Source: Rhodobacterales bacterium (GTDB lineage: Bacteria; Pseudomonadota; Alphaproteobacteria; Rhodobacterales; Rhodobacteraceae). From it: 64,000 bases of DNA. The position numbers and the translations under genes are program-made. Location: contig PDRY01000023.1 of NCBI GenBank assembly GCA_002748265.1, positions 1 through 64,000 of the forward strand, written 5' to 3'. The notes below the pieces were generated by a model. That model did not search any database. It was not told the origin of the DNA and saw only the letters and a program-made list of their open reading frames with translations. Below, piece after piece: positions 1 through 64,000 of the stretch. Positions within the stretch are counted from its first letter, which is position 1; each line of letters starts with the position of its first letter.

Positions 1-162
1 AGTGGCGACGGCGTTGTCCTCGCAGACAGCGGCAGCGATTGGATGCCCGTTGGCGGAAAGTTCACCGGCAAGATCTTCGGCTTGGCCCTGTTTTCCAACG
101 CGCTAACCGCAGCAAAAGTTGCAGCGGCGAAGTCTTACTATGACCGCAAGGCCGGGCGCTAG
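1..162 (+). CDS. C-terminal end of an unrecognised protein (5' truncated by window edge)
   Basis: Frame 1 is open from the first base to a TAG at 160-162 and encodes 53 residues ending in SYYDRKAGR. The tail is alanine- and lysine-rich and probably helical. I do not recognise a family. It is treated as a real gene because the frame runs in from outside the window and a textbook intrinsic terminator follows about 30 bases after the stop. Its neighbours (SRAP protein, small zinc-ribbon protein, tRNA remnant) suggest accessory, possibly phage-derived DNA, but nothing in these 53 residues proves that. Confidence 0.5.
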   Translation, partial: SGDGVVLADSGSDWMPVGGKFTGKIFGLALFSNALTAAKVAAAKSYYDRKAGR

Positions 163-188
163 GCGGTCATCCGATCTGATCCTCAGCT

Positions 189-219
189 CCCCCCGACCCG
201 CGCGGTCGGGGGCTTTTTT
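189..219 (+). terminator. Intrinsic terminator
   Basis: A perfect 9-bp GC stem (CCCCCGACC at 190-198 and GGTCGGGGG at 204-212) with a 5-base loop is followed by a C and six T. It ends the plus-strand gene at 1-162. It also lies just beyond the stop of the minus-strand yedK-like gene, so the two genes converge on it. Confidence 0.85.
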
Positions 220-224
220 GCGTT

Positions 225-833
225 CTAGGGGATCAGGTTCAGGATTCCATCAGCGAGCGGTCTCTGAAGCGCAGCGGCATCCGCCCAAGAGGCTGACAGC
301 CACGCGGTCCATTCGTCGGCGTCGGTCAGAATAACCGGCATAGCTTTCGGGTGAATCGGCGCCACCTCTTCGTTCGGCTCTGTCGTCAGGAAGGCGAACA
401 GGTCGTCCGTGGTTTCGCCGTCCTTAACCTTCCGGGTGCTTGTCCAGTCGGGCACGAACAGGCCCGCGAAGAAAGCGGGCTCCGGCACTTCGAACCACTG
501 GTTGCCGCCCTTGACCGGCTCGGCAAATGAGGTGACCGGAACGAGGCACCGATGCTCAGGGCCCAGCCACCTTTGCCAGTGGCGCGAGCCCGTATTGCGC
601 ACGTTCGTGACGCCCTTGTCGTAGTTCCGACCCCGCATGAAATATTCGGGCGTCGGCAGGCCCCAGCGTGCAAGCTGTAGCACCTGACCGGCGCCATCAT
701 TGCGGATCACCGGGGCCATCTGGTCGGGATAGATCTGTTCGCGCGGCTCAAGGTTGCCGGTCCGGTCATCGAGGCCAGCGAAGAGCTGCCGCATCGCCTC
801 CTGGCTGGTGGTGCTGGAATACAGGTTGCACAT
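225..833 (-). CDS. yedK: SRAP-domain (HMCES/YedK-type) abasic-site DNA-protein crosslink protein
   Basis: The 202-residue protein belongs to the SOS response-associated peptidase family, whose members shield abasic sites in single-stranded DNA by forming a thiazolidine crosslink through an N-terminal cysteine. Hallmarks visible are Cys2 directly after the start Met (MCNLY), the NVRN segment near residues 77-80, the FAEP glutamate at 105, and the IHPKAMPV histidine at 161. Length is typical. The upstream minus-strand gene ends 2 bases before this start, so the two probably form an operon. Free-standing copies are common in prophages and islands, and this copy sits next to a broken tRNA gene. 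Family call is firm; island origin is inference. Confidence 0.92.
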   Translation of the reverse strand: MCNLYSSTTSQEAMRQLFAGLDDRTGNLEPREQIYPDQMAPVIRNDGAGQVLQLARWGLPTPEYFMRGRNYDKGVTNVRNTGSRHWQRWLGPEHRCLVPVTSFAEPVKGGNQWFEVPEPAFFAGLFVPDWTSTRKVKDGETTDDLFAFLTTEPNEEVAPIHPKAMPVILTDADEWTAWLSASWADAAALQRPLADGILNLIP

Positions 834-835
834 TG

Positions 836-1153
836 CTACGCCCTCTCATCGCGCCAGACCCACGTTAGAACCTGCCTGACCGGCCTGCGCACAGTAAACC
901 CCTCGACCATCTGTTGCGCTGAAGGGATGAAGGGTCGGGCAGAGACGCTGTCTTTCGTTCCACACTTAGAGCACGGCCACGGCGGCACATGCGCCTCATG
1001 CAGAGCCCCAACGACTGCGACCAGATCCGCCGCCCAATAGTTGGCCGACCGTTTGCAGAGGCTACAGCGGTAGGTGACCACCATGCCATCAGCTGCGGCA
1101 TCGCGCATCAGGCGGTTTCGTTGGCGACTCGATGAAGGACCGGCGGAAGGCAT
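836..1153 (-). CDS. Small zinc-ribbon hypothetical protein
   Basis: The ORF encodes up to 105 residues with two CxxC pairs (CSLC near residue 30 and CSKC near residue 62) spaced as in a small zinc ribbon, followed by a basic C-terminus. No family is recognised. The longest ATG is at 1153, but Met16 (1108) or Met24 (1084) could be the true start. None has a convincing Shine-Dalgarno sequence, and the cysteines begin after Met24. It is transcribed toward the SRAP gene with a 2-base gap, so a co-transcribed DNA- or RNA-related role is plausible but unproven. Confidence 0.6.
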   Translation of the reverse strand: MPSAGPSSSRQRNRLMRDAAADGMVVTYRCSLCKRSANYWAADLVAVVGALHEAHVPPWPCSKCGTKDSVSARPFIPSAQQMVEGFTVRRPVRQVLTWVWRDERA

Positions 1154-1488
1154 GGGAAACAGAATGAGAACATTCGTGCCGATTCTGCAATGGGGATAGC
1201 GGCGACGGTCGCACCGATCAGGCCGTCATCAGGGCGTCACTCTTTGAAGAACGAAGCCCATCCGCTGCCGACCAAGCAGTTATCATGTTCGTGTAAAGTT
1301 CACGATATGTCTTGATAACACTTTGGGCTTAGTGACTTGAATTTCGGGGAAATACTGACGGATTTGCAATCCGCTGCGTCACCACTCCGCCAACTCGCCG
1401 CCGTGGTGGTCTGGCTGCATCTATCGCGCCGCATGGGGGAGCGCCGAGGGCACGGCATGGTCTGCAGGACCTGTTCGGAGCTCGTGCA
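1154..1488. other. Gene-free stretch at a probable island/core junction
   Basis: No convincing protein gene is seen in these 335 bases. The one recognisable element is the truncated tRNA-Cys on the minus strand (1358-1391). The left part carries A/T-rich patches suited to a promoter for the minus-strand SRAP operon. Confidence 0.5.
1358..1391 (-). pseudogene. 5' part of a tRNA-Cys(GCA) gene, truncated after the anticodon arm
   Basis: Read on the minus strand, the segment starts GGCGGAG (acceptor 5' strand), continues through a D-arm-like stretch and contains a complete anticodon arm: GCGGA, loop TTGCAAA with anticodon GCA, then TCCGT. This is how bacterial tRNA-Cys reads. Where the variable loop, T arm (GGTTCGA..) and acceptor 3' strand (CTCCGCC) should follow, the sequence is unrelated (CAGTATTTCCCCGAAATTC). 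So only the 5' part is present and it cannot give a functional tRNA. The missing 3' part lies on the side of the SRAP genes. A scar of element integration or a deletion is the likeliest reading. Confidence 0.7.
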
Positions 1489-2001
1489 ATGCGCTTTCTC
1501 ATCTTGTCCCTGTTCGCTCTGACGGCGGTGTCCGCCTGCCTCAGCACGGCTCCGGGGCCGTCCGATCCGCCATCGCGGCCTTCTGTACGGCAGGCAGCGC
1601 CTTCGGTGCCCGACGTTCCGCGCGCGCAAGCGGAGGCGGCCCGCGTTCATGTGATCCGTGACAATCGCGGCGGGCAGGTGCTCTCGGCCTTGGCCGAACG
1701 GGAACGTCTGCGCCGATGGGGTGGGCCGGTGGAAGTGCGGGGCTATTGCGCGTCGGCCTGCACGATTTTTATCACTCTGCCCAACGCGTGCCTTGGGCGC
1801 GGGGCGGTCGTGGGGTTCCATGCGCCGTCGATCACGGGGACCGACACGATCATTCCAGGAACAGAGGGGTTCTTGGGGGCTTACTATCGCAACGGAATCC
1901 TTGAAAAGTGGCGCGCGGATTGGAGCCGGTCGACCAAGATCACCAAGATCCGTGCTCGGGAATATGTGGAGCTCGACCCGCAAACCCGACTGTGCGATTA
2001 G
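1489..2001 (+). CDS. Predicted lipoprotein with ClpP-like (COG3904-type) fold
   Basis: The 170-residue protein has a lipoprotein signal peptide ending in a TAVSAC lipobox (Cys17), then a Pro/Ser-rich linker to about residue 50. The mature domain contains V-x-R-x-N-x-G-G near residue 60, a CASACTIF motif at 87-94 and GFHAP around 109-113. This layout matches the periplasmic COG3904-type family, which resembles ClpP/crotonase-fold serine peptidases, with Ser89 at the nucleophile position. Whether it is proteolytic is unknown. It stands alone, upstream of the pcm-tolC group. Confidence 0.65.
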   Translation: MRFLILSLFALTAVSACLSTAPGPSDPPSRPSVRQAAPSVPDVPRAQAEAARVHVIRDNRGGQVLSALAERERLRRWGGPVEVRGYCASACTIFITLPNACLGRGAVVGFHAPSITGTDTIIPGTEGFLGAYYRNGILEKWRADWSRSTKITKIRAREYVELDPQTRLCD

Positions 2002-2082
2002 TGCAACTCAGCGGGGCGGCGTCTTGTGAACGTTAGGCCCCTGTGACATGATCTTGCCAAACGAAAAGCCCGGAGCGTCGAC

Positions 2083-2736
2083 ATGGCCGATTTCGCCACC
2101 AGCCGGACCACTATGGTCGATACCCAGATCCGTCCCTCTGATGTGACAAAGTATCCGATTATCCAGGCGATGCTTGCGATTCCGCGTGAGATTTTCCTGC
2201 CGGGTGGGCTGCGTCCAGTGGCCTATGCTGATCGGGATCAACCGCTTGAGGGCGGGCGCTATGTGCTCGCTCCGCGCAGCTTCGCCAAGATGCTTGATGC
2301 TGCGAATGTCGGGGCAGAAGATGTCGTTCTCGATCTGGGCTGTGGGCTAGGGTATTCGACCGCGGTTCTGGCGCATATGGCCAAGACTGTCGTGGCTGTC
2401 GAGGAAAACGGCTCTCACGCTGAGGACGCACAGAGCGCGCTTTCCGAAGCTGGCGTCGACAACGCCGCCGTGATCGCCGGGCCGATGGCCGCAGGAGAGC
2501 CGAAATCGGGCCCCTATGACGTGATCATGGTTCAGGGCGCGATTGAGACTTGGCCCGAAGCATTGACCGATCAGCTTTGTGAGGGGGGGCGTGCCGTTGC
2601 CCTCTGGGCCGAGGGTCACAACTGCACCGCCCGGCTGGGCCACAAGCTTGATGGGCGCATGATCTGGCGCGATCTTTTCTCCGCCAGTGCGCCGGTGCTT
2701 CCGGGCTTTGCCCGCGTTCAGGAATTTGCATTTTAG
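2083..2736 (+). CDS. Protein-L-isoaspartate O-methyltransferase-like SAM methyltransferase
   Basis: The 217-residue class I methyltransferase has SAM motif I (VVLDLGCGLGYSTAVL, residues 81-96), an acidic motif II (VVAVEE) and the overall length and order of PCMT (COG2518). The canonical substrate-binding TISxP-type motif before the SAM domain is replaced by YVLAPRSFAKML, so isoaspartyl repair activity is doubtful. In alphaproteobacteria this gene commonly precedes tolC, as here (39 bases apart), which suggests a shared transcript and possibly another substrate. The fold call is firm; the substrate is open. Confidence 0.8.
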   Translation: MADFATSRTTMVDTQIRPSDVTKYPIIQAMLAIPREIFLPGGLRPVAYADRDQPLEGGRYVLAPRSFAKMLDAANVGAEDVVLDLGCGLGYSTAVLAHMAKTVVAVEENGSHAEDAQSALSEAGVDNAAVIAGPMAAGEPKSGPYDVIMVQGAIETWPEALTDQLCEGGRAVALWAEGHNCTARLGHKLDGRMIWRDLFSASAPVLPGFARVQEFAF

Positions 2737-2775
2737 ATTACGTAACCCATTAGAACCACGCAGAAAGGGCTCTTC

Positions 2776-4206
2776 ATGTTCCGCGCTCCTCTTCGCCTCC
2801 TGGCTCTGGTCGCGGGAGTGGCATGCGCCTCTGCCGCCCAAGCTGACACGCTGGCCGATACGCTGACGCTGGCCTATCGCAACTCTGGCCTTCTCGATCA
2901 GAACCGCGCCTTGCTGCGCGCCGCAGACGAAGACGTCGCGCAAGCGGTCTCTGCGCTGCGTCCGATCGTGAACTGGAGCGCAAACATCAAACAGACACGG
3001 GTGGTGGCGAATTACGACGCTGGATCCCGTGTCGTGCCCGATGGCCGCGGTGGCGCGATTTCGGTGAACTACGGGTCCGGCGCCAATGTGACCAACGAGA
3101 CGACTGCCAATATTGGCATTTCGGCCTCGCTGCTGCTCTATGATTTTGGGGCCTCGCAATACGGGATCGACGCCGCGAAAGAGCTGGTGCTCGCCACCCG
3201 GCAAGGTCTGATCTCCGCCGAGCAGAACGTTCTGCTGCGGGCCGTTCAGGCCCATATGGAAGTGCGCCGCGCTCACGAAGTGTTGGAGCTGCGCCGCTCC
3301 AATGTCGGGTTGATCCAACAGGAGTTGCGCGCAGCCCGTGACCGTTTCGAAGTGGGGGAAATTACCCGGACGGACGTGTCCTTTGCAGAAGCGCGCTTGG
3401 CCGAAGCACGGGCTCAAGTGGCCGCGGCCGAAGGTGATCTGGCGCGGGCGCGCGAGGAATACCGCGCTGTGACGGGGCAGGCTCCGAACCGGTTGTCGGC
3501 AGGCACGCCCGCCCGAATTCGCCAGACCGAAGATCAGGCCATCGCGATTGCGCTGCGCAATCATCCCGCAATCATCGAAGTGCAGCACAACGTTGCGGCG
3601 GCGGAGCTGAATATCAAGCGCGCGGAAGCGGCAATGAAGCCGCGGGCGCAGCTCGACGCTCAGATGGGGGTCGATCAGGACTGGAACATGCAGCAAAGCT
3701 TGGGGCTTTCGATCTCCGGGCCGATTTATCAAGGCGGCGGATTGTCGAGCCGGGTGCGTCAGGCCATGGCACGGCGGGACGCCAACCGCGCTGGGTTGCA
3801 TACGACGTCGGCCGCGATCCGCCAGCAGGTGTCGAGCGCCTACGCGATCATGCAGGTGACCAAGCTGTCCATCGAGGCATCCGATACCCAGGTTCGTGCC
3901 GCGCGTACCGCCTTTGAGGGGATTCGCGAAGAGGCCGGGCTCGGCTCCCGCACGACGCTGGACGTCCTGGATGCAGAGCAAAGCCTGCTGAACGCGCGGG
4001 TTGGCGTCGTGTCGGCCCAGATCGATCAGGTGATTGCGTCCTACAACACGCTGGCCTCCATGGGGCAGCTCACAGCGCAGGCGCTGCAATTGCCGGTTCA
4101 GCAGTACGATCCCACGGCCTACTACAAGCTGGTCGAAGGGGCTCCGACTGCACGGTCGGAACAGGGGCGGGCGCTTGATCGCGTACTCCGCTCTATCGGG
4201 GATTAA
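2776..4206 (+). CDS. tolC: TolC-family outer membrane channel
   Basis: The 476-residue protein begins with a Sec signal peptide (cleavage likely after ASAAQA, about residue 23) followed by the DTLADTLTLAYRNSGLL start typical of TolC. Long coiled-coil helices come in two repeats, with the GxxSLLLYDFG and GPIYQGGGLSS strand motifs marking the two outer-membrane beta segments. It forms the trimeric outer-membrane duct for type I secretion and drug efflux. No inner-membrane partner is adjacent, so it probably serves several systems, unlike the dedicated TolC-type protein at 40.0 kb. GGGCTC lies upstream as a weak ribosome-binding site. Confidence 0.93.
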   Translation: MFRAPLRLLALVAGVACASAAQADTLADTLTLAYRNSGLLDQNRALLRAADEDVAQAVSALRPIVNWSANIKQTRVVANYDAGSRVVPDGRGGAISVNYGSGANVTNETTANIGISASLLLYDFGASQYGIDAAKELVLATRQGLISAEQNVLLRAVQAHMEVRRAHEVLELRRSNVGLIQQELRAARDRFEVGEITRTDVSFAEARLAEARAQVAAAEGDLARAREEYRAVTGQAPNRLSAGTPARIRQTEDQAIAIALRNHPAIIEVQHNVAAAELNIKRAEAAMKPRAQLDAQMGVDQDWNMQQSLGLSISGPIYQGGGLSSRVRQAMARRDANRAGLHTTSAAIRQQVSSAYAIMQVTKLSIEASDTQVRAARTAFEGIREEAGLGSRTTLDVLDAEQSLLNARVGVVSAQIDQVIASYNTLASMGQLTAQALQLPVQQYDPTAYYKLVEGAPTARSEQGRALDRVLRSIGD

Positions 4207-4281
4207 CGCCGGTCTTCTCAAGGCGTTGTCCGATCCGGTCCGGCTGTGTAGGGTGGGGCCGAGGCAATGCAGGAACGACAA

Positions 4282-5136
4282 ATGTCCGACCCGGTCACAA
4301 ATGTAGAAGTTGAAGACGTCCTGTCATCGATCCGGCGTCTTCTCGCAGATGGCCAGTCGGCCGCTCCGGCGGAGACGACTGGCGCTGATCGTCGTGCGCC
4401 CGAAGCCGAGGAGAAGCTTGTTCTGACCCCGGAGTTTCGAGTGGGCGAGAGCAGGGGAGACGCGCCGGTCGAGAGCGCCGCGCCGCTCGTCCTCGATAGC
4501 CCTCTGACGCCCGAGCCCGAGCTCGTCGTGCCGTCGGTGCACCAGATCGGTGAGGATGCCGATACTTTGGCCGATGGCTGCGCGGAGCCCAGCCACGAGA
4601 CGGTTTCACAAGAAGAGGCCGTGCAGGACAGTGATCCGGACAGTCTGGCAGAGCGCCGAGCGCGGCTGGAGGCCACCATTGCGGAGCTTGAAGCCGCCGT
4701 CGCCGGAGAAGACACAGAGTGGGAACCCGATGGCTCGGAAGAGGCCGAGGACGCGCAGTTCGTTATGCCGAGCACATTGGCGCGCGATCTAAACGCCGTG
4801 GAAGATGCCGATCTGGCGGATCCCGACCCCGCCAAGCCGGAGCCAGAGCTGGAAACGGCGGGGGATGAACCCGCAGATGACGAAGCCGAAGACATTCCGT
4901 TCGTGGCCGATCCGGTCGGCACGGATGCTGCCGTCCCGAGCGATGCTGAGCATGACGAACTGGCCGCCTATCTGGCGGACAGCGCGGCGATCGACGATGA
5001 CAAGCTACAGGCCATGGTGGCGGAGGCTGTTCGGGCGGAGCTTCAGGGCGTGTTGGGCGAGCGGATCACCCGCAATGTCCGCAAGCTTGTGCGGCGCGAG
5101 ATTTATCGCATCATTGCTAGCGAAGACCTAACCTGA
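4282..5136 (+). CDS. PopZ-like (DUF2497-type) acidic polar-organiser candidate
   Basis: The protein (284 residues) has three parts. A short N-terminal amphipathic helix (EVEDVLSSIRRLLAD) is followed by about 200 residues of very acidic, Pro/Ala/Glu-rich low-complexity sequence. A C-terminal helical region contains LGERITRNVRKLVRREI. This matches PopZ and its relatives: a partner-binding N-helix, a disordered acidic linker and a C-terminal oligomerisation module. I chose ATG 4282 because AGGA lies 7 bases upstream. The in-frame ATG at 4267 has its GAGG only 2 bases away. Sequence similarity to Caulobacter PopZ is weak, so the role is inferred from architecture. Confidence 0.6.
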   Translation: MSDPVTNVEVEDVLSSIRRLLADGQSAAPAETTGADRRAPEAEEKLVLTPEFRVGESRGDAPVESAAPLVLDSPLTPEPELVVPSVHQIGEDADTLADGCAEPSHETVSQEEAVQDSDPDSLAERRARLEATIAELEAAVAGEDTEWEPDGSEEAEDAQFVMPSTLARDLNAVEDADLADPDPAKPEPELETAGDEPADDEAEDIPFVADPVGTDAAVPSDAEHDELAAYLADSAAIDDDKLQAMVAEAVRAELQGVLGERITRNVRKLVRREIYRIIASEDLT

Positions 5137-5158
5137 GCACGGCGCGCTGCGCTCAACG

Positions 5159-5189
5159 AAAAACGCGGCCCGTTGGGACCGCGTTTTTT
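5159..5189. terminator. Bidirectional intrinsic terminator
   Basis: AACGCGG (5162-5168) pairs with CCGCGTT (5179-5185), extended by CCC/GGG with one bulged A and a 3-base loop. Six T follow on the plus strand and five A precede, so it can terminate both the PopZ-like gene and the convergent DUF6280 gene. Confidence 0.85.
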
Positions 5190-5212
5190 CATGGCAGCAT
5201 GAACGTGTGGGA

Positions 5213-5530
5213 TCAGGCGGCGGCTTGCTCGGCCGCGTGACGGCGTTCGCTTTCTTCGCGGGACAGGGCGACCGAGGTCCGCACGCCGCGACCGACGAAA
5301 TCCATCAGACCTTGCACGACACGCTCGTTCGGGTCGATCCCGGCGCAGGACAGCACTTCACGGCCATCGCGCGAGCGCGCCCAGCGAGCGATTTGCTCGG
5401 GGCCATTGCCGTATTTCTTGTCATCGGCAATCGCATCGTCCAAGGCAGCCAGCACAACAGCAGCAAAAAGCTTGCGCGCGCGGTTGCCCTGTTCATTGTT
5501 GAATGCGGTGCCGTCGATGAAGTCTTTCAT
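5213..5530 (-). CDS. DUF6280-type conserved protein of Rhodobacterales
   Basis: The 105-residue soluble protein begins MKDFIDGTAFNNEQG and includes KLFAAVVLAALDDAIADD and ARSRDGREVLSCAGIDPNER. These I recognise as a small family conserved across Rhodobacterales without known function. The start at 5530 was preferred over an upstream ATG at 5626 because AGGAA sits 5 bases before it and the extra residues look non-coding. It appears monocistronic, ending at a shared bidirectional terminator. Confidence 0.8.
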   Translation of the reverse strand: MKDFIDGTAFNNEQGNRARKLFAAVVLAALDDAIADDKKYGNGPEQIARWARSRDGREVLSCAGIDPNERVVQGLMDFVGRGVRTSVALSREESERRHAAEQAAA

Positions 5531-5673
5531 TGCGGTTCCTTGTTTTTGCTCTTGTGGTCCGGGCGTGAGGGTCAATATGCACGTGCAGCACTGATTCTTG
5601 CCGACCGTTCTGGGAATGGCTGCCATGCGTTTGGCGCATGGCTTCGGGGGCTTTTGGGGACTATTTGCTTATC

Positions 5674-5702
5674 TTGTCAGGGGCGAACCGCCTAGATATA
5701 GG
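5674..5702 (+). promoter_or_regulatory. Sigma-70-like promoter of efp
   Basis: TTGTCA at 5674-5679 and TATAGG at 5697-5702 are separated by exactly 17 bases. They lie about 50 bases upstream of the efp start, a suitable position for a housekeeping promoter. This is a match by eye only. Confidence 0.45.
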
Positions 5703-5754
5703 CATGCTTAAGACCCCATCAACCTTTTGACACAATTCTGACACGGAAATCAGT

Positions 5755-6318
5755 ATGGCCAAGATCAACGGTAATGAAATCCGTCCGGGCAATGTTCTGG
5801 AACATGACGGTCACCTTTGGGCGGCGGTGAAGGTGGATCACGTGAAGCCCGGCAAGGGTGGAGCCTTCGCTCAGGTGGAGCTGCGCAACCTGCGCAATGG
5901 CTCCAAGCTGAACGAGCGATTCCGCTCCGCTGACAAGGTGGAACGTGTGCGCTTGGAGCAGAAAGACCAGCAGTTTCTCTATGAAAACGATGGGATGCTC
6001 GTTTTCATGGACACCGAGACCTATGAGCAGGTCGAGCTGCCCGCCGAGATCTTGGGGGAGCGTCGCCCGTTCCTTCAGGACGGGATGACGGTCGTGGTGG
6101 AATACTACGAAGAAGAGGCGCTGAACGCGACACTGCCGCAGAAAGTGACCTGCAAGATCGTAGAAACCGAGCCGGTCGTGAAGGGCCAGACGGCAGCCAA
6201 CAGCTTCAAGCCTGCTGTCCTGGACAACGGCATGCGGGTGATGGTGCCGCCTTTCGTGGCGCAGGACGAGGACATCATCGTCAACACTGAGACGATGGAA
6301 TATTCCGAGCGCGCCTAA
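5755..6318 (+). CDS. efp: Translation elongation factor P
   Basis: The 187-residue protein has the three beta-barrel domains of EF-P. It starts [19 protein letters not shown] and carries the KPGKGGAF tip loop with Lys34, the residue modified by EpmA-type enzymes in many bacteria. It ends with the conserved EYSERA C-terminus. EF-P rescues ribosomes stalled at polyproline stretches, relevant here because the window encodes proline-rich proteins (BapA-like linker, AccB linker). It is a single gene with its own promoter and a strong hairpin downstream. Confidence 0.97.
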
Positions 6319-6367
6319 GCGGCGCGCCTTAGGGCTGGCTCAGGTTTCGCCCCTGCGGGGCGACCGA

Positions 6368-6394
6368 CCGGGGGAGGGCGCTGCCCTCCCCCGG
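6368..6394. repeat. Strong GC hairpin (REP-like or terminator) after efp
   Basis: CCGGGGGAGGGC (6368-6379) and GCCCTCCCCCGG (6383-6394) form a perfect 12-bp stem with a 3-base loop. It is followed by ACCCCCTCCCGAGGTATTTGAAC, a phrase I associate with recurrent intergenic elements of Rhodobacterales. No U-tract follows directly, so it may be a REP-like element or RNA stabiliser rather than a classical terminator. It lies between convergent efp and ygfZ. Confidence 0.65.
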
Positions 6395-6470
6395 ACCCCC
6401 TCCCGAGGTATTTGAACAAATAAGATGGGGGCGCGGCGTTGTTGCTGCGCCCTTTTTCTGTGGGGTGCTG

Positions 6471-7187
6471 TCAGGGGCTGGGAGCGAGCGTTGCAGAGCC
6501 CGCGTTCAGCGAGCCGTCCATGCGGTCGAACCTCATATGAGCGAGCGCATGGCCGTCCGCCTGGCTGAACAGCGTGCCTGCCGGTTTCCCGTCACAGGTG
6601 ATCTGCGTGCCAACGGGCGCGGAGCCGGTGATGGCGAGGCGGGTCAGGCCTTTCTTGAGCGTCGTCTTGTGCTTCATGCGGGCGGTGACTTCCTGGCCGA
6701 CATAGCAGCCTTTGCGGAAATCTACGCCGTTGAGCCGCTCAAACCCCGCCTCCAGAATGTACGTCTCTGGCGTCAGTTCGATGCCGGTTTCCGGGATCAC
6801 TTCGGTGACGCGTGTCTCGATCGGATCGGGGGTGGCGCTGCGGGTGCCATAGAGGCGGCGGGGAAGGGCAGGGTGGCGCGGATCGGCCAGGCCCTGCGCG
6901 CCATGGGCCACGCGGAGCGGGCTTTCCGTGATCTCGACCTTTGCGCGCAGCTTGTACATGGCAAGCCACTGGGCGAGCTGCGCGGCGTGGCTGGAGGCCA
7001 CGTCGAGGATCAGGGCCTCGGGCTGGGACAGGATCAGGAAGTCTGCCAGATACTTGCCCTGTGGCGTCAGCATGGCCGCGTAGATGAGCGTATCCGGCCC
7101 GGCGTGGGTCACGTCATTGGTCACAAGCCCCTGGAGGAAGTGTTCCCGGTCGTCTCCACTGATGGCGATGAGGCTGCGGTCAGTCAT
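6471..7187 (-). CDS. ygfZ: YgfZ/GcvT-fold folate-binding Fe-S biogenesis protein
   Basis: The 238-residue protein has the family signature KGCYVGQE (around residues 180-187), where the cysteine is needed for function in YgfZ. The N-terminal part resembles the aminomethyltransferase fold (ISGDDREHFLQGLVTND). It acts with folate in iron-sulfur cluster assembly or repair. It is shorter than E. coli YgfZ (about 326), as is usual for alphaproteobacterial members. The start at 7187 has AGGAAG upstream. It overlaps the 3' end of the ABC exporter gene by 8 bases, indicating co-translation. Confidence 0.9.
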   Translation of the reverse strand: MTDRSLIAISGDDREHFLQGLVTNDVTHAGPDTLIYAAMLTPQGKYLADFLILSQPEALILDVASSHAAQLAQWLAMYKLRAKVEITESPLRVAHGAQGLADPRHPALPRRLYGTRSATPDPIETRVTEVIPETGIELTPETYILEAGFERLNGVDFRKGCYVGQEVTARMKHKTTLKKGLTRLAITGSAPVGTQITCDGKPAGTLFSQADGHALAHMRFDRMDGSLNAGSATLAPSP

Positions 7188-8913
7188 CGTGGTTCTTCCT
7201 GTGGCGGAACTGCATTCGGTAAAGATCGGCATAGGGGCCGGGGCGGTCAAGGAGCTCTTCATGCGTTCCCTGATCGACGACCTTGCCGCGATCCATCACG
7301 ACAATGCTGTCGGCCCCCTGAACCGTCGAGAGCCTGTGGGCGATGACCAATGTCGTGCGTCCCTGTGCCAGGCCGTCGAGCGCCTGCTGCACCACCGCTT
7401 CGGATTTGGTGTCGAGAGCGGATGTCGCCTCGTCCAGCAGCAGCACCGGCGTGTCGCGCAGGATTGCGCGGGCGATGGCGACCCGCTGCCGCTGACCCCC
7501 CGAAAGCGCAGAGCCGCGCGGCCCGGCAGGGGCGTCCAGCCCGCCGTCCAGCCGTGGCAGGAAGTCACTGACATGGGCCGCATCGAGCGCCGCGCGCAAG
7601 GCGGGTTCCGAAACGTCACGGCCCAGAACGATATTGTCGTGAAGCGTCTCATCGAACAGTGCCGCGTCCTGGGCGACGGTTGAGATCATGTCCCGCAGGG
7701 CGTGGGGATCGAGCGCGGAAATTGCCGTGCCATCCAGCGAGATGGCGCCGCTTTTCGGATCGACCAGCCGCGTCAACAGCCTGAACAGCGTGCTCTTGCC
7801 CGCGCCCGAAGCCCCGACAAGGGCGGTCGTGGCTCCGGCCCGTGCCGTGAAGCTGACGCCGCGCAGCACATCGTGCTCCCCGTAGCTGAGGTGAACGTCA
7901 TCGAAGCGGATCTCGGGTGCGGCTTTGGGCGGTGCGGCGGGGGCCGCCGGACGGGTGAGCGCAGGGGGCTCGTCGAACAGGGCCTTGATCCGTTCAATCG
8001 ACGCGGCGGCGGTCTGCCATTGGCCGGAGAGGTTGCCTAGGCGCCGCAACGGCTCGAACGCGAGCGCCATGGCGGTGAAGAAGGACATGAACTGCCCGAC
8101 CGTCTTTTCGCCGGCGATGATTTCTCCTCCGCCGTAGATCAGCACGCCCAGAAAGCCGACGCCGGTCATGATGTCGATCAGGCCGGGGATGGCGGCCTGA
8201 CCGATGGCGGTGTGGACCTCTGCTTTCACGCGTTGACCCGAGATCGCGTCGAACCGGGCGACCTGGTGGTCTTCGAGCCGGTTGAGCTTCACCGCGTCGA
8301 TCCCGTGGAACACCTCGTCCAGCCGGGTCGAAATCCGGGCCGACAGATCCCGCGCCTTGCGTGACTGGCGCCGCACATAGCCCTGCACGAGCAATGAGGG
8401 AGCGACCAGCACCGGGATGCCGATCAGCGCGACCAGCGTCCAAGCCCAGTCGACCGACAGCGCGACGCCAAAGAGCCAGATCACAGCCACCGCATCGCGG
8501 CCGATGCCTTGGGCGAAAGTGCCCCAGACGGTGTTGATGGCCAGCACATCGCCCTGCACCCGCTCGATCAGCTGTCCGGGCGGGTGTGTCTGGTGGAAGC
8601 GGCCGCTCAGGCTCATCAGGTGACGCAGCAGGTCAGAGCGGATCTCGGCGCCGGTGCGGCTCTTGATCCGGGTGAGCGCGATCTTCTGCCCCATGGAGGA
8701 CACCGCCCGGACGAAGAAGATCCCCAGGATCGCAAGCCCGACCCACCAGACGGCGGACTGGTTCCCACCGACGAAGATGTCGTCGAACATCGGCCGCATC
8801 ATGTAGCTGAGCACGCCCATCATGGAGCCTTCGATGGCCATGAGTAGCATGGCAATCGCCAGCCCGCCCGTATGGCGGCGCAGGTAACGGGACCAGAGCC
8901 ACCGCGCCAGCAT
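7180..8913 (-). CDS. MsbA-like ABC exporter (fused permease and ATPase)
   Basis: In this 577-residue half-transporter, residues 1-320 contain about six membrane helices with the LARWLWSRYLRRHTG start. Residues 340-577 are the nucleotide-binding domain with Walker A GASGAGKST, signature LSGGQRQR and Walker B VLLLDEATSALD. It should homodimerise in the inner membrane and export a lipid, peptide or drug; the substrate is not evident. The gene starts inside the stop of the upstream phosphatase gene (ATGA overlap) and overlaps ygfZ downstream, so the three form one operon. Confidence 0.92.
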   Translation of the reverse strand: MLARWLWSRYLRRHTGGLAIAMLLMAIEGSMMGVLSYMMRPMFDDIFVGGNQSAVWWVGLAILGIFFVRAVSSMGQKIALTRIKSRTGAEIRSDLLRHLMSLSGRFHQTHPPGQLIERVQGDVLAINTVWGTFAQGIGRDAVAVIWLFGVALSVDWAWTLVALIGIPVLVAPSLLVQGYVRRQSRKARDLSARISTRLDEVFHGIDAVKLNRLEDHQVARFDAISGQRVKAEVHTAIGQAAIPGLIDIMTGVGFLGVLIYGGGEIIAGEKTVGQFMSFFTAMALAFEPLRRLGNLSGQWQTAAASIERIKALFDEPPALTRPAAPAAPPKAAPEIRFDDVHLSYGEHDVLRGVSFTARAGATTALVGASGAGKSTLFRLLTRLVDPKSGAISLDGTAISALDPHALRDMISTVAQDAALFDETLHDNIVLGRDVSEPALRAALDAAHVSDFLPRLDGGLDAPAGPRGSALSGGQRQRVAIARAILRDTPVLLLDEATSALDTKSEAVVQQALDGLAQGRTTLVIAHRLSTVQGADSIVVMDRGKVVDQGTHEELLDRPGPYADLYRMQFRHRKNHDD

Positions 8914-9587
8914 CAGGTGCGGCTTTCCGCGAAGTGGCGGGTCAGTTCTTCGGGATCATAGCGGGTGGCGAGCCACGTCTCGAAATCCATCTCCGGCTCA
9001 TGAGGTTCGAATTGGTCAAGAAGCGCGTCGAGTATGCCCGTCTTGGACGATTTGATGTGGAGAAATCTAAAGGACAGATGTTTTCGGGCTTCCGTCAAGG
9101 GACGCTTTTCGATCGCCAGCAGGTAGATGGCAGAGGCCAGACCCGCGCGATCTGCGCCCGATTTGCAGTGCATCAGAAAGGGTTTCTCTATGCTGCGAAA
9201 AAGCGCGATCAGCTTTTGCAGTTCTTCGCGTTCGGGCGCCCGCCGGGCGTTCAGGGACACCGACACCATCGTCAGCCCAAGCTCTGCGCAGCTCTCTTTC
9301 TCAAAGAGATGGTGTGCCCAGCGGCCTTCGCCGCGCAGGTTGAGGATCGTCTTGATCCCGCGTGCCTTCGCGCGGCGCAACCGGGTGTGGGTTGGGTGGT
9401 TGGAGCGGTAAACTCCCGGAGCGACCTCTGCGAAATTCGTCCAGGTCCGGCGCAGGATCGCGTGGTCGAACAGCTCGTAATGGAGGCGCGAGCGCCAGCG
9501 TTCTCGCGGCGTCGAGATATCGCGCCCGAAAGAGCGGCGGAACCGGCGTTCGCGGTCCTGGAGGGCTTGGATGGCGGATCGGAACAT
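8913..9587 (-). CDS. Protein tyrosine/dual-specificity phosphatase-like protein
   Basis: The 224-residue protein contains the cysteine-phosphatase loop HCKSGADR (His140-Cys141...Arg147), preceded by VYRSNHPTHTRL and TILNLRGEG, as in bacterial DSP/PTP-like enzymes. The basic N-terminus (DRERRFRRSFGRD) has no clear signal sequence, so it is probably cytoplasmic. It is the first gene of the phosphatase-ABC exporter-ygfZ operon. Substrate could be a phosphoprotein, phosphoinositide or lipid phosphate; the link with an MsbA-like exporter makes a lipid-related role worth considering but unproven. Confidence 0.82.
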   Translation of the reverse strand: MFRSAIQALQDRERRFRRSFGRDISTPRERWRSRLHYELFDHAILRRTWTNFAEVAPGVYRSNHPTHTRLRRAKARGIKTILNLRGEGRWAHHLFEKESCAELGLTMVSVSLNARRAPEREELQKLIALFRSIEKPFLMHCKSGADRAGLASAIYLLAIEKRPLTEARKHLSFRFLHIKSSKTGILDALLDQFEPHEPEMDFETWLATRYDPEELTRHFAESRT

Positions 9588-9714
9588 GGCGCTTCGGTCG
9601 TGACTATCGGGCCGATGTAGCTTCGCACTGCGCCCCGCACAAGACCAGCCCCATTGACGCGGCGTGGCTTCTGCCTAATCTCGCGCCGGAATTCCATTGA
9701 AAGGACGCTCCCCC

Positions 9715-10896
9715 ATGCCCCTCGCTCACGGCCGCGAATATCTCGCCATTCCGGGCCCTTCCGTCATGCCCGAGGCCGTTTTGCGCGCGATGCACCGCTC
9801 TGCTCCGAACATCTATGAGGGCGAGCTGGTGGAGATGACGGCCGGGTTGATCCCTGACCTCAAGTCCTTTGTTGGCACCGAAGGCCATGTCGCCATCTAC
9901 ATCGCCAACGGCCATGGCACATGGGAAGCGGCGCTGAGCAATGTGCTCAGTCGGGGTGACAAGGTTCTGGTCGCGGCCACGGGGCTTTTCGCAAAGGGTT
10001 GGGCCGAGATGGCTGCGGGCCTGGGCATCGAGGTCGAGCTGATGGATTTCGGCACCGACACCGTGATTGATCCGGACCGCGTGGCGCAGCGCCTGCGGGA
10101 TGATCCAGATCACAGCCTGCGTGCGGTGCTGGCGGTGCATACCGACACATCCAGTTCCCTGCGCTCAGACATGGGGGCCTTGGGGGCGGCGATCCGGGAT
10201 ACCGGCCATCCGGCGCTGTTCATGGTCGATTGCATTGCATCGCTGGGCTGCGATGTTGTGGAAATGGATGCCTGGCAGGCGGATGTGCTGATCTCGGCCA
10301 GCCAAAAGGGACTGATGGTGCCGCCGGGGCTGGGCTTTGTGTGGTTCAACGACAGGGCCGACAGCGCACGTGATCGCGCCGATCTGGCGTCGCATTATTG
10401 GGACTGGCGCCCGCGCGCCAATGCCACGCAACTTTGGCAGTATTTCGATGGCACGGCGCCGACGCACCATCTCTATGGGTTGCGGGCCGCGCTCGATCTG
10501 ATCGCGGCAGAGGGCCGCGCGGCGATCTGGCACCGGCATGAAGTCCTGGCGCGGACGGTCTGGTCGGCGGCAGAGGCTTGGGGGGCGGGCGGAGCGCTGC
10601 GGCTCAATGTGGCGGAGCCTGCGCATCGGTCCCATGCGGTGACGACGCTGCATCTTCCGGGCGGCGGCGCCTCGCGTCTGCGGGAGTGGTGCGCGAGCCA
10701 TGCCGGGGTGACGTTGGGCATCGGTCTGGGGTTCGAGCCTGCGGACGACACTTTCCGCATCGGTCATATGGGCCATGTGAACGCCCACATGGTGCTGGGC
10801 GTTCTGGCTGTGATCGAAGCGGGGCTGATCGCCTGCGATATCCCTCACGGGGGCGGCGCGCTCACCGCGGCGGCGCAGGTGGTGGCGTCAGCGTGA
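9715..10896 (+). CDS. Class V PLP aminotransferase (serine/alanine-glyoxylate type)
   Basis: The 393-residue protein has a fold-type I class V layout. It starts MPLAHGREYLAIPGPS, contains the FMVDCIASLGCD cofactor-binding region and has the SASQKGLMVPPG motif where Lys198 should bind PLP. Such enzymes transfer amino groups from serine or alanine to glyoxylate or act on related 2-oxo acids. ATG 9715 was chosen because AAAGGA lies 9 bases upstream and it aligns with the family start; an in-frame ATG at 9697 overlaps that site. It converges with the next aminotransferase gene, overlapping it by 9 bases. Confidence 0.87.
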   Translation: MPLAHGREYLAIPGPSVMPEAVLRAMHRSAPNIYEGELVEMTAGLIPDLKSFVGTEGHVAIYIANGHGTWEAALSNVLSRGDKVLVAATGLFAKGWAEMAAGLGIEVELMDFGTDTVIDPDRVAQRLRDDPDHSLRAVLAVHTDTSSSLRSDMGALGAAIRDTGHPALFMVDCIASLGCDVVEMDAWQADVLISASQKGLMVPPGLGFVWFNDRADSARDRADLASHYWDWRPRANATQLWQYFDGTAPTHHLYGLRAALDLIAAEGRAAIWHRHEVLARTVWSAAEAWGAGGALRLNVAEPAHRSHAVTTLHLPGGGASRLREWCASHAGVTLGIGLGFEPADDTFRIGHMGHVNAHMVLGVLAVIEAGLIACDIPHGGGALTAAAQVVASA

Positions 10897-12000
10897 TCGC
10901 GCGGCGGCAAGCGCCTCGGGCAGGGCGGCGGCAAAGCGGTCCAGCTCTGTGTCCGGGCCGCAGCTGACACGGATGCAGCGGTCTTGCGGGGCCAGGCCCG
11001 GCATTCGCACAAAGTTGTCCCGCTCCGTCAGCTCCGCCAAGACGGCGCGGGCGAAATCGCCATCCGCGCCGCAATCGATGGCCACGAAATTGGTCGCCGA
11101 AGGCAGCGCGGAGAGCCCGTTCTCATCCGCGATCCCGGCGATCCGCTGCCGCGCCCGGTCGATCTTGGCCAGCGTGTCCGCTAGATGGCTCTGGTCGCGC
11201 AGTGCGGCGAGCGCGGCGGCCTGTCCCAGACGGTTCACCCCGAAATGGTTGCCGATCCGGCCAAAGGCTGCGATCAGATCCGCCGAGCCGATGGCATAGC
11301 CCATCCGCATCCCCGCGAGCCCGTAGGCCTTTGAAAAAGTGCGAAACCGGATGACGCGCGGGTCTTCGGGCGCCATCAGCGGCGCGGTCCCTTCAGGGGC
11401 CATCTCGATATAGGCTTCATCGAGCACAAGCAGGGCGCCCTCGGGCAGGGCCTCGATCAGCCGTTGCACCGTGGCGCCGTCATGCCAACTGGCCATCGGG
11501 TTGTCGGGGTTCGACAGGTAGACGAGCTTCGCCCCGACCTCATGGGCCTTCGCGGCAAGCGCCTCGGGGTCTTCGTGATCGCCCTTGAACGGTACCGTGT
11601 GCAGCGTGCCGCCGTAGCCCCGGACGTGGTAGGCAAAGGTCGGGTAGGACCCAGCAGAGGCCACGACGCTTACGCCCGGCTCCACCGTCATTCGCACGAG
11701 ATTGCCCAAGAGCCCGTCGATGCCTTCTCCGATGATGACATGGGCGGGGTTTACGCCCAGATGTCCGGCGACGGCATGGCGCAGATCGTGGCTGCCTGCA
11801 TCGCCGTATTTCCACACGTCGGGCGCCCCGTCCCGGATCGCCTCCAAGACCTTGGGCGACGGGCCAAAGCCGTTTTCATTCGCGCCCAGCCGTGCGGCAA
11901 ACACCCGCCCCCGGTCCCGCTCCTGCGTCTCGGGGCCGACAAAAGGCACGGTGGCGGGCAGGGCGGCGACAAGCGGGGTGAGGCGGGGATCGTTGGTCAT
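10888..12000 (-). CDS. HisC-like PLP aminotransferase (class I/II)
   Basis: The protein (370 residues from ATG 12000) has the histidinol-phosphate aminotransferase family layout. LGANENGFGPSP near the N-terminus, YLSNPDNP, VLDEAYIEM and the PLP-lysine motif FSKAYGLAGMRMGY are all present. Family members act on histidinol phosphate or aromatic amino acids; without other his genes nearby the substrate is unclear. A start at 12006 (MAMTND) is also possible. Neither start has a strong ribosome-binding site. The 3' end overlaps the convergent class V aminotransferase by 9 bases. Confidence 0.85.
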   Translation of the reverse strand: MTNDPRLTPLVAALPATVPFVGPETQERDRGRVFAARLGANENGFGPSPKVLEAIRDGAPDVWKYGDAGSHDLRHAVAGHLGVNPAHVIIGEGIDGLLGNLVRMTVEPGVSVVASAGSYPTFAYHVRGYGGTLHTVPFKGDHEDPEALAAKAHEVGAKLVYLSNPDNPMASWHDGATVQRLIEALPEGALLVLDEAYIEMAPEGTAPLMAPEDPRVIRFRTFSKAYGLAGMRMGYAIGSADLIAAFGRIGNHFGVNRLGQAAALAALRDQSHLADTLAKIDRARQRIAGIADENGLSALPSATNFVAIDCGADGDFARAVLAELTERDNFVRMPGLAPQDRCIRVSCGPDTELDRFAAALPEALAAARSR

Positions 12001-12131
12001 GGCCATGGGGTAGCTTGCGTCGCGCTGTCGCACAAGCACTTGCCCCAGGGGGCGTGGGCGCATCTCTGATCTGGAGTTTGCCCTCGGGGCGGGGCGCATC
12101 ACGCCCGGCTGAGCGCTCGGAAAGCGCAAAG

Positions 12132-12160
12132 AAAAAGGGCGCGCCCGATGAGCGCGCCCC
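12132..12160 (-). terminator. Intrinsic terminator of the 5'-nucleotidase gene
   Basis: On the minus strand GGGCGCGC (12159-12152) pairs with GCGCGCCC (12144-12137) around a 7-base loop and is followed by a run of five T. It lies about 20 bases beyond the nucleotidase stop. Confidence 0.85.
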
Positions 12161-12177
12161 TCAAGGGTTTCAACCGA

Positions 12178-13740
12178 TTATTCGGCGGCTTTGTTGGTGA
12201 TCCGCGCATCCGTGTAGGGTGCGTAGGGCGCGTGATCGGCCAGGTACTCGGCGGTCACATCGGCCAGGTCGGGACCGAAATCGTAGACGTTCTGGGCATT
12301 CTCGAACATCGCGTAGCCGTCGCCGCCGTTGCGCACGTAGTTGTTGGACACCACGCCGTAGAGTTTGGCTTCGTCCAGCGGGGTGTCTCCGATCATCACG
12401 TCGGACACGCGCGCACCGGGCTCGGCGTTCGGGTCGAAGGCGAAGCTCATGCCCGAGACCTGCGGGAAGCGGCCCGCGCCTTCTTCGACCTGGCTCACGC
12501 CGTTCTCAAGCGCCGCCAGCACCACGTCGCCGGTGACAAAGAAGGTCGACAGCGTGTTCTGGAACGGCAGCACCGTCAGCACTTCGCCCATGGTCACATC
12601 GCCCGCGTCGATCGAGGCGCGGATGCCGCCGCCGTTCTGGATGGCGATCTCGATCCCCTGATCCTTGACGCGCTCCAGCATGGCGTCGGCGATCAGCACG
12701 CCCATTTCGCAAACCTGAGCCCGGCAGAACGCGCGGTCTCCGCCGATCGGCTGATCGGTCACGGCGACCACCTTGTTGCGAATTTCGTCCAGCGGCTTGG
12801 CCAGCTCCGCGATCCGCTGCACCGTGCCGGGGTGTTCTTGCACGGAGGCGTCCATGATGATCGGCTGACCGGAGGTCTCCACGATCTCGCCATCATCGTT
12901 GAAGGTGATGTTCAGCTCGCCCAAGAATTTGCCATAGGCATAGGCCGACAGGATCGCCGTGCCATTGACCATGGTCGGGTAGGGGCCTTCGGCGCCGTCC
13001 ATATCGCCCAGCAGGGTGTTGGAGTGGCCGCCAACGATCACGTCAACGCCGGTGGTGTTTTCGGCAACATGCTGATCGACACCGTAGCCGGAGTGGCTGA
13101 GCACGATGATCTTGTTCACGCCCTCTTCGGTCAACTTGTCGACCTCGCCCTGCACCGCGTTCACCGGATCGGTGAAGGTGATGTTCTTGCCCGGGCTGGC
13201 CAGCTCATCGGTGTCTTGCGGGGTCAGGCCGATCAGGCCCAGCTTTTCGCCGCCGCGCTCAATGATCGTGCTCTTCATGATCGCGTCATGGATCAGGGGC
13301 TCGGCCGAGGTGTCGGCGTTGGACATCAGCACCGGGAAATCCACGGTGTCGACAAAGCCGCGCAGCACTTCGGGGCCGTCGTCGAATTCGTGGTTGCCCA
13401 CGGTCATCGCGTCATAGCCCAGCTTGTTCATGAACTCGGCGGCCATGGCGCCCTTGTAATAGGTGTAGAACAGCGTGCCCTGGAACTGGTCGCCGCCATC
13501 GAACAGCACCACGTTGTTGGACCGCTGGCGGGCCTCTTCAACGGCGGTGATCAGCCGTGCGGTGCCGCCAAAGCACTTGCCTTCGGCATTGTCTTCGGCA
13601 GAGCAGCCGCTGTCATATTTGCTGATGGGCTCGAACCGGGCATGGAAATCATTGGTGTGCAGGATGGTCAGGCTGTAATCGGCCATGGCCGTGCCTGCGG
13701 ACAGCGCCAGCACGCTGGATGCAAGAAGACGTGTGAACAT
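12178..13740 (-). CDS. Periplasmic 5'-nucleotidase/metallophosphatase (UshA family)
   Basis: The 520-residue exported enzyme starts with a signal peptide ending near AGTAMA. The N-terminal metallophosphoesterase domain shows ILHTNDFHAR, GGDQFQGT, GNHEFD and GGHSN metal-ligand motifs. The C-terminal 5'-nucleotidase domain shows IAIQNGGGIRASI and NNYVRNGGDGY. It hydrolyses nucleotides in the periplasm to supply nucleosides and phosphate. Length is typical. It is monocistronic, with its own terminator, and is divergent from the DUF952-pyrD pair. Confidence 0.93.
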   Translation of the reverse strand: MFTRLLASSVLALSAGTAMADYSLTILHTNDFHARFEPISKYDSGCSAEDNAEGKCFGGTARLITAVEEARQRSNNVVLFDGGDQFQGTLFYTYYKGAMAAEFMNKLGYDAMTVGNHEFDDGPEVLRGFVDTVDFPVLMSNADTSAEPLIHDAIMKSTIIERGGEKLGLIGLTPQDTDELASPGKNITFTDPVNAVQGEVDKLTEEGVNKIIVLSHSGYGVDQHVAENTTGVDVIVGGHSNTLLGDMDGAEGPYPTMVNGTAILSAYAYGKFLGELNITFNDDGEIVETSGQPIIMDASVQEHPGTVQRIAELAKPLDEIRNKVVAVTDQPIGGDRAFCRAQVCEMGVLIADAMLERVKDQGIEIAIQNGGGIRASIDAGDVTMGEVLTVLPFQNTLSTFFVTGDVVLAALENGVSQVEEGAGRFPQVSGMSFAFDPNAEPGARVSDVMIGDTPLDEAKLYGVVSNNYVRNGGDGYAMFENAQNVYDFGPDLADVTAEYLADHAPYAPYTDARITNKAAE

Positions 13741-13880
13741 GAGAGTTCCCCCAAGGATTGATATTCTGGACCGGTTGGGATCGGCTCCGGCCCCGGTGCC
13801 ACTCTGGCATGGCCTGCCACAGGGACAAAACAGTTTCGTGACTGCTTGACGTCGCAGGCGCTGAGCGGCAGAGCTTTGCC

Positions 13881-14213
13881 ATGCTGATTTTCAAGATTTT
13901 CCGTGCCCCGGAATGGGCCGATCTTCAGGCCGACGGCACGACCGCCGGAGCGCCGGTCGATCTGGCCGACGGGTTCATCCATTTCTCCACCGCCGATCAG
14001 GTGCAGGAGACCGCCGCGAAGCATTTCGCAGGGGAAACCGATCTGGTTCTCGCTGCGATCGAGGCCGACGGGCTTGACGCGCTCAAATGGGAGCCGTCGC
14101 GGGGAGGTGCGCTCTTCCCCCACCTTTACCGCGGGCTTGATGCGCGCGACATTGCCTGGCATCGGCCCCTGCCGTTTGAAAACGGCGCCCACGTCTTTCC
14201 GGAGCTGTCATGA
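13881..14213 (+). CDS. DUF952 family protein
   Basis: The 110-residue protein starts [15 protein letters not shown] and has [19 protein letters not shown] and [13 protein letters not shown], the conserved features of DUF952. The biochemical role is unknown. The last 4 bases overlap the pyrD start (ATGA), so it is translationally coupled to pyrimidine biosynthesis, an arrangement common in Rhodobacterales. Confidence 0.88.
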
Positions 14214-15262
14214 AACCCGACCGTATCGCCACGCGGCTGCTGCGCAGCCTTGATCCCGAAACCGCCCATGGCCTGGCGCTCAAGGCGTTGCAGGCGGGGC
14301 TTGGGCCGCGTGGCGGGGCGGTCACGTCGGATCGGTTGCGCACGCAGGTGGCCGGGCTGGATCTGCCCAACCCGCTTGGGCTTGCGGCTGGGTTCGACAA
14401 GAATGCGATGGCAATTGCGCCTCTTGCCCGTTCCGGTTTCGGCTTCATCGAAGTCGGCGCGATCACGCCGCGCCCGCAGCCGGGCAACCCGCGCCCGCGC
14501 CTGTTCCGGCTGACCGAGGACAAGGCTGCGATCAACCGGTTCGGGTTCAACAATGCCGGGATGCACGCCGCCGCCGCGCGGCTGGCCCATCGCCCGAAAG
14601 GCGCCGTGGTCGGTCTGAACCTCGGGGCGAACAAGGACAGCGAAGATCGCGCCCGCGATTTCGCGCAGGTGCTGGAGACATGCGGCCCCCATATCGACTT
14701 TGCCACCGTCAACGTATCCTCGCCCAACACCGAGAACCTGCGTGATCTGCAAGGCGCCGACGCCCTGCGCGCGCTGCTGGCTGGGGTGCAGGAGGCGAAC
14801 GCCGCCCTGCCCATGGCGCGGCCCATCTTCCTCAAGATCGCGCCAGATCTGACCGCCCAAGAGCTTGAGCAGATCGCCCGAGAGGCCGAGGCCGCGCAGC
14901 TTGCCGGGATCATCGCGACGAATACGACGCTGGCGCGCGATGGCCTGAAAAGTGCAAGTGCAGGTGAAAAAGGTGGCCTTTCTGGCCAGCCATTGTTCGA
15001 AAAATCCACGCGCGTTCTGGCGCGGCTTTCGACACTGACGGCCTTGCCCCTGATCGGCGTCGGCGGGATCGCCACGGCAGAGCAAGCCTACGCCAAGATC
15101 CGCGCCGGGGCCTGCGCGCTGCAGCTCTACACGGCCCTTGCCTATTCCGGGCTCAGCCTCGCGCGGGAGATCGCCACCGGGCTCGATGCTCTGCTGGCCA
15201 AAGACGGATACACCCGGCTGGCCGATGCCGTTGGCACCGACCGCGATCGCTGGCTGGACTAG
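14210..15262 (+). CDS. pyrD: Dihydroorotate dehydrogenase (quinone), class 2
   Basis: The 350-residue class 2 enzyme oxidises dihydroorotate to orotate with FMN and passes electrons to ubiquinone at the inner membrane. The N-terminal helical part ([19 protein letters not shown]) is the membrane/quinone-interacting region. [30 protein letters not shown] with the catalytic serine, LKIAPDL and [15 protein letters not shown] are the barrel and FMN-binding motifs. It is coupled to the DUF952 gene upstream and ends 10 bases from the convergent LysR gene. Confidence 0.96.
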
Positions 15263-15272
15263 TTCCCCAAGA

Positions 15273-16178
15273 TCATCCGCGCGGCCCGCGCACGCCTTCC
15301 TGACGGGCAAGCCGGATAAAATGCGCCATGTAGGGCAGCCGCTCATCGCCCGCGCGCATCACAGCATGCAGGCGCCGCGTCAACGCGGGGTTGCCGAGCG
15401 GGCGGGTCACCAGCCGCGCCCCGTCCAGCCCCGACCGCAGCGCCCAATCGGGCAGCACAGCGATCCCGCGTCCCGAGGCGACCAGCAGCAGGATCATCTG
15501 CGTCAGCTCGACCTGACGCAGCTCTCCTGCGGTTTCTCCGGCAGGGGTCAGGAACTGTGAGAACACGTCCAGCCGCGCCCGCTCCATCGGGTAGGTGATG
15601 ACGGTTTCGCTGCGGAAATCGGCAGGCGCCAGGGCTGTCTTCTCCGCAAGCGGGTGATCCGCCGGGAGCACCGCAAGCGGCATGTAGTCGAACAGCGGAA
15701 GGAAGCTGAGATCGGCATCCGTGCCGGGCTCCGCGGTGACGACAAGATCGACCTCCTCGCGGGTGAGCGCTGTCAGGGCGTCAAAGCCCATGCCCGGCCG
15801 AATATCCAAATCGACATCGCCCCAGGCGCGGCGCAGCTGGTCCATGACCGGCAACAGCCAGTCAAACCCGCCGTGGCTCTCCATGGCGACATGCAGCCGC
15901 CCGGCGCGCCCTTCGGTCAGGCCGGAGAATTCGGCTTGAAGCGCGGCGATCTCGGGCAGGATCCGCTCGGCGGTGCGCAGCATACGCTCCCCCGCGGCGG
16001 ACAGGCGCAGAGGCTTGGAGCGGCGCACGAACAGCGGCACACCCGCCTGGTCTTCGATCCCTTTGATCTGGTGGGACAGCGCGGATTGCGTGACATGCAG
16101 CCGGTCGGCCGCGCCCGCGACGCTGCCGGTTTCGCTGATCGCCTGGATCAGCCGCAAATGCCGTAGCTCGATATGCAT
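15273..16178 (-). CDS. LysR-family regulator, probable MetR-type
   Basis: The 301-residue protein has an N-terminal winged helix (MHIELRHLRLIQAISETGSVAGAADRLHVT region, with QSALSHQIKGIE as recognition helix) and a C-terminal periplasmic-binding-like effector domain. It is divergent from metF with about 90 bases between starts, containing a LysR-like dyad. That context and the N-terminus resembling MetR suggest control of methionine/methyl-THF genes with homocysteine as coinducer. The family is certain; MetR identity is inference. Confidence 0.85.
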   Translation of the reverse strand: MHIELRHLRLIQAISETGSVAGAADRLHVTQSALSHQIKGIEDQAGVPLFVRRSKPLRLSAAGERMLRTAERILPEIAALQAEFSGLTEGRAGRLHVAMESHGGFDWLLPVMDQLRRAWGDVDLDIRPGMGFDALTALTREEVDLVVTAEPGTDADLSFLPLFDYMPLAVLPADHPLAEKTALAPADFRSETVITYPMERARLDVFSQFLTPAGETAGELRQVELTQMILLLVASGRGIAVLPDWALRSGLDGARLVTRPLGNPALTRRLHAVMRAGDERLPYMAHFIRLARQEGVRGPRG

Positions 16179-16210
16179 TTGTTAATCCGGCTCATGTTGA
16201 AGCTGAGAAA

Positions 16211-16227
16211 CGTGAGTTTGTCTCACG
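16211..16227. promoter_or_regulatory. LysR-type dyad between the regulator and metF
   Basis: CGTGAG-TTTGT-CTCACG is a perfect 6-bp inverted repeat with a 5-base centre in the divergent spacer, about 40 bases from each start codon region. Size and placement suit a LysR-family operator. It is not a match to the enteric MetR box TGAA-N5-TTCA. Confidence 0.55.
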
Positions 16228-16268
16228 GACGCGACTCGACTACAAGTGCCAAGATCAAGGAGAGCCCC

Positions 16269-17135
16269 ATGTCCCGCGCCGCATTGTCCTTCGAGTTCTT
16301 CCCGCCCAAGTCGCTGGAAGCGTCATTCCGTCTGTGGAACTGCATCACGACCCTCGAACACCTGGCGCCGGATTTCGTGTCGGTGACCTATGGCGCGGGC
16401 GGCACCACGCGCGAGTTGACGCATGAGGCGGTCGGCACGATCCACAAGACGACCGGGCTGAATGTCGCCGCGCATCTGACCTGCGTGGACGCAACGCGCG
16501 ATGAAACCCTGGCCATTGCCGAAGGCTATGCCGAAGCGGGCGTGACCCGCATCGTCGCGCTGCGGGGCGATCCGCCCAAAGGGCAGGGGCGCTTTGCGCC
16601 GCACCCGCAGGGCTTTTCCGGCGCGCCCGAGCTGGTGGGGGCGCTCGCGCGCAGCGGGCGGTTCGACATCGCCGTCGGCGCCTACCCGGAGCGGCATCCC
16701 GACGCGGGCTGTGCGCAGGACGATATCGACCAGCTCAAGCGCAAGATCGACGCCGGGGCCAGCACGGCCATCACCCAGTTCTTCTTTGAGCCGGAGACCT
16801 TCTTCCGCTTCCGCGACGCCTGCGTGAGCGCCGGGATCGACGCCACGATCATCCCCGGCATCCTGCCGGTGGAAAACTGGGCGGGCGTTCAGAAATTCGC
16901 GGCGATGTGCGGCACGGCGATCCCGCAGGTGGTCCGCGACGCCTTCGAAAACGCGACCGCGCAGGGATCAACGGACCTGTTGGCCACGGCCCTGGCGACC
17001 GAGCTCTGCGATGATCTGATGGAAGGCGGGGTGGAGCATTTGCATTTCTACACCCTCAACAAGCCCGAGCTGACCCGAGACGTGTGCCACGCGCTCGGCC
17101 TGGCGCCGGATCCGGCGCTGCATCAGGTCGCCTGA
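16269..17135 (+). CDS. metF: Methylenetetrahydrofolate reductase
   Basis: The 288-residue barrel enzyme reduces 5,10-methylene-THF to 5-methyl-THF using FAD, supplying methyl groups for methionine synthesis. Motifs include SFEFFPPKS with the catalytic glutamate, SVTYGAGGTTRE, HLTCVDATRDE, ALRGDPPKG, QFFFEPETFFRF and IPGILPVENW. ATG 16269 is preferred because AAGGAG lies 6 bases upstream and the family starts there; the frame is open further back only into the regulator spacer. Confidence 0.95.
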   Translation: MSRAALSFEFFPPKSLEASFRLWNCITTLEHLAPDFVSVTYGAGGTTRELTHEAVGTIHKTTGLNVAAHLTCVDATRDETLAIAEGYAEAGVTRIVALRGDPPKGQGRFAPHPQGFSGAPELVGALARSGRFDIAVGAYPERHPDAGCAQDDIDQLKRKIDAGASTAITQFFFEPETFFRFRDACVSAGIDATIIPGILPVENWAGVQKFAAMCGTAIPQVVRDAFENATAQGSTDLLATALATELCDDLMEGGVEHLHFYTLNKPELTRDVCHALGLAPDPALHQVA

Positions 17136-17373
17136 AATCCCGACGGTTTGCAGCCGCACCCGTGCGCCAAGATAGCCGCGCCATGACTTCTCTTTGTGAG
17201 CGCTGATCTGCACGCCGTGGACTTTGTGCATCTGGCCGGACAGGTGATTTAATTTCCGTGCCGGCGCCGATGACGCTTTGCTGCGCAATCACGCTCCGCA
17301 CCTTCTGGTCCAGATCGGTGCAATTGGGGCCGGGGCTCAGGTTATCTCCGTAGGTCAGAATCGCGACGAACAT
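17136..17373 (-). pseudogene. Uncertain small gene, apparently frameshifted
   Basis: A minus-strand ATG at 17373 (MFVAILTYGDNLS...) has a strong upstream ribosome-binding site, GAGGAAGGG. After about 42 codons the frame turns into improbable Arg/Pro-rich sequence. A neighbouring frame meanwhile reads plausibly as HLSGQMHKVHGVQISAHK and KSWRGYLGARVRLQTVGIS up to the metF end. This pattern suggests one small gene with a frameshift near 17250 or a decaying remnant. No family is recognised. The rest of the metF to molybdenum-hydroxylase gap (17374-17451) shows nothing distinct. Confidence 0.3.
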
Positions 17374-17451
17374 CCAAACCCTTCCTCAAATCTTGCTCCT
17401 GAGTGAACAAAGATTGAGGCTTAGGGATCGCTGCAAGCGTTTGATCCTGCG

Positions 17452-19725
17452 TTAGGTCTGGCGCAGCAATTCCCAAACGCGCTGCGGGGTCAGGGGCATG
17501 TCCACCTGGCGGATGCCGCGCTCCCAAAGGGCGTCCTGCACGGCGTTGGCCACGGCGCCCATGGCGCCCACGGTGCCTGCTTCGCCGCAGCCCTTCATGC
17601 CCATCGGATTTGCCGTGGATGGCACCGGATGGGACGTGAAGGACACCATCGGCATGTCCTCGGCGCGGGGCATGGCGTAGTCCATGAAGCTCGCGGTGAG
17701 AAGCTGGCCGGTCTCGTCATGGGCCGAGGCCTCCATGAGCACCTGACCCAGCCCCTGCGCGACCCCGCCATGGACCTGCCCTTCGGCCAGCAGCGGATTG
17801 ATGAGGTTGCCGAAATCATCGACGACCGTGTAGCGCACGACCTTGGTGGTGCCGGTCTCCGGGTCGATCTCGACCTCGGCCACATGGGCGCCGTTGGGGT
17901 AAGAGCGGCCGGGCAGCTTGGCTTTTGCCTCCTGCACCAGCAGATCGTCGCGCCCCTCCGCGCGGGCCATTGCGGCGACTTCGAGCATGGTGGGGCTCAG
18001 GTTGGAGCCTTCGATGCGGAACCGTTCATCATCGAATTGGACTTTTTCGACATCAACGCCTTCTTTCTCCGCCAGAAATCCGCTGAACGCTTGCAGAATC
18101 TCCGCCTTCACCGCGAGCGTCGCGTTGCTCTGCGTGGTGACCGAGCGTGACCCGCCCGTGCCGCCGCCGGTGGCGATCAGGTCGCTGTCACCCTGCACGA
18201 CCTCGATCTGATTGTACGGAATGCCGGTCTGATCGCTCAGGAATTTGGCATAGGCCGTCTCGTGCCCCTGTCCGTTGGACTGGGTGCCCACGAAGATTTT
18301 GGCACCGTCTTCCGCGAATTCCACGCGGGCGGTTTCCGATGGATCGCCTAGGATACTTTCGATGTAATAGGCCAGCCCCATGCCTCGCAGCTTGCCTTCC
18401 GCTTCGGATGCGGCCTTGCGCGCGGCAAAGCCGTCGCGGTCGGCGGCCTCGGCCACATGGGCCAGAAGGCGCGGGAAATCGCCCACGTCGTAAAGCTCCC
18501 CGGTGGCGGAGCGGTAGGGGAATTCGCGGATGAAGTTGCGCGCGCGCAGCTCCCACGGATCCACGCCCAGGCTGCGGGCGGCGTGATCCATCGCACGCTC
18601 CAGAGTATAGATCGCCTCGGGCCGTCCGGCGCCGCGGTAGGCATCGGTCGGGGTGGTGTTGGTGAAAATGCCGGTGCACTGATGCCAGGTCGTCTGGACA
18701 TCATAGGTGCCGGTGAGCACTTTTGCGAACAGCGTCGTCTGCATGGCCTGCCCGAAATTGTTCGAATAGGCGCCCATATTGACCGTGTTTTCAACTTTGT
18801 AGGCGGTGATCTTGTAATCCGCATCAAACCCCAGCGTCGCGCGTGAGGTCAGATCGCGCCCGGCATGGTCTGCCATCATCGTCTCGGCCCGGTCGGCCAT
18901 CCAGTGCACGGCGCGCTCCAGCTTGCGGGCGGCGACCGCGACCGCGACCGTTTCCGGGTAGGTCGGAGCCTTGACCCCGAAACCGCCGCCGACATCGGTG
19001 GTCATGGCGTGGATCTGGTCGGGCTCCATGCCGAGCAGCTTGGACAGGTCCGCCTTGGCCGCCCACACGCCCTGACCGTTGTAGTTCACATGAAGGCGCC
19101 CGTCCTCCATCCATGCGGTCGTGCCGCGCGGCTCCAGAGGGTTCACGATCACGCGGTGGTCTTCGATGTCGAGCGTGACCACATGGACTGAGGCGGCCAG
19201 AGCGGCGTCTGTCGCGGCCTCATCGCCCATGCCCCAGTCAAAGGCGACATTGCCGGGGGCAATATCGTGGATGTCGGGGCCGCCGGGCGCGCGGTCCATC
19301 TTCACCGGCAGATCGTCGATCTCCAGCTCGATCATCTCCATGGCGTCGCGGGCCTGGGCCAGTGTTTCGGCGACGATCAGGGCGATGGGCTCGCCCACAT
19401 AGCGCACCCGCTCTTTCGCCAGAATGGGGCGGTGGGGGCGGGCGCCCTTGGTGCCGTCGCGGTTGGGCACGGCGGCAGCGGACAGAACGCCGGTCACGCC
19501 TTCGTCCTCCATGCCCTGCGCCGTCAGGATCAGGTGCACGCCGGGCATGTCAGCCGCATCCGCCACATCGAGCGTGGTGATCTGTCCATGGGCCACGGGC
19601 GCGCGCAGCACCAGGGCGCGCAGCGCGCCATCGGGGCGCAGATCGTCGACATAGCGGCCTTCGCCGGTCAGGAACCGAATGTCCTCACGGCGGGTGATCG
19701 GCTGGCTTTTCCCAAACGGCTGCAT
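17452..19725 (-). CDS. Xanthine dehydrogenase/CoxL-type molybdopterin-binding subunit (orphan)
   Basis: The 757-residue large subunit of the molybdenum hydroxylase family has an N-terminal [20 protein letters not shown], the GGGFGVK Moco-binding motif, [10 protein letters not shown] and a C-terminal GCGEAGT containing the catalytic glutamate position. AYRGAGR rather than AYxCSFR marks it as a form II member, so CO oxidation is not implied; an aldehyde or N-heterocycle substrate is more likely. No [2Fe-2S] or FAD subunit gene is adjacent, so the partners must be elsewhere. The start at 19725 has AAGGAG upstream. Confidence 0.9.
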
Positions 19726-19844
19726 GGCTGGCTCCTTGCGCTGACTGCGCACACCCTAGCTGCGCGGGCGCGCTTGTCCAGCACGGGTCTTTTCCTTTCG
19801 CGGCCCCTTCGCTATCCCCGGCACAACGGACAAGGAGCCCCCCG

Positions 19845-22800
19845 ATGGCGATGGAAAAGACATTTCAAGCGAAAGAGGCCGAGGCCCGCATCTATGCAGC
19901 CTGGGAAGAGGCCGGCGCTTTCAAGGCCGGTGCGAACGCGAAACCGGGGGCAGAGACGTTCTCTGTCCTGCTGCCGCCGCCCAATGTGACGGGGTTCCTC
20001 CACGCGGGTCACGCTTTTAACCATACGCTTCAGGACATTCTGGTCCGCTGGCACCGGATGCGCGGGTTCGACACGCTTTGGCAGCCGGGCACGGACCACG
20101 CGGGCATCGCCACCCAGCTGGTCGTGGAGCGCAAGTTGGCGGAGGCCGGAGAGCCGGGCCGCCGCGATCTGGGCCGCGAGGCGTTTCTAGAGAAGGTCTG
20201 GGACTGGAAGGCCGAATCCGGCGGCATGATCCTGGAGCAGGACAAACGGCTTGGTTGCTCCATGGACTGGTCGCGCAACGCCTTCACCATGGACGAGAAT
20301 TTCCACGATGCGGTGATCCGCGTTTTCGTGGACATGTATGAAAAGGGCTTCATCTATCGCGGCAAGCGGCTGGTGAACTGGGACCCCCATTTTGAAACGG
20401 CGATCTCCGATCTCGAAGTTGAGAATGTGGAAGTCGATGGGCACATGTGGCACTTCAAATACCCGCTCGCGGGCGGGGCCACCTACACCTATGTTGAAAA
20501 AGATGAAGACGGGAATGTCGTGTTCGAAGAAGAGCGCGACTACATCTCCATCGCGACGACCCGGCCTGAAACGATGCTGGGCGATGGTGCCGTCGCTGTG
20601 CACCCCTCCGATGAGCGTTATGCGCCGATTGTGGGCCAGCTGTGCGAGATCCCCGTCGGCCCCAAGGAACACCGCCGCCTGATCCCGATCATCACCGATG
20701 ATTACCCCGATCCCGATTTCGGCTCGGGCGCGGTGAAGATCACCGGGGCGCATGACTTCAACGACTACGGCGTCGCCAAGCGCAACAACATCCCGCTCTA
20801 TGCCTTGATGGATACCCGTGGTCACATGCGGGCCGACGGGCTGCCCTATGAGGAGGCCGCGGCGCTCGCAGGAGCCATCGCGCGCGGTGAGGAAAAGGTG
20901 GGCGATATGTCCTCCGTCAACCTCGTCCCCGAAGAGCTGCGTGGGCTCGACCGCTACGAGGCCCGCAAAGCGGTGATCGAAGCGATCACCACCGAGGGGC
21001 TCGCCGTCATGGAGACGGTGACCGTCGAAGACGAAGACGGCACCCGCGAGGTGACGCGGCCATATGTCGAATCGAAAAAGATCATGCAGCCCTTCGGGGA
21101 CCGCTCGAAGGTCGTGATTGAGCCGATGCTCACCGATCAGTGGTTTGTCGATGCCGAAAAGGTCGTCGGCCCGGCGCTCGATGCGGTGCGCAATGGCGAT
21201 GTGAAGATCATCCCCGAAAGCGGCGAAAAGACCTATTATCATTGGCTTGAGAACATCGAGCCGTGGTGCATCTCGCGCCAGCTCTGGTGGGGGCACCAGA
21301 TCCCGGTGTGGTACGGTCTGGACCTGCACCGCGGCAATTTCCGCGACGAAGAGCAGGACGGCGCCCTTGATGAGGTGGAGCTGCTGCAGCTCTTCACAGA
21401 AGACCATCTTGTCCACGCCGGAGAGCGCCATCACGCCGCGCCCGATTTCGAGGCCGTCGCCGCGATGTTCCTCAAGGACAATGCGCCGCTGCCGACCCCG
21501 CTGGAAGCCGCCCGCGTGGTCGAAGTGGCCGACCGCCACGAGGCCGTCGCCGCCTTCGCCCGCAGCCTAGCCGATTATGCGGTGAACCAGGACCCGACCC
21601 ATCTGGTCTATCCCGTCTGGCGGGATCCGGATGTGCTCGACACTTGGTTCTCCTCTGGGCTCTGGCCCATCGGCACGCTCGGCTGGCCGACCGATCAGTG
21701 GGAGCAGGACCGCAAATATCACCCCACCAGTGTGCTGGTGACGGGGGCGGATATCCTGTTCTTCTGGGTCGCCCGGATGATGATGATGCAGCTCGCCGTG
21801 GTGGACGAAAAGCCGTTCGATACGGTCTATCTCCATGGGCTTGTGCGTGATGCCAAGGGCAAGAAGATGTCCAAGACCACCGGCAATGTCATCGACCCGC
21901 TTGATATCGTCGACGAATTCGGCGCCGACGCGCTGCGGTTCACCAATGCGGCCATGGCCTCCATCGGCGGGGCGCTCAAGCTCGATATGGACCGGATCAA
22001 GGGCTACCGGAACTTCGGCACGAAGCTGTGGAACGCCTGCCGCTTTGCGGAGATGAACGGCGTCTTTGATGTGACCCCGGCGACCGGGGCCAAGGCCGCC
22101 GTCAACCGTTGGATCCTGTTCGAGACCGCCAAGGTCCGCGAAGAGGTGGACGCCGCGCTCAAGGCCTATCGTTTCAACGACGCTGCGCTCAGCCTGTATG
22201 CGTTCGTCTGGGGCAAGGTCTGCGACTGGTATGTCGAGCTGTCCAAGCCGCTTTTGCAGGGCGACGATGCCGAGGCGAAGGCGGAAACTCAGGCCGTGAT
22301 GGGCTGGGTTCTCGACCGCTGTCTGATGATGCTGCACCCGTTCATGCCGTTCATCACCGAAGAGCTGTGGGGCACCCTGCGGGACCGGCCCGCTCTGCTG
22401 GCCGTGTCCGACTGGCCCGAGGACAACATGTCCGATTTCACCGATGACGCCGCCCATGCGGAAATGTCCTGGGTGATCGCCATGATCGAAGGCGTCCGCT
22501 CCGCCCGTGCGCAGATGAACGTGCCCGCCGGGCTCTATGTGCCGATCCTGCGGCTGGAGGGCGATGATGCCTCGCGCGCGGCTTGGGCCGCCAACGAGGT
22601 GATGATCAAGCGGCTCGCCCGGATCGACAGCCTGGAGGATGCCGCGAGCGCGCCCAAGGGCTCCATGACCGTCGCAACCCCCGGCGCGACCTTCGCGCTG
22701 CCGCTGGCGGACATCATCGACGTGAGCGCCGAAAAGGCCAGAATTTCCAAAAATCTGGTCAAAACGGAGAAGGAAGCGATGGGCCTGCGCAAGCGGCTGG

Positions 22801-22928
22801 ACAATCCCAAGTTCCGGGCCAATGCCGACGACGATGTCGTGGCGGAGGCCGAAGCGAACCTCGCCGCCCGCGAAGCCGAGATTGCCCAGCTTTCCACGGC
22901 GCTTGAACGGCTCGAAGAGATCGACTGA
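19845..22928 (+). CDS. valS: Valyl-tRNA synthetase
   Basis: The 1027-residue class Ia synthetase charges tRNA-Val with editing of threonine. The N-terminus shows [14 protein letters not shown] (HIGH box). A CP1 editing domain includes [10 protein letters not shown]. The tungsten-like [11 protein letters not shown] and [13 protein letters not shown] segments and KKMSKTTGN (KMSKS box, near residue 675) follow. The C-terminus has the helical/coiled-coil arm ([17 protein letters not shown]). It is somewhat longer than E. coli ValS (951) because of extra sequence between HQIPVWYG and [15 protein letters not shown] precedes the ATG. Confidence 0.97.
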
Positions 22929-22948
22929 CCACGCCGTCGTGGTGGTTT

Positions 22949-22972
22949 CCCCGCCGGGGGGCTCCGGCGGGG
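22949..22972. terminator. GC hairpin between convergent valS and LysM gene
   Basis: CCCCGCCGG (22949-22957) and CCGGCGGGG (22964-22972) form a perfect 9-bp stem with a 6-base loop in the 51-base convergent gap. There is no T-run, so termination efficiency is uncertain. Confidence 0.5.
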
Positions 22973-22979
22973 CGGCGCG

Positions 22980-23492
22980 CTACATATCCGTGCAGCGCTG
23001 CGCCGTGATCGCGCGATCGGGCAGGGTCAGGGTGATCTCTCCCGGCTGCCACGCCAGAAGGGCGGAGCGGTTGGCGACAGGCTCTCCTTCGGCATTGCAC
23101 TCTGTCAGCTCCAGTCCGATCTGCCCGTCTCCCTGATGGCGGGCGGCAATGGTGCAGGCGGTTTCGCCGATGGAAATCCGATCAAAATCAATGGATAGGA
23201 TCAGATCGGTGCCGATGCAGCTGCCGCCGGGCGCATAGTCCCCCGTAATCGCCGCCCAGCCGCCTCCGGCAGAGGGCACGTCCTGTGCCGTGGTGCCAAG
23301 AACCACGATCTGAGCGGGCGTCAGATCGCCAAGGCCCGGGTTGAGCCGCTGCAGTGTCCCAAGTTCCACATCGCAGCGATGCGCGATGGTGGCCAGATCG
23401 TCGCCCGGCTCGACCGCCTCATAGAGGCCGCAGGGGCCCGCAAATGAAACCAGCGGGGTGCCGCACAGCGCGGCGGCAAGAAGAAATCGCAT
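22980..23492 (-). CDS. Exported LysM-like domain protein
   Basis: The 170-residue protein has a signal peptide (cleavage near VSFAG) followed by a LysM-like module (YEAVEPGDDLATIAHRC and LGTLQRLNPGL, about residues 24-55). The C-terminal half (about residues 80-170) is beta-rich with paired cysteines and of unknown family. LysM modules bind peptidoglycan, so a periplasmic cell-wall role is likely. It lies downstream of parE in the same direction with about 50 bases between, possibly co-transcribed. Confidence 0.65.
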   Translation of the reverse strand: MRFLLAAALCGTPLVSFAGPCGLYEAVEPGDDLATIAHRCDVELGTLQRLNPGLGDLTPAQIVVLGTTAQDVPSAGGGWAAITGDYAPGGSCIGTDLILSIDFDRISIGETACTIAARHQGDGQIGLELTECNAEGEPVANRSALLAWQPGEITLTLPDRAITAQRCTDM

Positions 23493-23543
23493 CGAAAAGA
23501 CCTGTCGTGATGAATGTCGTCACCACGATGGCAGACGCGGTCC

Positions 23544-25502
23544 TTACACGTCCAGCTCTTCGACGAAGCGCGCGTTTTCCTGGATGTACTGGAACCGCAT
23601 CTCGGGCTTCTTGCCCATGAGCCGTTCCACCAGATCGCCGGTCTCGCCCGGCTCGTCCTCGTCGATGGAGACGCGGATCAGGGTGCGCGTGGCCGGATCC
23701 ATCGTCGTGTCCTTGAGGTCCTTGGCGTCCATTTCGCCCAGACCCTTGAACCGCTGCACGTCGATCTTGCCCTTACCGCCCAGGCCCCGCTCCAGCAGCG
23801 CGTCCTTTTCGGCGTCGTCCGCGACATAGATCCGCCGCGCACCTTGCGTCAGGCGATAAAGCGGCGGGCAGGCCAGATAAAGATGCCCGGCGTCGATCAG
23901 GGGCCGCATCTGGGTGAAGAAGAACGTCATCAAAAGCGCCGCGATATGGGCGCCGTCGACATCGGCATCGGTCATGATAATGACCTTGTCGTAGCGCAGG
24001 TCATCTAGGTTGAATTTCGTCCCCAGCCCGGTGCCAAGCGCCTGGGTCAGGTCGTTGATTTCCTGGTTCGATCCCAGCTTGCTGGACGCTGCGCCCAGAA
24101 CGTTGAGGATCTTGCCGCGCAGGGGCAGCAGCGCCTGCGTCTTGCGGTCCCGCGCCATTTTGGCGCTGCCGCCCGCGCTGTCACCCTCGACGATGAACAG
24201 TTCGGTCCCGTCGCGGGCGCTGTTCGAACAATCCACCAGCTTGCCCGGCAGGCGCAGTTTCTTGGTGGCGGATTTGCGCGCGGTTTCTTTTTCCTGGCGG
24301 CGGCGCAGGCGCTCTTCGGCGCGCAGCACGAGGAAATCCAGGATCGCCCCGGCCGCTTTCGGATCCCCGGCGAGCCAGTTGTCGAAATGATCGCGCACCG
24401 CGCCTTCGACCAGCCGCTGGGCTTCGGTCGTGGCCAGACGGTCCTTGGTCTGGCCGACGAATTCGGGCTCGCGGATGAAACAGGAGACAAGCGCGCAGCC
24501 GCCGGTGATCAGATCCTCGCGGGTGATCTGCGCGGCCTTGCGGTTATTGGCCAGCTCTCCGTAGGCTTTCACGCCCTTCAGGATCGCGGCCCAGAACCCA
24601 GATTCGTGGGTGCCGCCTTCGGGGGTGGGCACAGTGTTGCAGTAGCTTTGGATGAAGCCATCGCGCGAGGGCGTCCAGTTGATCGCCCATTCCACCTTGC
24701 CGGGGACGTTGAATTTCTCCTGGAACTCGACGACGCCAGCGAACGGCTTTTCCGAATAGGTCGTGGCGGTCCCGAGCGTTTCGCCCAGATAGTCGGCCAG
24801 CCCGCCGGGGAAGTGGAAGGTCGCCTCTACCGGGGTCTCGCCGTCGTCGATTTCAGATTTCCAGCGGATCTCCACGCCGGAAAACAGATAGGCCTTGGAG
24901 CGCACCATCTTCAAAAGCCGCGCAGGCTTCATCTTGTGCGATCCAAAGATTTCGGGATCGGCGTGGAAGGTCACCGTGGTCCCGCGCCGGTTCGGTGCCG
25001 CGCCGACCTTTTCAACCGGGCCCAGCGGTTTGCCGCGGGAGAACCGCTGCTCCACCAGCTCGCGGTTGCGGGCGACCTGCACGACCATGCTGTCGGACAG
25101 CGCGTTCACCACCGACGCGCCCACGCCGTGCAACCCGCCTGAGGTCTCATAGGCCTTGCCCGAGAATTTCCCGCCCGCATGCAGCGTGCACAAGATCACC
25201 TCAAGGGCGGATTTTCCGGGGAATTTCGGGTGGGGATCGGTCGGGATGCCGCGCCCGTTGTCGCGCACGGTGACGGAGTGGTCGGCGTTCAGCTCCACTT
25301 CGATGCGGTTGGCGTGGCCCGCAACGGCTTCGTCCATGGAGTTGTCGAGGATCTCGGCCACCATGTGATGCAGCGCGCGGTCATCGGTGCCGCCGATATA
25401 CATGCCGGGGCGCTTGCGCACGGGCTCCAGCCCCTCCAGCACTTCGATGGAGGAGGCGTCGTAGTCGGTCGCATCGTCTTGCGCGAGAAGATCGTCAGCC
25501 AT
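23544..25502 (-). CDS. parE: DNA topoisomerase IV subunit B
   Basis: The 652-residue ATPase subunit of topoisomerase IV, with ParC, decatenates daughter chromosomes. It shows the GHKL ATP-binding motifs (EILDNSMDEA, VRDNGRGIPTD, GGLHGVGASVVNALS), the TOPRIM region (LFIVEGDSAGGSAK and MTDADVDGAHI) and a C-terminal RFKGLGEMD motif. These and the lack of a GyrB-type insertion point to ParE rather than GyrB. ATG 25502 (MADDLLAQ) is preferred over ATG 25511. It is divergent from the DUF1007 gene. Confidence 0.95.
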   Translation of the reverse strand: MADDLLAQDDATDYDASSIEVLEGLEPVRKRPGMYIGGTDDRALHHMVAEILDNSMDEAVAGHANRIEVELNADHSVTVRDNGRGIPTDPHPKFPGKSALEVILCTLHAGGKFSGKAYETSGGLHGVGASVVNALSDSMVVQVARNRELVEQRFSRGKPLGPVEKVGAAPNRRGTTVTFHADPEIFGSHKMKPARLLKMVRSKAYLFSGVEIRWKSEIDDGETPVEATFHFPGGLADYLGETLGTATTYSEKPFAGVVEFQEKFNVPGKVEWAINWTPSRDGFIQSYCNTVPTPEGGTHESGFWAAILKGVKAYGELANNRKAAQITREDLITGGCALVSCFIREPEFVGQTKDRLATTEAQRLVEGAVRDHFDNWLAGDPKAAGAILDFLVLRAEERLRRRQEKETARKSATKKLRLPGKLVDCSNSARDGTELFIVEGDSAGGSAKMARDRKTQALLPLRGKILNVLGAASSKLGSNQEINDLTQALGTGLGTKFNLDDLRYDKVIIMTDADVDGAHIAALLMTFFFTQMRPLIDAGHLYLACPPLYRLTQGARRIYVADDAEKDALLERGLGGKGKIDVQRFKGLGEMDAKDLKDTTMDPATRTLIRVSIDEDEPGETGDLVERLMGKKPEMRFQYIQENARFVEELDV

Positions 25503-25678
25503 GGGTGGCACCGCTCGGTTTTCTTGGTTGGCGATTGTTATGCCACTCTCGGGCGGGCAGGGAAACCGGATAGTGAGCCTTTGCGTGCGACGGGCGCCAC
25601 ATCTGGGGTTTGGCGGGGGCGCGCCGATGCGTCAGATTGGCGGTTGCATGGCGGAGAGCGGCGCCTAAAGTGGCCGCC

Positions 25679-26323
25679 ATGTTGCGCCTTTTTGCTCTCC
25701 CGATCTGTCTCTGCGCATCGCCCCTCGCGGCGCATCCGCATATCTTTATCGACACAACCGTGGAGTTGGTGATCGAAGACGGCCAGCTTGCCGCCGTGCG
25801 GATGGAGTGGCTGTATGACGACCTTTTTTCGCTGCTTCTGGCGGAGGATATGGGGTTGGATCAGGATGCGGACGGGTCTTTGCAACCGGCGGAAGCTGCG
25901 GTTTTGTCCCGCCGGGTGACGGACTGGCCGCCCGGCTATGACGGGGCGCTGCATGTGCGTCAGGGGGGGCGAGACCTGGCCTTGGGTCCGCCGCAATCGC
26001 ACCGCGCGGATTTCGTGGACGGCCGGATGGTCGAGCTGTTGACCCGCCGCATCGATGGGCCTGTGGATTTTAACGTGCCGGTGGAAGTGATGATCTATGA
26101 GCCGGAGTATTACTCCGCCTATGATTTGATCGCGCCGGTCTCCGTGACCGGGGCGGGGGCTGAGGGGTGCACGGCAAGCATCGTGCGGCCCGACATTTAC
26201 GCGGCTCAGAAAGAGGTCGAAGATATGATCGGCCGTTTGCCGGAAGAGGTCTCCCCGGAAGAGGCGTTTCCGGCGGTGGGACATAAGTTCTCCGACCGGG
26301 TCGTTGTGACATGCGCGCGCTAG
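25679..26323 (+). CDS. DUF1007 periplasmic protein of a metal transport pair
   Basis: The 214-residue exported protein has a signal peptide followed immediately by [14 protein letters not shown], the conserved His-rich start of DUF1007 proteins. An [17 protein letters not shown] segment looks like an acidic metal-binding loop. DUF1007 genes usually precede NicO/RcnA-type nickel-cobalt transporters, as here. The two genes overlap by 13 bases, implying coupled translation. It may capture or hand over the metal in the periplasm. The family call is good; the exact role is inferred. Confidence 0.8.
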
Positions 26324-27264
26324 GGTGGCTGCTGCTGGCGGGCGTTCTGGCGCTTGCGGTCTGGCTGTGGGGCTTTGATGGCGCCGACCGGATCGCTTTG
26401 CGCGCGGCGGAGGGGCAGCGCGATGTGCAAAACGCCATGGCCGGAAGCCTGCGGGCGCTCAAGCGGGGGGAGCCGGGGGCTCTCGCTGCGCTGTGGGGGC
26501 TGTGCTTTGCCTACGGGTTCTTTCACGCGGCGGGGCCGGGGCATGGCAAGCTTGTGATCGGCGGCTATGGCGTGGCGGAGCGCGTGCCGATGGTGCGGCT
26601 GGCGGGGCTTGCCCTGGCGTCGAGCCTCGCGCAGGCCGCGACGGCGGTGATGCTGGTCTATGCCGGGGTGCTGCTGCTGGGCTGGAGCCGGGAGCGGATG
26701 CAGGGCATCGCGGATGACTGGATGGCGCCTGTGAGCTACGGGCTGATCGCCATCGTGGGCGTGTGGCTTTTGTGGCGCGGGCTGCGCAGTTTCCGGATCA
26801 ACCGGGCACAATCGGTTCCGGAGGGCCATGACCACGATCACGACCATGCGCATGATCATCACGATCATCACCATGACCACAGCCATGAGGGCGAGGTTTG
26901 CCCCAGTTGCGGGCACGCCCATGGCCCCAGCCTCGAACAGGCCGCGTCCGTGCATTCGCTGCGGGATGCGGTGGCGGTGATTGGATCGGTCGCCGTGCGG
27001 CCCTGCACCGGTGCTCTGTTTTTGCTGATCCTCACATGGCGCATGGGGATCGACATGGCGGGGATCGTCGGGGCCTTTATCATGGGGCTTGGGACCGCGA
27101 GTGTGACGGTGCTCGTTGCGGTTCTGTCCGTCCTGTTTCGCGAGAGTCTCGCGGCGCGCGCGGGCTCTGCCGCTGCGGCACGGCGCCTTGCCGCGCTGAT
27201 CGAAATCTCTGCCGGGGCGGTGATTGCGGTTATCGCGGTGCAGCTCATGCTGCGGGCGCTCTGA
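26311..27264 (+). CDS. NicO/RcnA-type nickel-cobalt transporter
   Basis: The 317-residue inner-membrane protein has about six helices, with the [18 protein letters not shown] motif of the NiCoT/NicO family. A cytosolic loop at residues about 173-192 is almost entirely His and Asp, followed by [10 protein letters not shown] second conserved segment reads [16 protein letters not shown]. Such proteins export or import Ni2+/Co2+. No urease or hydrogenase genes are near, so efflux/homeostasis seems as likely as uptake. It ends one base from the convergent MarR gene. Confidence 0.87.
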
Positions 27265-27265
27265 G

Positions 27266-27787
27266 CTAGTAGATGTAGCGGATCTGGTCGGACCAGTATC
27301 GCTCCATCCGGCGCAGGCTCATCGCGATGTCGTCAATGCCTTCGAAGCTGAGCACTTGCCGCTCCATCAATCCATCGGCGTGGCGGGCGAACAATGTCGC
27401 CACCATATCGCGGATCGCGCGCCCCTTTTCGGTGAGCCGCACCCGCACCGCGCGCCGGTCCATCGCGCAGCGTTCGTGGTGCATGTAGCCGGCGGCGACG
27501 AGCTTCTTGAGATTGTAGGAAACGTTCGATCCCTGATAGTAGCCCCGGCTCTTCAGCTCTCCTGCGGTGACTTCGTGATCGCCCACGTTGAACAGCAAGA
27601 GCGCCTGCACGGGGTTCAGGTCCACGGGCCCGAGCCGCTCGAACTCATCCTTGATGACGTCGAGCAGCAGCCTGTGAAGCCGCTCCACCAAAGACAGGCT
27701 TTCCAGATAGCGGTCCATGAAGGCCGCGCTTCGTGAACGGTCGGCACCCGTCATGTTGGCGGGCGCGACCGGGGTCATATGGGTCAT
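27266..27787 (-). CDS. MarR-family winged-helix regulator (LdtR-like)
   Basis: The 173-residue protein has a winged-helix DNA-binding core: LNPVQALLLFNVGDHEVTAGEL, then GYYQGSNVSYNLKKL as recognition helix and DRRAVRVRLTEKG as the wing. The segment resembles LdtR of Rhizobiales, a MarR-type regulator of cell-wall L,D-transpeptidase genes. A cell-envelope regulon is possible but not shown by neighbours. I chose ATG 27787 with a G-rich stretch upstream; 27778 and 27808 are alternatives. Confidence 0.8.
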   Translation of the reverse strand: MTHMTPVAPANMTGADRSRSAAFMDRYLESLSLVERLHRLLLDVIKDEFERLGPVDLNPVQALLLFNVGDHEVTAGELKSRGYYQGSNVSYNLKKLVAAGYMHHERCAMDRRAVRVRLTEKGRAIRDMVATLFARHADGLMERQVLSFEGIDDIAMSLRRMERYWSDQIRYIY

Positions 27788-27847
27788 GGCAGCGTCCCCA
27801 GAACACATCGGTCAGGGGTGTTGTGCCGCAAAAGCCCGAAGAACTGG

Positions 27848-28117
27848 TTAAGAGGCGATAAGCCCGCCGCGCGTTGCCTCTGCGATCTGTGCGATCAGGG
27901 CGGTGAACGGCTCTGGCGCGGGTTGCTGGCCGGTGATCCAGATGTACAAATCCTGATCATTTTCGCTCAGCATCTGCTCATAAAGAGCCAGCCCCTCGTC
28001 ATCGAGCCCGGGCAGCGTTTCTTCGGCGAACCGTGTCAGGATCAGGTCCATTTCCTTCATCCCGCGCCGGATCGAACGCATATGCAGGCGGCGCAGAGTG
28101 ATTTCACGGTCGGTCAT
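27848..28117 (-). CDS. sdhE: FAD assembly factor SdhE
   Basis: The 89-residue protein has the RGMKEMD motif (residues 18-24) of SdhE/Sdh5 proteins. These bind the SdhA flavoprotein and promote covalent FAD attachment to succinate dehydrogenase. DLYIWITGQQ and an acidic helical body also fit. The start at 28117 has AAGGAAG 5 bases upstream and overlaps the stop of the preceding XRE gene (ATGA), so the pair is co-translated. No sdhCDAB genes are in the window. Confidence 0.88.
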   Translation of the reverse strand: MTDREITLRRLHMRSIRRGMKEMDLILTRFAEETLPGLDDEGLALYEQMLSENDQDLYIWITGQQPAPEPFTALIAQIAEATRGGLIAS

Positions 28118-28506
28118 AGGGCTTCCTTGATATTGGCACGCAGGCGCTTTTCCAGAACGGCGAGTCGTTCGGCGCCCTGGGCCATGGAAGACCGCAAATC
28201 GCGGATTTCCACAAGGATGTCCTTGATCTCCGTGGGCAGGGGGCTGTCCTCGGGGGCTTCGGGGCCGTCCCCGCGCCCGGTGAGCAGCCAAGGCATCGAC
28301 ACGTTGAGCAGTCCCGACAGCATGGAGAGCCGGTTGGCGCGCGGCTCCGACAGATCGTCTTCCCAGCGTTGCATGGTGGAGGGTTTTACGCCCAGCCGCT
28401 TGGCCAATTCCTTCTGGGTCATCCCCGCCGATGCACGGGCCGCAGCGAGCCGGTCTCCGAAGGTCGCGGCGTCTTCGCTGTAGTAGAGGTCTGAGGTCTC
28501 GGACAT
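28114..28506 (-). CDS. XRE-family transcriptional regulator coupled to sdhE
   Basis: The 130-residue protein has an HTH_3 domain at about residues 15-70 (AARASAGMTQKELAKRLGVK, then STMQRWED) and a C-terminal helical segment (IKDILVEIRDLRSSMAQ) that could be a coiled-coil dimerisation region. The start at 28506 has GAAGGAG upstream. It overlaps sdhE by 4 bases and is divergent from the aminotransferase gene at 28584 with 77 bases between, so it may control either its own operon or that enzyme. Confidence 0.85.
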   Translation of the reverse strand: MSETSDLYYSEDAATFGDRLAAARASAGMTQKELAKRLGVKPSTMQRWEDDLSEPRANRLSMLSGLLNVSMPWLLTGRGDGPEAPEDSPLPTEIKDILVEIRDLRSSMAQGAERLAVLEKRLRANIKEAL

Positions 28507-28583
28507 CTTTGGCTCCTTCGGGAGATTGACTTTCCGGGGTAAGCCTACAAGGTCGCACCCCGAGAAACCACCGGGAGGCGACC

Positions 28584-29762
28584 ATGGGACTGAGTTCTGC
28601 GACTTTGGACAAGGTGAAGCCGTCGCCAACCATCGCGATGACGCAGGCGGCGCGTGATCTGGCGGCCTCCGGGCGCGACGTGCTGTCGCTGACGGCCGGG
28701 GAGCCGGACTTCCCCACGCCGCCCGATGTGGCCGAAGCCGCCATCGAGGCGATCCGCGCGGGCAAGACGCGCTACACCGCCGTCGACGGCATCCTTGAGC
28801 TGAAAGAGGCGGTGGCCGCGAAATGGCGTGCGGATTACGGGCTGACCATCACACCCGAGCAGGTGAGCGTGTCGGGCGGGGGCAAGCAGGTGCTGTTCAA
28901 CGCGCTGATGGCGACGCTCGATCCCGGCGATGAGGTCATCATCCCCGCGCCCTATTGGGTCAGCTACCCGGATATGACGGTGCTGTGCGGGGGCACCCCG
29001 GTGGTGGTGCCAACGCGGATGGAGGACGGGTTCCGGCTGCAGGCGGCGGATCTGGCGGCGGCGATCACCGCGCGCACAAAATGGCTGATCCTGAACTCTC
29101 CGGGCAATCCGACGGGCGCGGTGCTGAGCCGCGCGGAGCTTGAGGCGATCGCGGAGGTGCTGCGCGCCCATCCCCATGTCCACGTGATCTGCGATGACAT
29201 CTACGAGGCGATCACCTTTGGCGTTCCGTTCCTGACCCTGACCCAGGTGGCTCCCGATCTGGCGGAGCGGGTTTTGGTGGTGAACGGCGTCTCTAAGGGG
29301 CATGCGATGACGGGCTGGCGGATTGGCTACGGCGTGGGGCCTGCGCCTTTGATCGCCATGATGCGCAAGGTGCAGTCGCAAAGCACGTCAAACCCGTGTT
29401 CCATCGCGCAGTGGGCAGCTGTGGCGGCGCTGACCGGCCCGCAAGACCATCTGGAGCGGCAGCGCGCGGCCTATGAGGCGCGGCGCGGGCTGGTCATGGA
29501 AGGCTTGCGCGCCTGCAAGGGGATCGTTTGTGCCGATCCCGATGGCGCCTTCTATGCCTTCGCCAATATTGAAGCCTGCTTGGGCACGCGCTTTGCGACC
29601 GATGAGGATTTCGCCATGGCGCTTCTGGAGGAGCAGGGCGTGGGCACGGTGTTCGGATCGGCCTTTGGGGCGCCGGGCCATCTGCGGATCAGCTTTGCGA
29701 CCTCGGAGGAGGTGCTGCGCGAGGCTCTGGCGCGGTTGCAGGCCTTCTGCGCGGCGCTCTGA
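28584..29762 (+). CDS. Aspartate aminotransferase-type PLP enzyme
   Basis: The 392-residue class I aminotransferase shows LTAGEPDFPTPPDV, GKTRYTAVDGI, NSPGNPTGAV, ICDDIYEAITF and the PLP-lysine motif NGVSKGHAMTGWRIGYG. C-terminal RISFATS supplies the substrate carboxylate arginine. Alphaproteobacterial enzymes of this subgroup act on aspartate and often prephenate or other amino acids. GGGAGGCGACC precedes the start. It converges with the MATE gene 19 bases downstream. Confidence 0.92.
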   Translation: MGLSSATLDKVKPSPTIAMTQAARDLAASGRDVLSLTAGEPDFPTPPDVAEAAIEAIRAGKTRYTAVDGILELKEAVAAKWRADYGLTITPEQVSVSGGGKQVLFNALMATLDPGDEVIIPAPYWVSYPDMTVLCGGTPVVVPTRMEDGFRLQAADLAAAITARTKWLILNSPGNPTGAVLSRAELEAIAEVLRAHPHVHVICDDIYEAITFGVPFLTLTQVAPDLAERVLVVNGVSKGHAMTGWRIGYGVGPAPLIAMMRKVQSQSTSNPCSIAQWAAVAALTGPQDHLERQRAAYEARRGLVMEGLRACKGIVCADPDGAFYAFANIEACLGTRFATDEDFAMALLEEQGVGTVFGSAFGAPGHLRISFATSEEVLREALARLQAFCAAL

Positions 29763-29781
29763 GGGCGCGCGGGCTTGGGGC

Positions 29782-31146
29782 TCAGGCCCCGTGCCAGCGG
29801 CCCCACCGCGTCCAGAACCGGGTGGACATCATGACGGCGGCCGTGCCCAGTCCCACGCAAAGCCCCAGCCAGACGCCGACCGCGCCGAGATCGGCCCAGA
29901 AGGCGAGCGCATAGCTGCTCGACAGGCCGAGCCCCCAGTAGCTCAGGGCAGCCAGTATCATGGGCACCCGCGTGTCCTGCACGCCCCGCAGCAGCCCCAG
30001 CATCATGATCTGCATGGCATCGACCAGTTGGAACAGCGCAGCGACCGCCAGCAGTTGAACGCCCAGCTGCATGATCTGGGGCCGCGCCGGATCGCTGGGG
30101 TCGATGAACAGCCCCGTCAGGGTGCGGGGCAGGGTCAGGAAGATCAGGACCGTCATTGTCACCACCAGCAGTGACACCGCGATGGCAGCAAGCCCGCCGC
30201 GCCGCAGGCCGGGCCCGTCTCCGCGCCCCAAGGCACGCCCGGCGCGCACGGTTGTCGCCTGACTCAGCCCCAGATGGGCCATGAAGAACAGCGAGGCCAA
30301 TTGCAGCGCCACCCCGTGGGCGGCGAGCGGGATCTCTCCGATCCAGCCGACCATGAAGGATGAGGCCGAGAACAGCCCGCCCTCAGCCAGCGATGTCAGC
30401 CCGATCGGGGCACCCAGGGCAAACACCCGCGCGGCGGCGTCCGCATCCCGCACCCAGAGCCGCCGGAACAGCTCCTGTTCGGGCAGGCGCCTCTGGATGT
30501 ATGCGATGAGCCAGGCCAGCGAGAGTGCGACAGTGATGATCGACGCAGTGGCCGCGCCGGCAATGCCAAAGCTGGGCACGCCGAACGCGCCAAAGATCAG
30601 CACCCGGTTGAAGGCCACATTCGCAAGGGCGGCCCCTATCGTTGAGCGCAAGATAATGCCCGTCAACTCGACTGCCGACAGGTAGCTGCGCAGCACCGCC
30701 ACAGCCAGCGACGGGATCAGCGTGAACCAGGCTAGCCGCAGATAGATCTGGGCCTTGGCCGCCATATCCGGCGTTTGCCCGATGGCGGAAAACAACGCTT
30801 CGGAAAACAGATACAGCGGCGCGGCGGCCAGGCCGTAGAGCGTCACGAGCCAGAGCGCCATCCGCGTGGCACGGCGGGCTTCGGTCGTGTCTCCGCGCTC
30901 TTCCGCGGCGGCGACCAGAGGTGTAACCGCATAGGCCAGCCCCGCCCCCACGATGAAGACGATGAAGTGAAGACTGTTAGCCAGCGTCACCGCCGCAAGC
31001 GCGCGGGCGTCATACCAGCCCAGCATCAGCGAATCCGTCAGGTGGATTGCGAATTGCGCGAGGCTCCCGCCCACCAGAGGCAGGCCAAGCGTGAGGATCG
31101 CACGGAAATGATCTGCCCAGCTCTGCGCCGGGGAAGGGGGTGTCAT
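29782..31146 (-). CDS. MATE-family multidrug exporter
   Basis: The 454-residue protein has 12 predicted membrane helices in two MATE halves (GLPLVGGSLAQFAIHLTDSL in the first, GAPIGLTSLAEGGLFSASSF in the second). MATE exporters expel cationic drugs or metabolites using Na+ or H+ gradients, reminiscent of NorM. The start at 31146 (MTPPSPAQSWADHF) replaces an upstream in-frame ATG at 31236 that adds unlikely sequence. Confidence 0.9.
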   Translation of the reverse strand: MTPPSPAQSWADHFRAILTLGLPLVGGSLAQFAIHLTDSLMLGWYDARALAAVTLANSLHFIVFIVGAGLAYAVTPLVAAAEERGDTTEARRATRMALWLVTLYGLAAAPLYLFSEALFSAIGQTPDMAAKAQIYLRLAWFTLIPSLAVAVLRSYLSAVELTGIILRSTIGAALANVAFNRVLIFGAFGVPSFGIAGAATASIITVALSLAWLIAYIQRRLPEQELFRRLWVRDADAAARVFALGAPIGLTSLAEGGLFSASSFMVGWIGEIPLAAHGVALQLASLFFMAHLGLSQATTVRAGRALGRGDGPGLRRGGLAAIAVSLLVVTMTVLIFLTLPRTLTGLFIDPSDPARPQIMQLGVQLLAVAALFQLVDAMQIMMLGLLRGVQDTRVPMILAALSYWGLGLSSSYALAFWADLGAVGVWLGLCVGLGTAAVMMSTRFWTRWGRWHGA

Positions 31147-31314
31147 CGGGGGCTCCGGGATGATTGCCCGGAAGGGTAGGCAGGGCGGAGCCCGATGCGC
31201 AACCCCTGCTGTGCGCCCCGGCACCTTGGTGACCATGGGATATGAGGCATTGCAGCTTGGTGAGAGCAGCAGAGGCGCTGCGTCCTGCGATGACAGGTCG
31301 CGGGCCGCAGCGCG

Positions 31315-31980
31315 TTATCGAGCACCAAGCAGCATCGGAGAAATCTCACGCAGCAGCTTGCGCCGCATGGCCGCGCCGTAGTCCTCATAACTGTCGGCGC
31401 GCTCAATGAAAGCGCGGGGGCCGCGGATCACCTGGGTGCGGAACCAGTCCTCCAGCCCCGGCGCGTCCCCGACCAAAAGCGCGTTCACCGTCATCCCGGC
31501 GCGCGGCTCCGGCAGATCACGCGGACGCGGGCCGGTGTTCGACGTGCCATCGGCGGACAGATCAAGCACTTGCCGCCCGCAATCGGGCCGCTGCGCCAGG
31601 GTGCTATAGCCATGGGCCATGGCCGCCCCAACGGCGGTGGAGAGCGGCGCCGTGCCGCGCGGAGTGCGGGCGATCTGCTCTGCGGCATCCGCGATCTGAC
31701 GCGGGCCGGTCAGCTCGGTCCAGGGCAGCACGGGGCGCTGATAGTCTGGCCCGCTCCATTCGAAGACGCTCAGCGCGACGGGGGCGCCGGGGCGCGCCAG
31801 CAAGGCGGCCTGCACCTCGGGGTTGGTGAGGGCAGTGGCCAGCCCGTCGAGCTGGGCGCGATACTCAGCACCATCCACCGATCCCGACACGTCCAGCCCC
31901 AGCACAAGCGCAAGCCGACAGGGATCGGCCTGCGCGCCGGTGGCGGTGAGCGCGATCAGAGCAAGCGCGCGCCGCAGCAT
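31315..31980 (-). CDS. DUF1194 von Willebrand A-like exported protein
   Basis: The 221-residue protein has a signal peptide (cleavage near TGAQA) followed by LALVLGLDVSGSVDGAEY, where DVSGS is the MIDAS metal motif of von Willebrand A domains. SVFEWSGPDYQ and LSADGTSNTG fit DUF1194. These proteins probably bind other proteins via a metal ion in the periplasm; the partner is unknown. It ends 3 bases after gloA starts its own unit and runs in the same direction. Confidence 0.85.
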   Translation of the reverse strand: MLRRALALIALTATGAQADPCRLALVLGLDVSGSVDGAEYRAQLDGLATALTNPEVQAALLARPGAPVALSVFEWSGPDYQRPVLPWTELTGPRQIADAAEQIARTPRGTAPLSTAVGAAMAHGYSTLAQRPDCGRQVLDLSADGTSNTGPRPRDLPEPRAGMTVNALLVGDAPGLEDWFRTQVIRGPRAFIERADSYEDYGAAMRRKLLREISPMLLGAR

Positions 31981-31983
31981 GGC

Positions 31984-32418
31984 TTACCAGTGCCCGGTGT
32001 TTTCCATGCTGGCCCAGGGCTCTTGCGGGGGCAGACGGTCGCCGCGCTGAAGCAGCTCGACGGAGATATTGTCGGGCGAGCGCACGAAGGCCATGTGCCC
32101 GTCGCGGGGCGGGCGGTTGATGGTCACGCCATTGTCGGCCAAATGCTGGCACATCGCGTAGATATCATCCACGCGGTAGGCGAGGTGGCCGAAGTGACGG
32201 CTGTCCGACGGCAGGGCCTCGTCTCCGTCCCAATTGTAGGTCAGCTCCAGATCGGCGCGGCCGTCCTCCTGACCGGGGGCGCAGAGATAGACCAGCGTGA
32301 AGCGGCCGGATTCGCTCTCATAGCGTTTGCGCTCTTGCAGGCCGAGCAGCTTGTAGAAGGCGATGGAGGCGTCGAGATGTTTCACCCGAACCATCGTGTG
32401 AAGGTATTCGATCGTCAT
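31984..32418 (-). CDS. gloA: Lactoylglutathione lyase (glyoxalase I)
   Basis: The 144-residue vicinal-oxygen-chelate enzyme converts the methylglyoxal-glutathione hemithioacetal to S-lactoylglutathione. It shows the metal-ligand pattern His7 (YLHTMVRV), Glu in LELTYNWD, His in FGHLAYRVDD and Glu in ISVELLQR. Length is normal for bacterial Ni/Zn GloA. It lies 3 bases upstream of the DUF1194 gene and is probably co-transcribed with it. Confidence 0.92.
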   Translation of the reverse strand: MTIEYLHTMVRVKHLDASIAFYKLLGLQERKRYESESGRFTLVYLCAPGQEDGRADLELTYNWDGDEALPSDSRHFGHLAYRVDDIYAMCQHLADNGVTINRPPRDGHMAFVRSPDNISVELLQRGDRLPPQEPWASMENTGHW

Positions 32419-32529
32419 GGCGGCAGCTCCTATGGGGGGATGCGTTGGCTGGATGCCCTCAAGCTAGGGGCTTTCATCGGCGGACCCAAGAGGGGACTGA
32501 GGCTTGGGCGGCGCAAAGCCCCCGAGCGC

Positions 32530-33915
32530 TCAGAAGACGGAGCGGAACGTGATCCCGACACGGGTCTGTTCGCGCTCGAACAGGGTCACATTAGAGCGCA
32601 CGTCGCGGTGACTGACGCTCAGCTCCGGGGCAAAGCCATAGGCTTCGATCTGCGGCACGAGGACACTGATCGTTGCATCCAACCCGAAGTCTTCGCGCGG
32701 TTTCGGGCTATAGGTGGCGTTGGCATCCTTCCGCCAATCCCAGCCCAAGGCAAAAGTGGGATGAAAACCCAACACGGGATCATCTGGCCGATAGCCCAGG
32801 CTCAGCCGCACGCGGTCATGGGCGGTGGTAGCGCTTTGCGACTGCCATGTTTCCCCGTGGACGGACACGTTGGCCCGGCCTTTGCCAAGCGGCCCGGCCC
32901 AGCCCAGCCCGGTGCGCCAGATCCCGGCTGAGCGGATCGGTCGGTCATAGCGTTCCTCCCAGGCGTGAGAGAGGTCCAGACGCAGGGCCTGTTGGCCGTC
33001 GGGGGACCAGAATGCCGTCGCGCCCAGCTCTGATTGATCCGAGCGCAGATCTGCCGCGCTCCAGTCCCGGCGCAGCGTGATACGGGGGGCGACAATCGCC
33101 TGGCCCTTGGAAAGCTCAAGCGGGCGTTCCCAGGCCAGGCCCAGTTCCAGACCGCTGCGCGCGTAATCGCTGCCACGCACGCCGGGCACCCGGTCCCGTG
33201 CCGTGTCGTTGAGCGCGTAGGTCGTGCCGTCAATGGCGGCAGAGGCGACGATCCGGCTGCGCTCCAGCATGAAACGGCGTTCGGCCGAGGCGCTGCCGTG
33301 GAATTCGATCCCCGGTAGGGGGCGGTTGGTTGGGTCGCGGAAGATCAGCCCGCCAAAATCGAACCGGTTGCTGACCGGCGCGTTATTGGCGTTGTTGGTC
33401 GGGGTGACGGAAAAATCCGCCGTGAATCGCCACGGGTTCGCCGCGCGCACGACGCGGAAGTCGTCAGCGACGGCCGCGCGGGCCGCATCGCTGGGGGCAA
33501 GGCTGGCGGCGCGGCGCAGCCAGAACTGCGCGCGCAGGCCGCGCCCTTCCATCGCATACCCCAAAGCGGCGAGGCGCGCGCCGGTATAGCGGTCGCTTTG
33601 GCTTTGGGCGGCGGAGAAGGCGTTGAGTCCATAGCCGCGCGCGTAAGGGCCATTGCCGAGCCGGGCTGACACCTGGCCGAGCGCGGCCAGGGCCTGGGTG
33701 TCCTCCGGGGTGCGCTCCAGCAGAGCCTGGGCCTTGTGAGTGGCCTCAATCAGTCTGCCCTGCGCCAGATCCTGGGCCATCACCACGCGCAACTGCTCGG
33801 CGGTCAGCACCGTTTGCTGAACGCCGGCGGCGGGCTGGGGGGATGGCGTCTCTGCCCGGGCAAAGCCGGGCAGGGTGAGCGCCGTCAGGGCAAGCGCGCG
33901 CAGCAGCGGTTTCAT
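32530..33915 (-). CDS. Slam-like outer-membrane translocator (type XI secretion, DUF560)
   Basis: The 461-residue protein has a signal peptide (cleavage after FARA), a TPR-like helical N-terminal region at about residues 40-150 (AQALLERTPEDTQALAAL and similar) and a beta-rich C-terminal half from about residue 175. It ends in Phe (GITFRSVF), the usual C-terminal signature of outer-membrane barrels. TPR plus a 14-strand-type barrel is the Slam architecture that moves lipoproteins to the cell surface. The partner lipoprotein gene is 4 bases upstream in the same operon. Overall assignment is by architecture and context. Confidence 0.78.
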   Translation of the reverse strand: MKPLLRALALTALTLPGFARAETPSPQPAAGVQQTVLTAEQLRVVMAQDLAQGRLIEATHKAQALLERTPEDTQALAALGQVSARLGNGPYARGYGLNAFSAAQSQSDRYTGARLAALGYAMEGRGLRAQFWLRRAASLAPSDAARAAVADDFRVVRAANPWRFTADFSVTPTNNANNAPVSNRFDFGGLIFRDPTNRPLPGIEFHGSASAERRFMLERSRIVASAAIDGTTYALNDTARDRVPGVRGSDYARSGLELGLAWERPLELSKGQAIVAPRITLRRDWSAADLRSDQSELGATAFWSPDGQQALRLDLSHAWEERYDRPIRSAGIWRTGLGWAGPLGKGRANVSVHGETWQSQSATTAHDRVRLSLGYRPDDPVLGFHPTFALGWDWRKDANATYSPKPREDFGLDATISVLVPQIEAYGFAPELSVSHRDVRSNVTLFEREQTRVGITFRSVF

Positions 33916-33919
33916 GGCT

Positions 33920-34975
33920 CTACGGGCGGTAAAGGATGAAGCCGCCGGTTTCCTGAACGGTCCCGCGACTCGGTTCCACATCTGGGAAGTCCGCGTATTC
34001 GACGACGATGACCCCGGCCAGTTCGCCCTTGTCCGCAGGGTCGGTCAGATCGCCAGCGAGCACGCCGTAATAGGTGCCTTCACCAGAGACCTCGTAAGCG
34101 CCAGTCTCCCCGTTCAAGCTGTTCACCAACATCGGTCCGGTCATCTCACCGTCGGCATTGAGCACGGGCTTGTTGCCAACGATCGTGGCAATCAGAGCGG
34201 TATCGGGATAGTTGATGACGGCGCCTGACCTGTCCATGATAATCCGGTCAATCACACGCAGCCGCACGGCATCAGCGGCATTGAAATCGTCGAAATCGAT
34301 CTCGGCGGTCGCTTTGCCTTCGACGAGCTCGAGGCCGCTCCGTTGGCTGAAGATGCGCACACCAGCATAGTCGCCGGAGAACTTGACCTGGCCTGCCTCG
34401 GGCAGCACGACGCCGCCGCGGCGCTGATAGACAAAGCCTCCGAAGCCATAGTTGGCGTAATCGCCTGTCCGCACGATCGCGAATTGCGTGCGAGGCGCGC
34501 CCTCAGCGTCGCTGTTCTTTGAGGCGCCGTAGAGGGCGCGGTAGTCATACTGGTCGATGGTTGCGCCCGTCAGGTCGTCCGGCACGGTACCGGCGCTGCG
34601 GTACTGCGCATAGCCGCCAATGGTCGGGCGGTTCGGGTCACGCGTGTAGGCGGTGGTTTTGCCGTCGCCGATGTCGCCGCCGTCGAAGGCGAGGTTGTCC
34701 ACGATAAACCGATCCGTTGCGACTTCGTACTCGACCGAGCTGACATAGCCGCCGCCCGTCGAATTGTTTTCTTCCTTCCGGGCGACACCGGTATCGCCGA
34801 CTTTTGCGTTTTCAATTTTCGGCGGAAGCGATCCGCTGATACCGGAGCCATCGTCGCTGCCGTTATCATCTTGTACGCTGTCGTCGTCGGTCACGTCGGT
34901 GGCGGGTTTCTCCGGCACACCTTCGCAAGCCATCAGCAATACGCATGTGGTCATGAGTAGAAAGGATCTTGTCAT
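33920..34975 (-). CDS. Surface lipoprotein, putative Slam substrate with TbpB-like barrel
   Basis: The 351-residue protein has a lipobox LLMAC (Cys17) followed by a long acidic low-complexity tether (DVTDDDSVQDDNGSDDGSG). The rest is beta-strand-rich, with a C-terminal segment (GTYYGVLAGDLTD, then GELAGVIVVEY) that resembles the small beta-barrel of transferrin-binding-protein-B-like and other Slam-dependent lipoproteins. The immediately downstream gene is a Slam-like translocator, which strongly supports surface display. The ligand is unknown; a TonB receptor partner is not seen in the window. Confidence 0.72.
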   Translation of the reverse strand: MTRSFLLMTTCVLLMACEGVPEKPATDVTDDDSVQDDNGSDDGSGISGSLPPKIENAKVGDTGVARKEENNSTGGGYVSSVEYEVATDRFIVDNLAFDGGDIGDGKTTAYTRDPNRPTIGGYAQYRSAGTVPDDLTGATIDQYDYRALYGASKNSDAEGAPRTQFAIVRTGDYANYGFGGFVYQRRGGVVLPEAGQVKFSGDYAGVRIFSQRSGLELVEGKATAEIDFDDFNAADAVRLRVIDRIIMDRSGAVINYPDTALIATIVGNKPVLNADGEMTGPMLVNSLNGETGAYEVSGEGTYYGVLAGDLTDPADKGELAGVIVVEYADFPDVEPSRGTVQETGGFILYRP

Positions 34976-35166
34976 TGCTCGCCCTGCCCTCGGGTGTTTT
35001 TTGCTAAATGCCTTTTGGCATGATTACGATATCAATGGCCTGCGCGGCATCACGGGTCAACGGCCCGACTTACCAGAGGGCGCGCCCTGTGGCCGGATTG
35101 TCCCGGTTGCGGATTGCCCGGCAACAGAGTCATATGGCCCCGCAACCAGACAAGGGAACCCGCCCC

Positions 35167-36072
35167 ATGCCCCTGACCCCAGAACAGCAGGCCGAAATCG
35201 ATGAGCTGCGCGCCACGCCGCGCCAGACCTTGCGCGCCGTGTCCGATGGAATGGAAGCCCATCTCTACAAGGCGGCTCCCGTGCTGGACCATGGTTTCGT
35301 CCGCGTCGTGGATTACATGGGCGATGATGCCGCGATCTGCCAGGCTGCTCGGGTGTCCTATGGCAAGGGCACCAAGGCGGTCAGCAATGACGAGGGCCTG
35401 ATCCGCTACCTGATGCGGCACTGGCATTCGACCCCGTTCGAGATGTGCGAGATCAAGCTCCACGTGAAGCTGCCCATCTTCGTGGCGCGCCAGTGGATTA
35501 GGCACCGGACGGCGAATGTGAACGAATACTCCGCCCGCTATTCGATCCTGGATCGTGAGTTCTACATTCCCGAGCCTGACGCTCTGGCCGCCCAATCTGA
35601 GGTGAACAACCAAGGGCGCGGTGCCGTGCTGGAGGGCCGGGAGGCCGCGCGCGTGCTGGAGATCCTCAAGGGCGATGCAAACCGGGCCTATGATCATTAC
35701 GAACAGATGATCGGCACTGAGGGGCAGCAGGGGCTGGCGCGCGAACTGGCGCGGATGAACCTGCCGGCCAACGTGTATACGCAATGGTATTGGAAGGTTG
35801 ATCTGCACAATCTGTTGCACTTCCTGCGCCTGCGCGCCGATGCGCACGCCCAATATGAAATCCGCGTCTACGCCGATGCGATTGCCGCAATGGTCAAGGA
35901 TTGGGTGCCCGCCGCCTACAGCGCGTTCGAAGACTACCGTATGGGCGGGGTGAACCTGTCCGCGCGCGGGGTGGAGACGCTCAAGCGGATGCTGACCGGC
36001 GAGACAGTCACCCAAGAGCAGTCCGGCATGAGCAAGGGCGAATGGCGCGAATTCATGGAGATCTGGGGCTAG
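35167..36072 (+). CDS. thyX: FAD-dependent thymidylate synthase ThyX
   Basis: The 301-residue enzyme makes dTMP from dUMP using methylene-THF and FAD, replacing ThyA. The hallmark [14 protein letters not shown] (RHRxxxxxxxS) is present, with FVARQWI before it and a C-terminal [12 protein letters not shown] segment. ATG 35167 ([10 protein letters not shown]) has AAGGGAA upstream and matches the family; a longer open frame to 35008 is not used. The YihY gene follows after 12 bases, so the two are probably co-transcribed. Confidence 0.94.
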
Positions 36073-36084
36073 GGGAGCAAACGC

Positions 36085-36948
36085 ATGGCGCGAAGCCCGT
36101 GGCGGCGCGGCTGGATCTTCCTGCGGGCGATCTTTGATCGGCTCGACCGCGCGAATGTTGGCCTGAACGCCGCTGGCGTGGCGTTTTTCGCGCTGTTTGC
36201 CACCTTTCCCGCGCTTGCTGCGCTGATCGCCGTTTTTGCGCTGCTGGCTGATCCCGGCATTGTCGCGGAGCAGCTTGACCTGCTCAAAGAGGTCATTCCG
36301 CCCCAAGCCTTTGATCTGTTCGAAGGGCAGATCGACAAGCTGTTGTCATCGACGACGGGCGGGCTGACCCGCGCGACAATCGTGTCAATCTTTCTGGCCC
36401 TTTGGTCGGCGCGCGCCGGTGTGGCGGCTCTGATCCGGGGGCTCAATAATGTCTATGGCACCCGCAACCGGGGCGGGCTGCGTCACAATGTGGTCGCCTT
36501 GCTTTTGACGGTTGCGCTGATCCTGACGGCCTCGGTTGCGATGCTGGCGGTGATCGTCACGCCCCTGGTTCTAGCGGCGGTGAACCACGTGGTGCCCGTG
36601 GCCGGGTCGTTTCAGAACATCCTGCATCTGACACGCTGGGGGGTGGCGCTCTTTGTGATGGTGACGGGGCTGGGCATTCTCTATCGCTTCGGCCCCAATC
36701 GGCGCGGGGAGCGGTCCCGCTGGATCACGCCCGGCGCGCTCTTTGTGGTGCTGGCGTGGTTTGGTGCGTCGATCCTGTTTTCGCGCTACATTGCCGATCT
36801 GGCGCGCTTCACCGAGGTCTATGGCTCCATCGCTGCGGTCATTGCCGTTCAGCTTTGGATGTATCTGAGCGCCTATCTGGTCCTGCTGGGTGCCGTGGTG
36901 AATGCGGAAATGCCGATCTCCACGGGCGCGAAGCAGCAGGGGATCTGA
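36085..36948 (+). CDS. YihY/BrkB-family membrane protein
   Basis: The 287-residue integral membrane protein has about six helices. It starts with NVGLNAAGVAFFALFATFPALAALIAVFAL, shows NNVYGTRNRGG in the middle and ends with IAVQLWMYLSAYLVLLGAVVNAE, all typical of YihY/UPF0761 (older name ribonuclease BN). Function in this family remains uncertain. The short C-terminus ends in basic residues. It follows thyX in the same unit. Confidence 0.88.
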   Translation: MARSPWRRGWIFLRAIFDRLDRANVGLNAAGVAFFALFATFPALAALIAVFALLADPGIVAEQLDLLKEVIPPQAFDLFEGQIDKLLSSTTGGLTRATIVSIFLALWSARAGVAALIRGLNNVYGTRNRGGLRHNVVALLLTVALILTASVAMLAVIVTPLVLAAVNHVVPVAGSFQNILHLTRWGVALFVMVTGLGILYRFGPNRRGERSRWITPGALFVVLAWFGASILFSRYIADLARFTEVYGSIAAVIAVQLWMYLSAYLVLLGAVVNAEMPISTGAKQQGI

Positions 36949-37113
36949 TTGCTGCTGCAGGGATGCAACGCTCATCCGCGCGCAATAGGCCCCTGAAATT
37001 CCCCCTAGAAAAACCGATTCGGCCACGTTATCGTCACAATCAATAACCGGGCACAGGCAATTTAAGCCCGAATATTAACGGCCAAAGGCCGGACATGAGG
37101 CGGAGTGAGTACA

Positions 37114-39933
37114 ATGTCAGCGATTAAGTTCGTTGTCCGTGATGGTGCGGGCAATATCCAGCGTGGTGCGGTGGACGGTCAGTCTTCCGCGCCTGTCATC
37201 GTTTCGGCCGGGCAGGCTGTGTCCCTTAACCTGACGCCGGAGCAGATCGCTGGTTACAGTCGGCAGGGCCAGGCGCTTCAGGTCGTTTTGGCCGATGGGT
37301 CTGTGGTGACCGTCGAGGGGTTCTTCACGCCCGAGGGCGAGCAGCGCGCGGACCTTTACGTTTCCGCCAATGGCGAACTCAGCCGGGTGAGCCTTGCCAC
37401 CGATGCACAGGGCGGCATCCTGCCGTCCTACGTGGACGCCGAAGTCTACGGAAAGTGGAGCCCGGATGACGATCTGTTCTTCGTACGCGGCTCTGACGTT
37501 GCTTATGCCGATGCTCAGATCATCGCTCCGGCCGATGGCGAAGCGGGGATGCTGGCGGCGCCGCTCCTGGCTGGCATCGGCGGTTTGTCCCCGGCTGTTG
37601 GCGCGGGTGCGGCCGTGATCGGCGCTGCGACGGTCGCAACGGCGATCGGTTCTGGCGGAGATGACGACGGCGGCGACGACAAGCCGGTCGACCCGACTGA
37701 CCCCAACGAGCCTGTTGATCCCAAGGATCCGGTTGATCCGGTTGATCCCGTTGATCCCAAGGACCCGGTTGATCCCAAGGACCCGGTTGATCCTCAGGAT
37801 CCCGTTGATCCGAAGGATCCGGTTGACCCTCAGGACCCAGTAGAGCCCAACCCGGGCCCGAATGTCCAAATCACCGGCGGCGTGAAGTCCACCGGAGATT
37901 CCACCAATGATGCCGACTACAAGGCTGTTGGTGGCGTGAGCGTGCACGGCGAAGGCACTGTGGGCGGTCAAGTCACCGTCACTGCCGGAGATACCGTCAA
38001 GACCACGACTGTCGGGCCGGACGGCACATGGTCCGTCGTGCTCGATGGCGCGGGGGCGCCGGAAGGTGAATATGAAGCGCCCGTCACCGCGACTATCACC
38101 GATGGCGGAAAAACCGCCAGCACCAGCGATGTGATCGTGGTGGATACGTTGACCACTGTCGATTTCGCGGAAAGCGAAGTGGGCGGCAACGGCATCGTGA
38201 ACCACGCCGAAGAGGCTGCAGGCGTCACGCTCACGGGCACCACCGAGGCGGGCGCCAGCGTGGTCGTCACCATCGAAGGTGTTGACTACAACGCGACGGT
38301 GACGGGCACCGATTGGTCTTTGGACCTGCCTGCGGGCACCTTGCGCCAGGGCGAATACGACCTGAACGTCACCGTCACCGCGACGGACAGCTATGGCAAC
38401 ACGGCTCAGACCACAGGCACCGTCGAGATCGACACCGTGACAACCGTCACGCTCGCCGATGGCACAAAGACCGACGGCATGGTGGTGAACGCGGTCGAAA
38501 GCACCGATGGCACCATCCTGAGCGGCACCGCCGAAGCTGGAGCAACCGTTACCGTGACCGCCAATGGCCACAGCCACACGGTCACCGCCGATGGAAACGG
38601 TCAGTGGGCTGCCACGTTCGCAGCCTCTGAACTTCCGACCGGCGAAACCACGGTTCCGGTTGCAGTCAGCGCGCAGGACGTGAATGGCAACGTCGCCACC
38701 ACATCCGGCACGCTCGAAGTCGATACCTACACCTTCGTCACGCTCAACGCGGGCACCGTGAATGACGGCATGGTGGTGAACGATGTCGAGGCGCTCAACG
38801 GTACGGTCCTGAGCGGGACCGCCCAGCCGAACGCCACGGTCGAAGTGACCATGAACGGTCACACCCACACCGTGACCGCCGATGGCAACGGCAACTGGCA
38901 GGCGCCGTTCAGCGCCTCTGATCTGCCGCAGGGCGACGTGGAGACCACGTTGCCGGTGGCCGTGAAGGCGACCGATGAGAACGGCAACGTTGCAACGACC
39001 TCGGGCTCGGTCGAGCTGGACACCTATGTCAATGAGCTGACCACGGCCGATCCGGTTGAAGGCGACAATATCGTCAATGCCGCCGAGGCCGCGGACGGTA
39101 TCACCCTGACCGGCACGGTCGAAGCGGGCAGCGAAGTCTTCGTGACCCTGAACGGCCCGTCCGGCGCCATCCGCCATCAGGCGAGCGTTGACGCGAATGG
39201 CAACTGGTCCGTGGACTACTCCGCTGCCGATCTGGGCACCGGGGATTATCAGGCCAACGTTCTGATCGAAGCCACCGACGCCGCTGGCAACGTGGACAGC
39301 ATCACTGACACGTTCCGCGTGGACACCACGGTGCCGGACGCGCCGGAAGTGCTTGATGTGCGTGACAGCGGCACCGATGTAGCTGGTCTCTTTGCGGGCG
39401 CGAGCGCCGGAACCTATGAGATCGACGCCATCGACGGGGCCGGAACTGTCACCGATGTCGCCGCAGCGAAGGTTGGTCTTGGGGCGGAGGATCTCTACAG
39501 CTTCTCCAGCCCGGTGCCCGATGGGTCCGATCTGCTGGTCACCGCGGTCGAGCAGGGCAGTGGCAACAGCGCCACCACCTATTTCGCACAGCAGACCTCC
39601 GGGTCCAGTGAGGTGGTGATCGACGTGAACGCTCTGTCCGGCTTCGATGTGCGGGCGATTGATCTGGATATCGTGGACAGTGGTCAGCTGACCCTGACCG
39701 CCGATGATATCCGCGATCTGTCCACCACGACGAACGAGCTGATCGTGCTGGGCGACGCGCTTGACCATCTGACCGTGGACGGCGCGCAGGCGACGGGCCA
39801 GACCCGCGACTTCACGGCCAATGATGGCAGCATCCGCACCCTCGATGTCTACACGATGGGCACCGGCACCGATATGGTGACGCTGCTCGTGGACGACGAG
39901 CTGCAGATGCACACGACCGTGGCCGGCGCCTAA
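37114..39933 (+). CDS. bapA: BapA/LapA-type Ig-repeat adhesin secreted by type I secretion
   Basis: The 939-residue protein has a BapA-prefix-like N-terminal domain (about residues 1-120), a Gly/Ala-rich hydrophobic stretch (about 150-185) and a Pro-Val-Asp-Pro-Lys-Asp repeat linker. Next come about five bacterial Ig-like repeats of roughly 90-100 residues (with SGTAEAGATVTVT and DGNGQWAATF motifs) and a distinct C-terminal domain without RTX nonapeptides. ATG 37114 was chosen because GGAG lies 8 bases upstream; the frame also offers GTG 37105. The T1SS genes follow directly, as in Paracoccus BapABCD-type loci, pointing to a biofilm adhesin. Confidence 0.82.
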   Translation: MSAIKFVVRDGAGNIQRGAVDGQSSAPVIVSAGQAVSLNLTPEQIAGYSRQGQALQVVLADGSVVTVEGFFTPEGEQRADLYVSANGELSRVSLATDAQGGILPSYVDAEVYGKWSPDDDLFFVRGSDVAYADAQIIAPADGEAGMLAAPLLAGIGGLSPAVGAGAAVIGAATVATAIGSGGDDDGGDDKPVDPTDPNEPVDPKDPVDPVDPVDPKDPVDPKDPVDPQDPVDPKDPVDPQDPVEPNPGPNVQITGGVKSTGDSTNDADYKAVGGVSVHGEGTVGGQVTVTAGDTVKTTTVGPDGTWSVVLDGAGAPEGEYEAPVTATITDGGKTASTSDVIVVDTLTTVDFAESEVGGNGIVNHAEEAAGVTLTGTTEAGASVVVTIEGVDYNATVTGTDWSLDLPAGTLRQGEYDLNVTVTATDSYGNTAQTTGTVEIDTVTTVTLADGTKTDGMVVNAVESTDGTILSGTAEAGATVTVTANGHSHTVTADGNGQWAATFAASELPTGETTVPVAVSAQDVNGNVATTSGTLEVDTYTFVTLNAGTVNDGMVVNDVEALNGTVLSGTAQPNATVEVTMNGHTHTVTADGNGNWQAPFSASDLPQGDVETTLPVAVKATDENGNVATTSGSVELDTYVNELTTADPVEGDNIVNAAEAADGITLTGTVEAGSEVFVTLNGPSGAIRHQASVDANGNWSVDYSAADLGTGDYQANVLIEATDAAGNVDSITDTFRVDTTVPDAPEVLDVRDSGTDVAGLFAGASAGTYEIDAIDGAGTVTDVAAAKVGLGAEDLYSFSSPVPDGSDLLVTAVEQGSGNSATTYFAQQTSGSSEVVIDVNALSGFDVRAIDLDIVDSGQLTLTADDIRDLSTTTNELIVLGDALDHLTVDGAQATGQTRDFTANDGSIRTLDVYTMGTGTDMVTLLVDDELQMHTTVAGA
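37684..37860 (+). repeat. Tandem 18-bp repeat encoding PVDPKD linker
   Basis: Within bapA, a phrase like GTTGATCCCAAGGATCCG recurs about nine times with small changes, encoding the PVDPKD/PVDPQD hexapeptide. Units are 9 or 18 bp, so copy-number changes keep frame. It may set the length of a stiff linker between the N-terminal domain and Ig repeats. Confidence 0.85.
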
Positions 39934-39948
39934 GCGCGGCCCTGGCGG

Positions 39949-39967
39949 GGGCGCCCGTGAGGCGCCC
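39949..39967 (+). terminator. Hairpin between bapA and the secretion genes
   Basis: GGGCGCC (39949-39955) and GGCGCCC (39961-39967) form a perfect 7-bp stem with a 5-base loop, 16 bases after the bapA stop. No long T-run follows, so partial termination or mRNA protection between adhesin and secretion genes is the probable role. Confidence 0.5.
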
Positions 39968-40039
39968 TTGCCCAAGACATATCCGGTGAAAGGACGGCGC
40001 ATCAAAGAACGCCGCCAGAGATTTTCGGGGAACGGGCGA

Positions 40040-41362
40040 ATGCAGGCAAGTCACAGGCAAGCACGGCTGATCGCGGCAGCGGCGGCGTTGGCGCTGCTGA
40101 CGGCCTGCGATGGCATGCCTGAAGTGCCCCGGCTTGGCCTTGGGGGCAAGGATGCCGCGAGTGCCCCTCAAGCCTCGGCAAGCGATGCCGCGCTTGATCC
40201 CGGCATGGCGGATGGATCGCAGTCAGAGATCATCAATACATTGCTCGCGCGCCGCTCGGTGTTGGACCAGGGCGCGTTTGCGCGCGTCTCGGATGCAGTG
40301 ATGGCTGCCAATGCGCGGGCGGCTGAAGCCGATTTGCGTGCGGCCGTGCTGCGCAGCGAGGCCACGCAGCGCAACTGGCTGCCGACCGTGGGCCCACAGG
40401 TCAGCCTGACCTCCCTGGGTGATGTGATGACCCAGTTGGTGGTGGATCAGGTGCTGTTCGATAATGGCGGCAAGCGGGCGGAGCGGGCTCTGGCCCGTGC
40501 CGATGTCGAAGTCGCCGCCGTTGCCCTTGCGCAGGACAGCAACACGCGCGTTGCGGATGCGCTGAGCCTCTATCTGGAGGCCGAAGCAGCCAGTGCCCGT
40601 GCCAAGGTCAATGCGGGCGCGATGGAGCGCATGGAGCATTTCGAATGGGTCATGACCGAGCGGGTGCGCGGCGGGATCAATGACCGCTCCGACCTGTCTA
40701 TCGTGACCCAGCGGCTGACCCAGATGCGGTCGGATCTGTCCTCGGACCGGGAACGCGCGGCGAGCGCCAAGGCGGAGCTGGCGGCGATGTCGGCGGTCTC
40801 GCTGGCCGATATCAGCGGCCTTTCCGGGATGCGCGATGCTGGAGAGATCACCCCGCTTTCGGTGCTCAAGGCCGAAGCGGAAGCGAAGCGCGCTGTGGCG
40901 CAGGCCCGCGCGGCGCGGGCGGGTTTGCTGCCGTCTCTGGGCGTGAGCGCGGTCGCGGATGGCGATGGCGTGAGCGGCGCTCTGACGGGCGGCGGGCGGC
41001 TGGGCTTTGGCACCGGCAAGAGCCTGGAGGCCGTTCAGGCCAGCGAAGCGGCGGCGCAGGCCCGTGTGGGCCAGGCCCGCGAAGAAGCTGATCGCGAGCT
41101 GCGGGGGCTCAGCGGCGAGCTGGCCTCGATGGAGCGTCAATACGCCGAAGCGCAGGGCATCGCCGCGCAGGCCGCGCAGAACTACGATCTGTTCGAAGCC
41201 CAGCTCGAAGCCGGGCGCCGCACGGTGCCCGAGGTGATCGGCGTGTTCGAGACCAAGATCCGCACGGAACGCGCAGCGGTGTCGCTGCTCTATGACATTG
41301 CCCGGCTGCGGGTGAAAATCGCGGCGCTCAAAGGTGCCCTGGTGGAAGGGGAAAAGGTATGA
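40040..41362 (+). CDS. TolC-family outer membrane lipoprotein of the adhesin T1SS
   Basis: The 440-residue protein has a lipoprotein signal (LALLTACDG, lipobox at about residue 24), unlike the Sec-type TolC at 2.8 kb. Long coiled-coil repeats and a QVLFDNGGKRAERALARA segment fit a TolC/LapE duct. It is the dedicated outer-membrane component for the adhesin. ATG 40040 is chosen over 39968 because the signal peptide begins there. Its last 4 bases overlap the ABC gene start. Confidence 0.85.
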   Translation: MQASHRQARLIAAAAALALLTACDGMPEVPRLGLGGKDAASAPQASASDAALDPGMADGSQSEIINTLLARRSVLDQGAFARVSDAVMAANARAAEADLRAAVLRSEATQRNWLPTVGPQVSLTSLGDVMTQLVVDQVLFDNGGKRAERALARADVEVAAVALAQDSNTRVADALSLYLEAEAASARAKVNAGAMERMEHFEWVMTERVRGGINDRSDLSIVTQRLTQMRSDLSSDRERAASAKAELAAMSAVSLADISGLSGMRDAGEITPLSVLKAEAEAKRAVAQARAARAGLLPSLGVSAVADGDGVSGALTGGGRLGFGTGKSLEAVQASEAAAQARVGQAREEADRELRGLSGELASMERQYAEAQGIAAQAAQNYDLFEAQLEAGRRTVPEVIGVFETKIRTERAAVSLLYDIARLRVKIAALKGALVEGEKV

Positions 41363-43599
41363 GCGGTCCGGTTCTGTCCTTCGATCTGGCGAAAGCCCGC
41401 GGCGCGATTGCGCGGATCAAACCCAAGAAAGTGGAAGCGCCCATCGAGGAGCCCGCCGCTCAGGCGTCTGCGCCAGATCCGGCCCCGCGCCGCGCGGCTC
41501 CGCAAAGCCGGGCCGAGGCGCGCGCCGATCTGGCGGCAACCTATGCGGGGATCCTCGGTGCGGATGTGATGCGCCAGGACGTGCAGGAACTGCTGGCCGC
41601 CCATGGCGAAGACATCACGGCCACGGCACTCGCCGAGGCGCTGCGACAATCCGGGCTGGAATGTCAGGTGCAGACCGGCCAAAGCCCCCGGCCCGAGCTG
41701 TGGCCCGCGATTGCGGTGATGACCAACGGCCAGATGGTTCTGGTGCTGGAGCAGCAGGGCGAGGATGTGATCGTCTTCGACACCACATGTCCTGGCAATC
41801 GGGCCGAAGTGCCGTACTCCGATTTTGCATCCGTGTTTGACGGAACCGTGCTGCGTGCGGGGCTTGGCGTTGCCATGTTGACCCGCCGCCACAGCGCGGA
41901 GGCCGGGAAGGGCCACTGGTTCTGGGCCGAGATCACCCGTTTCCGGCGCCATATCTTCGAGGTCGCGCTTGGCTCCTTCGTGGCCAACCTTCTGGCGGTC
42001 GCGGTCGCTCTGTTCAGCTTGCAGGTCTATGACCGTGTGATCCCGCACCAGTCCACCGCGACGCTGTGGGTTCTGGCCATTGGCGCGGGGCTGGCGATGC
42101 TGCTGGAGGCTTTCCTGCGGATCGCGCGGGCGCGTCTGATGGACGGCGCCGGGCGCCGGATCGAGCTGGAAGTGCAAAAGCTCCTGATGGACAAAGTGCT
42201 GGGCATGCGGCGCGGGCTGAAGGGCCAGACGCCCTCGCAGGTCTTCTCCGCTGTGCGCGAATTCGGATCGGTGCGCGAATTCTTCACCGCATCGACCTTT
42301 GGCACGCTAACCGACCTGCCCTTCATTGTGCTCTTTCTTGCGCTTGTCGCTTCAATCGGCGGCAACGTTGTGTGGGTTCTGTTTATCGGCGGCATCCTGA
42401 TGGTGCTGCCCAGCTTCTTCCTGCAGAAGCGGATGATCGCTCTGACCCAGCAAACCCAAGGCGCGACGGCCAAATCGAACAAGCTTCTGCACGAGGTCAT
42501 CTACGAGGCCGACACGATCAAGGCGCATCGCGGCGAGGATCGGTTCCGCCGCGTCTGGAGCGAGCTGACCGCGCTCTCCTCGCTCGCCACGTCCGAACAG
42601 CGCAAGCTGGCCTCGACACTGACCTTCTGGTCTCAGGGCGTTCAGCAGGCGACCTATGTCGCGGCGGTGGTCACCGGAACATTCCTCGTCTTTTCCGGCG
42701 AGTACACCGTCGGCACGATCATTGCGGTCGGGATCCTGACGTCTCGCACCCTGGGGCCGCTTACCCAGCTTGCGGGGACGCTGGCGCGGTGGTCGAACGT
42801 GAAAGCGGCGCTCGATGCGCTTGATACCGTGGCCGAGGCGCCGCAGGACCATGACGAGGCGCGCTCCTATCTCCGCCGTGAAAAGCTGACCGGCGCGTTT
42901 GAGCTGCGCGAGGTGAGCTACACGTATGACGAGGCGAACGGCCTGTCGCTCGATCTGCCCGCGCTCGCCATCAAGCCGGGGCAGAAGGTGGCCGTGCTGG
43001 GGCCGAACGGATCCGGCAAGACGACGCTTCTGAAGCTGCTTTCGGGGCTCTACAGCCCGACCGCCGGGCGGGTTCTGATAGACGGCGTGGACATGGCGCA
43101 GGTGATGCCGCGCGATCTGCGCCGGGGCATCGGCTATCTGAGCCAGGAGGTCCGGCTGTTTTCGGGCACGCTGCGGGACAATCTCAATATGACGGGCCTC
43201 GAGCGCGACGATGATCGCCTGCTTGAGGCGCTCGATTTCGCGGGGCTTGGGCCCTATGTGCGCGGCCATCCCAAGGGGCTCGACCTAGAGATTGCGGATG
43301 GCGGCGAAGGCCTGTCCATCGGTCAGCGCCAGAGCATCGGCTGGGCGCGGCTCTGGCTTCAGGATCCCGCGGTGTGCCTGCTGGATGAGCCCACCGCCGC
43401 CCTGGATCAGACCTTGGAAACGACGCTGGTGGATCGCCTTCATGGCTGGCTGGCGGACCGCACCGCGGTGATCGCCACCCACCGGATGCCCATTCTCGCG
43501 CTTGCCGACCGCACCGTGATCCTCGCGGGGGGGCGGCTGGCCGTGGATGGTCCGCGCGATCAGGTTCTCGCCCATCTTCAGGGCAGAAAGGCAGGATAA
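41359..43599 (+). CDS. LapB-type ABC transporter of the adhesin type I secretion system
   Basis: The 746-residue protein has a C39-peptidase-like N-terminal domain (about residues 60-190) without an evident catalytic Cys/His pair, so it likely serves to dock substrate. A six-helix permease domain follows (FRRHIFEVALGSFVANLLAVAVALF region), then a nucleotide-binding domain with Walker A GPNGSGKTT near residue 548, signature LSIGQRQS (LSGGQ-like with Ile) and Walker B VCLLDEPTAALD. Such LapB/RTX-type ABC proteins energise secretion of large adhesins. It overlaps the upstream TolC gene by 4 bases and is 3 bases before the adaptor gene. Confidence 0.9.
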   Translation: MSGPVLSFDLAKARGAIARIKPKKVEAPIEEPAAQASAPDPAPRRAAPQSRAEARADLAATYAGILGADVMRQDVQELLAAHGEDITATALAEALRQSGLECQVQTGQSPRPELWPAIAVMTNGQMVLVLEQQGEDVIVFDTTCPGNRAEVPYSDFASVFDGTVLRAGLGVAMLTRRHSAEAGKGHWFWAEITRFRRHIFEVALGSFVANLLAVAVALFSLQVYDRVIPHQSTATLWVLAIGAGLAMLLEAFLRIARARLMDGAGRRIELEVQKLLMDKVLGMRRGLKGQTPSQVFSAVREFGSVREFFTASTFGTLTDLPFIVLFLALVASIGGNVVWVLFIGGILMVLPSFFLQKRMIALTQQTQGATAKSNKLLHEVIYEADTIKAHRGEDRFRRVWSELTALSSLATSEQRKLASTLTFWSQGVQQATYVAAVVTGTFLVFSGEYTVGTIIAVGILTSRTLGPLTQLAGTLARWSNVKAALDALDTVAEAPQDHDEARSYLRREKLTGAFELREVSYTYDEANGLSLDLPALAIKPGQKVAVLGPNGSGKTTLLKLLSGLYSPTAGRVLIDGVDMAQVMPRDLRRGIGYLSQEVRLFSGTLRDNLNMTGLERDDDRLLEALDFAGLGPYVRGHPKGLDLEIADGGEGLSIGQRQSIGWARLWLQDPAVCLLDEPTAALDQTLETTLVDRLHGWLADRTAVIATHRMPILALADRTVILAGGRLAVDGPRDQVLAHLQGRKAG

Positions 43600-43602
43600 G
43601 CC

Positions 43603-44772
43603 ATGGCGACGTTCGATGCAGAGTTCGAGACCCGCATGCGGGGGCCGTCCATGCTCATCTGGATGGTCGGGGCGACAGTGCTGATCTTCCTGATCTGGGC
43701 GAAATTCGCCTGGATTGACGAGATCGTGCGCTCCAATGGCGAGGTAGTGTCCTCGTCTCGCCCGCAGATCATCCAGAACCTCGAAGGCGGCATCCTGTCG
43801 GAGCTGTTGGTCTCGGAAGGCGATGAGGTCGCAAAGGGCGATGTGATCGCCCGGCTGCGGGGCACGCAGTTTGCGTCCTCAGTGGATGATTTGCACGACC
43901 AGATTGACGCTCAGGAAGTCCGCCGTCTGCGGCTGGAAGCCGAGATGGAAGGCCAGTTCGATTTCATCGTGCCCGAGGATCTGGCCGCCCGCTCGGCGGA
44001 GATGGTCGCGTCGGAACGCGCGCTTTTGAATGCGCGTCAGTCCGACTACGTGAGCCGTGTCGAAGGCGCCCGCCGGGTGCTGGCCGAAGCCAAGACCGAG
44101 CGTGACATGATGGAGAACATGCTCTCGCGCGGGATCGTCGCCCAGATTGAGGTGACCGGCGCGCGCAAGGCCTACTCGGATGCGGAAAACCACGTCAACG
44201 AAATCGTGACCTCGGCGGAGCTGGACCGCGCGAGCGTCTATTCCGAAACGCTGGCGCGGCTGGCCACGTTGCGGCAGGAGCTGCGCGCCGCAGAAGACCG
44301 GCTGTCGCGCACCACGATCACGGCGCCGATGCGCGGGATCGTGAACAACCTTGCGGTGACCACGATTGGCGGCGTCGTGCGCCCCGGAGAACAGATCGCG
44401 GAGATCATTCCGCTGGGCGACGAGCTGTTCATCGAGGCCCAGGTGAAGCCCTCCGACATCGCCAACGTGATCCCCGGCCAGGCCGCGACGATCAAGCTGT
44501 CGGCCTATGATTATACGGTCTGGGGCACGCTGTCCGGGCGGATTGATCTGGTGTCGGCGGACACGTTCAAGGACGAGCGCCGCCCCGATATGCCGCCGCA
44601 TTATAAGGTCACGGTGAAGGTGGACCGCTCCAATCTGAGCACGCGCCAGCAAGGGATCGAGATTCGGCCCGGCATGCAGGCCGCCGTTGAGCTGCACACC
44701 GGCGAAAAGACCGTGCTGCAGTATCTGACCAAGCCGCTCTATCGCTCGCGTGAGGCCCTGCGGGAGCCATAG
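43603..44772 (+). CDS. HlyD/LapC-family membrane fusion protein of the adhesin T1SS
   Basis: The 389-residue protein has one N-terminal membrane helix (MLIWMVGATVLIFLIWAKF), a periplasmic biotinyl-lipoyl-like part (ILSELLVSEGDEVAKGDVIARL), a long coiled-coil hairpin (about residues 100-240) and a beta-barrel C-terminus with GMQAAVELHTGEKTVLQYL typical of HlyD. It bridges the ABC transporter and the TolC-like duct. It completes the four-gene secretion locus (substrate, TolC-like, ABC, adaptor). Confidence 0.93.
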   Translation: MATFDAEFETRMRGPSMLIWMVGATVLIFLIWAKFAWIDEIVRSNGEVVSSSRPQIIQNLEGGILSELLVSEGDEVAKGDVIARLRGTQFASSVDDLHDQIDAQEVRRLRLEAEMEGQFDFIVPEDLAARSAEMVASERALLNARQSDYVSRVEGARRVLAEAKTERDMMENMLSRGIVAQIEVTGARKAYSDAENHVNEIVTSAELDRASVYSETLARLATLRQELRAAEDRLSRTTITAPMRGIVNNLAVTTIGGVVRPGEQIAEIIPLGDELFIEAQVKPSDIANVIPGQAATIKLSAYDYTVWGTLSGRIDLVSADTFKDERRPDMPPHYKVTVKVDRSNLSTRQQGIEIRPGMQAAVELHTGEKTVLQYLTKPLYRSREALREP

Positions 44773-44819
44773 GGCCGCAGAGCACAGCCAGCCGTTGCAT
44801 GTGGCGTGCTACCGTTCGG

Positions 44820-44847
44820 GGTGCCCTTGCAGCCCGGAAAGGGCGCC
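44820..44847 (+). terminator. Hairpin after the T1SS operon
   Basis: GGTGCCCTT (44820-44828) and AAGGGCGCC (44839-44847) form a 9-bp stem with one G-U pair in the 137-base gap before clpP. No T-run follows, so it is a weak terminator candidate. Confidence 0.4.
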
Positions 44848-44909
44848 ACTAAGACTCTGCTAAGGATTTTCGTCCTAAACAGATCCCATGACAGAGTTGA
44901 GGCGGCCAG

Positions 44910-45533
44910 ATGCGTGACCCGGTAGAGACATACATGAACCTCGTGCCCATGGTGGTCGAACAGACCAGCCGGGGGGAGCGGGCCTACGACATCTTCTCGC
45001 GCCTCCTGAAGGAGCGGATCGTGTTCGTAAACGGCCCCGTCCATGACGGGATGAGCCAGCTTGTCGTGGCGCAGCTTCTTCATCTTGAGGCGGAAAACCC
45101 CAAGAAAGAGATCTCCATGTACATCAACAGCCCCGGCGGGGCGGTGCATTCGGGGATGAGCATCTACGATACGATGCAGTATATCCGCCCGAAAGTATCC
45201 ACGCTGATCTGCGGGATGGCGGCCTCCATGGGCTCTGTCATCGCTGTGGGCGGGGAAAAGGGGATGCGGTTTGCGCTGCCCAATTCCGAAGTCATGGTTC
45301 ACCAGCCTTCGGGCGGGTCTCAGGGCAAGGCCTCGGACATGCTGATTTCGGCGCGGCACATCGAACAGACCCGCGAACGCATGTACCAGCTCTACATGGA
45401 TCACACCGGGCAATCGCTCGAAGTTGTTCGTGAGGCTCTGGACCGCGATAAGTGGATGACCCCCGAGGAAGCCAAGGCGTGGGGTCATGTTGACGAAATC
45501 GTCACGCGCCGCGATTCCGGTGAGGACGACTGA
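44910..45533 (+). CDS. clpP: ATP-dependent Clp protease proteolytic subunit
   Basis: The 207-residue serine peptidase assembles as a tetradecamer and degrades proteins delivered by ClpX or ClpA. The catalytic triad is visible: Ser in GMAASMGS, His in VMVHQPSGG and Asp in [25 protein letters not shown] forms the substrate-binding loop. The start at 44910 ([18 protein letters not shown]) has GAGG upstream; a short N-terminal propeptide is typical. It is followed by clpX after a spacer holding a large hairpin. Confidence 0.96.
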
Positions 45534-45541
45534 TCCTTGCC

Positions 45542-45599
45542 GATCCTTGCCAGGCCCCGGATTTTCGCATTGTGGCGAACCGGGGGCTGGCCTAGGATC
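45542..45599 (+). promoter_or_regulatory. Long stem-loop in the clpP-clpX spacer
   Basis: The 58-base segment folds on itself almost completely: GATCCT...AGGATC at the base, GCCAG...CTGGC next, then CCCCGG...CCGGGG and an inner TTCGC...GCGAA. Only one internal mismatch, one bulge and one asymmetric A/T bulge are needed, for about 23 pairs. There is no downstream T-run, so an mRNA-processing, attenuation or stability element is more likely than a plain terminator. Confidence 0.65.
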
Positions 45600-45650
45600 A
45601 CCCGATATCGAGAGTGAAGACGGCCCATCGGGCACAAAGGTTGGCGACAC

Positions 45651-46913
45651 ATGGCGAATGCGAGCGGCGGCGACAGTAAGAACACCCTCTACTGCTCTTT
45701 CTGCGGGAAGAGTCAGCACGAGGTCCGCAAGCTGATCGCGGGCCCGACCGTCTTCATCTGCGACGAATGCGTCGAGCTGTGCATGGACATCATCCGGGAG
45801 GAGACCAAAGGCGCGGGCCTGAAGTCCTCTGACGGTGTGCCGACGCCTAAGGAAATCTGCGAGGTGCTGGACGATTACGTGATCGGCCAGGCCAAAGCGA
45901 AGCGCGTTTTGTCGGTGGCGGTGCACAACCACTACAAGCGGCTCGGCCATGCCGGGAAGACGGATATCGAGCTTTCGAAATCCAACATCCTGCTGATCGG
46001 CCCGACCGGCTGCGGCAAGACGCTTCTGGCCCAGACGCTGGCCCGGATTCTGGACGTGCCCTTCACCATGGCCGACGCGACCACGCTGACCGAAGCGGGC
46101 TATGTCGGGGAAGACGTTGAAAACATCATTCTGAAGTTGCTTCAGGCATCGGAATATAACGTCGAACGCGCACAGCGCGGCATCGTCTATATCGACGAGG
46201 TCGACAAGATCACCCGTAAGTCTGACAACCCCTCCATCACCCGCGACGTGAGCGGAGAAGGGGTCCAGCAGGCTCTGTTGAAGATCATGGAAGGCACTGT
46301 GGCGTCTGTTCCGCCGCAGGGCGGGCGCAAGCATCCGCAGCAGGAATTCCTGCAGGTCGATACGACCAATATCCTGTTCATCTGCGGCGGCGCCTTTGCT
46401 GGTCTGGACAAGATCATCTCCCAGCGGGGCAAGGGCTCTGCCATGGGGTTCGGCGCCGATGTGCGCGACATGGATGATCGCGGCGTCGGGGAGGTCTTCA
46501 AGGATCTCGAACCCGAAGACCTTCTGAAATTCGGCCTGATCCCGGAATTCGTCGGTCGTCTGCCGGTTCTGGCAACGCTCGAAGACCTGGACGAAGATGC
46601 GCTCGTCACCATCCTGACGGAGCCGAAGAACGCTCTGGTCAAGCAGTATCAGCGCCTCTTTGAGCTGGAAGACACCAAGCTTTCCTTCACCGATGATGCG
46701 CTGAAAGCGATCGCGCGCCGCGCCATCGAACGGAAGACTGGCGCGCGCGGTCTGCGCTCCATCCTCGAAGACATCCTGCTGGACACGATGTTCGACCTGC
46801 CCGGCATGGACGAGGTGACAGAGGTTGTCGTCAACGAAGAGGCCGTTGGCCCTGATGCAGAGCCGCTGATGATCTACGCCGACGACGCGAAGGAAAAGGC
46901 CTCCGCCGGTTAA
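45651..46913 (+). CDS. clpX: Clp protease ATPase subunit ClpX
   Basis: The 420-residue AAA+ unfoldase partners with ClpP. It has an N-terminal zinc-binding domain (YCSFCGKS and CDECVELC), Walker A GPTGCGKT, the pore-loop region GYVGEDVEN, Walker B YIDEVDKI, the RKSDN and arginine-containing sensor regions, and the C-terminal [12 protein letters not shown] segment. In alphaproteobacteria ClpXP degrades cell-cycle regulators. It lies downstream of clpP, probably on the same transcript with an internal regulatory hairpin. Confidence 0.97.
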
Positions 46914-46926
46914 AAGGGGAGGGGCC

Positions 46927-47304
46927 ATGCGCCGCCACATTTCGTCCGGGTCTGAATTCGAGTCGAAGATCGGCTACAGCCGCGCCGTTGTCTGCGACGG
47001 CTGGGCGTTCGTGTCGGGCACGACGGGCTATGATTATGGCACGATGACTTTGCCCGATAGCGTGGAGGCTCAATGCCGCCAGACACTGGCCAACATCGCC
47101 TCTGCCTTGGCGGAGGCGGGCGCCTCGCTCAACGATGTGGTGCGGGTGCATTATATTCTGCCCGATCGGGAGGACTTCCCCGCCTGCTGGCCGATCTTGT
47201 CAGAGGCGTTCGCCGTGGCACGACCGGCGGCGACGATGATCCAGTCGGAGCTGATGGACCCGGCCATGAAGATCGAAATCGAAGTGACCGCTCGCATCCC
47301 CTAG
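46927..47304 (+). CDS. ridA: RidA (YjgF/YER057c) family protein
   Basis: The 125-residue protein belongs to the Rid family of small trimeric deaminases that hydrolyse reactive enamine/imine intermediates, protecting PLP enzymes. [34 protein letters not shown] and [15 protein letters not shown] with a conserved arginine followed by EIEVTARIP fit the family. A ribosome-binding site (GGGGAGGGGCC) lies before the ATG, 13 bases after clpX. Confidence 0.88.
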
Positions 47305-47386
47305 CGCAATCTCGCCCGCCGCCGCGGGGGCTCTGGACCTGCGCGCGCCCTTGGGGCAAAAGGGAGCCAAGCAACGGAGACCTGCC

Positions 47387-47770
47387 ATGGGCGTTAAATC
47401 CTTCTTCTTGAAGTTCTTCACCTGGTGGAACGGCCAGACCTTCGGCACCCAGCTGTGGACCGCGCGCCATGGTGAGAAGGTAGGCGAGGACGATCAGGGC
47501 AACGTCTACTACCGGACCTCGGATGACGCGAAACGGTGGGTGATCTATGACGGCGAAGTCGAAGCCTCGCGCGTGCCGCCGGAGTGGCATGGCTGGTTGC
47601 ACCGCCTGTTCGATGAGCCCCCCAGCGAAAAGCCCCTGGTGCACAAGGACTGGGAAAAGCCGCACCTTCCGAACCTAACCGGCACCCCGCTGGCCTATGC
47701 GCCTCCGGGATCGCTGCGCCGGGCGGATCCGGCCCCGCGCCGCGACTATGAGGCCTGGAGCCCCGAGTAA
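47387..47770 (+). CDS. NADH:ubiquinone oxidoreductase NDUFA12-type subunit
   Basis: The 127-residue protein matches the alphaproteobacterial homologue of mitochondrial complex I subunit NDUFA12/B17.2. Motifs include [15 protein letters not shown] near the start, [32 protein letters not shown] in the middle and a Pro-rich C-terminus. The accessory subunit supports complex I assembly. The start 47387 (MGVKSFF) has CGGAGA upstream. Its stop overlaps the mlaD start (TAATG). Confidence 0.93.
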
Positions 47771-48219
47771 TGCAAGCGAATCGCACCGAAGCAGTCGTCG
47801 GCGGGGTGGTCCTGCTGACGGCTGCCGCGTTTCTGACCTATGCGCTTGGCGTGACCGGGCAGGGGCCCAGCAGCGGTCGCTACCCTCTCACGGCGAGCTT
47901 TCGCTCTGTCGAAGGCATCTCGGAAGGCACGGAGATTCGCATGGCCGGTGTTCGGATCGGCCGCGTTGGAGATCTGGCGCTTGACCGCGAGACGTTCCGC
48001 GCAGAGGCCACCTTGATGATCGACGATGGCGTGCCCGTCCCCGAAGACAGCACGGTTGCAATCACCTCCGAGGGGATCTTGGGCGGAAATTTCGTGGAGA
48101 TCGTGCCCGGCGGCGCCCTGGAGGAGCTGTCCTCAGGCGATGAGATCCTCGACACCCAGGGCGCGGTCAGCCTGATCGGCCTGTTGATGAAATTCATCGC
48201 GGCGAATGAAGGAAACTAG
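47770..48219 (+). CDS. mlaD: MlaD-family periplasmic phospholipid transport protein
   Basis: The 149-residue protein has an N-terminal membrane anchor (AVVGGVVLLTAAAFLTYALGV) and a single MCE domain with FRSVEGISEGTEIRMAGVRIGRV and TSEGILGGNFVEIVPGG. MlaD hexamers carry phospholipids between the membranes. No mlaE or mlaF genes are beside it, so it must pair with components elsewhere. Starting on the stop of the NDUFA12 gene, it belongs to the NDUFA12-mlaD-DUF2155 unit seen in Rhodobacterales. Confidence 0.88.
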   Translation: MQANRTEAVVGGVVLLTAAAFLTYALGVTGQGPSSGRYPLTASFRSVEGISEGTEIRMAGVRIGRVGDLALDRETFRAEATLMIDDGVPVPEDSTVAITSEGILGGNFVEIVPGGALEELSSGDEILDTQGAVSLIGLLMKFIAANEGN

Positions 48220-48220
48220 G

Positions 48221-48571
48221 ATGCGCCTTCTCACTCTTGCCTTTCTGGCTCTCGCCGCGCCTGCGATGGCGCAGCAGGCCTCCACGGCCCCGGCTGGAGA
48301 GTTCCGAGTGCTCGACAAGACCACCGGAGAGCTGACGGATGTCACGCTGCGCGCGGGGGAGCACCGGACGATCGGGCTTTTGGACGTGACCTTGCGCGAG
48401 TGCCGCTATCCCGCAGGAAACGTAAATGGGGATGCTTACGGCTCCCTGTTGATCCGCTACCAGAGTGTCCCGGAGCCGGTCTTTGAAGGCTGGATGATCG
48501 CGTCTTCTCCGGCGCTCAATGCATTGGATCATCCGCGCTACGACGTCTGGATGCTGCGCTGTAAGACGTGA
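48221..48571 (+). CDS. DUF2155 exported protein
   Basis: The 116-residue protein has a signal peptide (MRLLTLAFLALAAPAMA) and the DUF2155 core: FRVLDKTTGELTDVTLRAG, LTLRECRYPAGN and FEGWMIASSPALNALDHPRYDVW. The ATG at 48221 with AAGGAA 6 bases upstream is preferred over ATG 48206. Its 3' end overlaps the convergent aat gene by 34 bases. Function is unknown, probably envelope-associated. Confidence 0.85.
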   Translation: MRLLTLAFLALAAPAMAQQASTAPAGEFRVLDKTTGELTDVTLRAGEHRTIGLLDVTLRECRYPAGNVNGDAYGSLLIRYQSVPEPVFEGWMIASSPALNALDHPRYDVWMLRCKT

Positions 48572-49182
48572 GTCAGATCGACCGGACGCGCGGCTAGGCT
48601 CGCGTTGAGTTCAACAGCCTCGTCAAGCCGCGCGCGATACGCTGCGCGGGAGATCTCGATGCCCCCCATCGACGCGAGATGATCGGTGATGAACTGGGTG
48701 TCGAACAGCGCAAACCCGCCCTCACGGAGAAGGTCCACAGTGACCGCCATGGCGATTTTCGAGGCGTCCCGCACCCGTGAGAACATGCTTTCGCCAAAGA
48801 AAGCGCCCCCGATGCTGACGCCGTAGAGCCCGCCCACGAGCCCGTTTTCATCCCGGATTTCAATCGAATGGGCGTGGCCGCGTTGGTGCAGTGCGAGGTA
48901 AAGCGCGGCGATCTCGGCGTTGATCCAGGTCTCCTGCCGGTCGGCGCAGCCCTCTACGACCCCGGCGAAGTCTTCGTTGACCGTTGCGTGCAGAGTTCCC
49001 CGCCGCATGGTGCGGGCCAGGGAACGTGAGATGTGAAATCCGTCCAGAGGAATGATCCCCCGCCGCCGCGGGTTCACCCAGAAGATTTCAGGATTGTCGC
49101 GCCCCTCTGCCATGGGGAAGAGCCCCGCCACATAGGCCCGCAGCAAGAGCTCGGGCGTGAGGGCGGGGCTTTCGTCGCGCAT
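48538..49182 (-). CDS. aat: Leucyl/phenylalanyl-tRNA-protein transferase
   Basis: The 214-residue enzyme adds Leu or Phe to proteins with N-terminal Lys or Arg, marking them for ClpS/ClpAP degradation (N-end rule). LRAYVAGLFPMAEG, FWVNPRRRGIIPLDGFHISRSL, TWINAEI and GGLYGVSIGGAFFGESMFS are family motifs. The start at 49182 ([13 protein letters not shown]) overlaps the accC stop (ATGA), so it is the last gene of the accB-accC-aat operon. Confidence 0.94.
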   Translation of the reverse strand: MRDESPALTPELLLRAYVAGLFPMAEGRDNPEIFWVNPRRRGIIPLDGFHISRSLARTMRRGTLHATVNEDFAGVVEGCADRQETWINAEIAALYLALHQRGHAHSIEIRDENGLVGGLYGVSIGGAFFGESMFSRVRDASKIAMAVTVDLLREGGFALFDTQFITDHLASMGGIEISRAAYRARLDEAVELNASLAARPVDLTHVLQRSIQTS

Positions 49183-50534
49183 CAGGCTTGGGTGGCTTGC
49201 TCCAGCCACCGCTCCAGCCAGTGGATGTTGTAGTCACCGCTATGGATGTCCGGCTCTTCCAGCAGGGCATGGAACAGCGGCACGGTCGTATCGACGCCGT
49301 CCACGATCAGCTCTCCGAGGGCGCGCTTGAGCCGGGCAAGCGCGGCGGGGCGGTCCGGGCCATGCACGATCAGCTTGCCGATCAAGCTGTCGTAATAGGG
49401 CGGGATCGAATAGCCGTCATAGAGCGCGCTGTCGATCCGAACGCCCAGCCCGCCGGGGGCGTGATACTGGGTGATCTTGCCGGGGCAGGGCGCGAAATCG
49501 GGCAGGCGTTCCGCATTGATCCGCACCTCGATGGCGTGGCCATTCAGCTGCAGGTCGTCTTGGGTGAAGGACATGTCCTCCCCGGCGGCGACGCGGATTT
49601 GCTCCCGCACGAGATCGACCCCGAAGATGCCTTCGGTCACCGGATGCTCCACCTGAAGACGGGTGTTCATCTCGATGAAGTAGAATTCGCCCTTCTCGTA
49701 GAGGAATTCGATCGTCCCGGCGCCAATATAGTTGATCTTGGCCACAGCATCGGCGCAGACCTTGCCGATCTTGGCCCGCTCTTCGGGGGTGATGCAGGGG
49801 CCGGGGGCCTCCTCGAACACCTTCTGGTGGCGGCGCTGCAGGGAACAGTCCCGCTCGCCCAGATGCACGGCGCGGCCTTTGCCGTCCCCAAAGACCTGGA
49901 TTTCGATATGGCGCGGCGTGGTCAGATATTTCTCAATATAGACCTCATCGTTGCCAAAGGCGGCTTTTGCTTCGGCGCGTGCGGTCTGGAAGGCGGATTT
50001 CATCTCACCCGCATTGCGCGCGACCTTCATGCCGCGCCCGCCGCCACCTGCCGTGGCTTTGATGATGACCGGGTAGCCCATTTCGGCGCCCAGCTTTTCG
50101 GCCTCTTCCAGCGTGGGGACGCCGCCGTCCGATCCGGGCACGCAGGGCACGCCAAGCGCCTTCATCGTGTCCTTCGCGGTGATCTTGTCGCCCATGACGC
50201 GGATGTGTTCTGCCGAGGGGCCGATGAAGGTCAGCCCGTGGTCTTCGACGATCTGCACGAAATTGGCGTTCTCCGACAGGAAGCCGTAGCCGGGGTGGAT
50301 CGCCTGGGCGCCCGAGATTTCGCAGGCGGAGATGATCGCCGGCATCGACAGGTAGCTGGCCGAAGCGGGCGCGGGGCCGATGCAGACGCTTTCATCGGCC
50401 ATGCGGACGTGCATGGCGTCGGCGTCGGCGGTGGAATGCACCGCAACGCTTTGGATGCCCATTTCCCGCGCGGCGCGGATGACGCGCAGGGCGATTTCGC
50501 CGCGGTTGGCGATGAGGATTTTGTCGAACATCAT
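49182..50534 (-). CDS. accC: Biotin carboxylase subunit of acetyl-CoA carboxylase
   Basis: The 450-residue enzyme carboxylates biotin on AccB using ATP and bicarbonate. The N-terminal [19 protein letters not shown], the ATP-grasp motif GGGGRGMK and [16 protein letters not shown] are diagnostic. Two adjacent ATG codons (50534 and 50531) are possible; both overlap the accB stop, so translation is coupled. It provides malonyl-CoA for fatty acid synthesis with AccA/AccD elsewhere. Confidence 0.96.
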
Positions 50535-51031
50535 TCGATAATCATCAGCGGCGCGCCGAATTCGACGGGCGCTCCGTCTTCCACGAGGATCCGGGTGACC
50601 TTGCCTGCGCGCGGGGCCGGGATCTGGTTCATGGTCTTCATGGCTTCGACGATCAGCAGGGTCTGGCCTTCGGTCACGCTGTCACCAACCGAGACAAAAG
50701 AGGGCGTTCCGGGCTCCGGCTGAAGGTAGACGGTGCCGACCATCGGAGAGGTCACCGCGCCGGGATGTGCGGCGGGGTCTTCGGCGGCGGGGGCTGCGGG
50801 GGCCGCGGCAGCAGCGGGGGCGGCCGCGGGCGCTGCGACCGGGGCGGCGACGCTGACGGGGGCCGGAGCGGCAGCGATCGCGGGGGCCTGACGGCTCACC
50901 CGGACGTTCAGGCGACCGTCGTCGCCGTATTCGCGCTTGACCTCCAGCTCGGTCAGGTCGTTTTCATTGAGCAGCTCCGCCAGAGCGCGGATGAAGGCCA
51001 CATCGCTGTCGGCGTTTTTTTTCTGTGTCAT
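50531..51031 (-). CDS. accB: Biotin carboxyl carrier protein of acetyl-CoA carboxylase
   Basis: The 166-residue protein has an N-terminal helical part ([22 protein letters not shown]), a central Ala/Pro-rich linker of about 40 residues and a biotinyl domain with EAMKTMN, in which the Lys is biotinylated. It is the first gene of the accB-accC-aat operon on the minus strand. Confidence 0.96.
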
Positions 51032-51138
51032 TGCGGGTCGCGATCTTTCACCTAAGGGGTTCTGCGCCGCCTTATAGCGATAACGCAGAGCAGAAGAAAG
51101 CGGATGACGAAGGGGAAAGCGCGGCCCCCTGCATCAAC

Positions 51139-51168
51139 AAAAAAGCCGCCACCCGTGAGGGCAGCGGC
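51139..51168 (-). terminator. Intrinsic terminator of the liv-type operon
   Basis: On the minus strand GCCGCTGCCC and GGGTGGCGGC pair over 10 bp (two wobbles) around a 4-base loop, followed by six T. It lies about 40 bases after the livF stop. A second hairpin, CCCCCG-TAAA-CGGGGG, sits between it and the stop. Confidence 0.85.
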
Positions 51169-51208
51169 CAGGTCGACCCCCGTAAACGGGGGCCGGCAGG
51201 GAAAAACT

Positions 51209-52012
51209 TCAGATCGCCAGATATTCCGCACGCAGCTCGTCGTTCTCCAGCACCTCTTTCGCGGAGCCGTCGAAGACGACAGAGCCGGTGTCGAGGATCA
51301 CGGCCCGGTCCGACAGGTTCAGCGCGGCGACGGCGTTTTGTTCCACGATCACCGTGGTGATGCCCTGATCGCGGATTGTCTCCAGCGTCCGGGCGATCTC
51401 TTGCACGATGACCGGGGCCAGCCCTTCATAGGGCTCGTCCAGCAGCAGCACCTTGATGTCGCGGGTCAGGGCGCGGGCGATGGCGAGCATCTGTTGCTCG
51501 CCCCCTGACAGGGTGACACCCTCTTGCTTGCGCCGCTCACGCAGGCGCGGAAAGAGGTCGTAGACCCGCTCAATCGACCAGCCGTGATCGGGGGCGATCT
51601 GAGCCAGTTCAAGGTTCTCCTCCACTGTCAGGCCGGGGATGATGCAACGATCTTCGGGCACTAGGGCAATGCCCGCGCGGGCGGCCTGGAAACTCTTCAT
51701 CTCGTGCAGCGGCTGGTGGTCCAACCAGATTTCCCCGTGGCGCAGCTCTGGATCGCCCATGCGGGCAATGGTGCGCAGGGTCGAGGTCTTGCCCGCGCCG
51801 TTGCGCCCCAGAAGCGCGAGGATCTCGCCTTCGTGGATGTTAAAGCTCACGCCCTGCACGATGTAGCTCTCGCCGTAATAGGCCTGAACGTCCCAGACGG
51901 AGAGGTAGGGGTGATGGGTCGCCGCATTGTTGGCGCCGGGCTTGTACTCCCCCGAATGCATGGGCTGGTGCAGGCCGGACTTGGTGCCGGGGTCGATGAT
52001 CTTGTCGCTCAT
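51209..52012 (-). CDS. livF: Branched-chain amino acid/amide ABC transporter ATPase LivF-type
   Basis: The 267-residue ATPase shows Walker A GRNGAGKT, signature LSGGEQQM and Walker B VLLLDEPYEGLAP, characteristic of LivF. It carries about 35 extra N-terminal residues before the usual start of the fold, with no recognised domain. ATG 52012 has GAGGAGA 7 bases upstream. It is the last gene of the five-gene operon (binding protein, livH, livM, livG, livF). Confidence 0.93.
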   Translation of the reverse strand: MSDKIIDPGTKSGLHQPMHSGEYKPGANNAATHHPYLSVWDVQAYYGESYIVQGVSFNIHEGEILALLGRNGAGKTSTLRTIARMGDPELRHGEIWLDHQPLHEMKSFQAARAGIALVPEDRCIIPGLTVEENLELAQIAPDHGWSIERVYDLFPRLRERRKQEGVTLSGGEQQMLAIARALTRDIKVLLLDEPYEGLAPVIVQEIARTLETIRDQGITTVIVEQNAVAALNLSDRAVILDTGSVVFDGSAKEVLENDELRAEYLAI

Positions 52013-52023
52013 GGCATGTCTCC

Positions 52024-52782
52024 TCAAACCTGCGCTTCACCCAGATACGCTTCGCGCACCTTGGGATGGCCTTTGATGTTTTCGGGGGTTTCTTCGACCA
52101 GCGGCGTGCCCTGGGCCAGCACCGTGATCCGGTCGGCCAGGGAAAACACGACATGCATGTCGTGTTCGATGATCGCCATGGTGATGTCGCGCTTTTCCTT
52201 GATCTCCTTGAGAAGGTCGATCGTGTTGTTGGTATCGGCGCGCGCCATGCCCGCGGTCGGCTCGTCCAGCAGCAAAAGCCGGGGCTCCTGCACCAGGCAC
52301 ATGGCCATCTCAAGGCGGCGTTTGTCCCCGCGCGAGAGGTTCTTGGCCACGATGTCCCCTTTGTCGAGCATGTTGACATCGGCCAGCATCGCGTCGGCCT
52401 GATCCCCGATCTCGCCCTCGGCTTCGACGGTTTCCAGGGCGTGCATGCGGAAGGCCCCATCCCGCTTGGCAAAGCACGGGATCAGGACGTTTTCGCGCAC
52501 GGTCAGATCCCCGAAAATCTCCGGGGTCTGGAACACGCGGCTGATGCCCATCTGGTTAATCTCATGGGGTTTGCGGCCCAGCACGCTCTGCCCGTCGAAC
52601 ATCACCGATCCGGTGTCCGGGATCAGCTTGCCGACCAGGCAGTTGAGCAGCGTGGACTTGCCCGCCCCGTTGGGGCCGATGATCGCATGGACGGAGTTTT
52701 CCATCACCGACAGGTTCACATCGCCCAGGGCCTGAAGCCCGCCGAAGCGCTTGCCGACGCCTTTGACTTCCAGAAGTCCCAT
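52024..52782 (-). CDS. livG: Branched-chain amino acid/amide ABC transporter ATPase LivG-type
   Basis: The 252-residue ATPase has Walker A GPNGAGKST, signature LSRGDKRR (a common LivG-type divergence from LSGGQ), and Walker B LLLLDEPTAGM. FQTPEIFGDLTVRENV is the typical Q-loop region. ATG 52782 (MGLLEVKGV) has AAGGA upstream. The livM stop lies 1 base upstream, so the genes are co-translated. Confidence 0.93.
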   Translation of the reverse strand: MGLLEVKGVGKRFGGLQALGDVNLSVMENSVHAIIGPNGAGKSTLLNCLVGKLIPDTGSVMFDGQSVLGRKPHEINQMGISRVFQTPEIFGDLTVRENVLIPCFAKRDGAFRMHALETVEAEGEIGDQADAMLADVNMLDKGDIVAKNLSRGDKRRLEMAMCLVQEPRLLLLDEPTAGMARADTNNTIDLLKEIKEKRDITMAIIEHDMHVVFSLADRITVLAQGTPLVEETPENIKGHPKVREAYLGEAQV

Positions 52783-52783
52783 A

Positions 52784-53950
52784 TCAATTGTCCTTCTTGT
52801 TGCGGCGGAAGGCCCGCGCGATGCGCTGCCCGCCTTCAACCAGCCCACCGGGGAGGAAGATCACGACCAGCATGAACAGGATGCCAAGCGTCAGGTGCCA
52901 GCCTTTGCCCACAAAGGGGTGCACGATGGTGATCAGGAAATCTTCAATCCCGTCGGGCAGGAAGGCGAACCACTGGTGCAAGATGCCATCGTTGATCTTC
53001 GAGAGGATGTTTTCGAAGTATTTGATGAATCCCGCGCCCAGCACCGGCCCCATCAGGGTGCCCGCGCCGCCGAGGATGGTCATCAGGACGACCTCGCCGG
53101 AGGCGGTCCACAGCATCCGATCGGCGCCCGCCAGCGGATCCATCGCCGCCATCAGGCCACCGGCCAGACCGGCATACATGCCCGAGATGACGAAGGCCGC
53201 GAGCGTGTAAGGCTTGGCGTTCAGCCCGGTGTAGCTCATCCGGTTCTGGTTCGACTTCACCGCGCGCAGCATCATCCCGAAGGGCGAGCGGAAGATCCGC
53301 AGGCTCAGGTAGAAGGCGAGGATCGCGATCACGGCGCAGAAGTAGTAGCCGACATTGAAGGTCCACAGGCGGCCCAGGGCTTCGACCTGGGTCGAGGCGT
53401 TCATCGGGATGCCGAAGAGGTTCGTCACCGGCAGCGATCCGTTGGTCGCGGCGGCATCCAGGATGCGCGGGTCGTCCAGTTCAAGCTGCAGGCCGGTCTC
53501 GCCATTGGTGATCGGGGTGAGCACCGAATAGGCGAGCGAGTAGCTCATCTGCGCGAAGGCCAGCGTGAGGATCGAGAAGTAGATCCCGGAGCGCCGCAGC
53601 GAGATGTAGCCGATCAGCAGCGCGAACAGCCCTGCGACGATCACCGCCAGGATGATGGCCGGAATGACGTTCATGCTCAGCAGTTTGAACATCCAGACCG
53701 CCGAATAGGAGCCCACCCCAAGGAAGGCCGCATGGCCAAAGGACAGGTAGCCGGTCAGGCCAAAGAGGATGTTGAAGCCGATGGCAAAGATGCCAAAGAT
53801 CGCAAACCGCTGCATCAGGTCCGGGTAGCCCGCGTTGAACTGCGCCAGCGACGAGCTTTCCGCAAAGGGTTGCGTCAGGATCGGGGTTGCGAGCGTGAGG
53901 AACATCACGATCAGCAGGAACTTGGTGTCTTTGGAATTCAGTCCAAGCAT
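52784..53950 (-). CDS. livM: Branched-chain amino acid/amide ABC transporter permease LivM-type
   Basis: The 388-residue inner-membrane protein has about 10 helices and the LivM signature [36 protein letters not shown] marks the C-terminal conserved loop. With LivH it forms the translocation path. The substrate class (branched-chain amino acids, urea, amides) is not set by the permease. livH ends 3 bases upstream. Confidence 0.93.
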
Positions 53951-53953
53951 GAA

Positions 53954-54976
53954 TCAGTCCTCCATCACGCCCTTGCGGCCCATGAGGCCCCTCGGACGGG
54001 TCAGCAGAATGATGATGGCAACGAGATAGATGATGATCTGGTCGATGCCGGGGAAGATGGATTTGACCTCGGTCATGGAGGCAAAGCTCTGCAGGATGCC
54101 CAGCAGGAAACCTGCCGCGACCGCTCCGGGCAGGGAGCCCATGCCGCCGACCACGACGACGACGAAGCTCAGCACCAGGAAATCCATCCCGAAATGATAG
54201 TTGGGCGACAGGATCGGTGTGTACATGACCCCCGCCAGCCCCGCGACGACGGCCGCAAGCGCGAACATCGCGGTAAAGCGGCGATCAATGTCGATGCCCA
54301 GCAGCCCCACGGTGTCGCGATCGGCCATGCCTGCGCGGACCACCATCCCGAAGGTGGTGAATTGCAGGAAGGCGAACACGGCGCCGATGACGAGCAGCGC
54401 GAAGATGAAGTAGACGATCCGCCACACCGGATAGATCACATCCATCCCGAACAGGGCGCCCACATTGGCGACGCCGTTCAGAGCGTCGGGCGCGGCCACT
54501 TGGATCGGGTTGGCGCCGTAGTAGTACTTGATGATCTCTTGCAGCACGATGGCGAGCCCGAAGGTCACAAGGATCTGGTCCGCATGGGGCCGGTTGTAGA
54601 AATGCTTGATCAACCCGCGCTCCATTGCGTAGCCGACGGCGATCATCACAGGCACCGCCAGCAGGATGGAAAGAGGGACCGACCAGTCGATCACCCAGGC
54701 GCCGAAATCGGGGCCGAACCAGGCTTCGACATAGGGGGTCTTGACCTTGGCGGGGTTGCCCAGGAAGTCCGTCTTGTTCGGGTCGATGGTTTCAAAGCTG
54801 AGATTCAGGAGCCGCTGCATCGTCACGGCGCAAAAGGCGCCGATCATGAACAGAGCCCCGTGAGCGAAGTTCACGACCCCCAGCGTGCCAAAGATCAAGG
54901 TCAGCCCGAGCGCGATCAGCGCATAGGCAGAGCCCTTGTCCAGCCCGTTGAGAATCTGAAGGAATATAGCGTCCAT
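53954..54976 (-). CDS. livH: Branched-chain amino acid/amide ABC transporter permease LivH-type
   Basis: The 340-residue inner-membrane protein has about eight helices and starts with IFLQILNGLDKGSAYALIALGLTLIFGTLGVVNFAHG, the LivH signature. VVVVGGMGSLPGAVAAGFLLG is the EAA-like loop. It shows a longer periplasmic segment (DPNKTDFLGNPAKVKTPYVE) than E. coli LivH, common in Rhodobacterales. It pairs with LivM. Confidence 0.93.
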   Translation of the reverse strand: MDAIFLQILNGLDKGSAYALIALGLTLIFGTLGVVNFAHGALFMIGAFCAVTMQRLLNLSFETIDPNKTDFLGNPAKVKTPYVEAWFGPDFGAWVIDWSVPLSILLAVPVMIAVGYAMERGLIKHFYNRPHADQILVTFGLAIVLQEIIKYYYGANPIQVAAPDALNGVANVGALFGMDVIYPVWRIVYFIFALLVIGAVFAFLQFTTFGMVVRAGMADRDTVGLLGIDIDRRFTAMFALAAVVAGLAGVMYTPILSPNYHFGMDFLVLSFVVVVVGGMGSLPGAVAAGFLLGILQSFASMTEVKSIFPGIDQIIIYLVAIIILLTRPRGLMGRKGVMED

Positions 54977-55035
54977 GGACCCATGCCTTCCTGATTGGAG
55001 ATGTGTCGGGAAAGCCCCGTCCGGGGCCTGAGAAT

Positions 55036-55061
55036 GGGGCCGCGCCGCAGGACGCGGCCCC
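55036..55061 (-). terminator. Intercistronic hairpin between binding-protein gene and livH
   Basis: GGGGCCGCG and CGCGGCCCC form a perfect 9-bp stem with an 8-base loop, 13 bases after the binding-protein stop. A second small stem (GCCCCG-TC-CGGGGC) follows. No T-run follows. The arrangement fits partial termination or 3' protection that makes more binding protein than permease. Confidence 0.6.
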
Positions 55062-55074
55062 GATAGGGTTCGGC

Positions 55075-56418
55075 TTAGCCGGCGTTACACTCGCCCAGAG
55101 CACCGCCCGTGAACATCGGGTGATCGGCGGCATATTCGACCTGGCCGCGCGGGGTGATCTCCACGACTTCCAGAAGGTCGAATTCGCTGTCCGGGTTTTC
55201 CTTCCCGCGCACGACCAGCACGTCCTTGAAGCACTGGTGGTCGTCGGCACGGTAGAGCGTCGGGCCATTGCCCAGCCCGTCGAACTCGAAGCCTTCAAGC
55301 GCTTCGACGACGGCGCAGGGGTTGAAGGACCCGGCGCGCTGCACGGCATCGGCATAGAGCAGCGTCTGCACGTAGCAGGTGTGCGCCGCCTGGCTGGGCG
55401 GGAAGCCGTATTTCTGGCCGAAGGACTGCACGAAGGCCTTGGAGCCTTCGTCGGTCAGCGACCAGTGCCAGTTGGTCGAACCGGGGATGCCCTTGATGTT
55501 CTGACCGGCGCCGCGCGCCATCAGGCGCGAGAACAGCGGCACGACGATCTGGAAATCCTTGCCGTTCACGACTTTCTCGCGCAGGCCGAACTGCACGGCA
55601 TTGGTGAGCGAGTTCACCATGTCGCCGCCGTAGTGGTTCAGGATCAGAACGTCGGCATCGGTGTTCAGCACCGGCGCGATGTAGGACGAGAAGTCCCCGG
55701 CGCCCAGCGGGGTGCGGACCTTCTCGATGGTGTCCCAGCCCATGGCCTCGGTGGCGGCAGCAATGGATTCTTCCTGGGTCCAGCCCCAAGTGTAATCCGC
55801 CGTCAGGTGATAGGCCTTGCGGTCGTCGCCGTAGAGGTTCTTCAGCACCGGAGCGAGCGCCGCAGCGGACATGTAACCGTTGAAGAAGTGACGGAACCCG
55901 TTGGCTTTCTTGTCCTTGCCGGTGGTGTCGTTCGAATGCGTCAGACCGGCCATAAAGATCACACCGGCTTCCTGGCACAGGCCCTGCACGGCGATCGCCA
56001 CGCCCGAGGACGAGCCCCCGGTGATCATGATCGCGCCGTCCTTTTCGATCATCGACTTGGCCGAAGCGCGGGCGGCGTCAGACTTGGTCTGAGTGTCGCC
56101 GGTCACATATTCGACCTTCTTGCCGAGGATCCCGGTGCCGTCGAGCACCTTCGAGGAGAAGGTGTTCAGCATGCCGCCGTCGCCGCCGCCGTTCAGGTGC
56201 TCGACCGCCAGTTCATAGGCGCGCAGCTCGTCCGCGCCTTCGTCGGCATAAGCGCCGGTCTGGGGCACGTTGAAGCCCAGCGTGACGGAGCCGCCGCTGG
56301 GTTCGTTGGTGAAGGCCGATGCGCTGGACGCGGTGAAGACCGTCGGCAGCGCAAGCCCCGCCCCAGTCACGGCGCTGGTCTTGAGCAGACCGCGACGGGT
56401 GAAGTTGGATTTCGTCAT
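55075..56418 (-). CDS. TAT-exported ABC substrate-binding protein (LivK/amide-binding type)
   Basis: The 447-residue protein has a twin-arginine signal (TRRGLLKTSAVTGAGLALP) and a periplasmic binding protein fold of the leucine/amide/urea-binding class (VTLGFNVPQTGAYADEGADEL, TGGSSSGVAIAVQGLCQE). TAT export suggests folding before secretion. Size fits the LivK-like family; the ligand could be branched-chain amino acids, amides or urea-like compounds. ATG 56418 has GGAGGAAA upstream. It is divergent from the XRE regulator gene. Confidence 0.88.
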   Translation of the reverse strand: MTKSNFTRRGLLKTSAVTGAGLALPTVFTASSASAFTNEPSGGSVTLGFNVPQTGAYADEGADELRAYELAVEHLNGGGDGGMLNTFSSKVLDGTGILGKKVEYVTGDTQTKSDAARASAKSMIEKDGAIMITGGSSSGVAIAVQGLCQEAGVIFMAGLTHSNDTTGKDKKANGFRHFFNGYMSAAALAPVLKNLYGDDRKAYHLTADYTWGWTQEESIAAATEAMGWDTIEKVRTPLGAGDFSSYIAPVLNTDADVLILNHYGGDMVNSLTNAVQFGLREKVVNGKDFQIVVPLFSRLMARGAGQNIKGIPGSTNWHWSLTDEGSKAFVQSFGQKYGFPPSQAAHTCYVQTLLYADAVQRAGSFNPCAVVEALEGFEFDGLGNGPTLYRADDHQCFKDVLVVRGKENPDSEFDLLEVVEITPRGQVEYAADHPMFTGGALGECNAG

Positions 56419-56589
56419 GGATTTCCTCCCTGGATCGAAGCGCCCGTGAGCCTCCCCGCTCCGGGCGCATCTTTGCGTGTGTCCGTTATCGGCCACCTTC
56501 CCAGTATCGCGGGCTTTCAGAAAATTGCGCAACATGGCGCTTGATCGTCAGATATTTTCTGTAAAATAATCATCAAAGCGGCGCAGAAA

Positions 56590-56609
56590 TCTGAAAATTG
56601 GTTTTCAGA
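56590..56609. promoter_or_regulatory. Perfect inverted repeat upstream of the XRE/DHp regulator
   Basis: TCTGAAAA-TTGG-TTTTCAGA is a perfect 8-bp inverted repeat with 4-base centre, ending 13 bases before the GTG start of the regulator. A related half-site (TTTTCTG) occurs about 40 bases further up, and a TTGCGCAA palindrome at 56525-56532. The position fits an autoregulatory operator and could also serve the divergent binding-protein gene. Confidence 0.6.
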
Positions 56610-56622
56610 GAGGGGGAGGCAC

Positions 56623-57930
56623 GTGTCAGAACAAGAGGTTGCGGACGGTGCCGGGCGGCGCCTGCGGGCCGCGCGGATGGCGCGGGGGATGCGGCAGGCC
56701 GATCTGGCGAAGGCGGCGGGGATCTCGGCCTCCTATCTCAATCTGATCGAGCATGACCGGCGCAGAATCGGCGGGCGGCTGCTGCACGATCTGGCGCGGG
56801 AGCTGGGACTGGAGCCGTCGGTCCTGACGGAGGGGGCTGACAGTGCCGTGGCCGGACGGCTCGCCGCCGTGGCCGCGCGCGCGGGCAGCACGGCCGGGCA
56901 GGCGGAAGATCTGGCGGCGCGGCATCCCGACTGGGCAACACTGATCCTGAACCAGGCGGAGCGGCTCGACCGGCTTGAGGCGCGGGTTACGGCGCTCACC
57001 GACCGGCTGGCCCATGATCCGCAGATGGCGGAGGCGCTGCACGACGTGATCTCGGCGGTCACGGCGATCCGCTCCACAGCGGCGATCCTGACGGAATCCG
57101 AAGAGCTTGACGCCGATTGGCGGCGCCGGTTTCACGCCAATCTTCACCAGGACGCGCTGCGGCTCACGGAGCGTTCAGGCGCGTTGCTGGCCGGGTTGGA
57201 ATCGCCTGCGGGGCAATTGGTGCGTGCGCCATGGGAGGAGGCGGAAGCCGTCTTCACGCGCCACGGTTATCACTTTGCCGCCCTCGAAGAGGGGGGCGAT
57301 CCCGGCCGGGTCGCCCTGCAGGAGCCGGGACCAACCAGCCCCTCCGCGCGCCGGATGCTGGCGCGATGGCTCGCGCGCTATGCTCAGGATGCGATGGCGC
57401 TTCCGCTCGAGCCGTTTTCGGACGCCGCGCGGGCGCGGAATTATGATCCTCTGCGGATCGCCCGTGATCTGAACGTCCCGCTTGCCCGGGTATTGCGGCG
57501 GCTCTCCAGCCTGCCTGAGGGGGAGGGGCATCCCGCCTTCGGGATTACCGTTTGTGACGGAGGCGGGGGGCTCTTGTTCCGCAAGCCGCTCGCGCGGCTG
57601 ACCTTGCCGCGGGGGGGCGGAGGCTGCCCGCTCTGGCCGCTTTACGGCGCGCTGCTGCGGCCGGGCCAACCGATTGACGAAGTGGTGCGGCTGCCCGACG
57701 CCGGGGCTGCGCCGCTGCGCGCGGTGGCGATTGCCGATCCGCAAGGGTTGAACCCAACCGGCACCCCGCGTGCGGAGGCGACCATGCTGCTGAGTGTTGC
57801 GCCAGAGGGGGCGGAGGCCGCTCCTGTCGGGCCGGGATGCCGTAGCTGCGCCCGCGAGCAGTGCTCGGCCCGGCGCGAACCGGTCTGGCCCGGCGGCGCG
57901 GCGGATGTGACGGATGCCGCGACACTTTGA
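56623..57930 (+). CDS. XRE-family regulator with internal DHp-like segment and ScfR/RamB-like C-terminus
   Basis: The 435-residue protein starts at GTG with AGGGGGAGG upstream. An HTH_3 domain lies at about residues 11-65 (QADLAKAAGISASYLNLIE). Residues 138-192 resemble the HisKA dimerisation/phosphoacceptor hairpin: HDVISAVTAIR at 140-150, then RRRFHANLHQDALRLTE. The last 140 residues resemble ScfR/RamB-type short-chain fatty acyl regulators (CPLWPLYGALL, GCRSCAREQCSARREP with CxxCxxxxC). No kinase ATP-binding domain is present. Downstream genes encode a receiver and a histidine kinase, so a signalling link is likely; phosphorylation of His140 is speculation. Confidence 0.78.
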   Translation: MSEQEVADGAGRRLRAARMARGMRQADLAKAAGISASYLNLIEHDRRRIGGRLLHDLARELGLEPSVLTEGADSAVAGRLAAVAARAGSTAGQAEDLAARHPDWATLILNQAERLDRLEARVTALTDRLAHDPQMAEALHDVISAVTAIRSTAAILTESEELDADWRRRFHANLHQDALRLTERSGALLAGLESPAGQLVRAPWEEAEAVFTRHGYHFAALEEGGDPGRVALQEPGPTSPSARRMLARWLARYAQDAMALPLEPFSDAARARNYDPLRIARDLNVPLARVLRRLSSLPEGEGHPAFGITVCDGGGGLLFRKPLARLTLPRGGGGCPLWPLYGALLRPGQPIDEVVRLPDAGAAPLRAVAIADPQGLNPTGTPRAEATMLLSVAPEGAEAAPVGPGCRSCAREQCSARREPVWPGGAADVTDAATL

Positions 57931-57993
57931 CAGCCCGCGCGCGGGGCGCAATAGTGGACGGCGCCGCTGGGGAGGCGGCCAGGGAGGAAGCCC

Positions 57994-58362
57994 ATGGGCC
58001 AACGCGTTCTTCTGATTGAAGACGAACCGAACATTATTGAGGCGATCAGTTTCATTCTGACCCGCGATGGATGGACCGTGCACACCCATGAGGACGGCAC
58101 GACCGCTATGGAGAAAGTGACCGCCTCGCTGCCGGATCTGGTGATCCTCGATGTCATGCTGCCGGGTAAATCCGGCTTCGACATCCTGCATGACATCCGC
58201 TCCGAAACCGCCACGGCGGAGGTGCCGGTCCTGATGCTGACCGCGCGCGGCCAGACCCGCGACCGGGAGCTGGCCCGTAAGCTGGGCGTGACCCGGTTCA
58301 TGACGAAACCGTTTTCGAACGACGAGATCCGCGATGCCGTCCGCGCGCTCGCCTCGGGGTGA
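57994..58362 (+). CDS. Receiver-only response regulator
   Basis: The 122-residue protein is a single REC domain with acidic pocket Glu9-Asp10-Glu11, phosphoacceptor Asp53 (LVILDVMLPG), Thr83 (LMLTARG) and Lys105 (FMTKPFS). It has no output domain, so it must act through protein contacts or as a phosphorelay carrier. The kinase gene is 215 bases downstream and the DHp-like regulator gene is 63 bases upstream. AGGGAGGAA precedes the start. Confidence 0.93.
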   Translation: MGQRVLLIEDEPNIIEAISFILTRDGWTVHTHEDGTTAMEKVTASLPDLVILDVMLPGKSGFDILHDIRSETATAEVPVLMLTARGQTRDRELARKLGVTRFMTKPFSNDEIRDAVRALASG

Positions 58363-58576
58363 GTCCGACACCCGGCGCCGCCTGCGCGACACCGCCCGGC
58401 TGTTGCCGCTGGCCGGAGCGCTTGCCATGGTGCTGCCGCTGCTCTGGCGGGGCAGCGATCTGACCTGGGCGATGACGCCGGTGCTGATCTACCTGTTTGC
58501 GGTCTGGATCGCGCTCATCATCGTGGCGGCTCTGCTGGCGCGGGGGCTGTGCGACCCGCCGAGACGGTCTGACTGA
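58334..58576 (+). CDS. Small two-helix membrane protein
   Basis: The 80-residue protein has a basic N-terminus (RRRLRDTARLL) and two hydrophobic helices (LAGALAMVLPLLW and LIYLFAVWIALIIVAALLARG). It overlaps the response-regulator gene by 29 bases and the kinase start by 1 base, so translation of all three is coupled. It resembles the small membrane partners that often accompany SLC5-type transporters; a role supporting the sensor is an inference. Confidence 0.7.
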   Translation: MPSARSPRGESDTRRRLRDTARLLPLAGALAMVLPLLWRGSDLTWAMTPVLIYLFAVWIALIIVAALLARGLCDPPRRSD

Positions 58577-61176
58577 TGTCGCTCAATCTTCTGGCGGCGG
58601 CGGCGCTGCTGTATACGGCCTTCCTGTTCGGCATTGCCCATCTGGCGGATCGCCGGGCGGAGCGGGGGCGCGGCGTGTGGCTGAGCTCTCCGGTGGTCTA
58701 CACGCTGTCGCTGTCCGTCTATTGCACCGCCTGGACCTTCTATGGCGCGGTCGGCTACGCGGCGCGGTCCGGGCTTGAATATCTGACGATCTATCTGGGG
58801 CCGACGCTGGTGATGACCGGGTGGTGGGTGCTGCTGCGGCGGCTGGTCCGGGTCGGACGCGAGAGCCGCATCACCTCCATCGCGGATCTCGTGGCGTCGC
58901 GCTTTGGGCGTTCTGCGGTGTTGGGCGCAGGGGTCACGGTGCTCGCTGTAGTGGCGGTGACCCCGTATATCGCTTTGCAGTTGCAGTCGGTCACACTGTC
59001 CTTGGGCGTGTTCGCGAAGGCCCACGGGGGTGAAGATCCTCGGTCTCCGGCGATCTGGGTCGCGGCGGGGCTGGCGGCCTTCACCATCCTGTTCGGCACC
59101 CGCAACCTGGATGCCAATGAACGCCACCATGGGGTGGTCACCGCCATCGCGGTGGAGGCCGTCGTCAAGCTCGTGGCGCTTACAGCCGTGGGCGGCTTCG
59201 TGGTGTGGTCGCTGGCCGGAGGCCCCGCGCCACTGGCGCGCCTGATCGCGCAGTCTCCGCTGGCCGAGGTGCCCCAGAGCGGCGGGCGTTGGATCGGCTT
59301 GACGATGGTCTCGGCGCTCGCGTTCCTGACCCTGCCGCGGATGTTTCAGGTGCTGGTGGTCGAGAACACCGATGAGCGCCATCTGGCCACCGCAAGCTGG
59401 GCCTTCCCGGCCTATCTGCTGGCCATGAGCCTGTTCACCGTGCCCATCGCCGTGGTCGGCATGGAGCTGTCCGCGCCGGGCGCGAATCCCGACCTGTTCG
59501 TTTTGTCGCTGCCTCTGGACCAGGGGCGCGAAGGGTTGGCCCTATTGGCGTTCCTGGGTGGGTTCTCGTCGGCGACGTCCATGGTGATCGTGGCGACGAT
59601 TGCCCTCTCGACCATGGTGTCGAACCACATCGTGCTGCCGCTTTGGCTGTCGGGCACGCGGCGGCGTGCGACCATGGCGGGGGATATCCGCCGCTTGCTC
59701 TTGCGGGCCCGCAGGGCGTCGATCGTCGCCATCTTGGGGATGGGCTATCTATATTACCACGTCTCAGGCGGCGGCGCGGCTCTGGCTTCGATTGGCACGA
59801 TCTCGTTCGTCGGGATCATCCAGATTGCGCCCGCGCTGATAGCGGGGCTGTTCTGGCGTGGGGCCAGCCCGCTGGGCGCGGCTTTGGGTCTGACCGCAGG
59901 CTTTGCAATCTGGATCTGGGGGCTGCTGTTGCCCTCTGCCGGGCTGATCAGTGCGCAGATCATGGCGTCCGGGCCGTTCGGTATCGCGGCTCTGCGCCCC
60001 CATGCTCTGTTCGGGAGCAGCATGCTCGACCCGGTTCTGGCAACGGCGTTGTGGTCGCTGACGGCGAACGCGGTTCTGCTCGCCGCGGGATCGCTGCTGA
60101 CGGGTACGGCAGCGCCCCTGAACGAGGAGTTCCCCGCAGAGCCCAGAAGCGCCGAAGAGCTGTTGCTCATGTCGCAGCGCATCCTGGGCGCACGTGAAGC
60201 GCGGGCCTTTTTCGCGGCAGAGGCACTGGCGCAGGGCGTGGCGGGATCGCCCGACGTGACCCCCGAACTGCTGGAGCGGCTCGAGCGGCTCATGGCGGGG
60301 TCCGTGGGGGCCGCGACGGCCCACGCCATGGTTGGCCAGATGGCCGGAGGCAGCGGCGCGCTTTCGGCGGAAGACCTGTTTGCTGTCGCGGATGAGGCCG
60401 CACAGATCATGGAGTATTCCGCCCGGCTGGAGGCCAAGAGCCGCGAGCAGGAGCGCACCGCCCGCGCCCTACGGAGCGCCAACGCAAAGCTCACCGCGCT
60501 TGGGCATCAAAAGGATGCGTTCCTCAGCCAGATCAGCCACGAGCTGCGCACCCCGATGACGTCGATCCGGGCGTTTTCGGACATTCTGGCGGAGCCCGGC
60601 CTGCCTTCGGAGGATCGCAACCGCTTTGCTGGCATCATCCGCACGGAAGCGATCCGGCTCACCCGGCTTCTGGATGATCTTTTGGATCTGTCCGTGTTGG
60701 AGAACGGTCACGTGACGCTCAACATCGCCCATGGTCGGCTCGACGAGGTCATCGACCGTGCGCTCGATGCCGCAGGGGCGTCGGCGGCGGCGCTTGAGGT
60801 GCGCCGTGACCGAAGCCGGGAGGCGCGTGTCGCGCTCGATACCGATCTGGATCGGCTCGCTCAGGTGTTCATCAATCTGATGACCAATGCGGCCAAATAC
60901 TGCGATGCGCCCAAGCCGCGCCTGATCTTGCGCGCGGGCGAGGTGGATGGGCGCAACGTCATGGATTTCATCGACAATGGGTCGGGCATTCCGGCTGACA
61001 AGGTGGATCTGATCTTTGAAAAATTCGCGCGGCTGGGTGAGGATTCCAAAGCGGGCGGGGCGGGGCTCGGGCTCGCCATTTGCCGCGAGGTCATGGACCG
61101 GCTGGGCGGCGGGGTGGATTACCTGCCCGGCGAAGAGGGCGCCGCGTTTCGGGTCACGCTTCCGGGCGCGCGTTAG
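58576..61176 (+). CDS. SLC5 transporter-histidine kinase fusion (CrbS/CbrA-type sensor)
   Basis: In this 866-residue protein, residues 1-510 form a sodium:solute symporter-like domain of about 13 helices. A helical linker of about 130 residues follows. The kinase core has the H-box SHELRTPMTS with His655, N-box NLMTNAAKY, G1 DNGSGI, F-box FEKFARL and G2 GAGLGLAI. Such fusions (CrbS, CbrA) sense or transport a solute such as acetate or histidine and signal to a response regulator. The receiver-only protein upstream is the probable partner. No PAS domain is clear. Confidence 0.9.
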   Translation: MSLNLLAAAALLYTAFLFGIAHLADRRAERGRGVWLSSPVVYTLSLSVYCTAWTFYGAVGYAARSGLEYLTIYLGPTLVMTGWWVLLRRLVRVGRESRITSIADLVASRFGRSAVLGAGVTVLAVVAVTPYIALQLQSVTLSLGVFAKAHGGEDPRSPAIWVAAGLAAFTILFGTRNLDANERHHGVVTAIAVEAVVKLVALTAVGGFVVWSLAGGPAPLARLIAQSPLAEVPQSGGRWIGLTMVSALAFLTLPRMFQVLVVENTDERHLATASWAFPAYLLAMSLFTVPIAVVGMELSAPGANPDLFVLSLPLDQGREGLALLAFLGGFSSATSMVIVATIALSTMVSNHIVLPLWLSGTRRRATMAGDIRRLLLRARRASIVAILGMGYLYYHVSGGGAALASIGTISFVGIIQIAPALIAGLFWRGASPLGAALGLTAGFAIWIWGLLLPSAGLISAQIMASGPFGIAALRPHALFGSSMLDPVLATALWSLTANAVLLAAGSLLTGTAAPLNEEFPAEPRSAEELLLMSQRILGAREARAFFAAEALAQGVAGSPDVTPELLERLERLMAGSVGAATAHAMVGQMAGGSGALSAEDLFAVADEAAQIMEYSARLEAKSREQERTARALRSANAKLTALGHQKDAFLSQISHELRTPMTSIRAFSDILAEPGLPSEDRNRFAGIIRTEAIRLTRLLDDLLDLSVLENGHVTLNIAHGRLDEVIDRALDAAGASAAALEVRRDRSREARVALDTDLDRLAQVFINLMTNAAKYCDAPKPRLILRAGEVDGRNVMDFIDNGSGIPADKVDLIFEKFARLGEDSKAGGAGLGLAICREVMDRLGGGVDYLPGEEGAAFRVTLPGAR

Positions 61177-61240
61177 GCCTCTGGTAACGTGCGCGCGCTA
61201 AGGGTGAAGACCGTTAGCACTCTTGGGTCATGGGGGTATC

Positions 61241-61372
61241 ATGGGGATCGCCACGCTTATGCGCCGCTGGCTGCCGCGTCGTCCGGTGTCCACGGTGCCG
61301 CCAATCTCCAACGGCGGTGCGATGAGCGTGGCCTGCCTGCGGGCGGCGACCGGACGTGAGGGGCGGGCATGA
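61241..61372 (+). CDS. 43-codon ORF coupled to the FliM-like gene
   Basis: ATG at 61241 opens a 43-residue basic reading frame (MGIATLMRRWLPRRPV...) whose TGA overlaps the next ATG (ATGA). A run of five G lies 5 bases upstream. It may be a small real gene or a leader that couples translation of the FliM-like protein. No family is recognised. Confidence 0.35.
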   Translation: MGIATLMRRWLPRRPVSTVPPISNGGAMSVACLRAATGREGRA

Positions 61373-62520
61373 CTGCAGCCGTTGGCGTGCTGACCCGCAA
61401 GGTCGCGGCGAAGGCCGCGCCGCCAGACGCGGGCCCCGTGGTGCGGCGTGCCATGCGGCAGGCGGCGGATCGCCTTTTGGGATTGGATGCGCAGGTGTCC
61501 GGCATCGAGATCACAACCGCAACGCCGGAGCAGCTCCTTGCTCCCTGCGGGGAGCAGAGCCTGCTCCTGACGCTGGAACGGGAGGGCGCTGTCGTTGGTG
61601 CCGTATCGATGGAACAGCCGGTGTGGTCGGCCTTGGTGGCCTTGCAAACGATAGGGCGGATCGGGCGTTCTGACGCGCGGGCGCCCTCCGGGGCCGATGC
61701 CGCCATGGCGGAGCCGTTGATCAACAGCTTCATCCAGGCCCTGTTGGCGCAGGACGTGCCTGATGAGCTCGCGGCCTGGATGCCGGGCTTGGTGGTCGGA
61801 AAGCGATTGCGGTCCAGAAGGATTGTCGAGCTGACGATGCCGCCCCACCCGATCGGAGCGCTGACCGTGAACATGGCCCTCGAAGACGAGGAGACGGCAG
61901 CGCTATGCCTTTTCGCCACAGAACCCGCGCCAGAGGAACATGCTGCGGAATCGGCCGACTGGTCCGAGAGCTGGTCGCGGGTGGCCCGCCAGGCGCCCGT
62001 GCGACTGGAGGCGCGACTGCACCGTTTCACCCTGCCGCTGAGCCGCGTGTCCGCCTTGTCCGCCGGAGATGTCTTGCCCCTGGATGGCGCCAGCGTGGCG
62101 GGGTTGGAGCTGATCGCGGCAGGCGGGCAGGTTGCAGCCCGCGCGCGGCTAGGCAGGATCGGGTCCATGCGCGCCGCGCGTATCGAAGCGCCGGCCGCAC
62201 CCACCATGCGGGATCTGCACGATGGCGCCGCCGAAGCATTCCCGGCCATCGACAGCGCAGGGCCGGATGCACTGTCGATTGAAGATGTGCCATTGGTGCC
62301 GGACATCGAAGACGGGGCGTTGAGCGCCGACAGGGCACCCGGCTTGGACGACCTTCCCGCTTTGACAGAAGAGGTCCAGGACCAGGCGATCCCGCCGGAC
62401 GCGCCCGATTTCGACACCGAAGCGAGCGAGCCCCTGACTGCGGCGGCACCGGATCTCGATCTGGACCTTCCGGCCCCAATTGATTTCGGCCTGCCACCTT
62501 TGGACGTGCCAGAAAGCTAA
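61369..62520 (+). CDS. Orphan FliM/SpoA-domain protein with acidic tail
   Basis: The 383-residue protein has an N-terminal region like FliM middle domains (VVRRAMRQAADRLLGLDAQV, later GLVVGKRLRSRRIVEL). A SpoA (FliM/FliN C-terminal) domain lies at about residues 211-275 (LEARLHRFTLPLSRVSALSAGDVLPLDG). The last 110 residues are acidic, Pro-rich and low-complexity. The N-terminal CheY-binding motif of true FliM is not evident. No flagellar genes are near. It could be a flagellar switch relative placed outside its operon or a repurposed protein in a signalling locus. Confidence 0.72.
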   Translation: MTAAVGVLTRKVAAKAAPPDAGPVVRRAMRQAADRLLGLDAQVSGIEITTATPEQLLAPCGEQSLLLTLEREGAVVGAVSMEQPVWSALVALQTIGRIGRSDARAPSGADAAMAEPLINSFIQALLAQDVPDELAAWMPGLVVGKRLRSRRIVELTMPPHPIGALTVNMALEDEETAALCLFATEPAPEEHAAESADWSESWSRVARQAPVRLEARLHRFTLPLSRVSALSAGDVLPLDGASVAGLELIAAGGQVAARARLGRIGSMRAARIEAPAAPTMRDLHDGAAEAFPAIDSAGPDALSIEDVPLVPDIEDGALSADRAPGLDDLPALTEEVQDQAIPPDAPDFDTEASEPLTAAAPDLDLDLPAPIDFGLPPLDVPES

Positions 62521-62582
62521 CCTGAGCGGTTTCCCTCGCACTCTCAATTGCCATGGAAGGAAAAGCGCCCTAGATAAAACAC

Positions 62583-62921
62583 ATGGAGAAGTTGACACAT
62601 ATCCCGGACGAAGCGATGGCAGATGCCGCCGATGCGGCGGCTTCGGTGATGCGCGTGTTGTCCAACCCGGCCCGTCTGCGGCTGCTGTGCGCGCTTGTCG
62701 GCGCTGATCGCACGGTCGGAGAGCTTGAAGAGGTTTTGGGTGCGCCCCAGGCTTATGTCTCGGGTCAGCTGGCGCGGCTCCGGGCCGAGGGGCTTGTCGT
62801 CGCGGAGCGGGAGGGGCGCCAGATCCGGTATCGCCTGTCCGACCCGCGCGTGACCCCGGTTCTTGAGCGCCTCTTCGAAGTGTTCTGCCCGGCGGATGCG
62901 GCGCTGCTTACCGAAAGCTAA
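62583..62921 (+). CDS. ArsR-family winged-helix regulator
   Basis: The 112-residue regulator has the ArsR core: VMRVLSNPARLRLLCALV, then ELEEVLGAPQAYVSGQLARLRAEGLV and EREGRQIRYRLSD as wing. The ELCVC-type metal site is absent, so the effector may be sulfide, polysulfide or another signal. Cys residues remain at LLCAL and at VFCPAD. No obvious target gene is adjacent. Confidence 0.9.
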   Translation: MEKLTHIPDEAMADAADAAASVMRVLSNPARLRLLCALVGADRTVGELEEVLGAPQAYVSGQLARLRAEGLVVAEREGRQIRYRLSDPRVTPVLERLFEVFCPADAALLTES

Positions 62922-62951
62922 TCGCGGCTTGATGAGATGTGCGGCCCCCTG

Positions 62952-63167
62952 TCACGCAAGGACAAGGCCGACAACCACCATGCCAAGCCCCAGCATTGAC
63001 ATGAACAAGGCCGCAATGTTGATCGGCAAGATGCTCTGCATGCGGTCTCGCAGTGCCGTGTCGTCCAGCCCTGCCTTTCGAGCCCGGGCCACTTTGATTG
63101 CGGACCAGATGATCCCCACCAGACCCGCGAGTGTCAGCGCCACGCCGCCCCAGACCAAACCGCTCAT
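62952..63167 (-). CDS. Small two-helix membrane protein
   Basis: The 71-residue protein has two membrane helices (VWGGVALTLAGLVGIIW and IAALFMSMLGLGMVVVGLVL) separated by a polar loop (KVARARKAGLDDTALRDRM). GGGAG lies 7 bases before the ATG. It is conserved in style with small inner-membrane proteins of Rhodobacterales; function unknown. Confidence 0.78.
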   Translation of the reverse strand: MSGLVWGGVALTLAGLVGIIWSAIKVARARKAGLDDTALRDRMQSILPINIAALFMSMLGLGMVVVGLVLA

Positions 63168-63294
63168 TGTATCGCTCCCGTTTTCGCCTGTGTGTCGCTA
63201 GACCGCGTGTTGCCGGGGTGCAAGCCCTTCGCGCCCTCTTGCGGGGCGCGGCGGCAGCGACTACCACGGAACCTCGCCCCATAGGAGACCCGTC

Positions 63295-63573
63295 ATGACC
63301 GACATCGACAGCCTCACCGACACGTCCGAACCAACCAGCCAATACCGCGTCACCGCCAACGAGCTGCGCCAGTTCATCGAACGGTTCGAGCGGCTAGAAG
63401 CCGAAAAGAAAGACATTGCCGATCAGCAAAAGGAAGTCATGGCCGAAGCAAAAGGGCGTGGCTATGACACCAAAGTCATGCGCAAGCTGATCTCGCTGCG
63501 CAAGCGCGACCGCGATGACATCGCCGAGGAAGAAGCCGTCCTTGAAATGTACAAGGAAGCGCTTGGGATGTGA
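63295..63573 (+). CDS. gapR: GapR-type (DUF2312) nucleoid-associated protein
   Basis: The 92-residue protein has the DUF2312 core: VTANELRQFIERFERLEAEKKDI and GYDTKVMRKLISLRKRDRDDIAEEE. Caulobacter GapR clamps overtwisted DNA ahead of replication and transcription and aids topoisomerases. AGGAGA precedes the start. parE in this window encodes one of the topoisomerases this protein is thought to assist. Confidence 0.93.
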   Translation: MTDIDSLTDTSEPTSQYRVTANELRQFIERFERLEAEKKDIADQQKEVMAEAKGRGYDTKVMRKLISLRKRDRDDIAEEEAVLEMYKEALGM

Positions 63574-63575
63574 GC

Positions 63576-64000
63576 TTAGGCGCCGATGAAGGTCACGCCT
63601 TCAATCCGGCGCACCTTTTCGATGTCGTCCAGGTAGTTGGCGGTCAGGTCTTCCACCAGGGCCTGATCCCAGCCGGGCAGGTCGATCTCCTGCTCCATCA
63701 CGTCGGGGCGGGCGTATTTTTCCATGAACGCAGCAATGACGCGGCGCTTGTGCGCTTCGGTCTGCGGCGGGTGGGTGCGCAGATATGCGACGAAACGTTT
63801 CATCCCGTTATCCGTGAGCAGCGATTGCAACAGATCGAAGCCGCCGTTGATCCGGGTCATCGGGTCGATCCCGGCAACGAGCCGCACCAGCTGAGCCCAG
63901 ATCAAGGGGCTGTCTTCGTCGCACCATACGGTCAGCTCGGCGTTCGGATCGGCGCGGCGAATGCGGATCACGGCGTCTGACCACAGCACCGCGCGCGGAT
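63576..64000 (-). CDS. C-terminal part of an unrecognised conserved protein (cut by window edge)
   Basis: The minus-strand frame is open to the window end and gives at least 141 residues. It includes ELTVWCDEDSPLIWAQLVRLVAG, GGFDLLQSLLTDNGMKRFVAYLRTHPP and YLDDIEKVRRIEGV. The true start lies outside the window; the GTG at 63989 is internal. I do not recognise a family with certainty. It converges with gapR, with 2 bases between the stops. Confidence 0.6.
   Translation of the reverse strand, partial: PRAVLWSDAVIRIRRADPNAELTVWCDEDSPLIWAQLVRLVAGIDPMTRINGGFDLLQSLLTDNGMKRFVAYLRTHPPQTEAHKRRVIAAFMEKYARPDVMEQEIDLPGWDQALVEDLTANYLDDIEKVRRIEGVTFIGA

Follow-up and report, generated by a model that had tools for sequence, protein, structure and literature searches.

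Response regulators made up of a receiver alone are widespread, and often it is not known what they act upon. The locus considered here, part of a window of 64,000 nucleotides of Rhodobacterales DNA (assembly GCA_002748265.1, contig PDRY01000023.1, positions 1 to 64,000), raises the corresponding question directly: a membrane sensor kinase and a one-domain receiver are encoded immediately beside a DNA-binding regulator of the XRE type, and it has to be asked where a signal that passes from the first to the second is finally delivered. The regulator is probably the missing output of the adjoining kinase’s signalling pathway. On balance we favour a two-component system whose output transcription factor carries a captured copy of the kinase DHp domain, on which the receiver would dock and where it would most likely phosphorylate a conserved histidine (His140). 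The component parts are listed in Table 1.

Table 1. Parts of the regulator–receiver–kinase locus and its surroundings (window coordinates)
Feature	Position	Strand	Basis or remark
XRE-DHp-ScfR regulator, 435 aa, GTG start	56623..57930	+	Pfam HTH_3 E 4.6e-11, ScfRs E 4.4e-11
HTH_3 DNA-binding domain, regulator residues 14-67	56662..56823	+	Pfam
Inserted DHp-like helical hairpin, regulator residues 127-200	57001..57222	+	Profile comparison; missing from 12 insert-free ScfR homologues
His140 codon of regulator	57040..57042	+	Aligned to kinase phospho-acceptor His655; His in 197/199 distinct relatives
ScfRs (GAF-like/C-terminal) match, regulator residues 310-361	57550..57705	+	Pfam; family profile vs PrpR 6cyj E 7e-49
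C-X2-C-X4-C motif of regulator (C406, C409, C414)	57838..57864	+	With C335, PrpR [4Fe4S] ligand positions (motif as given in PMC6765138)
Receiver-only response regulator, 122 aa	57994..58362	+	Pfam Response_reg E 5.7e-26
Receiver Asp53 codon, phospho-acceptor position	58150..58152	+	D53 in 81/81 aligned copies
Membrane sensor kinase: N-terminal half probably SLC5-type, then HisKA, HATPase_c	58576..61176	+	Pfam; N-terminal half matches 10ed_A
Kinase DHp domain; His655 codon 60538-60540	60514..60684	+	Closest match to XRE insert in own genome
First putative regulator box CTGTAAA	56559..56565	+	Upstream pattern search
Second, imperfect putative box CTGAAAA, 32 bases downstream of first	56591..56597	+	Spacing as in relatives
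Substrate-binding protein of Urt/Liv-type ABC transporter, divergent, conserved neighbour	55075..56535	-	
Remaining Urt/Liv-type ABC transporter genes: two permeases, two ATPases	51209..54976	-	Conserved neighbours

Several other genes of the window may be mentioned for orientation. Just beyond the kinase gene (61369-62520) a protein is encoded that has a weak FliM/SctQ-type C-terminal match; in 33 of the loci listed, a relative of it follows the kinase. At 49182-51031, immediately downstream of the divergent ABC transporter, the translations suggest biotin carboxylase and biotin carboxyl carrier genes. A large repeat-rich protein followed by TolC-like, ABC and HlyD-like genes, again by the look of the translations, occupies 37105-44772 and is perhaps a type I secretion cluster.

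The preliminary description of this DNA had placed a kinase-like hairpin at positions 57034-57198, that is, at residues 138-192 of the 435-residue XRE protein. Those coordinates are correct and the hairpin is real, the unit itself being slightly larger (about residues 127-200, 57001-57222); the alignment offered at the time was also reproduced, with D132-L189 lying over kinase residues D647-L703 and His140 over His655. When the window’s regulator and kinase are compared as single sequences, the match is modest and above chance: residues 138-192 give a local score of 58, which none of 2000 shuffles reaches (maximum 55), and residues 126-200 give a score of 62, which is reached by one shuffle in 2000 (maximum 66). 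Pfam HisKA has no match in the window protein even at E 1, and an NCBIfam match to the kinase model CreC at residues 138-184 falls far under its cut-off (E 0.019).

A DHp match by profile search had been set beforehand as a test, and its outcome was strong. A profile of 98 insert segments was run against 10,123 open reading frames from all loci collected. XRE proteins apart, its top matches were 55 neighbouring kinases, each at the DHp domain and with E between 9e-13 and 5e-7 (one row of the match list, L102, is an XRE duplicate). The next matches, from E 0.09, are second stretches within kinases; no protein besides XRE proteins and kinases appears below E 1, and the first non-kinase reading frame stands at E about 6. 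Direct comparison of the insert profile with a kinase-DHp profile in hhalign gave a probability of 98.2 and E 6e-14, with His140 again over His655. When the insert profile was searched against the genome of the window, the adjoining kinase (E 2.6e-10) came directly after the regulator itself, and the next match stands at 0.075. In the reciprocal direction, the kinase-DHp profile recovers the XRE protein of one genome (G204) at E 7e-17 and, weakly, that of another (G219, 8e-6), while the window protein is not recovered at E 1e-5. Because it is missed both by Pfam HisKA and by the kinase-DHp profile, the window hairpin is to be regarded as a divergent copy.

Nine of the 98 members match Pfam HisKA by themselves at E 0.1 or better (best 2.6e-7), and the curated cut-off of that model is passed by the regulators of loci L225 and L071. 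The L225 regulator, from genome G204, reaches 33.8 bits over a cut-off of 26.9, and shares 44% identity over 110 residues (E 7e-18) with the adjoining kinase, the two genes being convergent neighbours. A PDB profile search with the insert returned HK853-type kinase chains at only E 0.03, which is no proof alone. As judged from these comparisons, the XRE protein contains, at residues 127-200, a DHp hairpin of the HisKA type that is homologous to the kinase DHp. The regulator possesses no ATPase domain, as had been stated at the outset: Pfam finds no HATPase_c match in the 435-residue protein at E 1.

The hairpin had also been described as ‘captured’ by a transcription factor, and the family comparisons bear this out, in that insert-free homologues exist, the inserts form one clade, and the nearest match in the regulator’s own genome is the adjoining kinase. 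The window regulator displays the XRE-type HTH and ScfRs C-terminal domain that are the hallmark of the ScfR/IsaR proteins, and across its family HTH_3 is found in 97 of 98 members and ScfRs in 95 of 98 (E 0.1 or better). Residues 127-200 are missing from 12 of 110 aligned ScfR-homologue rows, including L001, a second ScfR protein of the same genome. Compared with the PrpR structure (6cyj), the family profile aligns over positions 56-133 and resumes at 200, so that the hairpin lies between the segment that follows the DNA-binding domain and DIII (domain names as in PMC6765138). In a tree of 79 DHp sequences, which its 61 columns make weak for fine detail, all 31 distinct inserts lie on one side of a single branch (100/90), and the nearest row to the L225 insert is the kinase of its own genome. 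By this tree the inserts have one origin.

Searches of an open-access library, as judged from their listings, showed no report of an XRE-DHp-ScfR protein; the earlier description likewise knew of no system with this domain order. What comes nearest is a protein of an ScfR similarity network, Pden_1785, which adjoins a two-component system and falls outside the proteins studied (PMC10370305); it may be an orthologue of the XRE-DHp-ScfR regulator.

If the hairpin is to serve as a docking or phosphorylation site, the fate of its histidine is of obvious importance, and conservation of His140 had likewise been named beforehand as a test. Of the 98 members of a first set, 97 have His there; in a wider set of 199 distinct proteins, which, having been chosen by profile scores, is biased toward members that keep the hairpin, the count is 197. 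The collections searched were sampled, and in one search 80 of 347 relatives were listed. The first set was chosen by whole-protein similarity, with the duplicate L102 dropped and the window copies L002 and L083 left out. The second, which left out L002, L083 and L113-L116, was selected by a full-length profile score above 60 bits, an insert profile score above 30 bits and an open frame of less than 760 residues; its 208 loci became 199 distinct proteins after those identical in the insert and 20 residues on either side were joined. The two exceptions carry Phe (L028) and Tyr (L162, as in DivL). Receiver and kinase still adjoin in the former, and in the latter the own-genome kinase is intact and 3 kb away.

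The residues around His140 suggest which functions have been retained. The position that follows the histidine (H+1) is acidic in 142 of 199 relatives and has lost its acid in 57. H+1 and H+4 have separate duties in HisKA kinases: the acid at the former is required for kinase activity alone, and a T or N at the latter for phosphatase activity alone. Loss of the acid in CrdS and HK853 abolishes autokinase, not phosphatase, activity (as reported in PMC3510030). Because the H+1 acid serves autokinase activity only, the pattern would fit a hairpin that meets a receiver and not ATP: the insert looks kinase-dead, as is expected without an ATPase domain, and appears to retain the residues that would face a receiver. 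Other features count against docking and transfer from a receiver, namely the two non-His relatives in which the kinase is kept, the lack of an H-box Pro and the nature of H+3. The insert departs from the motif H-E/D-x-x-T/N followed by Pro, with Pro at H+5 in 0 of 202 relatives (a count that predates the joining of same-gene loci with differently cut ends), and H+3 is Leu or Ile, not Arg, in 194 of 199; an Arg at that position is a proposed contact to DivK~P in DivL (PMC4211667).

The DivL precedent leads to an alternative of some, if limited, probability, which is that the hairpin senses the phosphorylated receiver by binding alone, without phosphotransfer, in the manner in which the pseudokinase DivL reads DivK~P. 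The DHp-CA portion of DivL binds the single-domain receiver DivK with a Tyr in place of the His and with no phosphorylation needed (PMC4211667), and recognition of this kind would tolerate both the Phe and Tyr exceptions and the frequent loss of the H+1 acid. However, DivL orthologues have Tyr (and one Ala), whereas nearly every relative of the window regulator has His. Because the His is kept so strictly here, and because the precedent for docking lacks it, phosphotransfer is considered likelier than pure docking.

Whether a receiver is regularly at hand to meet the hairpin can be judged from gene linkage. K105 of the receiver is as fully conserved as its Asp53 (81 of 81 copies), and T83 is found in 78 of 81; Pfam finds no second domain in the receiver protein and no receiver domain in the kinase. 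The receiver gene lies within 600 bases downstream of the regulator in 166 of 181 loci with enough sequence. Among the other 15, five have a receiver at 679-1593 bases and one at 3.4 kb, and nine have none in the flanking sequence covered. At L057 a kinase is present and no receiver was found beside it. Of 133 loci, 126 encode a kinase DHp no more than 3.8 kb away, and in 121 both receiver and kinase are placed in this way. The seven loci with no kinase at this distance (L016, L031, L045, L070, L170, L206 and L217), as well as three with less flanking room (L042, L092 and L101), have a kinase-DHp match elsewhere in the genome at E 3e-29 or better. The flanks of the 12 insert-free homologues, which reach 1.1 to 4.9 kb downstream, contain no match to the kinase.

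Co-occurrence across genomes follows the same course. Among 337 class-level genomes, 39 have both insert and kinase, one the insert only, seven the kinase only and 290 neither (insert E below 1e-16; kinase match E below 1e-8 in an open frame over 850; G360, G433 and G506, with weak matches, were scored as neither). The sole insert-only genome, G261, is 68% complete and its match is at a contig end. Since seven genomes (G328, G253, G512, G429, G284, G488 and G248) have the kinase match and no insert-bearing regulator, the kinase can work without the insert. In another comparison, which covered 41 genomes, an insert-type match (E below 1e-20) was obtained in 25, and in 23 of the 25 the next match stands at E 5e-9 or better. 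In the other two it stands at 2e-4 (G021) or is absent (G008, a genome 82% complete in which the insert is present with no close kinase match); all further matches are 8e-4 or weaker. From its presence in 23 of 25 genomes of the window’s own family and in 40 of 337 at the class level, the hairpin looks old and widely kept.

The kinase itself deserves brief comment. Its N-terminal half matches 10ed_A, a solved ‘histidine kinase’, at E 8e-71. For the kinase of L071, comparison with a sodium/solute symporter model gives E 2e-6, far below that model’s cut-off, and no Pfam symporter domain was found in the four kinases searched. The likeliest reading is that the membrane half is SLC5-type. An analysis of insert–receiver coevolution, run on 176 pairs with an effective number of 129, ranked H+2 with receiver residue 85 first, a residue that we take to lie in the beta4-alpha4 loop; this result was given no weight because the positive control, kinase DHp against receiver, yielded no recognisable contacts.

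It is against this background of linkage that a second alternative has to be judged, in which the hairpin forms a heterodimer with the kinase DHp, such that the regulator is held at the membrane or is phosphorylated directly by the kinase. The closest own-genome match of the hairpin is indeed the adjoining kinase, by a wide gap to the next match, and comparably close second matches recur in 23 of 25 insert-bearing genomes. However, a receiver that is kept between both genes in 166 of 181 loci would then have no output, and H+3 and H+12 differ between insert and kinase. Such an arrangement is improbable. The simplest reading instead takes the transcription factor as the receiver’s docking site: the receiver is a one-domain protein with intact phospho-residues, encoded between the kinase and the carrier of a copy of the kinase DHp.

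Two further proposals would deprive the hairpin of a role in carrying the signal onward. It might be a mere dimerisation element or vestige, with a functionless histidine, which is quite improbable: Phe170 and Leu181, both invariant (199 of 199), look like core positions, and the window member is divergent enough for Pfam HisKA to miss it, but His140 ranks third in conservation among the 60 positions counted, and its counterpart in a DHp helix is an exposed residue, not part of the core, which counts against a purely dimerising function. It might alternatively be a phosphatase or phosphate sink for the receiver, by which the regulator feeds back on the two-component system. The residue at H+4, where T or N is needed for HisKA phosphatase activity (PMC3510030), is Ser or Thr in 189 of 199 relatives (and Asn in 4), which would suit such a function; however, it is mostly Ser (147, against 42 with Thr), not Thr or Asn, and the receiver would again be left without an output of its own, such that this proposal is very improbable. 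That the resemblance is a chance similarity of amphipathic helices has a negligible probability, for although single-sequence similarity is low and both hairpins are preceded, by eye, by helix-rich, coiled-coil-like sequence, the reciprocal recovery of the G204 protein by the kinase-DHp profile and the E-values of the insert-profile, hhalign, own-genome and L225/kinase comparisons argue against it.

The next question is what DNA a regulator so controlled would act upon. The box YTGTAAA occurs in 111 of 122 regions, within 200 bases upstream of the regulator HTH (shuffles 3.4), and a pair of boxes exactly 32 bases apart occurs in 50 of the 122 (shuffles 0), the pattern having been picked after common words in nearly the same regions were viewed. 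In the window, both boxes, the second imperfect, lie within the 87 bases that separate the divergent genes. Perfect palindromes were also considered as the operator; they are scattered, in 41 of 128 upstream regions, and the direct two-box pattern was adopted instead. There are precedents for such sites. RamB of Paracoccus is reported to have two near-identical boxes with an 18-bp spacer (PMC10370305), and the sites of PrpR and RamB contain TTTGC(A/G)AA (PMC6765138). The box pair, these precedents and the conserved ABC neighbour genes together suggest that the regulator is probably an ScfR-type DNA binder that acts on its own promoter and on that of the Urt/Liv-type ABC transporter. The boxes as the regulator’s site, together with the signal and the target genes, are what we infer from this arrangement.

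The sensor part of the regulator combines conserved and altered features. Each of the [4Fe4S] ligand positions (C335, C406, C409 and C414) is Cys in 107 of 110 rows, and the remaining three rows are gapped. The C-terminal part is covered in 95 insert rows, and in these the stretch between the hairpin and the GAF-like domain spans 80-139 residues in 83 cases and 161-188 in 12; in insert-free homologues it spans 178-187. The DIII (IrrE/M78-like) part, at 57229-57558 in the window, is shortened there and in most rows, by about 75 residues in 83 of 95 relatives; long forms with Peptidase_M78 persist. In ScfR/IsaR regulators, DIII and the GAF-like domain together make up the acyl-CoA pocket. His319 of PrpR stacks on the CoA adenine (PMC6765138); the corresponding position holds Arg in 78 and His in 12 of the 95 insert rows, 11 of these 12 being long forms. 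In the window protein, as read by hand from the alignment with 6cyj, the His319 position is Arg292 and the Phe240 position falls within the missing stretch. That DIII is short in most insert rows and that the His319 position is mostly Arg suggests that CoA sensing may have been altered after the hairpin was gained.

The proposed mechanism draws on the homology and single origin of the hairpin, the conservation of His140, the intact receiver Asp, the gene linkage and co-occurrence, and the box pattern. On perceiving its signal, the kinase would phosphorylate Asp53 of the one-domain receiver. The receiver has no output domain of its own; it would dock on the DHp hairpin of the regulator as it would on the kinase, and would most likely pass its phosphoryl group to His140. 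Because the hairpin is placed between the part that binds DNA and the ScfR sensor core, docking or phosphorylation could then alter binding at the two-box site that separates the regulator gene from the divergent ABC transporter. That receiver and regulator are coupled in one form or another is likely, and for phosphotransfer to His140 the chances are about even. There is biochemical precedent for such a step: PhyT takes part in transfer from a single-domain receiver to the His of a kinase-derived phosphotransferase (PMC5898713), and the DHp of ChpT, which is unable to use ATP, shuttles phosphate (PMC3433190). A more far-reaching evolutionary account is offered tentatively. In it, a transcription factor would have become the end point of a phosphorelay (kinase to receiver to His140) by taking in the DHp of its partner kinase, after which members of the Rhodobacteraceae type gave up much of the acyl-CoA sensing domain, in effect converting a metabolite-sensing one-component protein into a regulator controlled by phospho-histidine. 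Clear mutants can be defined for these ideas, including H140A or H140Y, D53A and deletion of residues 127-200.

The closest known relatives of the regulator are the ScfR/IsaR proteins (RamB, PccR and MccR/PrpR), with which it shares the XRE HTH, the ScfRs domain, and C335 with the C-X2-C-X4-C motif. The 32-base spacing also corresponds to that of RamB, with two 14-bp boxes and an 18-bp spacer (the 14 being derived by subtraction from an 80-bp fragment; PMC10370305). Unlike those regulators, the protein described here has a DHp-homologous insert of about 74 residues, and in its family DIII is mostly short and the PrpR His319 position mostly Arg. In its manner of working, and in that respect only, the hairpin resembles Spo0B, ChpT and PhyT, as a DHp-type hairpin with a conserved His that is expected to obtain its phosphate from a receiver. 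Spo0B and PhyT are separate phosphotransferases. ChpT, too, is a separate phosphotransferase and has an ATPase-like second domain (PMC3433190), whereas the hairpin described here forms part of a DNA-binding protein, with no sign of a further receiver to follow.

The DivL-DivK pair of Caulobacter offers a parallel of a different kind, in which a kinase-derived DHp is used for reading a single-domain receiver (PMC4211667); DivL, in contrast, is a pseudokinase with Tyr, and the present protein is a transcription factor with His. With its HisKA and HATPase_c domains and probably SLC5-type membrane half, the kinase would resemble those of the SLC5/STAC systems (CrbS/CrbR, CbrA/CbrB and RpuS/RpuR). 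CrbS and RpuS are hybrid kinases and CrbR and RpuR are LuxR-family regulators (PMC9100948), whereas the kinase described here has no Pfam receiver domain and its receiver protein no second domain. The hairpin regulator may finally be set against the PRD type. PRD-containing regulators (LicT, LevR type) are transcription factors controlled by His phosphorylation, but with another fold and another donor (PTS). If the reading favoured here is true, it adds to these systems a new two-component-to-DNA wiring, in which a kinase docking domain has been moved into a transcription factor instead of a receiver being fused to it, and in which the likely output of a receiver can be read from the genome as a regulator that bears a copy of that receiver’s natural docking partner.
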